Below are positions 1 through 60,242 of a stretch of DNA of 60,242 nucleotides, one piece after another (within the stretch, counting starts at the first letter, position 1; the number at the start of each line of letters is the position of its first letter). The position numbers were made by a program, and so were the translations under genes. This stretch comes from Flavobacteriaceae bacterium (GTDB lineage: Bacteria; Bacteroidota; Bacteroidia; Flavobacteriales; Flavobacteriaceae). The notes under the pieces were generated by a model. It was not told where the DNA came from and ran no database searches. It saw only the letters and a program-made list of their open reading frames with translations. The DNA is taken from contig JAGXIE010000112.1 of assembly GCA_024635765.1 (NCBI GenBank), forward strand, positions 1 to 60,242, read 5' to 3'.

Positions 1-1400
1 ACTTCATCCATTTTAGATCCGGTTTCAGTAAGTGCCGTAGCGATGATGGTCAATGATCCACCATTTTCTATATTACGGGCAGCACCAAAGAATCGTTTTG
101 GCTTATGAAGCGCATTCGCATCAACACCACCACTTAATATTTTTCCAGATGCAGGCTGAACAGTATTGTAAGCCCTTGCCAAACGCGTAATGGAATCCAA
201 AAGAATTACTACATCATGGCCGCACTCAACCAAACGTTTTGCTTTTTCGAGAACGATATTGGCAATTTTTACATGTTCGTGTGCTTCTTTATCAAAAGTT
301 GAAGCGATTACTTCACCTCTTACATTTCGTTGCATATCCGTGACCTCTTCAGGGCGTTCGTCAATCAACAAAATCATTTGATATACTTCAGGATGATTTG
401 CAGCTATAGCATTGGCTACATCTTTCAACAACATTGTTTTACCAGTTTTCGGTTGTGAAACAATCATACCACGTTGTCCTTTTCCTATCGGAGAGAACAA
501 ATCCATAATTCTGGTTGAAATTGTACTTTGCTTTTCTGCAATATTGAATTTTTCTTGTGGGAATAATGGAGTTAAATGTTCAAAAGAAACACGATCTCTC
601 ACGACATCCGGACTTTGACCATTAATTTTGCTCACTTTTATTAAAGGGAAATACTTTTCACCTTCTTTTGGAGGTCGCACATGACCTAATACAGTGTCTC
701 CTGTTTTTAATCCGAACAAACGAATTTGCGATTGTGACACATAAATATCATCTGGTGATGATAAATAATTGTAATCTGACGATCTTAAAAACCCATAGCC
801 ATCTTGCATAATATCAAGAACCCCTTCACTTTGTATAATGGCATCAAATTCGAAATCGGGTTCTCTGTATCGGTTTCTGGTGTCTTTGTTACCATTATTT
901 CCACCACTATTGTCGTTTACGTTACCATCTTTGTCCTTAGAACGCGGATTAGGTTTGTTCGTGTTTTCTTTAGGGCGCGGATTAGGCTTGTTTTGCTGAC
1001 GATCTTTTTGTTTGTGCTGAGGTTTTGGCTCGTTCTTTTTTGATTGAGTGTCGTCGGTTTTTTTCTCTTCTTTAGTATCTGATTTAGAACCTGTATCTGA
1101 TTTAGAATCGGTAAATTCCATTTTTTGTTGTTCTTTAGGTTGGGGAGCAGGTTTTGTCACACGTGCTCTTTTTTGTTTAGTTTTAGGATTTGGTTTAGAA
1201 GTGGATTTTGCATCTTTAACAGGGGCTTCATCCTTTAGTACTTCCTTTTTTATGACTTCTGGGTTTGCAGCCTGCACATCCAAAATCTTATAAACGAGGT
1301 CAAGTTTTTTAAGTGTACGATATTTAGGTACATTTAACTTTTGGCTAATTTCCTGTAATTCGGATAGCTTTTTTTCTTTTAATTGTGAAATTTCAAACAT
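1..1400 (-). CDS. rho: Transcription termination factor Rho (3' end outside window)
   Basis: Hexameric RNA helicase that ends transcription. The reading frame opens at an ATG (complement of 1398-1400, protein start [11 protein letters not shown]) and runs off the left edge, giving about 466 residues. An N-terminal Rho_N helical region (about 1-43) is followed by a long low-complexity stretch rich in K, N, P, D and Q (about 45-185), then the RNA-binding domain and the ATPase core. The Walker A is seen as QPKTGKT and the Walker B as [15 protein letters not shown]. The long disordered insert is typical of Bacteroidota Rho. The ORF-track lines over this region on the plus strand are shadows. The identity is very secure; only the C-terminus is missing. 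Confidence 0.97.
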
Positions 1401-1590
1401 GTATGTTTTTAGAATAAATTTTTAAACTGAAATTGGCCTATTCTGAACTTTTCAAATAAAAACTGAAAGAAGAGGGTAAAACCAAGAAAATTTGAAGATT
1501 TGATAAAGTGTAACATTCTGATGCACACATTATATGTGCAATAATACAATTTTATTTTAAAAATTGGTGTAACTTTTAAAAAGAAACTGT

Positions 1591-1598
1591 TAATTTTG
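1591..1598 (+). promoter_or_regulatory. Bacteroidota -7 promoter box for the DUF4293 gene
   Basis: TAATTTTG matches the Bacteroidota consensus TAnnTTTG and lies 21 bases before the start codon of the DUF4293 gene. A TTG about 24 bases further upstream could be the -33 element. Confidence 0.5.
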
Positions 1599-1619
1599 TC
1601 GTTAAATTTTTAAAAATAG

Positions 1620-2030
1620 ATGTTACAGCGCATACAGACCCTGTATTTGTTATTGGCTGCCATTAGTTCTGGAGTTTTGATTTTTGTATTCCATCTATGG
1701 ACTACAAATACGGATACATTAGTATATGCAAAAGATAATATGTATTATATGGCTTTGTTTTTAGGGTCAGCAGCATTATCTTTGATTTCGATTTTTGGGT
1801 ATAAAAATAGAAAGTCGCAATTCGTTTTGAATCGGCTCAACATCATATTGAACTTTATTTTATTAGGATTATTTGTGTATCAATCCCTAAATTTATCTGG
1901 AGAAGCTGATGTTTCAGAGAAAGGTATTGGGATCATTCTTCCTGCTTTGTCTATCGTATTGTTGGTTTTAGCCAATAAGGCCATAAAGAAGGACGAAGAT
2001 CTCGTAAAATCTGTGGATCGATTACGATAA
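1620..2030 (+). CDS. DUF4293 family membrane protein
   Basis: 136-residue integral membrane protein of unknown function. Four hydrophobic segments are visible (about residues 5-25, 42-62, 74-92 and 100-120), with a short charged C-terminal tail. The N-terminus MLQRIQTLYLLLAAI is characteristic of DUF4293, a family restricted to Bacteroidota and commonly found next to rho, as here, where the two genes are divergent. It has its own promoter box and ends just before a hairpin terminator. No catalytic motif is visible and I do not assign a function. Confidence 0.85.
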   Translation: MLQRIQTLYLLLAAISSGVLIFVFHLWTTNTDTLVYAKDNMYYMALFLGSAALSLISIFGYKNRKSQFVLNRLNIILNFILLGLFVYQSLNLSGEADVSEKGIGIILPALSIVLLVLANKAIKKDEDLVKSVDRLR

Positions 2031-2059
2031 ATCCTAATGACTTAATTTTATTAGTGCGT

Positions 2060-2090
2060 AAGCCCAAGGTGGAGATCTTGGGCTTTTTTA
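2060..2090. terminator. Bidirectional intrinsic terminator
   Basis: AAGCCCAAG (2060-2068) pairs with CTTGGGCTT (2077-2085) and is followed by a T-run. It sits between the convergent DUF4293 and phosphoesterase genes and overlaps the stop region of the latter. Confidence 0.85.
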
Positions 2091-2579
2091 TTTCTTAAAC
2101 TCAATCACTTCTAAATTTTCAATCTTTTTGCCATCAATTGTAAAACGCAACATCGTCCTGACCTGTTGAAATCCGTGCTTACCGATGGCTCCTGGGTTCA
2201 TGTGCAATAGATTCAATTTTTTATCGGGCATGACTTTGAGAATATGTGAATGTCCGCAAATGAACAGTCTTGGAGGGTTTTGATAAATCATTTCACGAAT
2301 TCTGATATTATATTTTCCTGGATAGCCACCTATGTGTGTTATGAGCACATCAACATCCTCACACATAAAACGATTATGTTCGGGAAACTCTAATCGTGCT
2401 TTGCCGCCGTCAATATTTCCGTAGACTGCCTGTAGAGGTTTTAGTTTTTTTATGGCATCAGTAACCGTTAAATCGCCAATATCTCCAGCATGCCATACTT
2501 CGTCTGCTTGCTTAACATACTTCAAAATATCATCATCAATATAACTATGGGTGTCAGAAAGCAGTAGAATTTTTTTCAA
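2088..2579 (-). CDS. YfcE/MJ0936-type metallophosphoesterase
   Basis: Calcineurin-like phosphoesterase of 163 residues. All metal-binding blocks are visible in order: LSDTHSY near the N-terminus, HAGDIGD around residue 30, GNIDGG around 55, THIGGYPG around 80 and CGHSH around 108. These residues bind two metal ions and hydrolyse phosphate esters or phosphodiesters in the cytoplasm; the physiological substrate is not predictable. Length fits the YfcE family. It is a single gene, divergent from truA and convergent with the DUF4293 gene. Confidence 0.92.
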   Translation of the reverse strand: MKKILLLSDTHSYIDDDILKYVKQADEVWHAGDIGDLTVTDAIKKLKPLQAVYGNIDGGKARLEFPEHNRFMCEDVDVLITHIGGYPGKYNIRIREMIYQNPPRLFICGHSHILKVMPDKKLNLLHMNPGAIGKHGFQQVRTMLRFTIDGKKIENLEVIEFKK

Positions 2580-2654
2580 AACTATGTCTTTTGGTATTTT
2601 AAATTAAAAATTTGTTAATCGTCAATGGTTAATCGTCTTTCACAAATAACTGAT

Positions 2655-2662
2655 TATCTTTG
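2655..2662 (+). promoter_or_regulatory. -7 promoter box for truA
   Basis: TATCTTTG matches TAnnTTTG and lies 25 bases before the TTG start codon of truA, a spacing that fits a short leader. Confidence 0.6.
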
Positions 2663-2687
2663 CTAATTACAAAAATAGAGGTTTCAC

Positions 2688-3437
2688 TTGAGATATTTCA
2701 TCGAGTTTTCATATAACGGTAAAGCGTACCATGGTTGGCAAAATCAGCCGAACGCCATTTCTGTACAGCAAGTATTAGAAGAAGCACTATCTAAAATGCT
2801 GCGCACTAAAATTACTGTAATGGGAGCTGGGCGCACTGATGCAGGTGTTCATGCGTCGGAGATGTTTGCCCACTTCGATATTGCGGATGAATTTGATGTT
2901 GAATCTATTGTCTTCAAATTAAATTGTTATTTACCAAAAGATATCGCCATCAAAGATATTTTTCAGGTCAATGTCAATGCTCATGCTCGTTTTAACGCAA
3001 AGAGCCGAACTTATAACTATAGAATTGCAAACAAGAAAAATCCTTTTTCAAGTGATTTTGCGTACCATATTTATTTTGATTTGGATATAAAAAAAATGAA
3101 TGAAGCCTGTGGCATTTTATTACAGTATAAAGATTTTCAATGCTTTTCCAAAAGCAATACCGATGTAAAGACGTATCATTGTGAGATCAAGGAAGCCAAT
3201 TGGAAAAGTGAAAAAGACGAATTAATTTTTACAATCACTGCCGATCGTTTTTTAAGAAATATGGTTAGGGCAATTGTAGGCACGATGATTGAAATTGGCT
3301 TGGGAAAAATAGAAGCTAACCAACTGCATCAAATTATTGAGTCTAAAAATAGGAGCGAAGCAGGCTATTCTGTTCCGGCCAATGGATTATATTTAACAAA
3401 AATTGTTTATCCTGATACACTAAAGCTAACTACTTAA
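2688..3437 (+). CDS. truA: tRNA pseudouridine(38-40) synthase TruA
   Basis: Converts uridines 38-40 of the tRNA anticodon stem to pseudouridine. The 249-residue length is normal for the family. The catalytic aspartate is in GAGRTDAGVHA (Asp51), and the later blocks RFNAKSRTYNYRI and FLRNMVRAIVG are also present. The start codon is TTG: the conserved N-terminal strand begins at its next codon (RYFIEFSYNG) and there is no upstream ATG in frame. The stop codon overlaps the next start (TAATG), so truA is co-transcribed and probably translationally coupled with the ABC exporter downstream. Confidence 0.95.
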   Translation: MRYFIEFSYNGKAYHGWQNQPNAISVQQVLEEALSKMLRTKITVMGAGRTDAGVHASEMFAHFDIADEFDVESIVFKLNCYLPKDIAIKDIFQVNVNAHARFNAKSRTYNYRIANKKNPFSSDFAYHIYFDLDIKKMNEACGILLQYKDFQCFSKSNTDVKTYHCEIKEANWKSEKDELIFTITADRFLRNMVRAIVGTMIEIGLGKIEANQLHQIIESKNRSEAGYSVPANGLYLTKIVYPDTLKLTT

Positions 3438-5203
3438 TGGCGGTAAAAAATAAAAACATATACGATGTTTCATTGTTTAAACGTCTGGTGCAATATATAA
3501 GTCCATATAAATTGGTCTTTTATAGTACACTTGGTTTTGTTGTTGGATTGGCAGTTTTTGGTGCCATTAGACCGTTAGTGGTAAAATATGCGATTGACGA
3601 TAAAATCACAACCCAAGATTATGACGGATTTGTATATTATATAATTCTGATGATAGTGCTTCTAGTCTTGGAAGTAATCTGCAATCTATTCTTTATATAT
3701 TATGCAACTTGGTTGGGCCAAACGGTTGTCAAGGATGTTAGAATAAAATTGTTTAAGCACATCATGAGTTTCAAAATGAAATATTTTGATAATTCATCAG
3801 TTGGTGTTTTGGTAACAAGAACCGTGACCGACATGGAGCGAATTGCGGACGTGTTCGGGGATGGTCTGTTCATGATTTTTAGCGATTTGCTTAAAATGAT
3901 TGCAATTGCAGGGTTTATGGTCTATATGAATTGGTCGTTGGCATTGATTGTCTTCATTACAATGCCAGTAATTATATATGCAACCAATATTTTTCAGAAG
4001 TATATGAAAATGGCTTTTGAAGATGTTCGTAATGAAGTGTCCAATCTTAATTCTTTTGTTCAGGAACGCGTCACAGGTATGAAAATCCTTCAGCTTTTCG
4101 CTCGCGAAGAAACTGAATACAAAAACTTTAAGGAAATAAACGAACGCCATAAAAAAGGTTGGTTAAAAACCGTATGGTATAATTCAATTTTCTTTCCAAT
4201 TGCTGAATTTTTATCTTCCATTACGCTAGGTCTAGTTGTTTGGTATGGCGGATTAAATGTAGTTCTGGATGAAACAGTTTCCTTGGGAGAATTGACAGCT
4301 TTTATTATGATGATTCCGATGTTGTTCAGGCCTTTGAATCAGATTGCCAATAAATTCAATACGCTTCAAATGGGAATGGTAGCTGCAAATCGAGTTTTTG
4401 ATGTCTTGGATACAGATTCACATATCGATGATGTAGGGACTTTAGAAGCTCCTCAATTCAAGGGTGATATTAAATTTGATAATGTTCATTTTTCTTATAT
4501 TCAGGATGAAGAGGTATTAAAGGGCATTTCATTTGAAGTAACTTCTGGTCAGACGGTTGCCATCGTTGGAGCTACTGGAGCTGGGAAATCTACCATTATC
4601 AACCTGCTAAATCGTTTTTATGACATTCAGAAAGGTGCTATAAAAGTTGATGATATTAATATTCAGGATATTAAATTGAGGTCATTACGAGCACAAATCG
4701 CAGTAGTCTTGCAAGATGTATTCTTATTTGCTGATACTATATTAAACAATATCACACTTAATGATAGCAATATTAGAGAAGAAGAAGTCCATCAAGCTGC
4801 AAAAGATATTGGTATTCATGATTTTATTATGAGTTTACCAAACGGCTATCACTATAATGTAAAGGAGCGAGGCTCAATGCTTTCATCAGGCCAACGCCAG
4901 CTGATTTCATTCTTAAGAGCATACGTCACGAATCCAAGTATATTAATATTGGATGAAGCTACCTCTTCTGTAGACTCCTATTCTGAACAGCTAATCCAAG
5001 ATGCCACTGATAAAATCACCAAAGGAAGAACATCCATTGTGATTGCACATCGCTTGGCCACTATCAAAAAGGCCGATAATATCATCGTTATGGATTCTGG
5101 TCATATTGTGGAACAAGGAACCCATAAGGAATTGCTGAAGAAAAAAGATGGTTATTACAGAAATCTTTATGAAGTGCAGTTTATGAAAGAAGAAGTTGCT
5201 TAA
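3437..5203 (+). CDS. ABC exporter, fused permease-ATPase (MsbA/LmrA-like)
   Basis: 588-residue half-transporter of the type that dimerises in the inner membrane and exports lipids, drugs or peptides. The N-terminal part (about 1-320) has six transmembrane segments. The ATPase domain follows, with Walker A GATGAGKST around residue 378, the ABC signature as LSSGQRQ around 483, Walker B ILILDEATSS around 504 and the switch histidine in IAHRLAT. In the signature, Ser replaces the usual Gly of LSGGQ, which is tolerated in this family. It overlaps truA by one base and is followed by a gap before the convergent cyclase gene. The substrate cannot be inferred. Confidence 0.92.
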   Translation: MAVKNKNIYDVSLFKRLVQYISPYKLVFYSTLGFVVGLAVFGAIRPLVVKYAIDDKITTQDYDGFVYYIILMIVLLVLEVICNLFFIYYATWLGQTVVKDVRIKLFKHIMSFKMKYFDNSSVGVLVTRTVTDMERIADVFGDGLFMIFSDLLKMIAIAGFMVYMNWSLALIVFITMPVIIYATNIFQKYMKMAFEDVRNEVSNLNSFVQERVTGMKILQLFAREETEYKNFKEINERHKKGWLKTVWYNSIFFPIAEFLSSITLGLVVWYGGLNVVLDETVSLGELTAFIMMIPMLFRPLNQIANKFNTLQMGMVAANRVFDVLDTDSHIDDVGTLEAPQFKGDIKFDNVHFSYIQDEEVLKGISFEVTSGQTVAIVGATGAGKSTIINLLNRFYDIQKGAIKVDDINIQDIKLRSLRAQIAVVLQDVFLFADTILNNITLNDSNIREEEVHQAAKDIGIHDFIMSLPNGYHYNVKERGSMLSSGQRQLISFLRAYVTNPSILILDEATSSVDSYSEQLIQDATDKITKGRTSIVIAHRLATIKKADNIIVMDSGHIVEQGTHKELLKKKDGYYRNLYEVQFMKEEVA

Positions 5204-5251
5204 GTATTAAGTGATGTTATTTTGGCTTCAATTATTTTTTCAAATTCTCAT

Positions 5252-5265
5252 CTAACGTTCGTTAG
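5252..5265. repeat. Short palindrome CTAACGTTCGTTAG
   Basis: Inverted repeat CTAACG-TT-CGTTAG between convergent genes. It may be a dispersed intergenic palindrome or a weak transcription end; there is no strong T-run next to it. Confidence 0.35.
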
Positions 5266-5333
5266 GGGAGATCGTTTGCACAAGTTACAGATTAGACTCT
5301 ACACTAGATTGGTTTGACAGTTTTTACATTTCA

Positions 5334-6116
5334 TTAAGTTAAATCTTTGGCAACAAGTTCCAACAACTCGGTAGTGTCCTTAAACATGACGAATTCACCG
5401 TTGGCGATATAGGATATTTGACCAGTTTCTTCGCTGACAACTAATGCAAGAGCGTCTGTTTTCTCGCAAATACCAATGGCTGCTCTATGCCGTAACCCAA
5501 AACGTTGCGGAATATTTTGTTCGTTACTAACCGGAAGAATAACTCGCGTAGCTTTTACAGTATTGTTAGAAATAATAATGGCGCCATCATGGAGTGGACT
5601 GTTCTTAAAAAAGATGCTTTCTATGATAGGTTGGGTCACTGTAATATTCATTTCGTCTCCTGTGTTTATCAAAAAATCGAGATTGTTATTACGTTCCAGT
5701 ACTATTAATGCGCCTGTTTTCGTGGAGCTCATTTTCTCACAAGCACCAATAATGGCAGAAATGTCGGTTTCAGTATTGTTTTCGGTTTTGAGGAATTTCA
5801 ACTTACTGAAAAATTTACGCTTACCAGCTAAATTGGTCGAGCCTACCATAAGTAGGAATTTTCTGATTTCTGGTTGAAAGACGACGATCAAGGCAATAAT
5901 TCCTACTTTCATAAAACCATCAAAAATATTATGGAGCATGAACATATTGAGCAAATCTGTCAATTTCCAAATGGCATACACAATTATAATTCCAATGAAG
6001 ATGTTGACTGCGACAGTTCCCTTTACGAGCTTGTAGATATAGTACAAGAGTATGGCAACAAGGAATACATCAATGAAATCGATGACTCCAAAATCCCAAA
6101 ATTTAAGTTTATCCAA
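5334..6116 (-). CDS. cdaA: Membrane diadenylate cyclase CdaA (c-di-AMP synthase)
   Basis: Makes the second messenger c-di-AMP from two ATP. The 260 residues show three hydrophobic segments in the first 90 residues, then the DAC domain. The active-site motifs are intact: DGA at about 177-179 (within SPLHDGAIII) and RHR at about 209-211 (FGLRHRAAIG). It is the last gene of a leftward set folP - lipoprotein - cdaA; in many Bacteroidota cdaA lies beside folP. The lipoprotein stop and the cdaA start are 35 bases apart. Confidence 0.95.
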   Translation of the reverse strand: MDKLKFWDFGVIDFIDVFLVAILLYYIYKLVKGTVAVNIFIGIIIVYAIWKLTDLLNMFMLHNIFDGFMKVGIIALIVVFQPEIRKFLLMVGSTNLAGKRKFFSKLKFLKTENNTETDISAIIGACEKMSSTKTGALIVLERNNNLDFLINTGDEMNITVTQPIIESIFFKNSPLHDGAIIISNNTVKATRVILPVSNEQNIPQRFGLRHRAAIGICEKTDALALVVSEETGQISYIANGEFVMFKDTTELLELVAKDLT

Positions 6117-6151
6117 AGCAGTGAGGTTTCTGTAAATTTAACAAAATATAG

Positions 6152-6841
6152 TTAATTAAAAATATACTCATCCTTGGAAATTATTGCATGCTTTAGTTTT
6201 GTTTTGGAAAGCATTGATTTGTAACTGATATAATCTTGAAAGGTTAAGTTTTCATTGAATTTTAAATATACAATTCCCATGATTTTATTCTGAACGGAGT
6301 CCATGTATTTGAGTTTTTCTATGAATTCAGATTTGGTTGTGTGAGCAGAATTTATGGTGATGGAATCGTTAGCTTCAAAAAGAATGCTTAATAGATGTGT
6401 GGTCTCTTTTGCAGGAGTGTTTTCATAAATATTATAATTTTCAACGATGGTTTTATCAATACCGTTGTGATAAATGATGTCTGTAAATTCGATGAAGCCA
6501 AGATTTTTTATGGACGTGTCATTACAAGAATAATAATTCTTTGCAGCTTCGTTTTTATGCATTTTTGCATTGCGCTTTTTCTCTTGTAGCATTTGAATGG
6601 AAGGAATGGCTTGTCTTAACTTCAATCGCTTATCAACATTTAGCACCCAATTTGTGGAAGAGATAAGGTTTTTACGGTTAAGTTCTACACTATCTTTTTC
6701 TTTTTCATTATAAAAAATATAAGCTACTGAAATATCCTTGACATCGTTGATACTTGAGGAATTGATTTCTGGTAATTGAATTGTTTTTTCCTTGCCACAG
6801 GAAAAACAAACTATCATCAATAAAATAACAGTGAATTTCAT
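6152..6841 (-). CDS. Putative lipoprotein, unknown function
   Basis: 229-residue protein with a lipoprotein signal peptide ending in CFSC (lipobox Cys at about residue 15). The body is charged and lysine-rich, with no domain I recognise. It lies 8 bases downstream of folP and just upstream of cdaA, so it is probably co-transcribed with them. It would be anchored in the inner or outer membrane. Its position suggests a link with envelope or folate/c-di-AMP physiology, but that is inference from location only. Confidence 0.75.
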   Translation of the reverse strand: MKFTVILLMIVCFSCGKEKTIQLPEINSSSINDVKDISVAYIFYNEKEKDSVELNRKNLISSTNWVLNVDKRLKLRQAIPSIQMLQEKKRNAKMHKNEAAKNYYSCNDTSIKNLGFIEFTDIIYHNGIDKTIVENYNIYENTPAKETTHLLSILFEANDSITINSAHTTKSEFIEKLKYMDSVQNKIMGIVYLKFNENLTFQDYISYKSMLSKTKLKHAIISKDEYIFN

Positions 6842-6849
6842 TCTATAAT

Positions 6850-7695
6850 TTAATTTAAACAGTCTATTAATTTAATACATTCTACGGCTTCCTTAACGTC
6901 ATGAACTCTTAAAATTGATGTGCCTTTTTGTAATGCAATGGTGTTCAGAACTGTGGTGCCGTTAAGAGCCTCTTTTGATGTCGAATTTAATGGTTTGTAA
7001 ACCATCGATTTTCTCGAAAATCCTGCCAATAAAGGTAAATCTAATATCTTAAAAAGCTCCAGGTGATTCAAGAGTTCATAATTCTGTTCCATCGTTTTTG
7101 CAAATCCAAATCCAGGATCAACTATCAAATCAACAATTCCCAAAGCTCTTGCGGCATCAATATGTTCAGAGAAATAAAATAAAATATCTTTCAACAAATT
7201 ATTGTATTGGGTTTGTTGTTGCATTGTTTGTGGCGTGCCTTTCATGTGCATCATAACATAAGGCACGTGAAGATCAGCAACAGTTTGAAGCATCTTTTCG
7301 TCCAAGTTTCCCGCAGAAATATCATTGATCACGCAGGCTCCAGCTTCAATACATTTTTTTGCAACGTTGCTTCTGAATGTGTCAATCGAAATCAATATAT
7401 CAGGAAATTCCTTTAAAAGCAGCTTTATAATCGGAAGAATACGCTGAAGTTCATCTGTTTCAGAAATATCTTCAGCATTAGGCCGAGAACTGTAAGCTCC
7501 AACATCTATAAACGTCGCTCCTTCATTGAGCATCTTCTCAACTTGTTTTAAAGCTGAAGCTGCATCCTTGTATTTTCCACCATCATAAAATGAATCGGGA
7601 GTGAGATTAAGAATTCCCATCACCTTTGGCGTTGATAAGTCAATAAGTTGTCCTTTGCAGTTCATTGTCATAATAATATAAATTCCAAAATTCAT
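6850..7695 (-). CDS. folP: Dihydropteroate synthase
   Basis: Condenses p-aminobenzoate with hydroxymethyl-dihydropterin diphosphate in folate synthesis; the target of sulfonamides. Family signatures are GILNLTPDSFYDGG near the N-terminus, INDISAG around residue 130, DPGFGFAKT around 195 and the final SILRVHDVKEA. The 281 residues given by the ORF track include a short hydrophobic leader; internal ATG codons at about 7671 or 7665 (MTMNCKGQ) would fit the usual family start better. First gene of the leftward folP-lipoprotein-cdaA set. Confidence 0.95.
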   Translation of the reverse strand: MNFGIYIIMTMNCKGQLIDLSTPKVMGILNLTPDSFYDGGKYKDAASALKQVEKMLNEGATFIDVGAYSSRPNAEDISETDELQRILPIIKLLLKEFPDILISIDTFRSNVAKKCIEAGACVINDISAGNLDEKMLQTVADLHVPYVMMHMKGTPQTMQQQTQYNNLLKDILFYFSEHIDAARALGIVDLIVDPGFGFAKTMEQNYELLNHLELFKILDLPLLAGFSRKSMVYKPLNSTSKEALNGTTVLNTIALQKGTSILRVHDVKEAVECIKLIDCLN

Positions 7696-7795
7696 CCAGA
7701 AGGCCAGATACTAAAATCCAAATGTGAAACTTTAAACCCGAAACTTTGAACTTTAAACAATTTTATGCGAAATTTACGCAAAATTATATTTTTAG

Positions 7796-8335
7796 ATGCC
7801 AAATACCTCACATCAATACGATGCTGTTATACAAACATGCAGAACTCTTTTTATAAATAAGATGACAGATTATGGCAGTGCATGGCGGATTTTGAGATTA
7901 CCTTCCTTAACAGATCAAATTTTCATAAAGGCGCAACGAATTAGAGGATTACAGCAAAATAATGTTCGTAAAGTTGATGAAGATGAGAGCAGTGAATTTA
8001 TTGGTATTATCAACTATAGCATTATGGCGTTAATTCAACTCGAAAAAGGCGTTGTTGAACAACCCGATTTAAATTTAGAGGATGCCACAAAACTTTACGA
8101 TGAAAAAGTCTCACTGACTAAACAACTTATGATGGATAAGAACCATGATTATGGTGAAGCTTGGCGAGATATGAGAGTAAGCTCATTGACAGATTTAATA
8201 CTGCAAAAATTGTTACGTGTCAAGCAGATCGAAGACAATTCAGGAAAAACAATAGTAAGTGAAGGCATTGACGCTAATTATCAAGATATGATTAATTATG
8301 CTGTATTTGCTATGATTCATATAAACGAAAAATAA
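7796..8335 (+). CDS. DUF1599 domain protein (duplicated motif)
   Basis: 179-residue cytoplasmic protein of a Bacteroidota family of unknown function. It contains two similar halves: MTDYGSAWRILRLPSLTDQI in the first half and the related block KNHDYGEAWRDMRVSSLTDLI in the second, each followed by an INY motif. The internal duplication is characteristic of DUF1599 proteins. It is followed after 4 bases by the DoxX-like gene, so the two probably form an operon. Confidence 0.88.
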   Translation: MPNTSHQYDAVIQTCRTLFINKMTDYGSAWRILRLPSLTDQIFIKAQRIRGLQQNNVRKVDEDESSEFIGIINYSIMALIQLEKGVVEQPDLNLEDATKLYDEKVSLTKQLMMDKNHDYGEAWRDMRVSSLTDLILQKLLRVKQIEDNSGKTIVSEGIDANYQDMINYAVFAMIHINEK

Positions 8336-8339
8336 AAGA

Positions 8340-9434
8340 ATGAAAATATTAGTAAACATTTCTCGAATATTGGTTGGGGTATTATTTATCATTTCCGGAC
8401 TGATAAAACTTAATGACCCACTCGGATTTTCCTATAAGCTCCAAGAATATTTTGGCACCGACGTTTTAAATCTGCCTTTCCTAGAACCTTACGCTTTAGG
8501 AATTTCAATATTTGTGGTTGTTTTTGAAGTGGTCTTGGGCGTGTTTTTACTGATTGGTTACAAACCAAAATTTACTGTTTGGAGTCTTTTGGCAATGATA
8601 GTATTTTTTACGTTCCTAACATTTTATTCGGCTTATTTTGATAAAGTAAAGGATTGTGGCTGCTTTGGAGATGCTTTAAAATTAACACCATGGGAAAGTT
8701 TCACAAAGGACGTCATCCTGCTCGTGCTTATTGTAATTTTATATTTGGGTATAAGACATATCAAACCAATTTTTAGCAAATTTGGAGTCACAATTGTGGC
8801 ACTATTGAGTTTTGTCTTTTGCCTGTGGTTTGGCTATCATGTATTGATGCATTTGCCGGTAGTAGATTTTAGAGCTTATAAAATTGGAAACAATATTCAG
8901 GAACAAATGAGTACACCGCCAGATGCTCAAAAGCCAGTAATTGAATATAACTGGAAATTTAAAGTCAATGGTGAAGAAAAAATAATTACGACCAACGGTT
9001 CTTATCCTACAGTGGATGGTGAATACCTGTCAGTAGATTATAAAACTATTGAAGAAGGCTATGTGCCACCAATTCAGGATTTCTCCATCGAATCTGAAGA
9101 TGAAGACTTGACCGAAGAGTTTCTTGCAGAGCCAAAGTTGGTGATGGTAGTCATGTATGATCTTAAAAAAGGAGAATGGGAAGGTATCGAGAAATTAAAA
9201 TCAATGTCTGATACTGCCATGAAGAATGGCTATAAAGTGATTGGATTGACCTCTTCCGGAGGCGATGCCAAGGCACAGTTCAAGGCAGACAATAATCTCG
9301 ATTTTGATTTTTATTTATGTGATGAAAAAGTCCTTAAAACTATCGTTAGGTCGAATCCAGGGATTGTGGTTTTAAATAAAGGAACTGTAAAGCAAAAAGT
9401 TCATTGGAACGATATTGAAGACTTGAAGTTTTAG
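8340..9434 (+). CDS. DoxX/MauE-like membrane protein with thioredoxin-like C-terminus (BT_3928 family)
   Basis: 364 residues. The N-terminal third has four transmembrane helices of the DoxX/MauE type, with the conserved ISGLIKLNDP block and a KDCGCFGD cysteine pair after helix 3. A further helix (about 145-170) is followed by a soluble C-terminal domain that looks thioredoxin-like (LVMVVMYDLKKGEW, SNPGIVVLNKG) but lacks a CxxC pair. Family members are linked to redox or quinone processes in the membrane. It forms an apparent operon with the DUF1599 gene. The exact role is unknown. Confidence 0.82.
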   Translation: MKILVNISRILVGVLFIISGLIKLNDPLGFSYKLQEYFGTDVLNLPFLEPYALGISIFVVVFEVVLGVFLLIGYKPKFTVWSLLAMIVFFTFLTFYSAYFDKVKDCGCFGDALKLTPWESFTKDVILLVLIVILYLGIRHIKPIFSKFGVTIVALLSFVFCLWFGYHVLMHLPVVDFRAYKIGNNIQEQMSTPPDAQKPVIEYNWKFKVNGEEKIITTNGSYPTVDGEYLSVDYKTIEEGYVPPIQDFSIESEDEDLTEEFLAEPKLVMVVMYDLKKGEWEGIEKLKSMSDTAMKNGYKVIGLTSSGGDAKAQFKADNNLDFDFYLCDEKVLKTIVRSNPGIVVLNKGTVKQKVHWNDIEDLKF

Positions 9435-9538
9435 TTTTCAGCCAAAATGGTAATCACATTCTCAATTACAGTTGTAAAAAAAGTCTATTTGTGGATTACA
9501 GTTAAACAATTTAACAGCAAACAACTCAAAGCAAACTG

Positions 9539-10612
9539 ATTAGTTACTTTTTAAATAAAATATTTTACGCTCTTCTGACATTGTTTGGAGTCGTTACTGT
9601 CATTTTCTTTTTATTCAATGTGTTGCCTGGTGATCCGGCTCAAATGATGCTTGGACAAAATGAGGATAGCTCACAATTGGCAATTGTGAAACAAAAATAT
9701 GGTTTTGACAAGCCCATCACTACGCAATATTTTTATTATCTGAATGATTTGTCGCCTTTGTCTTTTCATTCCTCTAATACATCAGACTATACCTATTTAA
9801 GACCTAATAAATATTCAGCAACCAAATTATTCACTGTTGGTAAGACAACAATAGTATTAAAATTCCCTTATTTACGAGAATCCTTTACCAAGCAAGGTAA
9901 AAAAGTATCTCAAGTGATTGGAGAGACACTTCCCAATACGTTTGTCTTGGCAGTATCAGCAATTTTCATAGCGATTTTCATTGGCATTTTTTTAGGAATT
10001 GTTTCGGCATTGTTCAAAGATAGATGGTTGGATAAAACAATTCAGGTTTTGAGTACGTTAGGAATGAGTGTTCCTTCGTTTTTTAGCGCGATTTTGTTTG
10101 CGTGGTTTTTCGGTTTTGTATTACATAAATACACACATCTCGAAATGACAGGAAGCCTCTACGAATTGGATGATTTTGGCAACGCGATGCACATTCAATG
10201 GAAAAATTTGATTTTACCTGCTGTTGTTTTAGGTATTCGTCCCTTGGCTGTAGTTATTCAGTTAATGCGAAATTCGTTATTGGAAGTGTTCAATCAAGAT
10301 TATATTAGAACTGCCAGAGCTAAAGGTTTAAGCGAATTCCAAATCATTAGAAGGCATGCTCTGAAAAATGCACTCAATCCCGTGGTTACGGCAATTTCTG
10401 GTTGGTTTGCGTCCATGTTGGCTGGAGCGGTTTTTGTGGAATATATTTTTGGTTGGAATGGATTGGGTAAAGAAATTGTGAATGCATTAAACACTTTAGA
10501 TTTGCCAGTAATAATGGGGGCAGTGTTAATTATTGCCTTGGTCTTCATAATTATCAATATTTTTGTGGATATCATGTATGTGTGGTTGGATCCAAAAGTT
10601 AAACTTCAATAA
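9539..10612 (+). CDS. DppB/OppB-type ABC transporter permease, probable non-ATG start
   Basis: Inner-membrane permease of the binding-protein-dependent transport superfamily. LFGVVTVIFFLFNVLPGDPA at the N-terminus and the EAA loop region DYIRTARAKGLSEFQIIRRHALKNAL are classic for peptide/nickel permeases. The ORF track starts at TTG 9581, but that would begin inside the first helix. The frame stays open upstream (ISYFLNKIFYALLT), matching the usual family N-terminus, and contains no ATG, GTG or TTG before the stop at 9512. I therefore propose ATT at 9539 (or CTG at 9536). No ATPase or binding protein is adjacent, which is usual for this orphan permease next to tpiA in flavobacteria. Confidence 0.85.
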   Translation: MSYFLNKIFYALLTLFGVVTVIFFLFNVLPGDPAQMMLGQNEDSSQLAIVKQKYGFDKPITTQYFYYLNDLSPLSFHSSNTSDYTYLRPNKYSATKLFTVGKTTIVLKFPYLRESFTKQGKKVSQVIGETLPNTFVLAVSAIFIAIFIGIFLGIVSALFKDRWLDKTIQVLSTLGMSVPSFFSAILFAWFFGFVLHKYTHLEMTGSLYELDDFGNAMHIQWKNLILPAVVLGIRPLAVVIQLMRNSLLEVFNQDYIRTARAKGLSEFQIIRRHALKNALNPVVTAISGWFASMLAGAVFVEYIFGWNGLGKEIVNALNTLDLPVIMGAVLIIALVFIIINIFVDIMYVWLDPKVKLQ

Positions 10613-10621
10613 AATAAGATT

Positions 10622-11371
10622 ATGAGAAAACAAATCGTCGCTGGAAATTGGAAAATGAATAATGATTTGGCACAGACCGAAACATTGATTACCGAACTCA
10701 AAATGCAATATAGTCCGCAAGATGCTGAGATTATGATAGCACCATCGTTCACGAATCTTTGGCAATCTTTCAATACGCTTAAAGATCATGCTATTGAAGT
10801 GATAGCGCAAAATATGCATTTTGCCGAATCTGGAGCTTATACAGGAGAGGTGAGTGCCTCAATGTTGAAAAGTATTGGCATTCAAACGGTCATTTTAGGT
10901 CATAGCGAACGCCGTGCCTTTTTTTATGAAACTGATGAGCTTTTGGCCAAAAAGGTAAACGCTGCGTTGCAAAATGGATTACGTATTATTTTCTGCTTTG
11001 GAGAAGAATTGAAAGACAGAAAATCTGGAAACCACGAATCGGTCGTTGAAAGCCAAATAAAAAATGCTTTGTTTCATCTTGAAGCATCTGCGTTTGAAAA
11101 TATCGTTTTAGCCTATGAACCAGTTTGGGCAATTGGTACTGGCGAAACTGCAAGTCCGGAACAAGCGCAGGATATGCATGCATTTATAAGAAAGACATTA
11201 GCTAACAAATATGGAAAAGAAACTTCGGAAAGTATTTCAATTCTGTATGGAGGAAGTGTGAAACCGAATAATGCTAAAGAAATTTTCGGTAAACCTGATG
11301 TCGATGGAGGATTGATTGGAGGAGCCTCTCTTAACGCAGAAGACTTTTTTGCTATCGTCAACGCATTTTAA
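10622..11371 (+). CDS. tpiA: Triosephosphate isomerase
   Basis: Glycolytic enzyme interconverting dihydroxyacetone phosphate and glyceraldehyde 3-phosphate. The 249-residue length is standard. Catalytic residues are visible: Lys in GNWKMN (near residue 10), His in LGHSERR (around 95), Glu in YEPVWAIGTG (around 165), and the phosphate-binding YGGSVKPNNA near the C-terminus. It begins 9 bases after the permease gene and precedes prmA. Confidence 0.98.
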   Translation: MRKQIVAGNWKMNNDLAQTETLITELKMQYSPQDAEIMIAPSFTNLWQSFNTLKDHAIEVIAQNMHFAESGAYTGEVSASMLKSIGIQTVILGHSERRAFFYETDELLAKKVNAALQNGLRIIFCFGEELKDRKSGNHESVVESQIKNALFHLEASAFENIVLAYEPVWAIGTGETASPEQAQDMHAFIRKTLANKYGKETSESISILYGGSVKPNNAKEIFGKPDVDGGLIGGASLNAEDFFAIVNAF

Positions 11372-11433
11372 AACACTTGAAATTCTCTCTTTATGAACTC
11401 AATTTAAGTATCCATTAAATTCAACATATCAAA

Positions 11434-12270
11434 ATGTCCAACACTATCTACATTGGTTATTACTTTAAAGCTGAACCACTTCAACCAGCTGTGGAAATCC
11501 TTATAGCAGAGTTAGGCTATGCAGGTTTTGAAAGTTTTGTAGAGACCGAAGAAGGTGTGACAGCTTACATTCAAAAAGAGGAATGGAATGATGCTATTCT
11601 TGATGATATAAACATTTTAAAATCAAAGGAATTTAAAATTTCTTACACATTTGAAGACATAGAGCAAAGGAACTGGAACGAGGAATGGGAAAAAAATTTT
11701 CATCCTATAATAGTTGACGCCAGATGTTCAGTTCGTGCACCTTTTCATGATAAACCGGACACCGAGTTTGATATAGTTATCGAACCTAAAATGAGTTTCG
11801 GTACTGGTCACCATGAAACAACTCATATGATGATTCAACATATATTAAAAAATGATTTTGAGAATAAATCGGTTTTAGATATGGGTTGCGGAACAGGAGT
11901 GTTGGCGATTCTTGCGGAGATGAAAGGCGCAAAACCCATAGATGCGATTGATTATGATAATTGGTGTTATTTAAATAGCCTTGAAAATGTTGAGCGAAAC
12001 AACTGCCATCATATTACTGTTTTGGAAGGCGATGCCAGTTTATTGAAAAACCAAAAATATGATATCATTATTGCCAACATAAACAGAAACATTCTGTTAA
12101 ATGACATGTCAACTTACATAAAATGTTTGAATTCTAAAGGAATGCTATTCTTGAGTGGATTTTATAATGATGATGTCCCAAAAATTGAAGAAGAATGCAA
12201 TAAACATGGATTGACCTTCGTTGAAAGTTTAGAAAAAAATAATTGGGTTGCCCTAAAATTTGTAAATTAG
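11434..12270 (+). CDS. prmA: Ribosomal protein L11 methyltransferase
   Basis: S-adenosylmethionine-dependent methyltransferase acting on ribosomal protein L11. It has an N-terminal substrate-recognition domain (about 1-100), then the conserved FGTGHHETT and the SAM motif VLDMGCGTGVLAIL around residue 148, and IIANINRNIL corresponding to the NPP-like motif. At 278 residues it is close to other Bacteroidota PrmA. Followed after a short gap by clpS, a common flavobacterial arrangement. Confidence 0.95.
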   Translation: MSNTIYIGYYFKAEPLQPAVEILIAELGYAGFESFVETEEGVTAYIQKEEWNDAILDDINILKSKEFKISYTFEDIEQRNWNEEWEKNFHPIIVDARCSVRAPFHDKPDTEFDIVIEPKMSFGTGHHETTHMMIQHILKNDFENKSVLDMGCGTGVLAILAEMKGAKPIDAIDYDNWCYLNSLENVERNNCHHITVLEGDASLLKNQKYDIIIANINRNILLNDMSTYIKCLNSKGMLFLSGFYNDDVPKIEEECNKHGLTFVESLEKNNWVALKFVN

Positions 12271-12285
12271 TATAAAGATTTGAAT

Positions 12286-12561
12286 ATGAGTACCAGAGAG
12301 AAAATTCAAGAAGACCTACTCGTTGATACCTTGGAACAACATCTCAACGAGATTGTATTGTATAATGATGATGTCAATACATTCGATTATGTCATCGACA
12401 CACTTATTTATGCTTGTGACCACACACCAGAACAAGCCGAACAATGTTCGATTTTAGTCCATTATAAAGGTAAATGTACTGTAAAAACAGGTGAATATAA
12501 AGAACTAGAGCCTCGATGTACCATGCTTTTAGAAGCTGGACTCAGTGCTGAAATTGTTTAA
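12286..12561 (+). CDS. clpS: ATP-dependent Clp protease adaptor ClpS
   Basis: Small adaptor that binds N-end-rule substrates and delivers them to ClpA/ClpP. The core block VLYNDDVNTFDYVIDTLIYA and the following VHYKGKC match the family. The ORF track begins at TTG 12280 (MNMSTREK), but the ATG at 12286 (MSTREK) is the more likely start. About 91 residues, a normal length. Confidence 0.93.
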   Translation: MSTREKIQEDLLVDTLEQHLNEIVLYNDDVNTFDYVIDTLIYACDHTPEQAEQCSILVHYKGKCTVKTGEYKELEPRCTMLLEAGLSAEIV

Positions 12562-12562
12562 T

Positions 12563-12769
12563 TCACTTTTTTACGTTACAAGTATTCACTCCAAATAATG
12601 TATATAAAGGGCAAAAACTCACAAAGCTTGTAAGCAGAAAAATAATTGCCAAAGCCATTAGCACGTAGGCGAGTGTACCTTCAATCACATTAAAGAAGTA
12701 AAGTAGCGCTATTCCAATAGCAATTACTACTCTAATTCCTTTGTCGGTGTTTCCCATGTTTTTTTTCAT
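12563..12769 (-). CDS. DUF2892 family membrane protein
   Basis: 68-residue protein with two transmembrane helices and the family pattern MGNTDKGIRVVIAIGIAL plus the C-terminal FCPLYTLFGVNTC. DUF2892 domains often accompany rhodanese proteins, as in YgaP where the two are fused. Here it is the last gene of the leftward sulfur cluster, 10 bases after the MBL/rhodanese gene, so co-transcription is likely. Its role in sulfur handling is inferred from context. Confidence 0.88.
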   Translation of the reverse strand: MKKNMGNTDKGIRVVIAIGIALLYFFNVIEGTLAYVLMALAIIFLLTSFVSFCPLYTLFGVNTCNVKK

Positions 12770-12779
12770 GATATAATAT

Positions 12780-14195
12780 TTAAGATTTTATAGTTGACGG
12801 ACAAACAAAATCAATTGTTGGTAAATCAGTGTTCTTAATGGCGCTATAACCTTCAGCGACATCCACCAAATTATTGAAACCCCTGGATTTCAAAATGGAA
12901 GTGGCAATAACTGAACGATAACCACCAGCACAATAAACATAGTATGTTTTATTTCTGTCAACTTCATTCATGTTTTGGTTGATAAAATCCAAGGCAAAAT
13001 GTTGCGCATTTTCGAGATGCGATGAATTATATTCACCACCTTTCCTAACATCCAGAATATTTAAATCTTCCGATTTTGCTCGTTTTGAAAATTTATTTAC
13101 CGAAATAGATTCCAATGTTTCAATATCTTTTCCTGCGGCTTTCCAAGTTTCGATTCCACCATCTAAATAACCTAGAGTATTATCGTAGCCAACACGAGAC
13201 AAACGCGTCACAGCTTCTTCGCTTTTACCTTCAGGAACAACCAGTAAAATAGTTTGCTTTAGATCTGTAATCAAAGCTCCGACCCAAGGCGCAAACTGTC
13301 CGTTTAATCCGATGAAAATCGAATTTGGAATATGGCCTTTGATAAAATCACTTTGTGGTCGTACATCTAGGACCAACGCTTCTTCATGATTTGCAATAGC
13401 CTCAAAATCTTCAGGCGATAGAGGTACATTTCCCGTTTTTAAAACGTGTTCAAATGCATCATAGCCCGATTTATTCATCATAGCGTTTTTAGCAAAGTAT
13501 TGAGGTGGTGGTGGCATACCGTCCAAGACTTCTTTTACAAATTCATCTTTAGTCATATCAGCACGCAAGGCGTAGTTCGTCTTCTTTTGATCACCAACAG
13601 TGCCAACCGTTTCTTTGCTTAAATTTTTTCCACACGCAGAACCTGCACCATGTGCTGGATACACAATTACATCGTCTGCTAATGGCATAATCTTATTTCG
13701 TAGTGAATCATATAACATACCTGCCAAATCTTCTTTTGTTAAATCAGATTTTATGGCTAAATCTGGTCGTCCAACATCTCCAAGAAATAAGGTGTCACCT
13801 GAAAATATAGCATGGTTTTCGCCTTTTTCGTTAATCAACAAATAAGTCGTCGATTCCAATGTATGGCCGGGAGTATGTAATGCTTTGATGGTGATGTTCC
13901 CTAATTTGAATTCTTCACCATCTGTTGCGGAATGGATTTTATAATTCGTTTCTGCACCAGGACCGTAAATGATGGTTGCACCTGTTTTGTTTGCTAAATC
14001 GATATGACCTGATACAAAATCAGCGTGAAAATGGGTTTCAAAAACATATTTTATTGTTGCATTTTCAGATGACGCTTTATCAATGTAAGATTGTATTTCT
14101 CTCAAAGGATCAATAATTGCAACTTCACCTTCAGATTCAATATAATAGGCTCCTTGTGCTAAACAACCTGTATAAATTTGTTCTACTTTCATCAA
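12780..14195 (-). CDS. MBL-fold hydrolase with two rhodanese domains (persulfide dioxygenase-like)
   Basis: 471 residues in three domains. A metallo-beta-lactamase domain (about 1-245) has ETHFHADFVSGH (H55, H57, D59), TPGHT and SGDTLFLGDVGRPD, close to the ETHE1/CstB persulfide dioxygenases that oxidise glutathione or CoA persulfide to sulfite. Rhodanese domain 1 (about 260-350) lacks the catalytic Cys: VVPEGK occupies the loop. Rhodanese domain 2 (about 375-460) keeps an active loop, CAGGYRS. It lies in a cluster with sulfur transporters and a Crp-type regulator, supporting a role in thiosulfate or persulfide metabolism. Confidence 0.9.
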   Translation of the reverse strand: MMKVEQIYTGCLAQGAYYIESEGEVAIIDPLREIQSYIDKASSENATIKYVFETHFHADFVSGHIDLANKTGATIIYGPGAETNYKIHSATDGEEFKLGNITIKALHTPGHTLESTTYLLINEKGENHAIFSGDTLFLGDVGRPDLAIKSDLTKEDLAGMLYDSLRNKIMPLADDVIVYPAHGAGSACGKNLSKETVGTVGDQKKTNYALRADMTKDEFVKEVLDGMPPPPQYFAKNAMMNKSGYDAFEHVLKTGNVPLSPEDFEAIANHEEALVLDVRPQSDFIKGHIPNSIFIGLNGQFAPWVGALITDLKQTILLVVPEGKSEEAVTRLSRVGYDNTLGYLDGGIETWKAAGKDIETLESISVNKFSKRAKSEDLNILDVRKGGEYNSSHLENAQHFALDFINQNMNEVDRNKTYYVYCAGGYRSVIATSILKSRGFNNLVDVAEGYSAIKNTDLPTIDFVCPSTIKS

Positions 14196-14372
14196 AAACT
14201 GTTCTTTTTCATTCCCTTAATTTAGATAAGCAATAAAGGAAATACTGTTTTTTAATATTAAATTACTTTATCAAAAAAGCAATATGCATTTTAGAAATGG
14301 TCTTATTCTTATTTTGAATATTCAAAGATACAAAACGAATAAATGCTGTTCAGCGAATTTTTCTAGATTTAA

Positions 14373-15170
14373 CTAGAACAACTCTTTAAAGATAATATAG
14401 AATGCCACAATTAGTGTAAACCAGCCAAAACCACGCTTCAATTTAGTGCCACTGATATATTTTGAAGCAAAGACACCGACAATTATACCTAATATTGAAA
14501 TCGCTGTAAATATTAATAAAAATGACCAATCGATTTCACGCAGTTGCAAATCGCCTATAAAACCAATCAAAGAATTGGCAGATATGATGAGCAAGGAAGT
14601 TCCAATTGCAGTTTTCATAGGTAATTTTGCCAACAAAACCAACGCAGGGATTATTAAAAAACCGCCACCAGCACCGACCATTCCAGTTAACAGACCGACG
14701 CCAATTCCTATAAGAATTAGATAAGGTATATGGATGCTCGACTTAAATTCTGGATCTGATTTATCACGTTCAGAACGAATCATCGATAAAGATGCAATAA
14801 ACATGATGATTGCAAAAAAGGTCATGATGAACATGTCTTTAGAGATGACAAAATCATCCAAGGCAAAGACTGTATCCGGAATTGCCGGTACTAAATATCG
14901 TCGAGTTATGTATACAACTGTGAATGCTGGTATGGCAAAAATGACACCTGTTTTAATATCAACAAAATGTTTTCTGAAATTTTGAAATGCACCAATTGAA
15001 GATGTGCTTCCAACAACAAACAATGAATAGGCAGTTGCTGTTACTGGATTGACGTTCATCAAATAAACCATTACCGGAACAGTTATAATAGAACCACCTC
15101 CTCCTGAAAGTCCTAGCACAAGACCAACCACGAAAGCACCAATATAGCCTAAAACTTCAGTAATCTCCAT
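14373..15170 (-). CDS. TauE/SafE family permease (sulfite/sulfonate exporter type)
   Basis: 265-residue inner-membrane protein with about eight hydrophobic segments. The duplicated family motifs are GLVLGLSGGGGSIITVPV near the N-terminus and LLTGMVGAGGGFLIIPALV in the second half. Members export sulfite, organosulfonates or sulfoacetate. Its stop and start positions abut the neighbouring DUF6691 gene, so both are one transcript. In this cluster it plausibly removes the sulfite made by the dioxygenase-like protein. Confidence 0.9.
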   Translation of the reverse strand: MEITEVLGYIGAFVVGLVLGLSGGGGSIITVPVMVYLMNVNPVTATAYSLFVVGSTSSIGAFQNFRKHFVDIKTGVIFAIPAFTVVYITRRYLVPAIPDTVFALDDFVISKDMFIMTFFAIIMFIASLSMIRSERDKSDPEFKSSIHIPYLILIGIGVGLLTGMVGAGGGFLIIPALVLLAKLPMKTAIGTSLLIISANSLIGFIGDLQLREIDWSFLLIFTAISILGIIVGVFASKYISGTKLKRGFGWFTLIVAFYIIFKELF

Positions 15171-15584
15171 TTAATGTGGTAATCTATCTTTTAAAACGCC
15201 ATAAAAGTAAGTTCCAAACATGGCGGCCACAATTACAATAAGCATTGAGAATACTCCAGTCCCTACTAAAATGTACATCGGTCCTGGGCAAGCTCCTGAT
15301 AATGCCCAACCCAAGCCGAATATAGATCCTCCTAACAGATAACGTGCTAAACCTTTCTCTTTTGGTGCTACATTCATCAATGAGCCTTCGGTGTTTTTTA
15401 TTTTTAATGCCTTTGAAATCAATAATAAGATGATGCCTGTTCCCACAGCGGTTCCGATAATTCCATACATGTGAAAGGATTCAAATCGGAACATTTCGTA
15501 AATGCGATACCATGATACGGCTTCTGATTTTACAAGAACAATTCCGAAGATGATGCCAATGAATAAAAATTTAAAATATTTCAT
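15171..15584 (-). CDS. YeeE/YedE-type sulfur transporter, small half (DUF6691)
   Basis: 137 residues with four hydrophobic segments. The motif FGLGWALSGACPGPMYILVG carries the conserved cysteine that in YeeE (TsuA) helps relay thiosulfate. It directly abuts the TauE gene. In many bacteria this protein and the neighbouring YeeE half form a pair of subunits, corresponding to one full-length YeeE. Confidence 0.88.
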   Translation of the reverse strand: MKYFKFLFIGIIFGIVLVKSEAVSWYRIYEMFRFESFHMYGIIGTAVGTGIILLLISKALKIKNTEGSLMNVAPKEKGLARYLLGGSIFGLGWALSGACPGPMYILVGTGVFSMLIVIVAAMFGTYFYGVLKDRLPH

Positions 15585-15675
15585 GTGTTGATATTATTTT
15601 TTTTAAGGATACATGGAGCATCCATAATAGACATTTCTCATTGTTTTTAATAGTTGAACATGGACGTTTCATTTT

Positions 15676-16233
15676 TTAAAATATTAAAGGAAATAATAAA
15701 TGAACCATAATTAAACCACCAATAAAAAACCCGATTACTGCAATTAGTGATGGTCTTTGTAAACTGCTTAAGCCAGTTATTGCATGACCAGATGTGCAAC
15801 CCCCAGCATAACGAGTCCCAAAGCCAACTAAAAAGCCTCCAATAATTAAAATTGATAACCCTTTAAGACTTAATACCGAATCCCAACTATAGATTTCTGG
15901 TGGTAACAATGATTTACCGGCATTTTCAAAACCTAATTGCGATAATTGCTCTACGGTATCTGGATTCAAATCAATATCAATGGGATTCGAAAGCAAAAAA
16001 TGCGCAATAAAGCCTCCAATAACTGCTCCGATAACTACCAATAGGTTCCACCATTGTGATTTCCAATCGAAATTAAAGAAATCATTTTTTTTACCTGCTC
16101 CAGCGATAGTGCAAAAGGTCCTTAAATTAGATGACATTCCAAATGTTTTTCCAAAATAGATAAGAACGAACATGATTATGGCAATAAGTGGTCCTGAGAT
16201 GTACCAAGGCCATGGCTCTAATATGTTTTCCAT
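15676..16233 (-). CDS. YeeE/YedE-type sulfur transporter, large half
   Basis: 185-residue membrane protein with four to five hydrophobic segments. The family signature GTRYAGGCTSGHAITGLSSL holds the conserved cysteine and histidine. Together with the adjacent DUF6691 protein it should form a two-subunit thiosulfate or related sulfur-species importer. It lies between the Crp-type regulator and the small half, all on the minus strand. Confidence 0.9.
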   Translation of the reverse strand: MENILEPWPWYISGPLIAIIMFVLIYFGKTFGMSSNLRTFCTIAGAGKKNDFFNFDWKSQWWNLLVVIGAVIGGFIAHFLLSNPIDIDLNPDTVEQLSQLGFENAGKSLLPPEIYSWDSVLSLKGLSILIIGGFLVGFGTRYAGGCTSGHAITGLSSLQRPSLIAVIGFFIGGLIMVHLLFPLIF

Positions 16234-16292
16234 GTTTTTTACTGATTACAAATTTAAAGGGTCTGTGGCTATAGGTGTGTAATAAAAGTTAC

Positions 16293-16928
16293 TTAAAAGT
16301 CTAAAACCTCAATTTTATTTCTACTTAATTTAATTTTTTTTTCATTTTCCAATTGCTTTAAAATCCTGGAAATAACAACTCTTGAAGTGTTTAAATCTTC
16401 TGCAATATCTTGATGTGTTTTACTTATTATATGAGAAGCATTGAGTTTAACCTGATCCGTCAAGTATTTGGACAAACGTTCCTCCATTTTCATGAATGCT
16501 AAAGTGTCAATGGTTTCAAGCATTTCATTGAAGCGTATTTGATAGCTTTGCAAGATGAAATTACGCCAACTTTCGTTAGTGTTAAACCATTCGGTCATTT
16601 TCTCATTAGGAATCATAATAACTGTGGAATCTTTATCAGCAACAGCTCGAATTTTACTTTTTGATTTAGACATGCAACAAGTGAGAGACATAGAGCAAGT
16701 ATCACCTGATTCCAAAACGTATAAGAGCAACTCATGACCATCATCGTCTTCTCTTAACACTTTAATATTACCGTTCAAAAGTAATGGTACGTGCGTAAGA
16801 TCCTGGCCTAAATCGAGAATGATATCATTGGCTTTATAATGTTTCAGAAGTCCGTACTTTGAAATGTCTTTAATGATAATTTCATCAAATGGATAATGAA
16901 ATTGGTTTAGTTGTTCCTTCGGTATCAT
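16293..16928 (-). CDS. Crp/Fnr-family transcriptional regulator, cysteine-rich
   Basis: 211 residues: a cyclic-nucleotide-binding-like beta-roll (about 20-130), a dimerisation helix and a C-terminal winged helix with the recognition segment DLNTSRVVISRILKQLE. A loop of the sensor domain contains TCSMSLTCCMS, three cysteines within nine residues, where cAMP-binding Crp would have its phosphate-binding cassette. This suggests thiol, persulfide or metal sensing rather than cAMP binding. It heads the leftward sulfur cluster that it most likely controls. Confidence 0.88.
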   Translation of the reverse strand: MIPKEQLNQFHYPFDEIIIKDISKYGLLKHYKANDIILDLGQDLTHVPLLLNGNIKVLREDDDGHELLLYVLESGDTCSMSLTCCMSKSKSKIRAVADKDSTVIMIPNEKMTEWFNTNESWRNFILQSYQIRFNEMLETIDTLAFMKMEERLSKYLTDQVKLNASHIISKTHQDIAEDLNTSRVVISRILKQLENEKKIKLSRNKIEVLDF

Positions 16929-16991
16929 GTGACAAAAATAAACATTTACAATTTTGAAATAAATTGTTTGGTAGATTTTTAATTATTGTAG

Positions 16992-16999
16992 TATATTTG
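16992..16999 (+). promoter_or_regulatory. -7 promoter box upstream of the tRNA-Arg region
   Basis: TATATTTG matches TAnnTTTG exactly. It precedes the decayed tRNA copy and the intact tRNA-Arg, and reads away from the Crp-type gene. Confidence 0.6.
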
Positions 17000-17040
17000 C
17001 ATCCCAATAAAACGGCCTTTGCGGTTGAAATTGGTATGAG

Positions 17041-17131
17041 CCGAGGGCGCTCCCGATAGTTATCGGGATGAATAGCGCACTTGATTACGGCTCAAGAGGT
17101 TACTGGTTTGAATCCAGTCGAGGTTACAACC
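17041..17131 (+). pseudogene. tRNA-Arg(ACG)-like remnant with palindrome in its D-loop
   Basis: Bases 17069-17124 are identical to the 3' part of the intact tRNA-Arg downstream (D-arm end, anticodon arm with ACG, T-arm and the start of the acceptor strand). The 5' part differs: the D-stem GCGC is present but the loop holds the extra palindrome TCCCGATAGTTATCGGGA, and the seven bases where the acceptor 5' strand should be (GAGCCGA) do not pair with CGAGGTT. It therefore looks non-functional, a duplicate left by integration or a palindrome insertion. The promoter box is upstream of this copy. Confidence 0.65.
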
Positions 17132-17150
17132 AAAATGTAACAAAAAATTA

Positions 17151-17224
17151 GGCCTCGTGGCGCAACTGAATAGCGCACTTGATTACGGCTCAAGAGGTTA
17201 CTGGTTTGAATCCAGTCGAGGTCA
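17151..17224 (+). tRNA. tRNA-Arg (anticodon ACG)
   Basis: Full cloverleaf of 74 nt by eye. Acceptor GGCCTCG pairs with CGAGGTC (one G-T pair), the D-stem is GCGC/GCGC, and the anticodon stem CTTGA/TCAAG encloses loop TTACGGC, giving ACG. The T-stem ACTGG/CCAGT encloses TTTGAAT, and the discriminator base is A. CCA is not encoded. Its 3' end is the integration target of the island to the right. Confidence 0.93.
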
Positions 17225-17225
17225 C
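17203..17225 (+). repeat. attL: 23-bp direct repeat in the tRNA-Arg 3' end
   Basis: The T-arm and acceptor 3' strand of the tRNA (GGTTTGAATCCAGTCGAGG plus TCAC) recur without mismatch at 50832-50854 on the same strand. The tRNA stays complete at this end. This is the classic crossover position of tyrosine recombinases. Confidence 0.85.
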
Positions 17226-17247
17226 TATTAAAGCTCTAATGAGCATG

Positions 17248-17286
17248 AAAACCTTGCAAAATCTATGATTTGCAAGGTTTTGTCAT
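17248..17286 (+). terminator. Intrinsic terminator after tRNA-Arg
   Basis: AAAACCTTGCAAA (17248-17260) pairs with TTTGCAAGGTTTT (17269-17281), a 13-bp perfect stem with an 8-base loop, running into a T-rich stretch. It sits 24 bases after the tRNA, just inside the island. Confidence 0.8.
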
Positions 17287-17335
17287 TTTTGATAGTACAT
17301 ACAATTTGATATAATATGGTATTAAATGGTAGCTG

Positions 17336-17377
17336 TGCGGTCAACAAAAAATATCGCGGTCAACAGTGTTGACCGCG
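17336..17377. promoter_or_regulatory. Three GCGGTCAAC boxes upstream of the integrase
   Basis: A direct copy GCGGTCAAC at 17337-17345 is followed by a perfect inverted repeat, CGCGGTCAAC (17355-17364) and GTTGACCGCG (17368-17377), separated by 3 bases. They lie between the att repeat and the integrase start at 17444. They could be recombinase arm-type sites, an operator for int, or a protein-binding stem-loop. Confidence 0.6.
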
Positions 17378-17443
17378 AACCAAAAACAAAACCATAGTTG
17401 ATTTGACATTTGTCTGGAAGTTTAATCTTAAAGACATACAACT

Positions 17444-18700
17444 ATGAAATCATCAAACACTTTCTCAATCCTATTTTGGATTAATGCTTCACGTGCCATA
17501 AGCGATGAAGCCGAAATTTATGCAAGAGTAACTGTTAACCAGAAACGAGTTAACATTAGTCTTAAACGTAAGGTCCACATTAATCAATGGGATGTGACCA
17601 AAAAACGCGTGAAGGGTCATTCTGCAATTGCAAAACAAATCAATCAATATCTCGACCAGGTATATACGCAGCTATTCCAGATTTATCAAGATTTAAAATT
17701 TCAAGAAGTTCTAATTACTGCCGAATTGATAAAGGCAAATTATAATGGAGACAGCGAACAATCAAAATCCTTATTAAACCTCATCGAATATCATGGTAAG
17801 AAAATTTCCAATACACTTGCCAAAGGGTCTATAAGAAACTTTGGGGTAACTGAAAGCTACCTCATCAAGTTTTTAAAGCGAACAAAAAAAACGACAGATA
17901 TCTATTTAAAAGAGCTGGATTATAAATTCTTGTGTGATTTCGAAAGCTACCTTTCTTCATATTGGCCAGTTGGTCACCCAAGAGCAATGAGTCAGAATAC
18001 TATTATGAAGCACATCCAAAGATTGCGAAAAATGGTAACCTTGGCCTATCATATGGAGTGGATTGTAAAGGACCCATTTGTAAGATGGAAGCCAACTTTC
18101 GAGAAAAGAGAACGTGAATTTCTTTCTGATAATGAACTTTCTAATATGGAAAATTTTGAATTCGATAGCGAGCGTCTTGACAGAGTAAGGGATTTATTCA
18201 TTTTTAGTTGTTATACCGGAATCAGTTATGTCGATATTATGAATTTAACCGAAAGTCATATTATAAAAGGTATCGATGGTAGTAATTGGATTATGACCAA
18301 AAGACAGAAAACAAAAACTCCAGTTAAAGTGCCTATTTTAGGAAAAGCTGAAGAGTTAATTTCGAAGTATAGAAATCACCCAGTAACGCAAGTTACTGGT
18401 TCATTGATGCCGATTATTACCAATGAGAAATTGAATCAATACCTTAAAGAGGTTGCATTTTACTGTGGCATAAGAAAAAATCTCACGTTTCACATGGCGC
18501 GTCACACCTTTGCAACAACCATTACTCTATCTAATGGAGTGCCTATAGAAACCGTTTCAAAATTATTGGGTCATACCAAAATTGCAACAACTCAAATTTA
18601 TGCACGAGTGATTGAAAGTAAAGTGAGCAATGATATGAATAACTTAAAAGCGATTCTCTCTAAAAAAGACAATGAACCAAAAAAGAACTGTGCAAGTTGA
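17444..18700 (+). CDS. int: Tyrosine recombinase / integrase, CTnDOT-like
   Basis: 418 residues. An N-terminal arm-binding region (about 1-95) and a SAM-like core-binding domain (about 105-205) precede the catalytic domain. Catalytic residues seen are HMARHTF (His-x-x-Arg, about 349-355), LLGHTKIATTQIYARV with the His and the nucleophilic Tyr (about 385), and an active-site Lys region in TKRQKTKTPVKVPI. The first catalytic Arg position reads TGISYVDI, i.e. Ser instead of Arg, as known for IntDOT-type Bacteroidota integrases. It lies directly after the tRNA att site and reads into the island, and should catalyse its integration and excision. Confidence 0.95.
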   Translation: MKSSNTFSILFWINASRAISDEAEIYARVTVNQKRVNISLKRKVHINQWDVTKKRVKGHSAIAKQINQYLDQVYTQLFQIYQDLKFQEVLITAELIKANYNGDSEQSKSLLNLIEYHGKKISNTLAKGSIRNFGVTESYLIKFLKRTKKTTDIYLKELDYKFLCDFESYLSSYWPVGHPRAMSQNTIMKHIQRLRKMVTLAYHMEWIVKDPFVRWKPTFEKREREFLSDNELSNMENFEFDSERLDRVRDLFIFSCYTGISYVDIMNLTESHIIKGIDGSNWIMTKRQKTKTPVKVPILGKAEELISKYRNHPVTQVTGSLMPIITNEKLNQYLKEVAFYCGIRKNLTFHMARHTFATTITLSNGVPIETVSKLLGHTKIATTQIYARVIESKVSNDMNNLKAILSKKDNEPKKNCAS

Positions 18701-18839
18701 TGTAAAACCTGACGGCTCACAAAATCAATTCAATTCTCAAGTTTATATACTGTAACATAATCTTAAATGAATTAAAAAATTTTTAATATTATTTTTAAAG
18801 ACAGCCAGAAACCACAAATGATCATGTTTCTCAAATTGA

Positions 18840-18974
18840 GACAATACTTTTACGAGAATTGGCAGAATTAAAAATTTTCCTCATGCCCAAGAACTTATTC
18901 GTGAAAGCGTTGCAAAACGAATTGAAACAACTTTTAAGACAGCCAATAGAAGTTTAAGTGTGGTTGCAACTTAA
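18840..18974 (+). pseudogene. Short coding remnant, unidentified
   Basis: In the 412-base gap after the integrase one frame reads ...FPHAQELIRESVAKRIETTF and ends in VVAT-stop. It has no start codon and a stop lies shortly upstream. It looks like the C-terminal end of a lost gene in the island. I do not recognise the family. The rest of this gap is AT-rich with no other feature. Confidence 0.3.
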
Positions 18975-19112
18975 GTGAAGAATGCGTGAAAAATATGACG
19001 TTTGAAGGAGATAGCAGCTATACTCAAATGTTAACATTCAATTCAATAAAAATACCGTATTCTTGGTTTATACAGTTTGCTGTTATTTATTTTTTCTTAT
19101 AAAATGATGACA

Positions 19113-20744
19113 TTAATTTTTACTCTCAAATTGCCTAATATCCATAATTTTTTCTTCAAAATTATCCTTAAAATCAGACTTTCCTTTTATCCTTGTCTTA
19201 TAGGAATAAATCGTGGCTACCGATAACTGCAGAAAGTCAGCCACTTGATTGCTATCTTGAACCCCAAGCCGATACAGAGCAAAAATGCGCATTTCATTGT
19301 TCAACGAATCATCGTTATTCATCAGAGTTCGTTCTTTTTCAGGAAAAAGCTTGTTATACTCTTCTTTAAATGCAGGAAAGAGTTTCAAGAAGACTTCATC
19401 AAATTGTTGAAATAGATGGGCTCTTTCTTTTGAAACGCTATATTTCTTAAGAATTTGTACAACTTCTTCAGGTTGTTTGGATATGATTTTATGTAGAATA
19501 TTTTTTTGGAGTTTGTCCATCTTACTAATAAAGTCAGATGAAACTTTTAGAAAGTAAGTGATGTATTCCTGTTTGATATTGTCCACCTCTTTTAGGTTTG
19601 TATTTAGCTCTTGAAGCTTCAAATTTGATTCGGCGAGAATTTTTCTCGATGCATTTCTCGCCTTCAATTGTTTGATAATTACAATTAAAAAAACCACAAC
19701 TAAAAGTGCCAAAATAGATAACGCAATAACAATTTTTGTTAGTTTTTTATTTTGCGTTTCCGTTTTTTGAATTTGCGCCTTTTCAATGATTGGGAGAATT
19801 GATGATATCTCTAATTTACGGTGGCGAGCATTATAAAAAGTCGCATCTTCCATAGCTATGGAAATATATCGATTTGCTTTTTTTAACTCCCCAATTTCAA
19901 ATAACTCACTTGCCAAATTACGGATGGCAACGGTTTCCTTTGTTGCACTCTGAATATCCGCTATGGCAGCACGAGCCAAATATTCAAGTTGCTTCTCTTC
20001 ATCACCCTGCACAGAATAGACATATGCCAACGAAGATGTGGCTATGGCATAGTAATGAGCTGGCAATTCAAAATTTGCAATCCAATAGGTAAATGCCTCT
20101 TGAGCACCTTCCCAATCGTTCTGTTTTAATCGCCTCAAACTTTCTGTATTCCAGTACTCATTTGAATTTGGTTCGACATACAATAAAGCTTGATTTAAAA
20201 ATTCATTGCCGTGTTGGATATAATTTTGGCTGAAACGGAAGTCACGTGTATAGTCTGCCAAATCGAAGAAAGTTCGTGCTTTTACAGCATAGTATTCAAA
20301 TTTGAGAGGATTTGATAATGATTCTGTGTCTATTATTTTGAGCGTATCGATGGCCTCTTTGAATAATCCGGAGGACATAAGGACAAATCCTTCCTTGATT
20401 CTTGCTTGTGATAATTTTAATGTGTCCTTCAACAAAATAGCCTTTGCTTTGGCTTCTTCTAAATAATAATAGGCGGAGTCATAATTAAAAGATTGATATT
20501 CATTGAATAGAAGGAGATTATCCTCGTATATTTTTCGGTTATCTTCATAGTAGATATGCTTATCCAATTGTTTTTTGAGAGCAGAAATTTTTGCGTATTT
20601 CTGTTTGGTATACATGTCCCTTTTACCGATGGCCTCTTCAAGTTTAGCAAAAATTGAATCTGTTTGGAATGATTGTGTCGAACTCATAAAAGTCAAACAT
20701 AAAATTAGAAGGATTCTAAATGATAAATTTTTAGTCATTAACAT
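19113..20744 (-). CDS. SusR-like membrane-bound transcriptional regulator (DUF6377 type)
   Basis: 543 residues: an N-terminal signal segment, a periplasmic tetratricopeptide-like alpha-helical region (about 30-325), one transmembrane helix (about 335-360, IVIALSILALLVVVFLIVII), a coiled coil, and a C-terminal cytoplasmic part whose end, LGVQDSNQVADFLQLSVATIYSYKTRIKGK, is a LuxR-like helix-turn-helix. This layout matches the SusR/DUF6377 regulators that sense maltodextrins in Bacteroidota. It is divergent from susC, so it most likely activates the alpha-glucan locus. Two in-frame ATG codons lie two residues apart at the start (MLM). Confidence 0.88.
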   Translation of the reverse strand: MLMTKNLSFRILLILCLTFMSSTQSFQTDSIFAKLEEAIGKRDMYTKQKYAKISALKKQLDKHIYYEDNRKIYEDNLLLFNEYQSFNYDSAYYYLEEAKAKAILLKDTLKLSQARIKEGFVLMSSGLFKEAIDTLKIIDTESLSNPLKFEYYAVKARTFFDLADYTRDFRFSQNYIQHGNEFLNQALLYVEPNSNEYWNTESLRRLKQNDWEGAQEAFTYWIANFELPAHYYAIATSSLAYVYSVQGDEEKQLEYLARAAIADIQSATKETVAIRNLASELFEIGELKKANRYISIAMEDATFYNARHRKLEISSILPIIEKAQIQKTETQNKKLTKIVIALSILALLVVVFLIVIIKQLKARNASRKILAESNLKLQELNTNLKEVDNIKQEYITYFLKVSSDFISKMDKLQKNILHKIISKQPEEVVQILKKYSVSKERAHLFQQFDEVFLKLFPAFKEEYNKLFPEKERTLMNNDDSLNNEMRIFALYRLGVQDSNQVADFLQLSVATIYSYKTRIKGKSDFKDNFEEKIMDIRQFESKN

Positions 20745-20803
20745 CGATTCTCAAAAACTGACCCTGATTTTTATGAATATCCAAAAAATTTCACAGAGTA
20801 TTG

Positions 20804-20811
20804 CAAATATA
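20804..20811 (-). promoter_or_regulatory. -7 promoter box for the SusR-like gene
   Basis: On the minus strand the sequence reads TATATTTG, a perfect TAnnTTTG, 60 bases before the regulator's start codon. Confidence 0.55.
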
Positions 20812-20819
20812 GCAAATAA

Positions 20820-20935
20820 TTAATCTTGATTTTTTTAATATTAATCTTGATTGCTAATAATAAAAAATTATCACAAATATCTGAAAAACAACTACTCAAT
20901 CGTATTTTAAGTAATATTTTTTCTTGATTTATCCA
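20820..20935. promoter_or_regulatory. Repeated TCTTGATT boxes between susR-like and susC
   Basis: TTAATCTTGATT occurs twice (starting near 20820 and 20842) and a third TCTTGATT lies near 20927. Repeats in this divergent intergenic space are plausible operator sites for the SusR-like protein. The region is very AT-rich, so chance repetition cannot be excluded. Confidence 0.35.
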
Positions 20936-20966
20936 TTGTTTATTTTATTTGAGTTGATGTTGCACC

Positions 20967-21023
20967 TATTTTTGAAATGTTATTAAATCGTTAACAAGGC
21001 CAAAGGTCTTTCACAAACCTTTG
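20967..21023 (+). promoter_or_regulatory. susC promoter box and leader inverted repeat
   Basis: TATTTTTG at 20967-20974 fits TAnnTTTG, about 100 bases before susC. Downstream in the leader, CAAAGGT (21001-21007) and ACCTTTG (21017-21023) form a 7-bp stem-loop that could influence translation or bind a regulator. Confidence 0.4.
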
Positions 21024-21074
21024 TAGAATTAATTTTTAACAATTTAACTAAATGAGTAAAACACTCCTACCATC

Positions 21075-24000
21075 ATGAAAGAAAATAAACAAAAGAGTCT
21101 CTATCACATTTTGATTTTACAACCAACAAAAATCTTTATTTGGCTTTTAATTGGATTTGGATTGGCACAGGCTGATTCAATATTTGCTAATGGTGTCAAT
21201 TACACCGATGAATTATTTCAACAAATAGTGGTTACTGGACAAATTGTTGATGAAAATGGGATTCCTTTATTAGGAGCTAATGTAATAGAAAAAGGCACTT
21301 CCAATGGTGTTGCTGCCGATTTGGATGGTAACTTTAGTATTAACGTTTCAAGCGCAAACTCTATTATTGTCATAAGCTACATAGGTTATAAGGATAAGGA
21401 AATCTCTGCTAATGCGAATGTAGGAATTATTACTCTCGAACCTGACGCCAGCTCATTGGATGAAGTCGTGGTTATAGGTTATGGTACTACCAAACGTAAG
21501 GATGTCACAGGTGCTGTGGCATCGATTTCAGAAGACGAAATGAATCAAGGCGCCATTACAAGTCCACTGCAGTTGATAGGAGGAAAAGCAGCAGGTGTTG
21601 TTATTAATCAAACAGGAAGCGAGCCTGGCTCTGCGCCAAGTGTTAGGATACGGGGTATTTCTTCGCTGATTGGAGGAAACGACCCATTGGTTGTGGTTGA
21701 TGGTATCCAAGGCAATATGGATTTGCTGAACCAAATACCTCCAAGCGAAATCGCAACCATGGATATTTTGAAAGATGCTTCAGCGACTGCAATTTATGGG
21801 TCTCGTGGGGCTGCTGGTGTCATCATTGTAAGTACCAAAAAAAGTAAGGCAGGAAGCACCACATTGCAATATGTTGGAAGTACTTCAGTGGATTATATAC
21901 CAAAGAAGCTCGATATGCTTGATGCCGACCAATGGTGGACACAGGCACAACTGTCAGGAGTTCCAGCTTCAGCTAATCATGGTGCAAATACCGATTGGTA
22001 CAATTTACTGACACAAACTGGAGTTACGCAAAGCCATACCTTATCATTTGGGGGTGGGACAGAAAAGTTCAATTACAGAGGGTCCATCAGTGCCATTTTA
22101 CAGGATGGTGTAGTGATTAACTCCAATAATCAAAAATATATTGGAAGAATCGTTGCGACCCAGAAAGCATTGGATGACCATTTGACATTGACCTATAACC
22201 TCAACAGTGGTATTATTGAAAATAGAGGCACTGTTCAAAGCATTGGTCGTGCTTCTTTTACATCCAATTTAATAACAAACGCCTATTTGATGCGTCCTAC
22301 AGACCCTGTATTCGATATAGATGGTAGTTATTATAACGATCCCAATGTCTTTCAATACCTCAATCCTTACGCAGTAGCCCAAACTGTTGTGAACGAGGGA
22401 CAGCAAGATAATTTATTTGGCAGTCTAAAGGCAGATTTAGATGTTTACAAAGGAATTTCCGTTGGTTGGTTTGGAAGTTGGAGAAAAACTAATTTTACAA
22501 ATGGCTTTTTTCTTCCTGTTGAATCCACTAGTGCGAATGCCATAGACCAAAACGGTTTTGCAAATATCACAAATAATAGACAAGACGAAAAATTGATGAA
22601 CATCAGTCTTTCTTACAAAGAAGAATTTGGGGACCATAATGTTAATGCATTGGCGTTATATGAATGGCAGAGGCAAACCTACCAAGGTAATTATGCGCAA
22701 GCCAGAGGATTTATAAACAATATTGCAACGTATAATGCCCTCCAATTGGGAGATTTGTCAAGTGTACGCCCTGGAGATATTTCCTCTTATAAAAATGACC
22801 GAACTTTAGTGTCCTTTTTGGGTCGTGTTAATTATTCGTATCTTAATAGATATTTGTTGACAGTCAGCTTTAGAAGTGATGCGTCTTCTGTTTTTGGAGA
22901 GAACAATAAATGGGGATACTTTCCATCGGCTTCCTTGGGCTGGCAAATAGACCAAGAACCGTTTATGGCAGATCAAGAGATTTTTGACCAATTGAAACTT
23001 CGTGGCGGTTATGGTGTCACAGGTAACCAACAGGGTCTGTTCCCACAAAATTCACTTTCACTTGTAGGAGGTTCTGGAGTGACCTATTTTGGAGGGCAAC
23101 AAATTACAAATTTTAACGTCGTCCAAAATGCCAATGCCGATTTACGTTGGGAAACCAAAAAACAAACAAATATCGGAGTGGATTTTGCCATGCTGGATAA
23201 TCGATTAAGAGGTACAATTGATGTTTATACTGCAACAACTGATAATCTTTTATTTGACTATACCGTACCGCAACCTCCATTTCCGTTCAGCACGATTAAA
23301 GCAAACGTGGGAAGCATTCGTAACCAAGGTTTGGAGCTATCCTTGGCGTATGACCTTATTGATAGGGACGATATGTTGCTAACCTTGGCAGGGAATGTAT
23401 CCTTCCTTAAAAATGAAGTGTTAAATTTAAGTGGCAGCATCAACGGCGTACCATTGAATACAAATTATGTACCTTGGGGTCCTAATGCATATTTGATTGA
23501 AGGGCAGCCAATTGGAACCTTCAATATTTTGCACCACACTGGTAAAGATGATGCAAATTCTGAAACTGTTCAGGATGTCAATGGAGATGGTACCATTGAC
23601 CAAGGTAACCAAAGTCCAGACCGTATATTGCAAGGGTCAGCTCTACCGACATACACTTATGCATTCAATCCTACATTTCAGTATAAAAATTTAGATGTAT
23701 CTATGTTATGGAGGGGTTCTGGAGGAAACAAAATATATAATGGTCTTAAATCAAGCTTGAGCTATTTAGAAAACGTAGGGCGTTCAAATGTATTGGAAAG
23801 TGCAGTAGAATTAGGAATTTCTGGCTCTCGCTATGGTTCAGACCTCTGGTTGGAAGATGGTTCGTTCTTAAGATTGGATAATTTAACGGCGGGATACACC
23901 TTCGATTTTCAAGAATCAAAATATCTTAATTCTGTAAGATTGTCATTGACAGGGAACAATCTTATACTCATCACCGACTACTCGGGAATTGATCCCGAAC

Positions 24001-24095
24001 TTAATTTTTCCGGTGGAAATGGCTTTGGAGGAGATAATGGCATTTATCCTCGTACACGTAGCTTTGTCATCGGTCTTGATGTAAAATTAAAATAA
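21075..24095 (+). CDS. susC: SusC-family TonB-dependent outer-membrane transporter
   Basis: 1006-residue outer-membrane beta-barrel that imports oligosaccharides with TonB energy. A signal-like hydrophobic segment (about 16-33) is followed by a carboxypeptidase-like domain (about 52-130, VTGQIVDENGIPLLGANV), the TonB box/SusC motif SLDEVVVIGYGTTKRKDVTGAV, a plug domain with VRIRGISS and DILKDASATAIYGSRGAAGVI, and a barrel ending in an aromatic-containing strand (SFVIGLDVKLK). It is followed after 7 bases by susD. The surrounding enzymes indicate maltodextrin as substrate. Confidence 0.97.
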   Translation: MKENKQKSLYHILILQPTKIFIWLLIGFGLAQADSIFANGVNYTDELFQQIVVTGQIVDENGIPLLGANVIEKGTSNGVAADLDGNFSINVSSANSIIVISYIGYKDKEISANANVGIITLEPDASSLDEVVVIGYGTTKRKDVTGAVASISEDEMNQGAITSPLQLIGGKAAGVVINQTGSEPGSAPSVRIRGISSLIGGNDPLVVVDGIQGNMDLLNQIPPSEIATMDILKDASATAIYGSRGAAGVIIVSTKKSKAGSTTLQYVGSTSVDYIPKKLDMLDADQWWTQAQLSGVPASANHGANTDWYNLLTQTGVTQSHTLSFGGGTEKFNYRGSISAILQDGVVINSNNQKYIGRIVATQKALDDHLTLTYNLNSGIIENRGTVQSIGRASFTSNLITNAYLMRPTDPVFDIDGSYYNDPNVFQYLNPYAVAQTVVNEGQQDNLFGSLKADLDVYKGISVGWFGSWRKTNFTNGFFLPVESTSANAIDQNGFANITNNRQDEKLMNISLSYKEEFGDHNVNALALYEWQRQTYQGNYAQARGFINNIATYNALQLGDLSSVRPGDISSYKNDRTLVSFLGRVNYSYLNRYLLTVSFRSDASSVFGENNKWGYFPSASLGWQIDQEPFMADQEIFDQLKLRGGYGVTGNQQGLFPQNSLSLVGGSGVTYFGGQQITNFNVVQNANADLRWETKKQTNIGVDFAMLDNRLRGTIDVYTATTDNLLFDYTVPQPPFPFSTIKANVGSIRNQGLELSLAYDLIDRDDMLLTLAGNVSFLKNEVLNLSGSINGVPLNTNYVPWGPNAYLIEGQPIGTFNILHHTGKDDANSETVQDVNGDGTIDQGNQSPDRILQGSALPTYTYAFNPTFQYKNLDVSMLWRGSGGNKIYNGLKSSLSYLENVGRSNVLESAVELGISGSRYGSDLWLEDGSFLRLDNLTAGYTFDFQESKYLNSVRLSLTGNNLILITDYSGIDPELNFSGGNGFGGDNGIYPRTRSFVIGLDVKLK

Positions 24096-24102
24096 AAAAG
24101 AA

Positions 24103-25596
24103 ATGAAAAGAAAAGAACTATTGATTATTGGATGTTTAAGCATCCTCTTGTTTAGTGCTTGTACAAATGTGGATGAAAATGTCTATGACAGGTATGAAGC
24201 AAATGAATTCTACGGAACTCCTGAAGGTTCCGATGTGGCACTTGCAGCCGTTTATGCTCAAGTTGCTGGCAATTGGGATGGTGTTGGTTATGCAGGCGCT
24301 GATAATGGCTGGTATGACATGACCTCCATGAGTGCGGACGAACAAGTCATTCCCCACAGAAATACGGGTGACTGGCAATTGGATTTTGCTAGATTGTTTA
24401 AACACGAGTGGTTGCCGACAGACCTCATCATAAACAATACTTGGAACTGGTTGTACCGCTCCATCTTCAACGCCAATCTTGCGGTGGAACAATTGACAAA
24501 TGCCAACGCAGAAGCTTCCAAAATTGCAGAAGCAAAAGTGTTGAGAGCATTTTTCTACTATCTACTGATTGACAGTTATGGAAATGTACCGTTTTACACA
24601 GAAAATAGCATAACGGTAGATCAAATTCCACAGGCAAGCCGCACGGACGTTTACAATTTCATTGTTACGGAGCTTACAGACAATGTCGATTTGTTATCGC
24701 CAGAAAAAGGAGGTAACTATTATGGTCGATTCAATAAATGGGCTGGGTATGCGCTATTGGCCAAAGTATATTTGAATGCAGAAGTTTATACGGGAACACC
24801 GCAATGGCAAGCCTGTTTAGAAGCTTGTCAAACTGTTGATGAAGGTGGTTTTTCTTTACATTCTGGAGCAGCAAGCGATTCGAGCCCATTTGGTTCTCAA
24901 TATTATGAACTATTTGGAGATGTGCTCCCAGACGATGAGACAATTTTGGCAATGTATGCAAGTGTAAACATCGTATCCAGAAATATTTATGGTGTAAGGA
25001 CTTTGTTTGGTGCTCATGGGCAGGCACTTTTTGGATATAGTGGATGGAATGGTACCATCGTTCCAAAGCAGTATTTTCTGCAATTTGATGCCAATGATGT
25101 CCGTACAAGACAATTTGTTTTTGGCGCACAGCCAGGTGGTGTAACGTATACGATGGAAGTTGCCTCTTTGGATGATCCAGGTGCTGCTCCTCAAGCAGGG
25201 ATTAGAGGTCTTAAATTTTATCCTGCTGGTATTATGGATGGTGGTGGTGCTTCCAATGACTTCCCGATATATAGGTATGCAGATTTCTTATTGATGAAAG
25301 CTGAATGTCTAGTGAGATTGGGTAATGCAGGAGCTGCAAAACCTTTTATCGACCAAGTGAGACAAAGAGCAGGCTTAAATGGGTTGGATGGAAATCCTAC
25401 AATAACAGACATTTATAACGAACGAGGTTTTGAATTAAATTGGGAAGGGCACAGACGTCAAGACATGATACGATTCGGAACTTTTTTGAATCCAAATGAA
25501 TTCCGGGGAGCATCCCAGGATTTCAGAAAATTATTCCCAATTCCGACTTCTGCTTTGGATGCCAATCAAGGATTGCAACAAAACCCAGGTTATTAA
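24103..25596 (+). CDS. susD: SusD/RagB-family glycan-binding lipoprotein
   Basis: 497-residue surface lipoprotein that caps SusC and binds its glycan. The lipobox is LLFSAC (Cys at about residue 20). The N-terminal helical repeats (NLAVEQLTNANAEASKIAEAKVLRAFFYYLL) and the C-terminal RagB part (NERGFELNWEGHRRQDMIRFG ... FPIPTSALDANQGLQQNPGY) are textbook. It lies between susC and the SusE-like gene. Confidence 0.97.
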   Translation: MKRKELLIIGCLSILLFSACTNVDENVYDRYEANEFYGTPEGSDVALAAVYAQVAGNWDGVGYAGADNGWYDMTSMSADEQVIPHRNTGDWQLDFARLFKHEWLPTDLIINNTWNWLYRSIFNANLAVEQLTNANAEASKIAEAKVLRAFFYYLLIDSYGNVPFYTENSITVDQIPQASRTDVYNFIVTELTDNVDLLSPEKGGNYYGRFNKWAGYALLAKVYLNAEVYTGTPQWQACLEACQTVDEGGFSLHSGAASDSSPFGSQYYELFGDVLPDDETILAMYASVNIVSRNIYGVRTLFGAHGQALFGYSGWNGTIVPKQYFLQFDANDVRTRQFVFGAQPGGVTYTMEVASLDDPGAAPQAGIRGLKFYPAGIMDGGGASNDFPIYRYADFLLMKAECLVRLGNAGAAKPFIDQVRQRAGLNGLDGNPTITDIYNERGFELNWEGHRRQDMIRFGTFLNPNEFRGASQDFRKLFPIPTSALDANQGLQQNPGY

Positions 25597-25608
25597 AAAA
25601 ATACAGTT

Positions 25609-26997
25609 ATGAAAAATTTAATCAATAGAATTCTTGCATTGGGCTTTATCGTTTTAGCCTGTGCATCCTGCGAAAAGGATGCGGAATTGACTACGCTTCA
25701 AGAGGTAAGTTTTGCTGCGCCTATTGAAGCAACTCCTAACAGCATTATATTATCAGAGGATAACAACTTTCAGCCGGTAATGACGGTTTCTTGGCTGGAC
25801 GTTATTTATCCAATATCAGCTCCAGTAACTTATACGTTGGCAATTGATGCCACTGCAGATACGTTTGGTGAAAATGGTTGGGCAAATGCAGTAAGAATAC
25901 CAGTGGGTTCAGACGTGTTAAGCACCTCTATTTTAGGCGATGACCTTAATGACTATGCCGCAGAACTTGGACTTGCTCCTGATGTGGAAGGAGAATTGAT
26001 GGTTCGGGTGGAAGCTTATATGGATCGATTCGTCTATTCTGATCCCGTTGCAATCACTGTGACGCCTTACGTGCAGGAACTTCCAACAGGTAACTTGTAT
26101 ATCCCAGGCGCTTATAATGGATGGGATCCTGCTACTGCTGCCATATTGCCCGCAATTTCTTCAGGTATTTATCAAGGTTATTTAACCGTTAGTGTACCAC
26201 AAGGTTTAGGATTTAAAATCACACCAGAACAAGATTGGGACGAATTTTACGGTTTGGACTCCAATGGCAATTTGTCTCTAGGAGCGGATGGGGATTTAAG
26301 TTTTCCAGCTCATGGATCTTATCAAATTACTGTAAATCTCAATAATTTGACCTATACCATAGTCCCATATTCATGGGGAATTATCGGGCCTTCCACTCCA
26401 GGAGGCTGGGATGCTGACACTGACATGAGCTTTAATTATATCGATCAACAATGGGAGTATATCGGACCATTGGCAGCAGGTGCACTTAAGTTTAGGCTTA
26501 ATAACGAATGGACCACTAATTATGGTACTGAAAACGGAAATAATGGTGAAGTGCAGAATGCAGAAGTCTATTTGGACAATCCTGGTGCACATACAATTAA
26601 TTTAGGAGACTTCTATAAAGTGACATTTTCCGTAAATCCAAACGAACCAGCCGTTGCAATATACTCTGTAAATTTGGTTTCCTACTCATGGGGAATTATT
26701 GGTGATGCTACGCCGGGAGGCTGGAATGCTGATACTGATATGACCTACGATTTTGGAAATTCAAGATGGACATATACTGGTGACTTGGTTCCTGGTGCTC
26801 TAAAATTCAGGCTTAATGATGAGTGGACTATTAATTATGGGACTGAAGATGGTAACAACGGGAATATTGTCGATGGAATTATGTATATCGACAATCCAGG
26901 GGCTCACACAATCAATGTTGCTGGCACTTATGAAATCATTTTTGAAGTAGGTGCTAATAATCCACCAACGGCAATTTATTCAATAACGCAGTTGTAA
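25609..26997 (+). CDS. SusE/SusF-like starch-binding outer-membrane lipoprotein
   Basis: 462 residues. Signal peptide with lipobox VLACASC, then a SusE-type N-terminal domain (about 25-150, NNFQPVMTVSWLDVIYP). Three SusE/F-type binding modules follow: one from GNLYIPGAYNGWDPATA (about 160-245), and two closely similar ones beginning YSWGIIGPSTPGGWDADTD and YSWGIIGDATPGGWNADTD. It should hold alpha-glucan at the cell surface for the amylase and SusC/D. No catalytic motifs are present. Confidence 0.9.
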   Translation: MKNLINRILALGFIVLACASCEKDAELTTLQEVSFAAPIEATPNSIILSEDNNFQPVMTVSWLDVIYPISAPVTYTLAIDATADTFGENGWANAVRIPVGSDVLSTSILGDDLNDYAAELGLAPDVEGELMVRVEAYMDRFVYSDPVAITVTPYVQELPTGNLYIPGAYNGWDPATAAILPAISSGIYQGYLTVSVPQGLGFKITPEQDWDEFYGLDSNGNLSLGADGDLSFPAHGSYQITVNLNNLTYTIVPYSWGIIGPSTPGGWDADTDMSFNYIDQQWEYIGPLAAGALKFRLNNEWTTNYGTENGNNGEVQNAEVYLDNPGAHTINLGDFYKVTFSVNPNEPAVAIYSVNLVSYSWGIIGDATPGGWNADTDMTYDFGNSRWTYTGDLVPGALKFRLNDEWTINYGTEDGNNGNIVDGIMYIDNPGAHTINVAGTYEIIFEVGANNPPTAIYSITQL

Positions 26998-27018
26998 CAA
27001 ATTTAAAAATATAATTCA

Positions 27019-28404
27019 ATGAAAAATTTAGTCTTAAATATCCTATTTACAATTTGTTCCCTTACTGTCATGACCTCTTGTGGTTCTGATGATGAAGGAA
27101 CTACCGTAAACAATCCATCCTATGAACAATATGGCGTGCCGTTCACTAACATGCCCAATAAGGAGGACGCAATAATCTATCAGGTTAATCTACGGGCGTT
27201 CAGCGAATCTGGCGATATCAATGGTGTTCGACAACGTTTAAGTCATATTCAGGAATTAGGGGCCAATGTCATTTACTTGATGCCGATATATCCTGTTGGG
27301 CAATTAAATTCAGTAGGCGAATTGGGTTCTCCTTATTCCGTGAAAGATTACAAATCGGTAAGTACGGAGTTTGGTACCTTGGAAGATTTACGGGCCCTAG
27401 TCGATGAAGCACATGCCATGAACATGGCTGTTATTCTAGACTGGGTGGCAAATCACACCTCTTGGGATAATGCTTGGATTTCAGAACATCCAGAATGGTA
27501 TCAACAAAACGAGAATGGTGAGATTATTGCGCCTCCTGGCACAGGATGGAATGATGTCGCACAATTGAATTTTGATAATGTAGAGCTTCGAAAAGCAATG
27601 ATTGATGCGATGTCTTATTGGGTCTTTAATGCAAATATTGATGGCTTCAGATGTGATTTTGCCGATGGGGTGCAACAAAGTTTTTGGTCGGAAGCGATTA
27701 GCACTTTAAAGTCTATCAAGAATCAAAAAATGTTGTTTTTAGCAGAAGGTACTCGCAGGAATCATTTTGAAGTTGGGTTTGATTACACGTTTGGATTTAA
27801 CTATTTTGATGCTCTTAAAAAGGTATTTTCTGAAGGTAAGCCAGCAACTTATATTCAGGATTCAAATGCAATTGAATATAATAATAATTATGACAATTCA
27901 AATCGTATTGTACGTTATACCTCAAACCATGATGTGAACATTACTGATGGTACTCCTTTAGAGTTATTCGGAGGAAAACCCGGTTCTTTGGCAACGTTTG
28001 TAGTGGCAGCGTATATGAAATCTGTTCCGATGATTTACAACGGACAGGAAATTGGTTATAACCAGAGAATCCCATTCTTTAACCATACACCTATTGATTG
28101 GAGTACAGCAGATGCTGATGTATTTGAAGCGTATAAACAGATTGTTGCTTTTAGAAAAAGCAGCGAAGCTATAAAGACAGGTACTTATAATGGATATAGT
28201 AGTGCTGCAGTAAGTGCTTTTACAATGGAATCTCCATCAGAAAAAGTGTTTGTTATGTCAAACCTGACCAACTCAAATGCAGCCTACATAGTACCAACTA
28301 CATTAGCATCAGGCACATGGACAAATGCCTTTACAGGGGAAAATGTCTCGTTAAATGGAACTTTGACTTTGAGTCCATATCAATATATGGTTTTAAAAAA
28401 TTAA
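27019..28404 (+). CDS. GH13 alpha-amylase family lipoprotein (SusG-like)
   Basis: 461 residues, lipobox TVMTSC at about residue 20. The GH13 regions are visible: region I DWVANHTS, region II GFRCDFADG with the nucleophile Asp (about 213), region III FLAEG with the acid/base Glu (about 242), and region IV YTSNHDVN with the transition-state Asp. It hydrolyses alpha-1,4-glucans at the cell surface. No extra binding module is fused, unlike Bacteroides SusG; the neighbouring SusE-like and T9SS proteins may supply binding. Confidence 0.95.
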   Translation: MKNLVLNILFTICSLTVMTSCGSDDEGTTVNNPSYEQYGVPFTNMPNKEDAIIYQVNLRAFSESGDINGVRQRLSHIQELGANVIYLMPIYPVGQLNSVGELGSPYSVKDYKSVSTEFGTLEDLRALVDEAHAMNMAVILDWVANHTSWDNAWISEHPEWYQQNENGEIIAPPGTGWNDVAQLNFDNVELRKAMIDAMSYWVFNANIDGFRCDFADGVQQSFWSEAISTLKSIKNQKMLFLAEGTRRNHFEVGFDYTFGFNYFDALKKVFSEGKPATYIQDSNAIEYNNNYDNSNRIVRYTSNHDVNITDGTPLELFGGKPGSLATFVVAAYMKSVPMIYNGQEIGYNQRIPFFNHTPIDWSTADADVFEAYKQIVAFRKSSEAIKTGTYNGYSSAAVSAFTMESPSEKVFVMSNLTNSNAAYIVPTTLASGTWTNAFTGENVSLNGTLTLSPYQYMVLKN

Positions 28405-28412
28405 GCAGATAA

Positions 28413-30599
<2,187 letters not shown>

Positions 30600-30656
30600 C
30601 ACCTTGTTAGCAGGGCGCTAACACTAAATTTATATTAATTAAATAATCTTCTTATT

Positions 30657-31916
30657 ATGAAAAAAATTACATTTTTACTTTTTTGTTTCTTGACGATATC
30701 GTTCGCTCAAGCGCAATTGACGTCCGTGGCCATAGTTGGTGACGGCGTTGGTGGATGGCCAGGCGAAGCTGGAAACCCGGGTCCAACAGATATTAATCAA
30801 ATGACTTCAACCGATGGAGTTAATTGGAGCATTGAAAATTTAACCGTCACGGCAGGTGCTGCTAAATTTCGCGGTAACAATTCTTGGGATTTACCTTTTA
30901 ATTGGGGCGGCTCATCTTTTCCTTCTGGAACTGGTACAGTCGATGGAGGTGGAATGCCTACAACTGCTGGAACATTTAACGTAACATTTAACAGCAATAC
31001 ATTCGCTTATAATTTTGTGTTAGTTACTGGTGGTGGTCTGGCGTCTGTTGCCATAGTTGGTGATGGCGCTGGAGGCTGGCCAGGTGATGCTGGAAATCCT
31101 GGTCCCGTGGATGTAAACCAAATGGGTACTGTTGATGGTGTCAATTGGACAATTTCTAATCTTGCGCTTACTGTAGGGTCGGTAAAATTCCGTGGTAATA
31201 ATTCATGGGATTTGCCATATAATTGGGGCGGTACAAATTTTCCATCGGGTACGGCTGTAGTTGATGGTGGAGGGATAGGAACTACTTCAGGAAATTATAA
31301 CGTAAGTTTTAATAGCGATACCTTTGTATATACTTTTGAATTGGTAGGTAGTGGTGCTAGCTCTATTGCCATTGTTGGTGATGGGGCAGGAGGTTGGCCC
31401 GGTGAAGCTGGGAACCCTGGCCCTGTGGACGTACATCAAATGACATCCACAGACGGAATAAATTGGACAATAAATAATCTTACTTTGACGGATGGTTCTG
31501 TAAAATTTAGAGGTAACAATTCATGGGATTTACCATATAATTGGGGTGGTTCTACTTTTCCATCAGGAACAGCTGTGATTGATGGAGGAGGAATTACTTC
31601 TGTTGCTGGAGAATACAATGTTACGTTTAATAGCTCTACTCGAGTCTATAACTTTGATGACGTATTAGGAATTGACGATAATGATTTTTCAACTTTTAAC
31701 ATTTATCCGAATCCAACGACCGACATTTTGAATATTAAATCTGATAATGAAATTTCTAACATAACGTTATTTGATTTAACTGGGAAAAAGGTATTTGACA
31801 CAAAAAATGTGGTTAACAATCAGGTTTATATAGGTAATCTATTACCTGGAATATATTTGATGAACATTCAGGATAGCAATGAAAATGGGGTCGTTAAAAA
31901 AGTGATTTTGAAATAA
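30657..31916 (+). CDS. T9SS-exported protein with three tandem carbohydrate-binding-like modules
   Basis: 419 residues. Signal peptide (SFAQAQ), then three near-identical modules of about 106 residues, each starting VAIVGDG.GGWPG.AGNPGP and containing KFRGNNSWDLP.NWGG. The C-terminus is a type IX secretion sorting domain (FNIYPNPTTDILNIKS ... GIYLMNIQ). The modules resemble the SusE/SusF-type starch-binding fold by pattern (KFRGNNSWD.. versus KFRLNNEWT in the SusE-like protein). No catalytic residues are seen, so it is probably a cell-surface or released starch-binding protein. Last gene of the locus; a terminator follows. Confidence 0.88.
   Translation: MKKITFLLFCFLTISFAQAQLTSVAIVGDGVGGWPGEAGNPGPTDINQMTSTDGVNWSIENLTVTAGAAKFRGNNSWDLPFNWGGSSFPSGTGTVDGGGMPTTAGTFNVTFNSNTFAYNFVLVTGGGLASVAIVGDGAGGWPGDAGNPGPVDVNQMGTVDGVNWTISNLALTVGSVKFRGNNSWDLPYNWGGTNFPSGTAVVDGGGIGTTSGNYNVSFNSDTFVYTFELVGSGASSIAIVGDGAGGWPGEAGNPGPVDVHQMTSTDGINWTINNLTLTDGSVKFRGNNSWDLPYNWGGSTFPSGTAVIDGGGITSVAGEYNVTFNSSTRVYNFDDVLGIDDNDFSTFNIYPNPTTDILNIKSDNEISNITLFDLTGKKVFDTKNVVNNQVYIGNLLPGIYLMNIQDSNENGVVKKVILK
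30729..31660 (+). repeat. Three tandem coding repeats, period about 320 bp
   Basis: The marker GCCATAGTTGG starts at 30729 and 31050 and its variant GCCATTGTTGG at 31368, spacings of 321 and 318 bp, all in frame. DNA identity between copies is high, so the array could expand or contract by recombination. Confidence 0.85.
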
Positions 31917-31979
31917 ATCTCATTTTGTAGATTCATATCTTTTTTTAAGTCTTTAAGTAATTAGCCAAATAATGACAAG

Positions 31980-32010
31980 TGGGTTTCAAGAAATTGAAAC
32001 CCATTTTATA
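31980..32010 (+). terminator. Intrinsic terminator ending the alpha-glucan operon
   Basis: TGGGTTTCAA (31980-31989) pairs with TTGAAACCCA (31994-32003), loop GAAA, followed by TTTTATAT. It lies 64 bases after the T9SS gene. Confidence 0.85.
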
Positions 32011-32042
32011 TATATTATTCTTAACTCTCAAAATTAGTAATA

Positions 32043-32562
32043 GTTGATACTTTTAATATTTATGATGAAATTCTTTTAAAAGGATTACAAGAGCAAAATA
32101 GAGCAGTAATAAGAACAAATTATTGGGAATTTATACACAAGTACAATTCATACACCTAAATACAATAGTAGATATCCACCTCATTTTGAGACCTTCAAAC
32201 CAGTCTGAAATAGTGTTGAGTTAGGCTCATCAGTTCGTATGGCAAAACCATTGTTTATTCAGATTATATTCTTTTCAGTTTAATTGATGATTTAAAACGA
32301 AAGAAAGTATACAATAGTACGAGGTTATTGGTGTCTGCACGGCGAATCTTTAGGGGAAAATAATTTATACATGCATGGAATACCAGCAGCATTTGCACCA
32401 AAAGAACAATTGGACATTCCATTTATTGTATGGCTGTCAGATGACTCAAATCAGCTTAAGCCTAATGAAACGTTATCACAAAATCATGTGTTTCATAGTC
32501 TCTTAAATTTTTTAGCGATAGACAGTCCTATTTATGACGAGAAGATGAATATTTTTGAATAA
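32043..32562 (+). pseudogene. Degenerate lipid A phosphoethanolamine transferase (EptA-like) C-terminal half
   Basis: Pieces of the sulfatase-fold catalytic domain can be read in shifting frames: NIYDEILLKGLQ, then HTPKYNSRYPPHFETFKP followed by stops, the remnant of YSDYILFSLIDDLK, then HGESLGENNLYMHGIPAAFAP and FIVWLSDDSNQ to a natural stop. In-frame stops and frameshifts break it and the N-terminal membrane half is absent. The ORF-track entry 32371-32562 is only its last piece. Confidence 0.8.
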
Positions 32563-32626
32563 TTGTCCTACCCAGCATATTATCTATAAAAAAGAAATCA
32601 CATCCATATAATTGATTGATTATTTT

Positions 32627-32634
32627 TAAATTTG
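32627..32634 (+). promoter_or_regulatory. -7 promoter box before the RteC-like gene
   Basis: TAAATTTG fits TAnnTTTG, about 100 bases upstream of the rteC-like start. A palindrome TTCGATTTTAAATCGAA (32641-32657) lies just downstream, near the expected transcription start. Confidence 0.45.
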
Positions 32635-32670
32635 ACAAGGTTCGATTTTAAATCGAATTAACGAATATAG

Positions 32671-32693
32671 CCCTCTCTTCAGAGGGTTTTTTT
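32671..32693 (+). terminator. Terminator hairpin in the rteC-like leader (possible attenuator)
   Basis: CCCTCT-CTTC-AGAGGG followed by seven T. It lies between the promoter box and the rteC-like start, so it would terminate leader transcripts unless read through. Confidence 0.7.
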
Positions 32694-32731
32694 ATGCTAT
32701 AAAATGATGAACCAACTAAAAATCCCTACGA

Positions 32732-33589
32732 ATGCAAAACACCCTAAACCAAATCATTACAGAGTACAAGACCGAAATTAAACCCTACGTAGAATCAGAC
32801 CTGTCCGACCTCAACAATTTAATTTCGGGTATCAACATTTCACAAGAGTATTTACATAGATTGCGTGATATTATTAAAGAAAAAGTATTCTCAACTCCTG
32901 AAGCTGAAATATTTTTCTTCAAAGTTCAAAAACCACTCATATATGGACATTTTAAATATTTTGTGAAGCTCCATAGATATGTATTAGAAAAACCTCAAGG
33001 CTCCATAAAAAAGCAGCGCATTTACATTGATGCCCTAATTGAAAAATTACAATGCAATAATTTAAAATACATTGATTTTGTGCGATACTATCGGCAATGT
33101 GATTCTCGACTCGACAAATATTATTTTGTTAGAGGTAAAGAAAATCTAAATCTCATTTCAGATACCTCCCATTATTACACCGACCCAGATTTTTCCACAA
33201 GCCACGACAATATGGTCGCACAAATCATTGCATTTGATATGCTTATTTATCACTACAAACAAGAGTTGAAACGTCTCCATAAATTACAAAACAATATAGA
33301 TTCAGATAATAACATTTCAATTCCTTTCAATGACCTTTCATGGACAGCTTCCAAAACTGATTTGGTTGAAATAATTTATGCATTACAAGCCTCTGGAGCG
33401 ATTCGAAATGGTGAAGCTGAAATTAAGAAGATATCCATAATTTTCGAGAAACTCTTCAACTTGGAATTAGGGAATGTCTATCGCACCTATTTAGAAATTA
33501 AAGAACGTAAAAAGGACAGAACAAGTTTTTTGACCCAGCTCAAAATAGCTTTGGAACGTAAGATGGATGACGATGACGAAAAGTATTAA
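32732..33589 (+). CDS. RteC-like regulatory protein
   Basis: 285 residues resembling RteC of Bacteroides conjugative transposons. In CTnDOT, RteC activates excision genes in response to RteA/B. Supporting stretches are the N-terminal helical part, the KVQKPLIYGHFKYFVKLHRY block, and the C-terminal helix-turn-helix-like DLVEIIYALQASGAIRNGEAEIKKI. Such genes are markers of integrative elements. It precedes the excisionase-like and replication-like genes, so it probably controls excision or replication of this island. Confidence 0.82.
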   Translation: MQNTLNQIITEYKTEIKPYVESDLSDLNNLISGINISQEYLHRLRDIIKEKVFSTPEAEIFFFKVQKPLIYGHFKYFVKLHRYVLEKPQGSIKKQRIYIDALIEKLQCNNLKYIDFVRYYRQCDSRLDKYYFVRGKENLNLISDTSHYYTDPDFSTSHDNMVAQIIAFDMLIYHYKQELKRLHKLQNNIDSDNNISIPFNDLSWTASKTDLVEIIYALQASGAIRNGEAEIKKISIIFEKLFNLELGNVYRTYLEIKERKKDRTSFLTQLKIALERKMDDDDEKY

Positions 33590-33645
33590 TGCATTGTATA
33601 TGACTATATATGCATATTTAATATGTTAAATTAATCCACAACCCA

Positions 33646-33754
33646 TTCCCAACTTGGGAATAAATACTATCAAACATCCACACATTTGTAAAACGAATGT
33701 CAAATCAACGCAAAGAAACTGCTTTTGAATTGTAAAAAATTCGGCAGTTTCTTT
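33646..33754. repeat. Two inverted repeats before the excisionase-like gene
   Basis: TTCCCAA-C-TTGGGAA at 33646-33660, and a perfect 11-bp inverted pair AAAGAAACTGC (33712-33722) / GCAGTTTCTTT (33744-33754). The second could be a terminator-like or regulatory hairpin in the leader of the 33774 gene. Confidence 0.55.
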
Positions 33755-33773
33755 CATTTAAAACCTTTTTAAC

Positions 33774-34049
33774 ATGGCAACACAAGTGCTTACCACAGAC
33801 GACCTTTATGAATTCAAAACGCAACTTTTTGAAGAGCTCAAAAAATTAATGGACAACAAGCCACAATCAGGTAAAAAAAAGTATCTCAAATCTTCAGAGG
33901 TAATGGAAATGTTGCAAGTGAGTCCAGGTACACTTCAAAATTTACGGATTAATGGCACCTTGCCATATTCCAAAATTGGTGGGATTATTTTCTACGATGC
34001 GGAAGAAATCAATCTCATCATGAAAGAAAATCGTATTGATAACCGATAA
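33774..34049 (+). CDS. Excisionase-type helix-turn-helix protein
   Basis: 91 residues. The C-terminal half (KYLKSSEVMEMLQVSPGTLQNLRINGTLPYSKIGGIIFYDAEEI) is a MerR/excisionase-like winged helix (HTH_17). The N-terminal part is a short helix. Proteins of this kind in Bacteroidota elements act as excision factors or as regulators of the following genes. It is followed after 58 bases by the replication-like pair. Confidence 0.85.
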   Translation: MATQVLTTDDLYEFKTQLFEELKKLMDNKPQSGKKKYLKSSEVMEMLQVSPGTLQNLRINGTLPYSKIGGIIFYDAEEINLIMKENRIDNR

Positions 34050-34107
34050 TTTCTATGGAGTTGAAAATCGCAGATTCAACTTGGCCAATCCCATCATATA
34101 AATAGCA

Positions 34108-34776
34108 ATGCCAGAAGTGAACTACATCACTCATCTCAATAATTTCTTTCTGAAATTATCGAAGGATACAAGATTAAATACAACACACGTCAGTATGTAT
34201 ATGGCATTGTTTAATTTTTGGAATCAAGCACGGTTTTCATCAGAGTTTTTTATTAATAGAAATGAGGTAATGACGCTTTCCAGAATAGGTTCAAAAGGTA
34301 CTTATCATAAATGCATCAAGGATTTAAGCGATTGGAAATACATAATTTATATGCCTTCTAAAAACCCTAACATCGGTAGCAAAATAAAGATGTACAATTT
34401 TAGTACAAGTAGCGAACAAGCAACGAACCAACAGCGAACCGAAATCGGTACAAGTGGTGAACAAGTATTGGGTCCTTATATAAACAATACCAAACAGAAA
34501 AAACAATCAAACGTTTTTAAACCGCAAAATAAAAAAGAGGTCAGTATTTTTTTTGAAGAAAACAAATGGCCAGCTGCGCAGTCCGAAAAGTTTTTCAGCC
34601 ACTACGAATCGGTAGGTTGGAAAAAAGGAAAATCCAAAATAGAAAATTGGAGAGCTGCTGCAGAAGGGTGGATGATTCAGTTTCGGGAAAACGAAGAAAA
34701 CAACGTAAGCGCACAAGTACAGAATAAGGACAACCTGCATACCAATAAAAACAAAAATTATAATCAACCATTGTGA
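34108..34776 (+). CDS. Replication initiator-like winged-helix protein (phage O-like)
   Basis: 222 residues. The N-terminal ~110 residues look like a winged-helix DNA-binding domain (FFINRNEVMTLSRIGSKGTYHKCIKDLSDWKYI). A low-complexity linker rich in N, Q and T follows. The C-terminal segment FFSHYESVGWKKGKSKIENWRAAAEGWM is the pattern seen at the C-terminus of phage and element replication organisers. It overlaps the next gene, a DnaC-like ATPase, by 4 bases. Together they look like an O/P-type replication module. Moderate confidence in the function. Confidence 0.7.
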   Translation: MPEVNYITHLNNFFLKLSKDTRLNTTHVSMYMALFNFWNQARFSSEFFINRNEVMTLSRIGSKGTYHKCIKDLSDWKYIIYMPSKNPNIGSKIKMYNFSTSSEQATNQQRTEIGTSGEQVLGPYINNTKQKKQSNVFKPQNKKEVSIFFEENKWPAAQSEKFFSHYESVGWKKGKSKIENWRAAAEGWMIQFRENEENNVSAQVQNKDNLHTNKNKNYNQPL

Positions 34777-35459
34777 TGAAACCAATACAAACCACATTCA
34801 ATCCAAACCAACCTCAAATTATCATTGAAGGTGCAGTGCAATATGAATTGGGAACGTTCGATGGCACAACAATTAACTATGATTTTAAAAAAATTCTAAT
34901 ATATCTCAATGCAAAAGGTAAATTGTTATTCGGCAAAAACTTTAAGATTTATGAAGAAGATGAGGTCATTTTGTACAAGTTGTGTATTTACTTTATTCGC
35001 GATTTCGATGCATGTGAAAAATTGGAAATTGACCTCAATAAGGGCATTCTATTATCGGGCCCTGTAGGTTGTGGAAAAACAAGCCTCATGAAATTACTAC
35101 GTCATATCGTGCCACATCAAAAACCTTATGAAGTGATTCCTGCAAGAAATATCGCATTTTCGTTTAACAATCTTGGCTATAAGACCATAGAAGAATATGG
35201 CAATAGTAGTTTTTATTGTTTTGACGATTTAGGTGTCGAAACAACCGGAAGACATTTTGGTAAAGATTGCAACGTTATGGGCGAAATTCTTTTATCTCGT
35301 TATGACCTATTTCTGAAAAACAAAATAAATACGCATGCAACAACCAATCTAAATGCTCAAGAATTAGAGGAAAGATATGGTAATCGTGTACGATCAAGAA
35401 TGCGACAATTATTCAATTTAATTGCTTTTGATGAAAAAAGTGTTGATAAACGAACTTAA
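34773..35459 (+). CDS. DnaC/IstB-like AAA ATPase (helicase loader-like)
   Basis: 228 residues. Walker A GPVGCGKTS around residue 97, Walker B FYCFDDLGVE around 150, and a sensor with THATTNLNAQELEERYGNRVRSRM typical of DnaC-like loaders (arginine finger region). It overlaps the initiator-like gene, which suggests coupled translation and direct partnership: the first protein binds the origin and this ATPase would load the host helicase. Confidence 0.82.
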   Translation: MMKPIQTTFNPNQPQIIIEGAVQYELGTFDGTTINYDFKKILIYLNAKGKLLFGKNFKIYEEDEVILYKLCIYFIRDFDACEKLEIDLNKGILLSGPVGCGKTSLMKLLRHIVPHQKPYEVIPARNIAFSFNNLGYKTIEEYGNSSFYCFDDLGVETTGRHFGKDCNVMGEILLSRYDLFLKNKINTHATTNLNAQELEERYGNRVRSRMRQLFNLIAFDEKSVDKRT

Positions 35460-35461
35460 TT

Positions 35462-35525
35462 ATTGTGTATTATAATAAACAATATGATAATATTTGCTAT
35501 ATTTGTGTATTATAATAAACAATAT
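35462..35525. promoter_or_regulatory. Twin palindromic operators and promoter of the HipBA-like pair
   Basis: A 23-bp sequence containing GTGTATTATAATAAAC occurs twice, at 35463-35485 and 35503-35525, exactly 40 bp apart. Each is a nearly perfect palindrome with one mismatched pair. The promoter box TATATTTG (35498-35505) overlaps the start of the second copy, and the hipB-like ATG is at 35527. This is the expected layout for autorepression by the antitoxin. Confidence 0.8.
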
Positions 35526-35526
35526 A

Positions 35527-35790
35527 ATGATTGATACGGTAACAATTAAAGATGTAAAAGTACAACTAGGAGAGCTCTGTAAGCAGAAAAGGCAAAGTTA
35601 CGAAATGTCACAAGAAAATCTCGCAGAAGCATTAGACTTGTCTAGATACACGATTCAAAAATTTGAAAATGGTAAAAATGCAACACTCGATACTGTACTA
35701 AAAATTGCAAATCATTTTGATTTATTAAACAATCTATATCAGGCTTTAAAAGATATAGAAAACACAAATGACATTAACTCCCTGTACTAA
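35527..35790 (+). CDS. HipB-like antitoxin / XRE-family repressor
   Basis: About 87 residues with a lambda-repressor-like helix-turn-helix (MSQENLAEALDLSRYTIQKFENGKNATLDTVLKIANHF). The ORF-track start (TTG at 35494) lies inside the operator and promoter region, so I choose ATG 35527 (MIDTVTIKDV). The stop is immediately followed by the HipA-like ATG with no gap. It should bind the twin palindromes upstream and neutralise the kinase. Confidence 0.9.
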   Translation: MIDTVTIKDVKVQLGELCKQKRQSYEMSQENLAEALDLSRYTIQKFENGKNATLDTVLKIANHFDLLNNLYQALKDIENTNDINSLY

Positions 35791-37059
35791 ATGGCAAAAA
35801 ACAATATCATAGAAGTCATTGTGTTCGGTCAAGAGATAGGAAAATTGGGGTACGATGTTGATAAACGCGCCTCTTTTTTCCAATACAATCCAGAGTTTTT
35901 AGAGTCAAATCAGTACACGAATTTATTTCCTTATATATTTAAACGTATAAAACCACTTCAAGTATTTAAACAGTTTGAAGGAGAAACATTCAGAGGCTTA
36001 CCACCAATGATAGCAGATTCATTGCCAGACATGTTCGGTAATATTATTTTCAAGGAATGGTTCGAAGCGAAAAATAAAGAATTTAAAAAAATCACACCCC
36101 TTGAGCAGCTTACCTATGTGTCTAATCGGGGTATGGGTGCAATAGAATACCATCCTATAGCCAAAATTCCAAAATCAACAACCATCAATATCGACGAAAT
36201 TGTAGAGATATTGAATAAAGTGTTGGACCTAAAAAACGCAACGGCTGAAGATGTATTAAATGATGCAGCCTTATTGAATATTTTTAAGATAGGAACCTCT
36301 GCAGGTGGTGCGCGGCCGAAAATATTAATTTCAGAGCATAAAGAAACAGGTCGCATAATTCCTGGCGATGTGGAATACAGTGATGCTTATAATCATTTTC
36401 TGGTCAAATTATGTATGAATGAGGAATGGGGCTACAACAAAGAAAAAATTGAATACGCCTACTATCAGTTGGCCCAAGAAGTGGGAATCGAAATGATGCC
36501 GTCAAAACTAATAGAGAACAAGCACTTTGCAACCTTACGTTATGACCGGCAAAATGGAGAAAAACAACACGTCCTAACGGCATCTGGCCTAACAGGATGG
36601 GATTTTAAAAAACCAGAAAATGCCACTTATGAAAATGTATTCAAATTAGCATTAGACCTCAAAGTGCCACATAGAGATATTCAAGAGCTTTTTAAAAGGA
36701 TGATATTTAATTTGGTGTTTGCCAACATAGACGACCATCTGAAAAACCATAGTTTCATATTTAATAAAGAAGCAGACACTTGGAGTTTAGCACCAGCCTA
36801 TGACTTGACCTATCCGTTAAATATTAATTTCAACTATAGCAATATAGCAAGGGCATTGTCCATTAATAATAAAAGGAATAATATCAATTTGACAGATGTA
36901 TTAACAATAGCTGAAGCGTATGCAATAAAAAATCCAAAAGGAATTATTAAAGATGTACAAAAGGCTACACAACTATGGGGTATTTTAACAAAACAATTAG
37001 ACATTCCAGTAAAAGTAAGTGAAGGTATTAAAAAAGAATTTTTAATACTTATAGAATGA
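35791..37059 (+). CDS. HipA-like Ser/Thr kinase toxin
   Basis: 422 residues, a full-length HipA. The N-terminal HipA domain (about 1-110) precedes the kinase core with the P-loop-like SAGGARPKILI (about 172-182), the catalytic NIDDHLKNHSF (about 313-323) and APAYDLT (about 331-337, equivalent to the DFG segment). The catalytic residues look intact. HipA of E. coli phosphorylates glutamyl-tRNA synthetase and induces dormancy; the target here is unknown. It sits between the replication module and the defence operon, so it may stabilise the island or act in phage defence. Confidence 0.92.
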   Translation: MAKNNIIEVIVFGQEIGKLGYDVDKRASFFQYNPEFLESNQYTNLFPYIFKRIKPLQVFKQFEGETFRGLPPMIADSLPDMFGNIIFKEWFEAKNKEFKKITPLEQLTYVSNRGMGAIEYHPIAKIPKSTTINIDEIVEILNKVLDLKNATAEDVLNDAALLNIFKIGTSAGGARPKILISEHKETGRIIPGDVEYSDAYNHFLVKLCMNEEWGYNKEKIEYAYYQLAQEVGIEMMPSKLIENKHFATLRYDRQNGEKQHVLTASGLTGWDFKKPENATYENVFKLALDLKVPHRDIQELFKRMIFNLVFANIDDHLKNHSFIFNKEADTWSLAPAYDLTYPLNINFNYSNIARALSINNKRNNINLTDVLTIAEAYAIKNPKGIIKDVQKATQLWGILTKQLDIPVKVSEGIKKEFLILIE

Positions 37060-37081
37060 ACTACTCTATCTATAAAAAATA

Positions 37082-37157
37082 CAGTATAACAATTATGTAA
37101 ATAAAAATTTGCACATTAAAATATTTTATGTATATTTGCAGTATAGCAATTATGTAA
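37082..37157 (+). promoter_or_regulatory. Promoter of the restriction/Pycsar operon with flanking direct repeats
   Basis: CAGTATAACAATTATGTAA at 37082-37100 recurs with one change at 37139-37157. Between them lies TATATTTG (37131-37138), a perfect TAnnTTTG box, 27 bases before the first gene. The two repeats are likely operators that bracket the promoter. Confidence 0.65.
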
Positions 37158-37164
37158 TTTATTT

Positions 37165-37764
37165 ATGCAAGTTAAAAATACAACATTAAAAAAAATTCTT
37201 CATGGTGAAGGCATATCTTCCGGATATTCCTTTAGAAGTAAAATTGAGAACAATCCTGACGGTCAATATAAAGTGATTCAGCTAAAGGATTTCATCAATG
37301 ACTATACTGCTATTAGTCAAGACTGCTATAAAGTGCCTGCGGAGGACATAAAAGATAAGTATGTCCTAAAAACGGGTAATATTCTCTTTATTTCTAAAGG
37401 CCAAAATAATAATGCAGTAGTATATTCGGAGAAGGATTTAAATGGGCCTTACATTGCGTCTTCTTCCTTATATGTAATCGAAGTAAATCCAAAAAAAGCA
37501 AACCCAGATTTCATTGCCTGGTACATCAACCAGTTGCCAGTGCAAAACTACATTAAACAGAACTTAACAGGAACCTACACGCCTACTGTAAATCGTAAGG
37601 TGGTAGAAAATATCCCAATACAACTTCCTGCACTCGAAGAGCAAGCTTATATGGCTTCACTAGGCAAATTAGCCATAATGGAAAAAAACTTGCATGCCCA
37701 AATCTCGGAGTTAAGGGAACTTCTAATTAACAATCAATTATTAAATCATATTAACAATAGATAA
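37165..37764 (+). CDS. Half-length HsdS-like specificity protein
   Basis: 199 residues, about half an ordinary HsdS. It contains one target-recognition-like domain (about 1-155, with YVLKTGNILFISKG and the TRD end NLTGTYTPTVNRKVVENIPIQLPALEEQ) and one C-terminal helix (about 160-195), the pattern of a single HsdS half. It precedes hsdM by 10 bases. It may act as an alternative or dimeric specificity subunit with HsdM, compete with the full HsdS, or be a leftover. Both ends look natural, with its own promoter, so I favour a real gene. Confidence 0.8.
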   Translation: MQVKNTTLKKILHGEGISSGYSFRSKIENNPDGQYKVIQLKDFINDYTAISQDCYKVPAEDIKDKYVLKTGNILFISKGQNNNAVVYSEKDLNGPYIASSSLYVIEVNPKKANPDFIAWYINQLPVQNYIKQNLTGTYTPTVNRKVVENIPIQLPALEEQAYMASLGKLAIMEKNLHAQISELRELLINNQLLNHINNR

Positions 37765-37774
37765 TTCAATTAAA

Positions 37775-39295
37775 ATGTCAGATAAAAAACCATCTCAAGA
37801 ACAAATCAACGCAGCCTTATGGAATGCTTGCGACACCTTTAGAGGAGCATTCGACTCGTCTGAATACAAAAATTACATTTTGGTGTTTATGTTTATTAAA
37901 TATTTAAGTGATGTATGGGAAGACCATTATCAGGAATACAAAATGCAGTATGGCGACAATGAAGAGCTCATCCAGCGGAAGTTAGGCAGGGAACGTTTCA
38001 TCTTGCCTAAAAACTGCACGTTCAAGTATATTTATGAAAACAGAGACCATCAAGATATTGGTGGCATCATCGATAAGGTATTAGGACAGATAGAAGAACA
38101 AAATATAGAAAAGCTAGATGGCGTGTTTCGTAACATCAGTTTCAATTCTGACAAATTAGGTCAAACCAGAGACCGTAACCGTCGTTTGAAGAATCTGATT
38201 AACGACTTTGCCCAACCCGAGTTGGATTTTCGACCATCACTTTGGGATGGCAAGCAAGATATACTTGGAGATGCATACATGTATCTATTAGAAAAATTTG
38301 CATCTGGAGCTGGTAAAAAAGGCGGTGAATTTTTTACACCTAAAGAAGTCTCTGGTCTCTTGGCTAAACTAGTCAACCCAAAAGAAGGTGACCGTATTTT
38401 TGACCCTACCTGTGGTTCTGCCTCACTATTGATTAAAGTAGCAGAAGAAGTAAAAGACAGTCAAGGCAATCCAACTAATAATTTTGCACTATATGGCCAA
38501 GAATCTAATGGTGATACCTGGGCATTAAGTAAAATGAACTGCTTTTTACATAGTATGGACTCTGCTCAAATTGAATGGTGCGATACAATCAACAACCCAA
38601 AACTAATTGAGAATGATAGTTTAATGAAGTTTGATGTGGTAGTGGCAAATCCACCCTTCAGTTTAGATAAATGGGGTCATGAGAATGCCGAAACCGACCG
38701 TTACAAACGATTTTTAAGAGGAGTGCCACCAAAATCCAAAGGTGATTATGCTTTTATATTACACATGATAGAAACTGCATTGCCTTCGGGTAAAGTTGGT
38801 GTCATTGTGCCACATGGTGTACTGTTTAGAGGTAGTGCCGAAGGCAGAATACGTCAAAATCTAATTGAAGAAAACTTATTGGAGGCAGTTATTGGCTTGC
38901 CATCCAACCTCTTTTTTGGGACAGGTATTCCTGCAGCGATTCTGATTTTTAACAAAGCGCGTGCGAGTTCGAGCGAGAAAAGAGTGTTGTTTATTGATGC
39001 CAGCAAAGACTATCAAGACGGTAAAAAGCAAAACATTTTGCGCAAAAAGGACATTTCAAAAATAGTGGAGACTTATAAAGGCTTCACAGAAACAGAAAAA
39101 TACAGCCATTTGGCAAGCCTTGAAGAAATTGCTGAAAACGACTTCAACCTCAACATCCCACGTTATGTGGACACATTTGAAGAAGAAGAACCAGTAGATA
39201 TTGCTGCAACACAACAGGAAATTGAAAGACTGGAATCCGAGTTGGTGGAGGTGCGTGCGCAAATGGACAATTATTTAAAAGAGCTAGGACTATAA
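37775..39295 (+). CDS. hsdM: Type I restriction-modification methyltransferase subunit HsdM
   Basis: 506 residues. N-terminal HsdM_N helical domain (LWNACDTFRGAFDSSEYKNYILVFMFIKYLSD), then the SAM-binding motif DPTCGSASLLI around residue 209 and catalytic NPPF (VVANPPFSLDKW) around 290, as in N6-adenine methyltransferases. It methylates host DNA at sites chosen by HsdS. Its stop overlaps the hsdS start (TAATG). Confidence 0.97.
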   Translation: MSDKKPSQEQINAALWNACDTFRGAFDSSEYKNYILVFMFIKYLSDVWEDHYQEYKMQYGDNEELIQRKLGRERFILPKNCTFKYIYENRDHQDIGGIIDKVLGQIEEQNIEKLDGVFRNISFNSDKLGQTRDRNRRLKNLINDFAQPELDFRPSLWDGKQDILGDAYMYLLEKFASGAGKKGGEFFTPKEVSGLLAKLVNPKEGDRIFDPTCGSASLLIKVAEEVKDSQGNPTNNFALYGQESNGDTWALSKMNCFLHSMDSAQIEWCDTINNPKLIENDSLMKFDVVVANPPFSLDKWGHENAETDRYKRFLRGVPPKSKGDYAFILHMIETALPSGKVGVIVPHGVLFRGSAEGRIRQNLIEENLLEAVIGLPSNLFFGTGIPAAILIFNKARASSSEKRVLFIDASKDYQDGKKQNILRKKDISKIVETYKGFTETEKYSHLASLEEIAENDFNLNIPRYVDTFEEEEPVDIAATQQEIERLESELVEVRAQMDNYLKELGL

Positions 39296-40605
39296 TGGAG
39301 CACAACACCGACACAACACCGACAAAAGTCCACCAAGATGCCAAATTAGGGGTAATTCCTGATGGATGGTCAACACCAAAAATTAACGAGGTGTTTCAGT
39401 TTATTAATACAACCTCATTTTCACGTGACCAGCTCAATTATGATGAAGAGAGTGACTTATATTATATCCATTACGGTGATATTCACGCAACATACAAAAA
39501 ACCATTGCTAGACTTTGAAATTGAAGCTAAAGTGCCAAAGTTAAATAGCGATGTGATGTTGCCAGCTAGCATTCAATATTTAAAAGATGGCGATGTGATT
39601 ATTGCAGATGCATCAGAAGATTATGCAGGTGTAGGTGAAGCAATAGAGATTAAAAACTTAAATGGTAAAGCAGCAATAAGTGGCTTGCACACCTTTGCGT
39701 TAAGAGCTATTGATAACGAAACGGTTGCAGGCTTTAGAACCTATATTTTTAAAAACCCTAATGTAAAAAAGGCACTTAAAACAATTGCTACAGGTAGTAA
39801 AGTATATGGTATTTCAAAGGGAAATATACAGAAGTTTAAAATTGTATTGCCTACAATACCAGAGCAACAAGAAATAGCCCAAATCCTAGCGACTTGGGAT
39901 GTGGCAACTATTAAACAAGAGGCATTAATAAAAGAGAAGCAACAACAAAAAAAATCACTAATGCAACAGTTGCTTTCTGGCAAAAAACGGTTTACTGGGT
40001 TTGATAAAAAGATTTCATTTGTCAAAATCAAACAAATAGGAAAAGTTCTTTCCGGTGGAACTCCAAGCACATCAAATTCTGAATATTGGAATGGAGGTGT
40101 TCCATGGTGTACACCTACAGAAATAACTGGACTGAATGGCTTGATGAATATAATTCAAACCGAACGAACAATTAGTGAAAGTGGTCTAAAGAATTCTTCT
40201 GCTAATTTGCTGCCTAGAAACTCACTAATTGTATGTACTAGAGCAACTATAGGAGCTTGTGCTATAAATACGATTCCGATGGCGACTAATCAAGGCTTTA
40301 AAAACATTATTCCAGAGATAAACAAAATTGATATCATTTATCTTTATTATACAGTTCAGACAATTAAACCTAAAATGATTGCTTTATCATCTGGCAGCAC
40401 ATTTTTAGAGTTATCAAAAACAGACTTTGAAAGTATTAAAATACCTCTACCATCTCTTAAAGAACAACAAAAAGTAGCAGAAGTTTTAATGGCTGCAGAT
40501 AATGAGATAACATCCTTACAACAACAATTGCAAAAGCTAAAAACACAAAAACAAGGTTTAATGCAGCAGTTATTAACAGGAAAAATAAGAGTAAAATTAA
40601 ATTAG
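39295..40605 (+). CDS. hsdS: Type I restriction-modification specificity subunit HsdS
   Basis: 436 residues with two target-recognition domains (about 15-200 and 235-400), each followed by a conserved helix (EQQEIAQILATWD...KEKQQQKKSLMQQLLSGKKRF and EQQKVAEVLMAADNEI...KTQKQGLMQQLLTGKIRV). The repeated LMQQLL(S/T)GK motif shows the classic internal symmetry. It determines the bipartite recognition site. The next gene starts only one base after its stop codon. Confidence 0.97.
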   Translation: MEHNTDTTPTKVHQDAKLGVIPDGWSTPKINEVFQFINTTSFSRDQLNYDEESDLYYIHYGDIHATYKKPLLDFEIEAKVPKLNSDVMLPASIQYLKDGDVIIADASEDYAGVGEAIEIKNLNGKAAISGLHTFALRAIDNETVAGFRTYIFKNPNVKKALKTIATGSKVYGISKGNIQKFKIVLPTIPEQQEIAQILATWDVATIKQEALIKEKQQQKKSLMQQLLSGKKRFTGFDKKISFVKIKQIGKVLSGGTPSTSNSEYWNGGVPWCTPTEITGLNGLMNIIQTERTISESGLKNSSANLLPRNSLIVCTRATIGACAINTIPMATNQGFKNIIPEINKIDIIYLYYTVQTIKPKMIALSSGSTFLELSKTDFESIKIPLPSLKEQQKVAEVLMAADNEITSLQQQLQKLKTQKQGLMQQLLTGKIRVKLN

Positions 40606-40606
40606 T

Positions 40607-41122
40607 ATGGAAGAAATTAAAGAAATAGAACAATCAAGGTACGTCCTTAATAGGTTTGACCATTACATAGAAGGTGCTAACAGTAAAGGAAATTTTTTAT
40701 TGGCGTATAGTGCATTTTTATTTGGGTTTATAGTAACCAGTTTTAATGATATAGTGGCATTAGACAATTCAGACTCTAAAAATTGGATAATAGTTCTACT
40801 CGCCGTAATTCTGGTGATTGGTTTGGTAAGTATAGGCTTTACAATTGCAGCCGTATTTCCGTTTTTAAAAACTAACAATTCAAGTAGTAAAAACTACCAT
40901 TCATTAGTATTTTTTAATTCCATAGCAGATATGGAGGAAGAGAACTTTTTAAAACAATATAAGCAACAAAAAGATAAAAAAGCCTGTAAGGATATGGCAA
41001 AACAGATTTATGCTATTTCTAAAGGACTTAAATCAAAATATTTCAAAATTAGTTGGGCAATTAGGTTGGTTTTTGTTCAGTTATTTCTTCTTTTATTAAT
41101 TATTTTAATCAAAATAGTATGA
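40607..41122 (+). CDS. Pycsar effector-like membrane protein (PycTM, DUF5706 type)
   Basis: 171 residues. The N-terminal helix RFDHYIEGANSKGNFLLAYSAFLFGFIV is the signature of the Pycsar TM-effector family, with transmembrane helices at about 25-46, 62-88 and 148-170 and a soluble region between the last two that could bind cyclic nucleotide. In Pycsar, cCMP or cUMP made on phage infection triggers such effectors to damage the membrane. It overlaps the cyclase gene by 4 bases (ATGA), so the pair is co-translated. It begins 1 base after hsdS. Confidence 0.85.
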   Translation: MEEIKEIEQSRYVLNRFDHYIEGANSKGNFLLAYSAFLFGFIVTSFNDIVALDNSDSKNWIIVLLAVILVIGLVSIGFTIAAVFPFLKTNNSSSKNYHSLVFFNSIADMEEENFLKQYKQQKDKKACKDMAKQIYAISKGLKSKYFKISWAIRLVFVQLFLLLLIILIKIV

Positions 41123-42456
41123 GTTTATTTAAAAATTATAAATCAGGTATTGAGAGTGTTTTGAGCAGGTCTGGTCAAACACTTCAAAAAGGGTTGAATT
41201 CACCTTATGTTTTGCTTAACGAAAGTAAAAGAACTTTTTCTTCCGTTCCAGCTACTATTGAGCCAAATTCCAAAACTATTTTAGAATTCGATTCTAATCA
41301 ATTAAAAAAATATTTTGGTCCAAATAAATATTCATTTGATAAAGTTACTATTGGGAATCATCCGGACTTCGAAGAGTTAGGAGAAAATCAAATGCTCAAG
41401 CATCATTGCGTGTCGATGTTTATTGATATTAAAGGTTCAACAAGATTAGCTCTAAAGTATTCTTTAGAAGAAGTTCGCTTGATAAAAGATACTTTATTAA
41501 CACTATGTATAAACGTGGTAAGCCATTTTGGTGGACATGTTCATAGATTGCAAGGAGATGCAGCGTTTGTTCAGTTTGTTAGAAAGAATTCAAACCCGAA
41601 CGACAGTATTATTAATGCTTTAAATGCGGCTAGCGTATTGTGCCAAGTAGTTTCTGAAGACTTAACCTCTGCGTTTGTTAGTCATGGTCTAGACCCAATA
41701 AAGATTAGAGTTGGGATTGATTATGGGAATGATGAAGAAGTAATGTGGTCACACTATGGGATTGCTAACTGTAATGAATTAACAACAACAAGTTTGCACA
41801 CAGATTTAGCGGCAAAGCTTCAACATAAAGCATCAGTAAATTCAATTCGAATAGGTAAAAATCTCATTGATGCGATAGAAATGAAAGAAGAGTATTTAAG
41901 TATTCCAAAAATTATAAAAAATGGAGAATATTTAGAGGACAGGTACATTATTCAATCTTCGGAATTTAATTATAGACAATTTAATTTTGATTGGAAAAAA
42001 TACTTAAATAGTTTTTCATTTTACAAACTAAACGGAAATGGTAAGTTGGAGATTTTTGACAATGCTTTCTCATTGAAAACAAGCGTATACACATCAGCAC
42101 AGGAAGGGTTAGCGTCTCAATATCATGAAAACAATTATGCAATCCTTAAAGGTAAGTACATTAAATATGAGCTTATGTTCGGTAACGTTCCATACTATAA
42201 AAAACCATATGAAAAAATTACATGGGAAGCATATAATTATGGTAGTGAAGCTATAGCAGAAAAGGATGAGCACCATGATTTTAAGAAAGAATTCATTAAT
42301 AAGACACATTGTATCGCGCATGCAGGATATCACGGGAATCACTATTTAAAATGTACCATTCATAGAGAGCATTCAGAAAATGTGGTACTGAAATTTCCAA
42401 TTTATGTTGATAGCGAATGGGATACTGATATCGCTTTAAAAAGTATGTTGAACTAA
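41119..42456 (+). CDS. Pycsar-type nucleotide cyclase (class III-like) with C-terminal AGS-C-like domain
   Basis: 445 residues. The class III cyclase domain (about 90-265) has the two metal-binding aspartates in MFIDIKGSTRLA and RLQGDAAFVQF and a late VGIDYGNDEEVMW segment, so it looks catalytically competent. Together with the membrane effector this fits PycC, which makes cCMP or cUMP. The C-terminal region (about 345-440, ITWEAYNYGSEA ... HAGYHGNHYLKCTIHR) matches the pattern of the AGS-C sensor domain that is fused to defence nucleotidyltransferases and cyclases. Which pyrimidine is used cannot be told from sequence here. Confidence 0.87.
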   Translation: MSLFKNYKSGIESVLSRSGQTLQKGLNSPYVLLNESKRTFSSVPATIEPNSKTILEFDSNQLKKYFGPNKYSFDKVTIGNHPDFEELGENQMLKHHCVSMFIDIKGSTRLALKYSLEEVRLIKDTLLTLCINVVSHFGGHVHRLQGDAAFVQFVRKNSNPNDSIINALNAASVLCQVVSEDLTSAFVSHGLDPIKIRVGIDYGNDEEVMWSHYGIANCNELTTTSLHTDLAAKLQHKASVNSIRIGKNLIDAIEMKEEYLSIPKIIKNGEYLEDRYIIQSSEFNYRQFNFDWKKYLNSFSFYKLNGNGKLEIFDNAFSLKTSVYTSAQEGLASQYHENNYAILKGKYIKYELMFGNVPYYKKPYEKITWEAYNYGSEAIAEKDEHHDFKKEFINKTHCIAHAGYHGNHYLKCTIHREHSENVVLKFPIYVDSEWDTDIALKSMLN

Positions 42457-42468
42457 ATTATTAAAACA

Positions 42469-42702
42469 ATGCCAAGAAAAGAAAGACACGTAGTTTCTAA
42501 CCCAAATGGTGGTTGGGATTCCAAAAGAGAAAAAGCCGAAAGAGCTTCAAAACATTTTGAAACAAAAAAAGAAGCGATGGACTGGAGCAGACAAAAAAGC
42601 AAATCTGAAGGCTCTGAATTGATTCCTCATAAAAAAGATGGTAAAATTCAAAATCCGGATAGTCACGGTAACGACCCTAATCCGCCTAACGATAAGAACT
42701 AA
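42469..42702 (+). CDS. DUF2188 domain protein
   Basis: 77-residue hydrophilic protein. HVVSNPNGGWDSKREKAERASKHFETKKEAMDWSRQ and the C-terminal DGKIQNPDSHGNDPNPP match the DUF2188 consensus. It has no membrane segment and no known enzymatic role. It begins 12 bases after the cyclase gene and overlaps the next start by one base (TAATG). Its position between cyclase and hsdR suggests an accessory or regulatory role in the cassette. Confidence 0.85.
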   Translation: MPRKERHVVSNPNGGWDSKREKAERASKHFETKKEAMDWSRQKSKSEGSELIPHKKDGKIQNPDSHGNDPNPPNDKN

Positions 42703-43049
42703 TGAATATTCAGTTAGAACATCTGTATGGTATCTGGAGACATGAGCACAATGGCGTGATTACAGATTTTAGCATCAGGGTTTATGATGAACAGCATCAT
42801 ACAGGTCTTTCAATGTTTACAATTTTTAGATGGACAGATGATGGTTCAGAAATTATTTATGAATGGCATGGTGTTCCTGAAATAATAAATTATCCAGATG
42901 AGATTTCTGATATTATTATACATCACCTAATATCTACTGAAGTTAATTTAACGTATCAAAATTTAAAAATCTGGCATTTCACCAATAAACTAATGATATT
43001 GGAATTTGGAGATGGTTCGAGAGTAGAATTTGCAAAATTGGGAGGATAA
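42702..43049 (+). CDS. Small protein of unknown function in the Pycsar-like cassette
   Basis: 115 residues, no signal peptide or membrane helix. It reads like a small beta-rich domain (LYGIWRHEHNG, SMFTIFRWTDDG, MILEFGDGSRVEFAKLGG), similar in style to lipocalin- or calycin-like folds. I do not recognise a family. Translationally coupled to the DUF2188 gene and followed 76 bases later by hsdR. Candidate third or fourth component of the signalling cassette. Confidence 0.75.
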   Translation: MNIQLEHLYGIWRHEHNGVITDFSIRVYDEQHHTGLSMFTIFRWTDDGSEIIYEWHGVPEIINYPDEISDIIIHHLISTEVNLTYQNLKIWHFTNKLMILEFGDGSRVEFAKLGG

Positions 43050-43125
43050 TTTAAATATGTGCTTAATCTAGTTCCCCAAAAAAGTATAGAATTTCCGAAG
43101 GGAATAAATAATAAGAAAATAAAGA

Positions 43126-46100
43126 ATGGCAGCAAATTATAACGAGTTACAAGATTCTCAAGCACCAGCAATATCGTTGCTCCAAAAACTAAATTGGAAA
43201 TACATCACACCTGACCAAGCCTTTAAGGCAAGGGGTGAGCTATTGTCAAATGTAATTCTTAATGATATTCTGGCAGAACAATTACATGTCATTAACCATT
43301 TTGAATATAAAGGGGATAAGTATAAATTTTCTACGGGCAGTGTTCAGGGAGCTATCAACGCACTTAAAAGTGTTCCTATTGAAGGAGTAGTAAGAACGAA
43401 TGAGCATGTATATGATTTATTGACCTTGGGCAAAAGTTTTAATGAAACAGTAAAGGGAGACCGTAAAGCCTACACAATGAAATTCATTGATTGGCAAAAT
43501 CCTCAAAACAATGTATTTCATGTAACTGACGAATTTGTTGTAGAAGGATTAAAAGGAAAACGTCGTCCAGACATTGTCTTATTCGTAAATGGAATCCCAT
43601 TTGTAGTTATCGAAAACAAACGAAGAGACAAAAATCTATCTTTAGAAGAAGCAATTTCTCAAAATATTGGTAACCAAAAAGAAGATGGTATTCCAAAATT
43701 ATTCTATTATGCTCAAATTTTAATGGCCATACAGCCTAATGCGGCTAAATATGCAGTCACAGGTACAGAAGCAAAGTTTTGGGCCGTTTGGAAAGAGAAT
43801 ATAGAGGCGGAAGTTCAGAAACTACTTAAACGTCCGGTCAATAATACTCAAGCGGAAAATAGATTAGTAACTGAACAAGACAAAGCATTGTATTCATTAT
43901 GTGAGCCTTATCGATTACTCGATATTATTTATAAATATGTAGTGTTCGATGGTCCAGATAAAAAAATATGCCGTTACCAACAATATTTTGCAGTCCAGGA
44001 GACCATCGAAAGGGTAAAACAAAGAGACAAAGAAGGGAATCGCAAAGGCGGAGTTATTTGGCACACCACTGGTAGTGGTAAATCACTAACAATGGTGATG
44101 TTATCAAAAGCTTTGGCACTCGACGCCTCAATTGAAAACCCGAGAGTGATTATCGTAACAGACCGAATTAGTTTGGACAAACAAATCTTTAAAACCTTTG
44201 TAAACTGTGGGAAAAGTGTAAAAAAGGCTAGGAGTGGTTCAAACCTCATGGAGTTGTTGCAAGATAAGGGAAGTGAAATCATCACCACCATCATCGATAA
44301 ATTCAATATTGCATCTAGCAGAGTTACATTTAAAGATGAATCCCAAAATATTTTTGTTCTTGTGGACGAAAGTCACCGTAGTCAGTACGGTAGTGCGCAT
44401 GCCAATATGAAACGCATAGTACCAAATGCGTCTTACATTGGTTTTACTGGTACACCTTTAATGAAATCGGAAAAAAACACCTCTAAAAAATTTGGTGGAT
44501 TTATTCATAAATACACGATTGACCAAGCGGTTAAAGATGGTGCAGTATTGCCATTATTGTATGAAGGAAGGTCAGCCAAATTAACAATCAATAAAAATCA
44601 AATTGATAAAGAATTTGAAAGACTATCGGAAAATTTAAGCGAAGAAGCACAAAAAGACCTAAAAAAGAAATTCTCTTCAATAAGTAGAATTTTCGAATCA
44701 GAACATGTGGTAAACGAAATTGCTTACGACATTTCAAAACATTACACTCAAAACTGGCAAGGATATGGCTTTAAAGCGCAGTTAGCAGTGCCTAAAATTG
44801 ATACGGCTATTAAGTATCAGAAATATTTTGAGAATCAAACCAATCCAGACTTGAGAGTAAATACAAAAGTTGTATTTACGCCACCAGATAGCCGCCAAGA
44901 CAATGATGATGTTTGGTCAGAGAGTAGTAACGAATCTAGAATCTACTGGAATCAACTCATGACTAAACATGGCAATCAAGAAGACTATGAAAATTGGGTC
45001 ATCGAGAAATTTAATGATTCTTCAACGGAAGTGGAACTTATAATAGTAGTTCGAAAACTATTGACAGGGTTCGATGCACCTAGAAATACGGTATTGTATC
45101 TGGCAAGACCTTTGGTAGCGCATAATTTACTACAAGCAATTGCAAGGGTCAATAGATTATTCAAAGGAAAAGAGCATGGTCATATTATTGATTATGTAGG
45201 CATTTTAGGGAAATTAGACGAAGCCTTAACAGAATATAGTGCGCTCGAAGATTTTGACGAAGAAGATTTAACAAATGCATTAGTGAATATCACAGATGAA
45301 GTGCGCAAAGTGCCTATTAGACATGCTGAAGTGGCTGACATATTTAATGAAGTCTATAATAAAAATGATATAGAAGCCTTGGAGCGTCATTTAGCTGAAA
45401 AAGATTTACGTGATGAGTTTTATGAGAAACTGTCCAACTTTGCTAAATCCTTACAAACAGCTTTGGCTTCAGATGAGTTCTATCAAGAATTCACAATGCA
45501 ACAAATAGGCTATTATAAAATGGAATTAAAGAAGTATCAAAGTTTGAGAATCTCTGTCCAATTTCGTTACGCCGAAGTGGTGTCTTATAAAGAATATGAA
45601 CCAAGAATTAAAAAATTGTTAGACACCTATATTGATGCCGATAAAGTTGAGGTATTAACATCTGACCTTAATATTTTTGATAAGCAACAAGTAGAAGAAG
45701 CTTTAGAAACCTATGGAAAGTCATCAGCTTCTAAAGCAGATTTTATTGCACATCAAATGAAAAGAGTGATTTCCGAAAACATGGAAAAAGATGAAGCATT
45801 TTATAAAAAGTTTTCTGATTTAATCGAAAAGACAATTCAAGAATTTAATGAGGGAAGAATTGACGAAGCAAAATATTTAGAGACTATACTGAAAGCAAGA
45901 ACAGACTTGCATCAGGGCTATCAAGAAGGTATTCCAGAGTTGCTTTTACATAAACCAGAAGCAAGAGCATTTTATGGAGCTTTAAATATGGTGTTAAGTA
46001 ACAAACACGGTGAACAAATTGTGAAACAAATAACGGATGATTTAGCAAACACTTCGGTGGCGATTTCCAAAATAGTGGAAGGTTTGACCATTAGAGACTG

Positions 46101-46251
46101 GAAGAAAAATTTAGATATTCAAAGGCAAATGGAGAATGATATAGAAGACTATCTAATCAGTCATAGGAAAGACTTGGGTGTAGAAATAACATTTGATGAA
46201 ATTGATAATATACTAGAAAAGTGTCTAAAAGTAGCTAAAAACAATTTTTAA
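43126..46251 (+). CDS. hsdR: Type I restriction endonuclease subunit HsdR
   Basis: 1041 residues. N-terminal PD-(D/E)XK nuclease (RRPDIVLFVNGIPFVVIENKRR, about 150-165), then the translocase motor with Walker A HTTGSGKSLT (about 312-322), DESHRSQ (about 413), FTGTPLM (about 440) and the later helicase motifs RKLLTGFDAP and QAIARVNRLF. A helical C-terminal region interacts with HsdM/HsdS. All motifs look intact. It overlaps the YgjP-like gene by one base (TAATG). Confidence 0.97.
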   Translation: MAANYNELQDSQAPAISLLQKLNWKYITPDQAFKARGELLSNVILNDILAEQLHVINHFEYKGDKYKFSTGSVQGAINALKSVPIEGVVRTNEHVYDLLTLGKSFNETVKGDRKAYTMKFIDWQNPQNNVFHVTDEFVVEGLKGKRRPDIVLFVNGIPFVVIENKRRDKNLSLEEAISQNIGNQKEDGIPKLFYYAQILMAIQPNAAKYAVTGTEAKFWAVWKENIEAEVQKLLKRPVNNTQAENRLVTEQDKALYSLCEPYRLLDIIYKYVVFDGPDKKICRYQQYFAVQETIERVKQRDKEGNRKGGVIWHTTGSGKSLTMVMLSKALALDASIENPRVIIVTDRISLDKQIFKTFVNCGKSVKKARSGSNLMELLQDKGSEIITTIIDKFNIASSRVTFKDESQNIFVLVDESHRSQYGSAHANMKRIVPNASYIGFTGTPLMKSEKNTSKKFGGFIHKYTIDQAVKDGAVLPLLYEGRSAKLTINKNQIDKEFERLSENLSEEAQKDLKKKFSSISRIFESEHVVNEIAYDISKHYTQNWQGYGFKAQLAVPKIDTAIKYQKYFENQTNPDLRVNTKVVFTPPDSRQDNDDVWSESSNESRIYWNQLMTKHGNQEDYENWVIEKFNDSSTEVELIIVVRKLLTGFDAPRNTVLYLARPLVAHNLLQAIARVNRLFKGKEHGHIIDYVGILGKLDEALTEYSALEDFDEEDLTNALVNITDEVRKVPIRHAEVADIFNEVYNKNDIEALERHLAEKDLRDEFYEKLSNFAKSLQTALASDEFYQEFTMQQIGYYKMELKKYQSLRISVQFRYAEVVSYKEYEPRIKKLLDTYIDADKVEVLTSDLNIFDKQQVEEALETYGKSSASKADFIAHQMKRVISENMEKDEAFYKKFSDLIEKTIQEFNEGRIDEAKYLETILKARTDLHQGYQEGIPELLLHKPEARAFYGALNMVLSNKHGEQIVKQITDDLANTSVAISKIVEGLTIRDWKKNLDIQRQMENDIEDYLISHRKDLGVEITFDEIDNILEKCLKVAKNNF

Positions 46252-46952
46252 TGCATTCAATAAACTACGGCACAAAGGAGTTGTTTTTCGATTTAAAACA
46301 ATCGAAAAGAAAATCCCTGTCGATTGAAGTATATCCAGATAATTCAATAAGAGTATTGGCCCCTCTAGCATCTAGCATGGAGGAAATTAAAAAAGTGATA
46401 TTAAAAAAATCGCGATGGATAATTCGGCAACAACATTATTTCGAACAATTCTTACCTAAAACACCGGAGCGGGAATACGTTTCTGGAGAAACACATTATT
46501 ACTTGGGTAGAGGATATTTGTTAAAAATAAGACCTGGTCAAAAAAATGTTATAAAGTTGAAAGGGGGATGTTTTCATGTGGAGTATTGCGGTTATGATGC
46601 ACAAAAGATTACAAAAAATCTAATGGCAAAATGGTATTATGAACATTCTGAAAAAAAGTTTTTCACGATAGCAAACGAGATGTTTTTAAAATTCAAAGAA
46701 TTTGAGCTAGATAAACCTAATATCGATATCAAAAGAATGGCAAAACGTTGGGGGAGTTGTCAGAAAAATGGCAAAATAATAATCAACCCAGAAATTATAA
46801 AAGCCCCAACTAAATGTATCGAATATGTCATAACACACGAAATGTGCCATCTAGTTCAATTCAGTCATGATAAAAAATTCTACACTCTATTATCTGAAAA
46901 AATGCCCAATTGGGAAAAATGGAAAAACAGATTAGAACAAACCTTGTCATAA
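46251..46952 (+). CDS. YgjP/SprT-like zinc metalloprotease of restriction operons
   Basis: 233 residues. The C-terminal half has KRWGSC and the zinc motif VITHEMCHLVQFSHDKKFY (HExxH around residue 195), characteristic of the M48-like YgjP/DUF45 family. Such genes are frequent at the 3' end of type I restriction operons, where their role is not understood. Last gene of the operon that starts at 37165. Confidence 0.93.
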   Translation: MHSINYGTKELFFDLKQSKRKSLSIEVYPDNSIRVLAPLASSMEEIKKVILKKSRWIIRQQHYFEQFLPKTPEREYVSGETHYYLGRGYLLKIRPGQKNVIKLKGGCFHVEYCGYDAQKITKNLMAKWYYEHSEKKFFTIANEMFLKFKEFELDKPNIDIKRMAKRWGSCQKNGKIIINPEIIKAPTKCIEYVITHEMCHLVQFSHDKKFYTLLSEKMPNWEKWKNRLEQTLS

Positions 46953-47446
46953 TGGGGTTATTATTTAGCCTTTTAAATCTCCACATACGGCACTTACTCA
47001 TTCATTCGTTCCGTGCCTACACTCATTCATTCCCAAGAGACTCCAGTTCCCCGCAGTACAGACAGTAATTACATTCAAACTTACAACTTCAAACAATAGT
47101 TATAGCGTTGTAATTACTGCCAGTACTTTTTGCCTTTGGCCTCAAATCCAAAGAAAATCAAATTTGTCTCCATCAAAACCTTAAGTCACAACTTGAACAT
47201 TCGGGAAGGCAGGTAATAAGGTGTTCGTCAGTCGTTCCATTTTGTTCCATAAAACATATCTGCAAGCCACTTTTCAGTTTCAAGTGTCATTGGGCATGCA
47301 GTGAAGCAATCTCACAATAAACAATGTTTTAATATTTCATGGGCTTGCATATACCATAAATAGTACCACTGCGGCGACACGTCCTCGTTGGCACTATTTA
47401 TTTGTTTTATTCCACACATTCTCTCCTTCCTCACCCGCAGCTACTC

Positions 47447-47522
47447 TTGTACCCTTACCTGCGAAAAGCAGGTACCCAATATGGAGCCTGCAAAAGCAGG
47501 CGAAATATTTATAAGGGTACAA
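47447..47522. repeat. Nested cruciform-like structure: outer stem enclosing two hairpins
   Basis: Outer perfect 11-bp inverted repeat TTGTACCCTTA (47447-47457) / TAAGGGTACAA (47512-47522). Inside are two hairpins, CCTGC-gaaaa-GCAGG (47458-47472) and GCCTGC-aaaa-GCAGGC (47486-47501). The layout gives a three-way junction in single-stranded DNA or RNA. The inner units resemble REP-like palindromes. Confidence 0.75.
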
Positions 47523-48091
47523 CCGCTGCTTCACTTTATGCGAGCCTGCGGGTCGCTTCGGGCAAAACCCACATAAATTTTAGTTTGATTGAATGTTTTG
47601 TAGTTTAAATGAAGTGTATATATTGATTCACATGCGGATAGATTAAAGATGTGGGTCTGCGGGTGTCACATTTTTTGAACCTCTCAAGTTGGCAAATAAG
47701 ATAGCTTCATCCTCGCGAAAGCGGGGACCTTCTTTTTCTAAATATCGCTTTGCTATATTCATATTTTTGCATTCAAAAGCTATCCTATTTTGCAAGGTGT
47801 ACACAAGAGCAACTCATTCAGTCAGCAATTCCATCCACCACACAATAGTTTCTACATTACGGTTTGGCCATTCGTTCATTTCCATAATGATTTCAGCAAA
47901 ACCTTATAACCCTGCATGCTCTTGAAGTTTCGTGGAGGCCAAACCTTAAATGAAAACTATTCCCCAACCTTCCATTGCTTCCTTCATTCTTTGCACTTGC
48001 CTAAACTTGAATATTTCGTACTACCTATAAAAATCCATCTGATACAATATAAAAATCAAAAAAATGCGACACCCTTGCGGTAAACCGTTGC

Positions 48092-48136
48092 TGTGGTACG
48101 CCCTTTTGCAGAAAAATGCAACGGGCTATTACCACA
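48092..48136. repeat. Long imperfect hairpin in the non-coding region
   Basis: TGTGGTA (48092-48098) pairs with TACCACA (48130-48136); inside, GCCC and TTGCA pair with TGCAA and GGGC around loop GAAAAA. A GCGGTAAACCG palindrome lies just upstream. Strong secondary structure without a T-run argues against a simple terminator. Confidence 0.65.
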
Positions 48137-48474
48137 CCACCCTCGCTCAACTCGCAGGCGGCTCGCGCCTTTTAGATTACCTGCTAATTCGAAATTTTGA
48201 GGATTACTTATAGAAAACTAATTCACTTAATCCGATAATCAATAGAAAATAAAAAACTCAAACATAAAGCAAAGGTACAGGCGTGCGGATGCGAGAGCTG
48301 CAAGGGTTCGCTTCGCCTGTTGAAAAAAATCTCCACCCTCGCTTTTTTCTTTTCATTTACAATTTTCATTGCCTGATACAGCTGACTGCCACTGAACACT
48401 GCACACTACAACACGGGTAGTATTTTTTCCACAGCCCTTGCACCAATCGCACCGTCCTGTGAAACAAGGGCATT

Positions 48475-48639
48475 ATGTTTAAGTTATTATTTAGAGTCCG
48501 TTTAGGTAGCAGATGGTTACTGGCGGGCATACGTACATCGGGCAGTCCATTCCATGTAGGTGTTCATTACGTTGGCTTTAAAGAGTACACGTTGCGCATC
48601 TTTTGGTTAGAGTGCTGTCTTTCAGAGCTTCCTTTTTAG
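48475..48639 (+). CDS. Possible 54-aa small protein
   Basis: ATG-initiated frame missing from the ORF track because of its length. It reads MFKLLFRVRLGSRWLLAGIR and ends LECCLSELPF. It is basic at the N-terminus and has two adjacent cysteines. The stop codon lies inside the terminator hairpin. I do not recognise a family. It could instead be part of a terminated non-coding RNA. Confidence 0.35.
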   Translation: MFKLLFRVRLGSRWLLAGIRTSGSPFHVGVHYVGFKEYTLRIFWLECCLSELPF

Positions 48640-48653
48640 GGAGCTCTTTTTTT
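48624..48653 (+). terminator. Strong rightward intrinsic terminator
   Basis: AGAGCTTCC (48624-48632) pairs with GGGAGCTCT (48639-48647) with one wobble, loop of 6, followed by a T-run. It shows that something is transcribed rightward from the structured non-coding region. Confidence 0.85.
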
Positions 48654-48680
48654 AATCGCTTCCGAAAAAATATTGAAACG

Positions 48681-48707
48681 AAAAAGCCCAGGAAATGTCT
48701 GGGCTTT
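48681..48707 (-). terminator. Leftward terminator of the four-gene cassette
   Basis: AAAGCCCAG (48683-48691) and CTGGGCTTT (48699-48707) form a 9-bp stem with an A-run on the plus strand (T-run on the minus strand). It overlaps the stop of the last cassette gene. Confidence 0.85.
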
Positions 48708-48900
48708 AATTGCTATCAATCTTACGTTTGAGTAGTTTTTTCGCTAAAAACTTGAAAAGCATCGAGGCAACAAAACTGGCAAACGCTCCAGTAAAGGCCA
48801 TAATAACCGTAACAATAATGTCATCGGGTCGAATATTGGGGACAATTGCAAAAAGAGTACCACCAGCGATACTTATTTTGTCATCAAAATTAAAATGCAT
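48706..48900 (-). CDS. Small membrane protein, cassette gene 4
   Basis: 64 residues with a central hydrophobic stretch (about 25-52, DIIVTVIMAFTGAFASFVASMLFKF) and a basic C-terminus (KKLLKRKIDSN). Last gene of a leftward four-gene set, 5 bases after the previous gene. The size and shape are holin-like but I have no family match. Confidence 0.7.
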   Translation of the reverse strand: MHFNFDDKISIAGGTLFAIVPNIRPDDIIVTVIMAFTGAFASFVASMLFKFLAKKLLKRKIDSN

Positions 48901-48905
48901 AGTGA

Positions 48906-49145
48906 TTAGCCCTCCTCGTCACTGTCTGTTTTTTCAGCATCATCACCCTCAACTACAGCTTGACTGACAGCTGTGGCCACAGTGCCAGCAACAGTCAAAT
49001 AAGTCGCTACGGTCACAACAATAGCTGGAAATGAAATCGGTGCAGCAATCACAGCGCCTCCCACAGCTGCCAAGGCAATACCAATATTTCGTAAAGTCTT
49101 AAAGAATTTAGGGGTTGGTTGTTTATAACGTTCTACAATGTTCAT
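48906..49145 (-). CDS. Small membrane protein, cassette gene 3
   Basis: 79 residues. N-terminus basic (NIVERYKQPTPKFFKTLRNIG), then alanine/valine-rich hydrophobic segments (about 22-65), then a very acidic tail (VEGDDAEKTDSDEEG). It overlaps the DUF5675 gene by 23 bases. The opposite charges of the tails of this protein and its neighbour suggest that they may pair. A holin-like role is a guess. Confidence 0.7.
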   Translation of the reverse strand: MNIVERYKQPTPKFFKTLRNIGIALAAVGGAVIAAPISFPAIVVTVATYLTVAGTVATAVSQAVVEGDDAEKTDSDEEG

Positions 49146-49545
49146 AGTTTACAGATTTAATGGTTAATAAAATGGTTTCTTTTCGGTCCTGGGCTTGGTG
49201 TACCACGGACAATAATTTTTGCAATGCAGGTCTTGCTTGCGCTCCCTTGCCGATACCTGTCAGATTAAGTACTGGAGCAATACAGCCCTCCAATTCCTTC
49301 AGCGCATCATTCGCGGGATGGATTAGAATCAAGCTTCTTTTTTCTACACCCTTTAAAAGCAAATGATGGTTGTGCTTTGGAGAAAACCTCGGAACAATCT
49401 CATAAACGCCTTCAGGAATACATGAAATGGAACGTCTGTTTTCTTTCCAAGGCAACTCAATTGTATGACACAAAAAACTGTGAGAGCAAAAGAGAGTACC
49501 ATTGGTACCCTCTTTAAAATAAGCTCTCTCAAGCGTGAACTCCAT
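49123..49545 (-). CDS. DUF5675 family protein
   Basis: 140 residues. GTLFCSHSFLCHTIELPWKENRR, the IPEGVYEIV block and ILIHPANDALKELEGCIAP match DUF5675, a phage- and element-associated family that may have an L,D-transpeptidase-like or peptidoglycan-related fold. There is no signal peptide. It starts 2 bases after the upstream gene's stop and overlaps the downstream gene, so the set is one operon. Confidence 0.8.
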   Translation of the reverse strand: MEFTLERAYFKEGTNGTLFCSHSFLCHTIELPWKENRRSISCIPEGVYEIVPRFSPKHNHHLLLKGVEKRSLILIHPANDALKELEGCIAPVLNLTGIGKGAQARPALQKLLSVVHQAQDRKETILLTIKSVNYEHCRTL

Positions 49546-49547
49546 GA

Positions 49548-50303
49548 CTATGGAGTATCAATGCCAACAACAGCCAAAGCATTGTAAGCGCCGTTTTTAA
49601 GCGGGTACATTTGGCCATTCACCTCTTGGAAAAATTCCACGCCAATCACCTGCACAATTGGAAGTGTAGAGTTGGCAGTCAAGTTCGCTGTCAAAGTTGT
49701 TGCAGCGATGTTGGAACTGTCCCAAGCAAGAATCGCAGTAGCTTCACTTGATACAACATGGGTTTCCGTTTGAAAATCCAATTCCGCACCACCTACAGAA
49801 AGTCTAAAGTGGGTAGTTCCACCAGGAGCAGCAATACTGTTCAAAGCCACAAAAGCAGCAAAATCAGTGGCAGCAGTTCCAGCCACACGGTCAATTGTTG
49901 AGGTATAGTCCACAAACAATAAAGAAGCAAGCTTCCCATTGATATTGAACTCAAAACCTCCCAATAGTGATAAATCACCATCTTGGACAGTCCTGAAACC
50001 ACGCTCATTGATTACGTCAGCTTTGACCACAGCGACCAATTTTTGAGTCAATCGACTCGTCACTCGTTTGTCCGATGCATTCTGCATCAAGTTTCGAAGC
50101 GCTACTCTGATGAGTTTTCCACCTTTACCAGCTGTCCCAAATTCAGACCCATTTTCACGAGTTCTCTGAAACGCAGGGTCATTCGCAATCCGACTGGCAT
50201 CAATCCCACCTTTTTCGCGTGCTAAATGACCGTCAGACGTTTTGTAAAAGGAAATACCACCGATAGTTCCTTTCAATTTAATAATACCTGTTTGTCTTGC
50301 CAT
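49548..50303 (-). CDS. Unknown protein heading the four-gene cassette (structural-like)
   Basis: 251 residues. The basic, glycine-rich N-terminus (MARQTGIIKLKGTIGGISFY, then DGHLAREKGGID) and DPAFQRTRENGSEFG are followed by a helical region and a C-terminal beta-rich domain high in T, A and N (about 100-251). I recognise the N-terminal pattern as recurrent in Bacteroidota hypothetical proteins next to DUF5675, but know no function. Composition is like a phage structural or tail-type protein. First gene of the leftward set. Confidence 0.75.
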   Translation of the reverse strand: MARQTGIIKLKGTIGGISFYKTSDGHLAREKGGIDASRIANDPAFQRTRENGSEFGTAGKGGKLIRVALRNLMQNASDKRVTSRLTQKLVAVVKADVINERGFRTVQDGDLSLLGGFEFNINGKLASLLFVDYTSTIDRVAGTAATDFAAFVALNSIAAPGGTTHFRLSVGGAELDFQTETHVVSSEATAILAWDSSNIAATTLTANLTANSTLPIVQVIGVEFFQEVNGQMYPLKNGAYNALAVVGIDTP

Positions 50304-50462
50304 AATTCAATATTTTTTTGATTATGAAGCAAATCAAGTTAGATTTGATAGAAGAATTGAATATCTAATTCCATCCCAACCGATTAAGACATTTTATGCC
50401 AATTGTTCATATATTGATGAGGTATAAATGATAGATGGATAAAGCATACTTAAAGTATTAAT

Positions 50463-50666
50463 ATGAAGATTGTAAGAGTTTGCATATTCCCAAAGGACAT
50501 CCATTGCATCACTGGAAGAAGTGAACGCTATGGCAGGAAGCTATTACAAGATATTAGAAAACACTTTGATAAAGAACCACATCAATTTATTACTGTAGAA
50601 GAATTCGCTGAATACAGTGGCATAAAAGAAGAAATAATTATTCAATATTTAGAACAAATTTCATAG
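50463..50666 (+). CDS. Small putative DNA-binding protein
   Basis: 67 residues. ITGRSERYGRKLLQDIRKHF and the end ITVEEFAEYSGIKEEIIIQYL look like a helical domain with a helix-turn-helix. Divergent from the four-gene cassette and 165 bases from attR. It resembles short Bacteroidota proteins found in multiple genomic contexts; possible regulator of the cassette. Confidence 0.7.
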   Translation: MKIVRVCIFPKDIHCITGRSERYGRKLLQDIRKHFDKEPHQFITVEEFAEYSGIKEEIIIQYLEQIS

Positions 50667-50831
50667 TATTTGATGAGATTTATATTGTTTTGAAGCCTTG
50701 AAAACACTATCTTTATAACAAGACAGATGAGCAAATTACAGCATTGCAATTCAACTGAAAAGTTTACATATCGGTCAACAGATTTTACAAGGCAACAATA
50801 AACCCCGACAGCCACTCATAATTGAGGAAAA

Positions 50832-50854
50832 GGTTTGAATCCAGTCGAGGTCAC
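50832..50854 (+). repeat. attR: copy of the tRNA-Arg 3' end
   Basis: Exact 23-bp repeat of 17203-17225 without any further tRNA sequence upstream: the preceding bases (GAGGAAAA) do not match the tRNA T-stem. It marks the right end of the island. Confidence 0.85.
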
Positions 50855-50879
50855 GGATAAATATTTAAATAAGAAAAAA

Positions 50880-51028
50880 CGCCAAGTTTACTTGAGCGTT
50901 TTTTTGTTTTAAATATTTTCAGAGCGGAGCTCTTCTGGAGCAACGCAGTTAATCCATCAACAATTTATTGCTAGGCGCCAAGTTTACTTGAGCGTTTTTT
51001 TGTTTTAAATGTTTTCAGAGCGGAGCTC
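50880..51028. repeat. 53-bp direct repeat, each copy holding a terminator
   Basis: Copies at 50880-50932 and 50976-51028 differ at one base. Each contains CGCCAAG-TTTA-CTTG-A-GCG plus a T-run (an intrinsic terminator) and GAGCGGAGCTC. The first lies 26 bases after attR, consistent with the original terminator of the tRNA gene having been duplicated. The remainder of 50667-51234 holds no gene. Confidence 0.8.
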
Positions 51029-51234
51029 ATTCTGGATCACTGTAGGTAATCCTGCTATTTCTTCTTGCACCATGCTTTCTATATCTTTTTTTTGTTTTAA
51101 TATGTTGCTGATATCCATACAAAACGGCCTATTTTTAGTCAATTTTAATACTAATTTATGATTCAATAATTTGAAATCTAATTAGTTATTATTAACTTAC
51201 TGATGAGGATAGAGTAAAACAAAAACAAGAAATC

Positions 51235-51594
51235 ATGTTTACAATAATAAAAAAATTACCTGATGATATTGTTGGAATACTCATTTCAGGGAAAACTACT
51301 AAAGAAGATTATGATCGAATCAATCCAATAATGGATCAATACAAACAAGAGCATAAAAAAATCAAAATGCTCATGGAGATTGTAGAATTAGACTATACTG
51401 CCAAAGCTTTTTGGGAGGAATTAAAGTTTGATTTTAAATATTTGGGTACCATCAGTGCGTTAGCTATAATTTCTGATAAAAAATGGCTTGAAGAATCTTT
51501 ACAAGCCTTCGGGTCCATCGTGCCTGGAATTTCAGCTAAAGGATTTGAAAGCGATCAAGTTGATGAAGCTATCGATTGGCTACAAAAACAATAG
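51235..51594 (+). CDS. SpoIIAA-like (STAS/SEC14-type) protein
   Basis: 119 residues of the SpoIIAA-like family (pfam11964 type). Opening MFTIIKKLPDDIVGILISGK, central KIKMLMEIVE and IDWLQKQ at the end are typical. Family members bind lipids or proteins in stress responses; no specific role is established. First gene to the right of the island, upstream of the baeRF-like gene. Confidence 0.85.
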   Translation: MFTIIKKLPDDIVGILISGKTTKEDYDRINPIMDQYKQEHKKIKMLMEIVELDYTAKAFWEELKFDFKYLGTISALAIISDKKWLEESLQAFGSIVPGISAKGFESDQVDEAIDWLQKQ

Positions 51595-51652
51595 ATAGTA
51601 TTGTAAATTCTCCTCATAATTTTCTAAATCAAATAAAGGCAAATTATATAAT

Positions 51653-51678
51653 GATATCGATATATCGATATATCGATA
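51653..51678. repeat. ATCGAT-type palindromic tract
   Basis: GATATCGATATATCGATATA continues as repeated TATCGATA units between the SpoIIAA-like and baeRF-like genes. It is self-complementary and could form a hairpin or be a binding site. Confidence 0.5.
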
Positions 51679-51795
51679 ACTCATCGTATACGGACATGTT
51701 TTTTATAAATGGCCAAGGTGATTTTATGACAATCGAATATGTCTAGTTCAAGCCAAAATAAAACTTAAAAAAACTTTAATTAAACACATTAGATT

Positions 51796-52950
51796 ATGAC
51801 ACTGATTACAAAAAAGAACATCGAAATATTAGACGGAATACAAAATGATACTTGTATCTCAATTTTTATCCCTACCCATCGTGAAGGGGAAGAGGTAAGG
51901 TCAGGAAAGGACACTTTAAGACTTAAAAACCAGTTGAAAGAGGTGAAGAATAAACTAGAATTTGAAGAAATGGGTCCAAAAGAAATTGATGCACTTTTAG
52001 CTCCTATTGAAGAATTGCTTGATGACAGTAAATTTTGGACACATCGATCAGACGGATTGGCGATTTTCCGATCTGATGATTTTTTTGAAACCTATACGCT
52101 CCCCGTATATTTTCAGGAGTACAATTATGTGTCAAACGAATTCTATCTGAAACCATTGTTGCCAATGTTCGCAGGTGATGGGATTTTTTATGTACTGTCT
52201 TTAGAGCTGGAGAGCGTGAAACTTTATGAACAGACGCGCCATAGCATTACAGAAATAAACATTGAAGATTTAATTCCCGAAAGTATGGAAGATCGTGTGG
52301 GTCACGATTATGAACAGAAAAGCCTACAATTCAAAAGTCAAGCTGATGCACGAGGAAGGGCAATGTACCATGGCCATGCAGAATCTGATTATGATCGTAA
52401 GAATGAGATAGCACGCTATTTCAGGGCCATAGACAAGGGATTGATGACAGTATTAAAGGATAAAAGTGCTCCTTTGGTTATCGCTTCACAAGAGTATCTT
52501 TTCTCAATCTATAAAGAGGAAAGTAGCTACAAGCATCTGGTAGATGACCTTATTGTTTGTAACCTTTCAGAAACCGATAAGTTTCTTTTGCACGAACTTG
52601 CATGGGAAAAAGTGGAACCGATTTTCGATGCAGATCGTAAAGAAAAAGCAAAACTTTTTAAGCAGCATGAAGCTTCGGGTGGGGCTTCATCCGATGTAGA
52701 GGAGGCGTTTCCTTCAGCTTTGGAAGGTAAAGTCGATACACTTTTTATCCGTAATAGATCAGATATATGGGGCATTTACAATCCTAAAAAACGACATGTG
52801 CGTATTGACGAGGAAACCAGCCCATCCAACATTTCGCTAATGAACAAAATGGCTATCAAAACATTTTTAAATGGAGGCAATGTATATCTGTTGGAAAAGG
52901 ACGAAATGCCGAATCCTTACTCAAAAGTTAACGCGCTATATCGCTATTAA
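51796..52950 (+). CDS. Bacterial archaeo-eukaryotic release factor homologue (baeRF family)
   Basis: 384 residues. CISIFIPTHREGEEVRSGKDTLRLKNQLKE opens the N-terminal domain, with FWTHRSDGLAIF; the central domain has FYVLSLELESVKLYEQTR, and the C-terminal part KVDTLFIRNRSDIWGIYNP. This order of blocks is the baeRF pattern, probably the baeRF7/3 group. These proteins are related to aeRF1 and the ribosome-hibernation factor Balon, and may act on stalled or resting ribosomes. Neighbouring genes suggest a stress-linked set. Confidence 0.82.
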   Translation: MTLITKKNIEILDGIQNDTCISIFIPTHREGEEVRSGKDTLRLKNQLKEVKNKLEFEEMGPKEIDALLAPIEELLDDSKFWTHRSDGLAIFRSDDFFETYTLPVYFQEYNYVSNEFYLKPLLPMFAGDGIFYVLSLELESVKLYEQTRHSITEINIEDLIPESMEDRVGHDYEQKSLQFKSQADARGRAMYHGHAESDYDRKNEIARYFRAIDKGLMTVLKDKSAPLVIASQEYLFSIYKEESSYKHLVDDLIVCNLSETDKFLLHELAWEKVEPIFDADRKEKAKLFKQHEASGGASSDVEEAFPSALEGKVDTLFIRNRSDIWGIYNPKKRHVRIDEETSPSNISLMNKMAIKTFLNGGNVYLLEKDEMPNPYSKVNALYRY

Positions 52951-52977
52951 ATAGATTCTATTCAAATAACAACCTAA

Positions 52978-53652
52978 ATGAAATATTATAAAGTTGTTTG
53001 CGTTTTTTTCTTGGCAATTTCTATATGTTCTTGCCAACCACCAGTGGTTTTTGGCGAGCCCCAGCCAGTTGATGTCCAAAGAATTTCTAGTATTCCAGAA
53101 TCATACATGGGTACTTTTTGGTGCAGCACGGACAGTATATCTCTCTTTATTGATAATAAAGCCTTTATAAAAGCAAAGGAACTTTTGGTGCATTTGACTA
53201 AAGAAGAAATAGAGTCAGATCCAAATTTGGAACTCCAAAACGGAAAGTTGTATGTGCACAGTTGGAAACAATCTTTCCCTATAGACAATAAAGGGGATAC
53301 TATTATTTCGTCAATTATTTTAAGAGATACTTTATTTGTAATTAGCTCGGAACAGATATTGAAGCCGTTCAAAGGGCACCTGATCCTAAATACAAAATTG
53401 GATGAAAATACATGGAGCGTAATGGTGGTATCACATAAATCGAAAGGTGTCCTTTCTCTGGCGCGAGCAACTCTGCCTGAAAGTCTGTCAAGACTCGATT
53501 CTGTTACCCCGCTTGAAACCTTGAAGGACAACAATGATAAGGAAACCCAAATATTATTAAGTCCAACGAAAGATGAGTTCAATCGCATCCTTCAAAATAG
53601 GTTGATTTTTGATGCGTCGTGTATGGAATTCGAGCAGATTTTTCCTTTGTAG
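52978..53652 (+). CDS. Lipoprotein of unknown function
   Basis: 224 residues with signal peptide and lipobox SICSC (Cys at about residue 19). The body is beta-rich without domains I recognise. It lies 28 bases after the baeRF-like gene and 116 before the P-type ATPase, so it is probably co-transcribed with the former. The minus-strand ORF over it is a shadow. Confidence 0.75.
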   Translation: MKYYKVVCVFFLAISICSCQPPVVFGEPQPVDVQRISSIPESYMGTFWCSTDSISLFIDNKAFIKAKELLVHLTKEEIESDPNLELQNGKLYVHSWKQSFPIDNKGDTIISSIILRDTLFVISSEQILKPFKGHLILNTKLDENTWSVMVVSHKSKGVLSLARATLPESLSRLDSVTPLETLKDNNDKETQILLSPTKDEFNRILQNRLIFDASCMEFEQIFPL

Positions 53653-53767
53653 ACAAATGAGTTTTGATATTAATATAATTTTGAAGAAGACCTTTTCAAA
53701 AACTTATTACTCAAATTTTTTTAATCATAAACCTCTGTTTTAATAGATAACTTCTTAATTTTTTCTT

Positions 53768-56413
53768 ATGGTTCAAAATCCATTTATGCGCTCCGCGCAA
53801 GAAATTGCAGATCGCTTCGAAAGTGATATCAAAAATGGATTGGAAAAAAAAACTATTGAAAAGCATTTATTAGAGTACGGTCAAAATGAGATTCCAAAAG
53901 ATAGGCAAAAGTCCCCATGGCGAATTCTTATGGACCAGTTATTTGACCCCATCATCTATATTCTGGCTACAGCAGGCATCTTGGCATTTCTTTTTAGTGA
54001 TTGGCTCGAGGGAGTCGCCATTCTTGTTGTCATATTAATTTCGGTCTTTATCGGTTTTTTTATGGAATTAAAGGCAATTCGTTCTTTGGAAATTCTCCGA
54101 AAAATGGGACAGACAATGACCAATGTGGTACGGTCAGGAAATATTCAAAAAATTAAGGCAAATGAATTGGTGCCTGGCGATATTATGGTCTTACAAACAG
54201 GAGATGTTGTTTCTGCGGATGCACGATTGATTTCAGAAGAAAATTTATCAATTAAAGAATCAGCCTTGACAGGCGAAAGTGAACCAATATCAAAAACAAC
54301 CAAAATATTGCCTGCTGACACCCCCATAACAGATCAATCGAATATGCTCTTCAGGGGTACCATGGTTATGACAGGTTCTGGTAAGGCTATTGTAACATCC
54401 ACAGGCGCAAATACACAGTTGGGTAAAATACAGCAGATGGGAATAGAGGCTGAAAAGGATATCACTCCCTTGAAAAAAAAGCTGAATCAACTGAGTAAAT
54501 GGCTTATTTGGTTGACATTGATCTTTGCACTTCTGATTATTATCACGGGAATCATTCGTGGTAAGGACTTACTCTTGATGATAGAAACAGGCGTGGCATT
54601 AGCGGTAGCAGCCATACCAGAAGGACTGCCCATTGTTGCTACTGTTGCTTTGGCACAGGGCATGTTGCGATTATCTAAACGTCAGGTCATCATCAAAAAA
54701 CTGGAGGCCGTACAAACTTTAGGAGCCACGAATATCATCTTCACCGATAAAACGGGCACATTGACTGAAGATAAAATGAAAGCCCATACCATAGTTTTTG
54801 CGGATTTTAAGTTGGAAGATGTCCAACAAAAAATTATGGAAGGTTTTGATTTTGGAAATGGAAATGAAGCCTTTGATAAAATGATGCGGGCGAGCATCCT
54901 CTGCAACAACGTCAACACTACTGACAATGGTTTACAAGGGGATTCAATAGAATCTGAATTACTTGATTTTGCAAAAAATGCTGGATATGATATAAAATCA
55001 ATCAGAAAGGAGAATCCAGAAAAATTAGAGTTGCCTTTTAATTCCGATCGTAAATTGATGGCTACAGTGCACCAAAACGAGCACGAATTTTATGTTTATG
55101 CCAAAGGTGCTTTCGAGAAGTTAGTTGAGGTATGTGATACTATTTTGGAGGATAGAAAAATAATAAGTTTTAGCAATAAGGAAGACTGGTACGAAAAAAT
55201 AGATGCATTGGCTGCCCAAGGCCTGCGGATATTGGCATTCGCTTATAAAGAAGTAGAAAAAATGCCAGAAAAGGAAAACCTAACAAAAGATCTTGTTTTT
55301 CTTGGAATTATTGGATTCCTAGATCCTGCGCGAGAAGATGTCGAGGCAACCATCGAGATCTATAAAAAAGCTGGAATCAAAGTTGTCATGGCTACTGGTG
55401 ACCATCCCAAGACAGCACAAAAGATTGCCCAAGACGTCGGACTATTGGCGCATGATACTTCATCTGAAAAAGTGCTACAGGGAACAGATTTGGAAAACAT
55501 TAAAAACGCCGATGAGGAAACCATAAGTCGTCTATTAGATGTTTCAGTTTTTGCGCGGGTCACTCCCGAGCAGAAATTGGATTTGGTGACCTTCCATCAA
55601 AAAAACGGGAATATCGTCGGAATGATTGGTGACGGGATTAATGATGTACCAGCCCTAAAAAAAGCTGATATCGGAATAGCTATGGGCATACGTGGTACAG
55701 AGGCTGCTCGTGAAGTCGCTGATGTAATCTTAAAAAATGATAAGTTTACTGCAATCGAGCTAGCGATTCGACAGGGTAGAGTAGTATTACAGAACATCAG
55801 GCAGTTCGTGATATATCTATTATCGTGCAACCTTGCCGAGATACTTTCAGTAGGGATTGCTGCTCTATTGAACCTTGCGGCGCCACTTCTGCCTTTACAG
55901 ATTTTATTCCTGAATCTGGTTACAGATGTTTTTCCAGCTTTGGCATTGGGTCTCGGAAAGGGAGAAGAAGCCAGTATGGAACAACCACCTCGAGATCCAA
56001 AAGAACCTATCATGACACGCAATGATTGGTACGCTACACTAATCTACGGATTATCGATTAGTGCTTCGGTAATCGGTATCGTCGTTTACTCTGATTTTGT
56101 TCTTAAACTTGAATGGAATATAATCAATAACATGGCTTTTTATACTTTAGTATTAGCACAGTTGTTTAATGTATTCAATATGCCCAAACGCAGTGAGTCT
56201 TTCTTTAAAAATGAAGTAACTAAAAATATATGGGTTTGGGGTGCAATCATACTATCGATGGTCATTACCTTGATTGCCTATCTTTTACCTCCCATTGCCA
56301 GCGCGCTTTCACTGGTACCTATAACTATTGAACAATTGGGCCTAACAGTGCTTTTCGCTTTGGGTTCTTTGATCTTAGCTCAATTAATAAAGCGATTGGG
56401 ACTTACTACCTAG
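53768..56413 (+). CDS. P-type cation-transporting ATPase (P2-type, Ca2+-like)
   Basis: 881 residues, ten predicted membrane helices. N-terminal cation-ATPase domain, TGES (around 168), PEGLP in helix 4 (around 284, typical of P2 Ca2+/Na+ pumps), phosphorylation site DKTGTLTED (around 326), nucleotide-binding domain, and GDGINDVPALKKADIGIAMG (around 621). It should expel calcium or a related cation from the cytoplasm. No regulator adjoins it. Confidence 0.95.
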   Translation: MVQNPFMRSAQEIADRFESDIKNGLEKKTIEKHLLEYGQNEIPKDRQKSPWRILMDQLFDPIIYILATAGILAFLFSDWLEGVAILVVILISVFIGFFMELKAIRSLEILRKMGQTMTNVVRSGNIQKIKANELVPGDIMVLQTGDVVSADARLISEENLSIKESALTGESEPISKTTKILPADTPITDQSNMLFRGTMVMTGSGKAIVTSTGANTQLGKIQQMGIEAEKDITPLKKKLNQLSKWLIWLTLIFALLIIITGIIRGKDLLLMIETGVALAVAAIPEGLPIVATVALAQGMLRLSKRQVIIKKLEAVQTLGATNIIFTDKTGTLTEDKMKAHTIVFADFKLEDVQQKIMEGFDFGNGNEAFDKMMRASILCNNVNTTDNGLQGDSIESELLDFAKNAGYDIKSIRKENPEKLELPFNSDRKLMATVHQNEHEFYVYAKGAFEKLVEVCDTILEDRKIISFSNKEDWYEKIDALAAQGLRILAFAYKEVEKMPEKENLTKDLVFLGIIGFLDPAREDVEATIEIYKKAGIKVVMATGDHPKTAQKIAQDVGLLAHDTSSEKVLQGTDLENIKNADEETISRLLDVSVFARVTPEQKLDLVTFHQKNGNIVGMIGDGINDVPALKKADIGIAMGIRGTEAAREVADVILKNDKFTAIELAIRQGRVVLQNIRQFVIYLLSCNLAEILSVGIAALLNLAAPLLPLQILFLNLVTDVFPALALGLGKGEEASMEQPPRDPKEPIMTRNDWYATLIYGLSISASVIGIVVYSDFVLKLEWNIINNMAFYTLVLAQLFNVFNMPKRSESFFKNEVTKNIWVWGAIILSMVITLIAYLLPPIASALSLVPITIEQLGLTVLFALGSLILAQLIKRLGLTT

Positions 56414-56525
56414 CCTAAATTCAGTATTTTTCCAGTTCTTACAAAAATGTATAATTCTGGTTTTAGTCTTAAAATTGGAAATAAACAAGAACACTATGGG
56501 TAATCTATATGCTTTTAGTCAAATA

Positions 56526-58553
56526 TCAATCTCCTATCTTTTTATAGTTTTCAATGCCGGTTTTTAACCATTCGTAGTATTCATCAGCATCTGGCGTATA
56601 GCCTACGGGCTCGATAAGATTTTCTTCGTCATGACCCATCAATACATAAAATGGTTGTGTGTTAGTTTTATAACGAATTGTTTGGAACTCACTCCATTTT
56701 TGTCCGATGTATTTTAGTTTTTTGCCTGGTCGTAATTTGGATTCAGTAATTTCGTTTTCTTCTAGCTTACGCTTGTCATCAACATATAACGAAATGAGTA
56801 CAACGTCATTTTTAAGGCTGTTGAGTACTTGGTCTTCTACCCAAACATTTTGTTCCATTTTTCGGCAATTCACACAGGCCCAACCTGTAAAATCTAACAT
56901 TACGGGTTTCCCTACTTTTTTTGCATAAGCCAAACCTTTATCATAATTATTGAACGCCAAAATTTGATGCGGTGCCAACAAATGTGCACCTTCTGGTAGC
57001 TCTTCGTGCTCGCTGCTCATAACACCACCAACTTTTGAGTTTCCAACTCCATAAGGCGATTCTGCATAATCTAAAGGAGGAGGGAAGGCACTGATTAAGT
57101 TTAGAGGCGCACCCCAAAGTCCAGGGACCATATAAATTGTGAAGGATAGCACCAATAATCCTAAACTCAATCGTCCAACAGAAATATTCGTCAATGGCGA
57201 ATCGTGCGGTAATTTGATTTTCCCGAAAAGATAAAAAGACAAAGTACCGAAGATTGCAATCCAAATAGCAATAAACACTTCGCGCTCTAATATATGCAAT
57301 TGCAAAACTAAATCAGCCTGGGATAAGAATTTGAATGCCAAAGCCAATTCTAAAAATCCAAGAAACACTTTCACCGTATTCAACCATCCACCTGATTTTG
57401 GTAATGAATTTAGCCATCCTGGAAATGCCGCGAAAAGTGCAAAAGGAAGCGCTATGGCCAACGAAAACCCAAACATCCCAACGATAGGAGCTATACCGCC
57501 TCTTGAGGCTGCCTCTACCAAAAGGGTTCCAACAATCGGACCCGTGCATGAAAATGAAACAATGGCCAGGGCTAAAGCCATAAAGAAAATACCAATGAGT
57601 CCGCCTCGGTCAGCTTGCCTGTCCACCTTATTTACCCATTTGTGGGGAAGCACAAGTTCAAATGCGCCCAAAAAAGAGAAGGCAAACACTACAAGCAACA
57701 AAAAGAAAATGATATTGAACCATACATTAGTCGCCAAAGCGTTTAAAGCGTCAGCTCCAAAAACAGCGGTTACGGCAGTGCCCAAAAGCACATAAATTAC
57801 AATAATACTGATACCGTAAATAATTGCGTTTCTGATTCCAGCAGCCCTATTTTTGCTCTGTTTAGTAAAGAAACTTACCGTCATTGGTATCATAGGAAAC
57901 ACACAAGGGGTCAATAAAGCTGCAAAACCCGATAAAAAAGCAATAATGAAAATGGAAAACAAGCCTCTATTTTCATCTCCTTTTTCTTCTTTTTTTATTT
58001 CTTTGGCTATGGGTGTTTTGACGTCTTCATTAGTTTCGGGTGCTTGAAAATTAATTCCACTTTCTTCTGAAGTTTGTGAATTGTCTGCGTTTTGATTTCC
58101 TTTATTTAAATCAAAATCCAAGTCAATGTAGGTAGGAGGTAGGCACTGTTCATCATCACATACCATAAACTCAACTTCTCCTTTCACGATGGAAAGTTGT
58201 TCATTCAAAAGTTTAATACGTTGCTTAAATTCTGCCTTATTTTCAAAAAATTTGATCCGCATCCCAAAAACTGGATCATCGATTGTTTTGCCCTTTTCTT
58301 CAGAAATTTTGCCTATTAATTCAAAATTATTATCAGTTTCAAATGTAAAAGCAGTAGCTATAGGGCCATCTTCCGGTACATATTGGGAATATAAATGCCA
58401 ACCCTTGTCAATAGTTGCAATCGCAATGAGTGTATATTCGGTATCCGAAATTTTTTCAACAGACGTGGACCATTTTACAGGCTCCAAAACTTGCGATTGA
58501 ACTGTTATAATAGTGCATAATAACAGTAGGAAAGTAGTTATTTTAAGTTTCAT
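56526..58553 (-). CDS. dsbD: DsbD-type thiol:disulfide interchange protein
   Basis: 675 residues. Signal peptide, N-terminal DsbD-alpha-like domain (about 22-150, with the Cys pair of [12 protein letters not shown]), a disordered linker, an eight-helix membrane core (about 200-470, with [13 protein letters not shown] and SCTGPIVG), and a C-terminal thioredoxin-like domain with CVNC (about 557). It moves electrons from cytoplasmic thioredoxin to periplasmic proteins. Divergence from the endonuclease gene leaves a gap that holds a small gene. Confidence 0.95.
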
Positions 58554-58701
58554 GTGTTAGGCCATTGGTAATTAAAATAATAAATAATCGCAAAAATACG
58601 ACTTTCTAATGAGAGGTTAAAAGTCATCATTATGCTCAAATAATTGCGTTAAAAGCTTGCTAAATTTATTTATAAAAAAATGGAATGTCGCTCTGTATTG
58701 A

Positions 58702-58854
58702 TTAATCAAGAGCATTTTTTGTGACAAATACCCTCCAGCCTATGATGGCTAGTTGAAGTTTGGTGGCTTTTGATAGATCCAACTGGCATTTAGAATAACT
58801 CGGGAGTAAAGACTTATTCAATTTTGCTAAAAATTTGAAGAATGCTTTTTTCAT
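58702..58854 (-). CDS. 50-aa conserved-looking small basic protein
   Basis: Not in the ORF track because of its length. It reads MKKAFFKFLAKLNKSLLPSY and ends AIIGWRVFVTKNALD. I recognise this pattern from flavobacterial genomes, where a short protein of this type recurs and is sometimes mislabelled SsrA-binding protein. Positively charged, with one amphipathic to hydrophobic segment; no function known. Located 148 bases upstream of dsbD on the same strand. Confidence 0.7.
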   Translation of the reverse strand: MKKAFFKFLAKLNKSLLPSYSKCQLDLSKATKLQLAIIGWRVFVTKNALD

Positions 58855-58938
58855 ATTACAAAGTTAGAAAAAGTTACGACAGAATGTTAAATAGATGAAT
58901 TAATATAGTAGAATTCGAAAGGTATTGTAGTGGTTGAT

Positions 58939-58946
58939 TATCTTTG
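58939..58946 (+). promoter_or_regulatory. -7 promoter box for the secreted nuclease gene
   Basis: TATCTTTG fits TAnnTTTG and lies 14 bases before the start codon, implying a very short leader. Confidence 0.55.
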
Positions 58947-58959
58947 AAAAAAATATCGA

Positions 58960-60242
58960 ATGAAACTTTTTACCTCCCTAATTACATTTTTATTGATGAC
59001 TCAACTCATAGTTGGTCAAGTTTTGCGTATCAATGAACTGGATTGTGATACTCCGAGCACGGATGACAAGGAGTTTCTTGAAATAAAATCGGCCACGCCA
59101 AATTTTCCGTTGGATGGTTATGTTGTCGTATTTTTTAATGGGTCAGCTTCAGGTGCCGACATGAGTTATCTCGCGTACGATCTAGATGGGTATGAGACGG
59201 ATATCAATGGATTATTAGTCATGGGCAGTACAACTGTATCTCCATTTCCTCAATACATTATACCGCTAGCTGTGATTCAAAATGGCGCAGATGCGGTTGC
59301 CATCTACCAGGCAGATGAAATCGATTTTGAAGAACCGGTTTTGGCTTATGTGGATGACACCTTGATAGATGTATTGCTCTACCAAACAAATGACAGTGAT
59401 GGACAAGGTTTGTTGTCAATTTTTTCAGAGTTTAACCCTTCCATACAAATTATAAACGAAGGTGCCAATAACAATACCAATTCCATTCAACTGGATAATG
59501 GTAATAATGACAATGGATATTTGATTCAAACGCCAACACCAAGAAGGCTGAACGATGGAAGTGGGATCGTTTTGAATGGTATTTTGATAACCTTGACACA
59601 AACGATGTATAATGAAGGAGAGACGTTTGATATTGTGTTTACTTCAGAACAAAATGTAGCTTCTGATCTCAATTTTACTCTAAATTTTGATAATGGCACC
59701 TTTAATTCGTCCGATTTTATTGGCAACACGTCAATAACGATCCCAAATGGAACGAATACAGCGATGACCACAATTACATTATTGGACGATACATTAGATG
59801 AAGGCGATGAGGTTATGGTGATACGCTTATCTGGTTTGCCACCGACTTTTTTCGCTATTAATAATAGTCTTCGTATTCGCGTTGTGGACAATGATTTTAC
59901 CATCGCATCTTACGGAACCCCAATAAATCCAACCTATGGCGTTGTTGCAACTACACAGCCAGAAGGATATTACGATAGTTTAGATGGATTGGCTGATACC
60001 GATTTGCGCCAAGCAATTCAAAATATTGTTGCCGAAGAAGGAGTGGTTAGAGCTCAAACCTATAACGACGTAATCGATATTTTAAAAGAGGCAGATCAAA
60101 ATCCTTTGAATAGTAATGAAGTATGGTTGGTCTATAAGGAAATAGGTCGACCAAAACTAGATTATCAGACAGGTTCTACAAGCACTGGCAAATGGAATCG
60201 GGAACACACCTATCCGCGATCAAGAGGAGGTTTTTTCAGTAT
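58960..60242 (+). CDS. Secreted endonuclease I family protein (3' end outside window)
   Basis: Open frame of 427 residues running off the right edge, absent from the ORF track for that reason. Signal peptide (MKLFTSLITFLLMTQLIVGQ), a lamin-tail-like N-terminal domain (about 22-190, LRINELDCDTPSTDDKEFLEI), a Calx-beta-like domain (about 205-305, YNEGETFDIVFTSEQN ... DEGDEVMVIRLSG), then the start of an endonuclease I domain with KWNREHTYPRSRGG, whose His is catalytic. It would degrade extracellular DNA for nutrients. T9SS export is likely but the C-terminus is not visible. Confidence 0.88.
   Translation, partial: MKLFTSLITFLLMTQLIVGQVLRINELDCDTPSTDDKEFLEIKSATPNFPLDGYVVVFFNGSASGADMSYLAYDLDGYETDINGLLVMGSTTVSPFPQYIIPLAVIQNGADAVAIYQADEIDFEEPVLAYVDDTLIDVLLYQTNDSDGQGLLSIFSEFNPSIQIINEGANNNTNSIQLDNGNNDNGYLIQTPTPRRLNDGSGIVLNGILITLTQTMYNEGETFDIVFTSEQNVASDLNFTLNFDNGTFNSSDFIGNTSITIPNGTNTAMTTITLLDDTLDEGDEVMVIRLSGLPPTFFAINNSLRIRVVDNDFTIASYGTPINPTYGVVATTQPEGYYDSLDGLADTDLRQAIQNIVAEEGVVRAQTYNDVIDILKEADQNPLNSNEVWLVYKEIGRPKLDYQTGSTSTGKWNREHTYPRSRGGFFS

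Follow-up and report, generated by a model that had tools for sequence, protein, structure and literature searches.

Few large ornate RNAs have been described in bacteria, and what they do is poorly understood. GOLLD and ROOL form RNA-only cages (PMC12286853); phages or prophages carry them, in many cases close to tRNAs, and their function is unknown, ROOL being 659 nt long (PMC12286853, PMC7567579). In the PLE satellite, a non-coding transcript located between inverted repeats is the most abundant transcript of the satellite (PMC7567579). OLE is also a large ornate bacterial RNA, for which no tie to mobile elements is given in the same source (PMC12286853).

The window analyzed here (the whole stretch of 60,242 nt from a Flavobacteriaceae bacterium) contains a module that probably represents a novel family of large, structured non-coding RNAs, encoded on the minus strand, fixed in Flavobacteriales integrative elements with no detected relaxase and acting in trans. 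No published description of the module was found in the open-access literature. Also, neither the window nor seven relatives matched any Rfam covariance model at the gathering score, with weak matches only below this threshold, and GOLLD, ROOL, OLE and the other Rfam large RNAs were rejected as its identity on this basis.

The integrative element and its gene context

The island in the window is an integrative element with an integrase and a flanking att repeat at a tRNA-Arg, and its main features are as follows.

17203-17225, plus strand: att core GGTTTGAATCCAGTCGAGGTCAC, 23 bp, marking the left end of the island within the tRNA-Arg 3' end
17444-18700, plus strand: tyrosine integrase (Pfam PF00589, PF13102, PF17293)
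32732-35459, plus strand: left arm, with RteC, HTH_17, a replication-type protein and a DnaC-like helicase loader
48906-50303, minus strand: right arm, with a 79-aa protein (TM79), DUF5675 and a 251-aa MARQTG protein
50832-50854, plus strand: repeat of the same 23 bases of the att core; right end of the island

The integrase and the 23-bp repeat bear out the mobile-island setting proposed in an earlier sequence-only reading of this DNA. These att repeats are established for the window island, and for the other islands the integrase lies beside the left arm in several cases. The same reading had stated that the island lacks a visible relaxase, a claim that holds for PF03432 only: no relaxase of this family was found in the islands across 20 genomes, the nearest one on the same contig being about 52 kb from the module (genome G151). 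A phage satellite of the PICI/PLE type would be recognized by an integrase, replication genes and an excision regulator, structural genes being absent.

The arrangement around the module is recurrent. In 33 of 35 copies, either DUF6266 or the TM79/DUF5675/MARQTG set is found on the 5' side of the putative minus-strand RNA, with variable cargo on its 3' side. Past the cargo, a first type of element carries the DnaC-like loader, the replication-type protein, HTH_17 and RteC, with a tyrosine integrase alongside in several, and a second type has a tyrosine integrase beside an HTH_17 gene. Fold searches of the 251-aa MARQTG protein gave no confident match, and the DUF6266 model is similar to this protein in layout, by secondary structure only and with no sequence link. 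A 67-aa ORF is located near the right att site (50463-50666), and similar sequence is present past MARQTG in loci L009, L073, L075 and L078.

The islands carry phage-defence and other cargo genes. The cargo of the window island includes a Pycsar pair (PycTM effector and PycC cyclase, 40607-42456) inside a type I restriction-modification cluster (37165-46251). Also, SusC/SusD-like and glycoside-hydrolase-like genes, identified by eye, occupy positions 19113-31916; because they lie between the integrase and RteC, both kinds of genes are apparently inside the att-bounded island.

Extent and distribution of the conserved module

The unit common to the loci is bounded by GCAGGTAATAAGG and GATTACCTGC, and in the window it comprises positions 47209-48184. 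The parts of the region are listed below.

47209-48184, minus strand (the presumed functional strand): structured module core, 976 nt, closed by the terminal helix P1
48176-48184, minus strand: 5' strand of P1, GCAGGTAAT
47209-47217, minus strand: 3' strand of P1, ATTACCTGC
46970-47208, minus strand: 3' extension with a hairpin (47055-47073/47109-47127), conserved in about 14 of 35 loci; the end near 46970 is approximate
48242-48685, unstranded: second module, also conserved and non-coding, separating the core from the right-arm genes

The fold of the core has about 24 helices, P1 and long-range ones among them. The module length ranges from 497 to 1048 nt across the 35 copies, the window's included, with many indels. 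Its boundaries are sharp, the flanking sequences being unrelated in many loci. No conserved ORF was found in the module, the sole internal ORF cluster listed in at least three loci being that of L048, L049 and L051. The second module may correspond to a promoter region or to a second RNA; it stands alone in genome G045 (L054), upstream of DUF6266.

The structure recurs in other flavobacterial elements, with 34 full copies in Flavobacteriaceae besides that of the window. A query spanning 47190-48650 gave matches in 38 of 351 Flavobacteriaceae genomes, some of them only to the right-hand part or second module. A 155-position model of the region matched Flavobacteriaceae and one other family of Flavobacteriales (4 of 88 genomes), and among 346 sampled genomes of the phylum it matched Flavobacteriaceae only; these scans used strict filters, by which divergent copies can be missed. 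DUF6266 is again nearby in two loci of the second family (L103 and L104). In genome G200, two model matches (L105 and L106) are separated by about 10.6 kb in the same orientation, which suggests tandem elements. The genome of the window (G000) contains one full copy of the module and one partial, on contigs C148 and C147, respectively. In the partial copy (L061, at about 35110 of its contig) the similarity ends after about 177 nt, and an RteC/HTH/Rep/DnaC left arm is present upstream (L138). No copy of the module was found among 50,697 phage records. Six pattern matches in viral contigs were judged to be chance, the module being absent from each of these contigs.

The hairpin cluster is a peripheral arm of the module

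The sequence-only reading had drawn attention to a cluster of nested inverted repeats at 47447-47522. This cluster is one peripheral helix, or arm, of the larger conserved non-coding module, and it is composed of the following elements.

47447-47457 with 47512-47522, read on the plus strand: outer stem, TTGTACCCTTA with TAAGGGTACAA
47512-47522, minus strand: 5' strand of the outer stem (TTGTACCCTTA on minus)
47447-47457, minus strand: 3' strand of the outer stem (TAAGGGTACAA on minus)
47525-47529 with 47437-47441, minus strand: basal 5-bp stem GCAGC/GCTGC, which extends the outer stem
47458-47472, unstranded: inner hairpin CCTGC-GAAAA-GCAGG, a lineage-specific insertion, single copy in the genome
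47486-47501, unstranded: inner hairpin GCCTGC-AAAA-GCAGGC, where relatives have a variable apical hairpin

The outer stem of 11 bp around two hairpins is present as described in that reading, with no mismatch, and no gene overlaps the cluster. It had also been considered unlikely to arise by chance: the RNA fold over 96 nt has an energy of -43.8 kcal/mol against -21.1 ± 3.3 for 200 dinucleotide shuffles (z = -7.0), none of the 200 being as good.

A comparison with the relatives reveals which parts of the arm are conserved. Both inner hairpins are the lineage-specific part, the relatives having one shorter hairpin or, in L077 and L080, other hairpins inserted there, and the outer stem keeps its structure with a changing sequence. 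For example, a 116-base query recovered two loci in the sister genome G001; their outer arms match, the interior is replaced and the stem is altered on both sides. In the basal stem GCAGC, the relatives show GC/AU/GU and UA/CG/UG alternatives.

Covariation and functional strand

The module is a multi-helix single-strand structure over hundreds of nucleotides, supported by covariation. In the two-part stem that holds the outer helix, 98% of 495 cells are paired across 33 sequences, and 11 of its 15 pairs have changed on both sides (UA/CG, GC/AU, CG/UA and others), although such cell counts overstate the independent events because the sequences are related. None of 500 shuffles reaches the observed level of covariation, slid versions of the stem pair in 35 to 47%, and RNAalifold recovers the outer stem without guidance. 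In the terminal helix P1, all cells of the 35-sequence count are Watson-Crick pairs except one G-U. Moreover, the full consensus of 12 close relatives contains 191 pairs with an energy of -197 kcal/mol, where 114 column shuffles gave -80.7 ± 6.1. Covarying pairs number 33 in this consensus, and 1.7 on average and 7 at most in the shuffles. A structured RNA, one among the options that the sequence-only reading had listed, fits this covariation.

Single-sequence folding beats shuffles on both strands and its z-scores do not separate them; the choice of strand therefore rests on the G-U wobbles and the consensus energy. Read on the minus strand, the outer stem contains 12 G-U cells against one A-C, and the 12 helices counted in the 35-sequence alignment contain 77 G-U against 25 A-C, of which 14 belong to a single helix that is poorly aligned. 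The minus strand also gives the better consensus fold. From these sequence comparisons, we infer that the minus strand is the functional one.

Transcription of the module is presumed by analogy with GOLLD, ROOL and the PLE transcript. No conserved promoter was found upstream of the module among the loci. One candidate can be listed in the window:

48259-48305, minus strand: promoter-like TTG-N23-TACCTTTG, reading into the module

This promoter-like motif precedes the module in five loci only, which is the main weakness of the RNA reading. Elsewhere, an unrelated gene directly adjoins the 5' end of the module, and L065 and L068 have a terminator-like sequence immediately upstream. According to the proposed RNA, its 5' end would be at or before 48184 and its 3' end at 47209, or near 46970 where the extension is present; its gene would have the conserved genes of the right end (DUF6266, or TM79/DUF5675/MARQTG) on one side and the variable cargo on the other.

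Alternative explanations

The main rival, less likely than an RNA although it retains some plausibility, is a folded single-stranded DNA site acting in cis, from which single-strand replication, transfer or packaging of the element would start, with one strand active. Covariation fits this explanation too, because structured single-stranded DNA would leave an identical signal. Moreover, the mobile element carries replication-type and DnaC-like genes, the minus-strand bias would suit a transferred or displaced strand, and the sharp boundaries with unrelated flanks and the lack of a conserved promoter point in the same direction. However, the fold, about 1 kb long and made of about 24 helices, some of them long-range, is far larger than the oriT sites and single-strand origins known to us, and the elements are without a PF03432 relaxase.

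A related proposal, the one preferred in the sequence-only reading, is an oriT mobilized in trans by a helper conjugative element. It would agree with the inverted repeats and with an element that has no PF03432 relaxase of its own, but we regard it as very unlikely. In G000, the module matches are on C148 and C147 only, whereas the relaxases are on C25 and C91, with nothing similar near these genes, and the module is absent from 72,556 plasmid records; with no PF03432 relaxase in the element and no like sequence beside a helper relaxase, the oriT was rejected. Also, the unit kept among the loci has many helices over about 1 kb, with long-range pairing, unlike a small nick-site hairpin, and it shows compensatory change with lost sequence identity, whereas the nick-site sequence of a helper should stay fixed.

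Equally improbable is that the module, instead of being a free RNA, forms the long structured leader or another untranslated part of an mRNA from an adjacent gene. In the window, transcription of the right-arm genes runs towards the module on the minus strand, as expected of a leader, but the genes on either side vary by locus and often diverge from the module, which stays whole. Finally, despite the short C/G-rich hairpins, a REP-type or other scattered repeat is hardly credible: allowing up to one mismatch, the genome contains the inner hairpin a single time, the module is present as one full copy and one partial copy, and no dispersed chromosomal copies are present in the assembly (88% complete).

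Comparison with known systems

For the large structured RNA, direct support extends to its multi-helix single-strand structure, the compensatory evolution, the fixed genomic context and the mobile setting. A trans-acting role is proposed because GOLLD, ROOL and the PLE satellite RNA offer an analogy: while the element is being induced or replicated, the RNA could serve as a scaffold or a regulator. It is more speculative, and rather doubtful, that this RNA of about 1 kb assembles with itself, possibly into a particle like those of GOLLD and ROOL, and that the mobility or control of the element depends on it, with the DUF6266 and MARQTG proteins as its conserved partners.

RteC and the tyrosine integrase, with its Arm-DNA-bind_5/SAM_5 domains, resemble those of the CTnDOT-type elements of Bacteroidota. 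The islands differ from these elements in having no PF03432 relaxase, in their DnaC-like replication genes and in the structured RNA module. In the case of OLE, the differences are the carriage of the module on mobile elements and the absence of an Rfam match to OLE. The likeness to the PLE transcript lies in a non-coding RNA, putative for the module, of a mobile element and set between inverted repeats; however, PLE is a Vibrio phage satellite, and the inverted repeat of the module is the closing helix of a covarying structure.

The module is similar to GOLLD and ROOL in its length of hundreds of nucleotides, its many covarying helices and its carriage by mobile elements. It differs from both in having no Rfam match, in residing on Flavobacteriales integrative elements with no copy among the phage records, and in being closed by its own terminal helix, GCAGGTAAT/ATTACCTGC. 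The proposed RNA family would be new, and its kind, the large structured non-coding RNA, is already known. Fixed at the cargo boundary of islands that carry defence genes, such a family would offer another mobile-element setting, besides those of GOLLD, ROOL and PLE, in which to ask about the roles of these RNAs.
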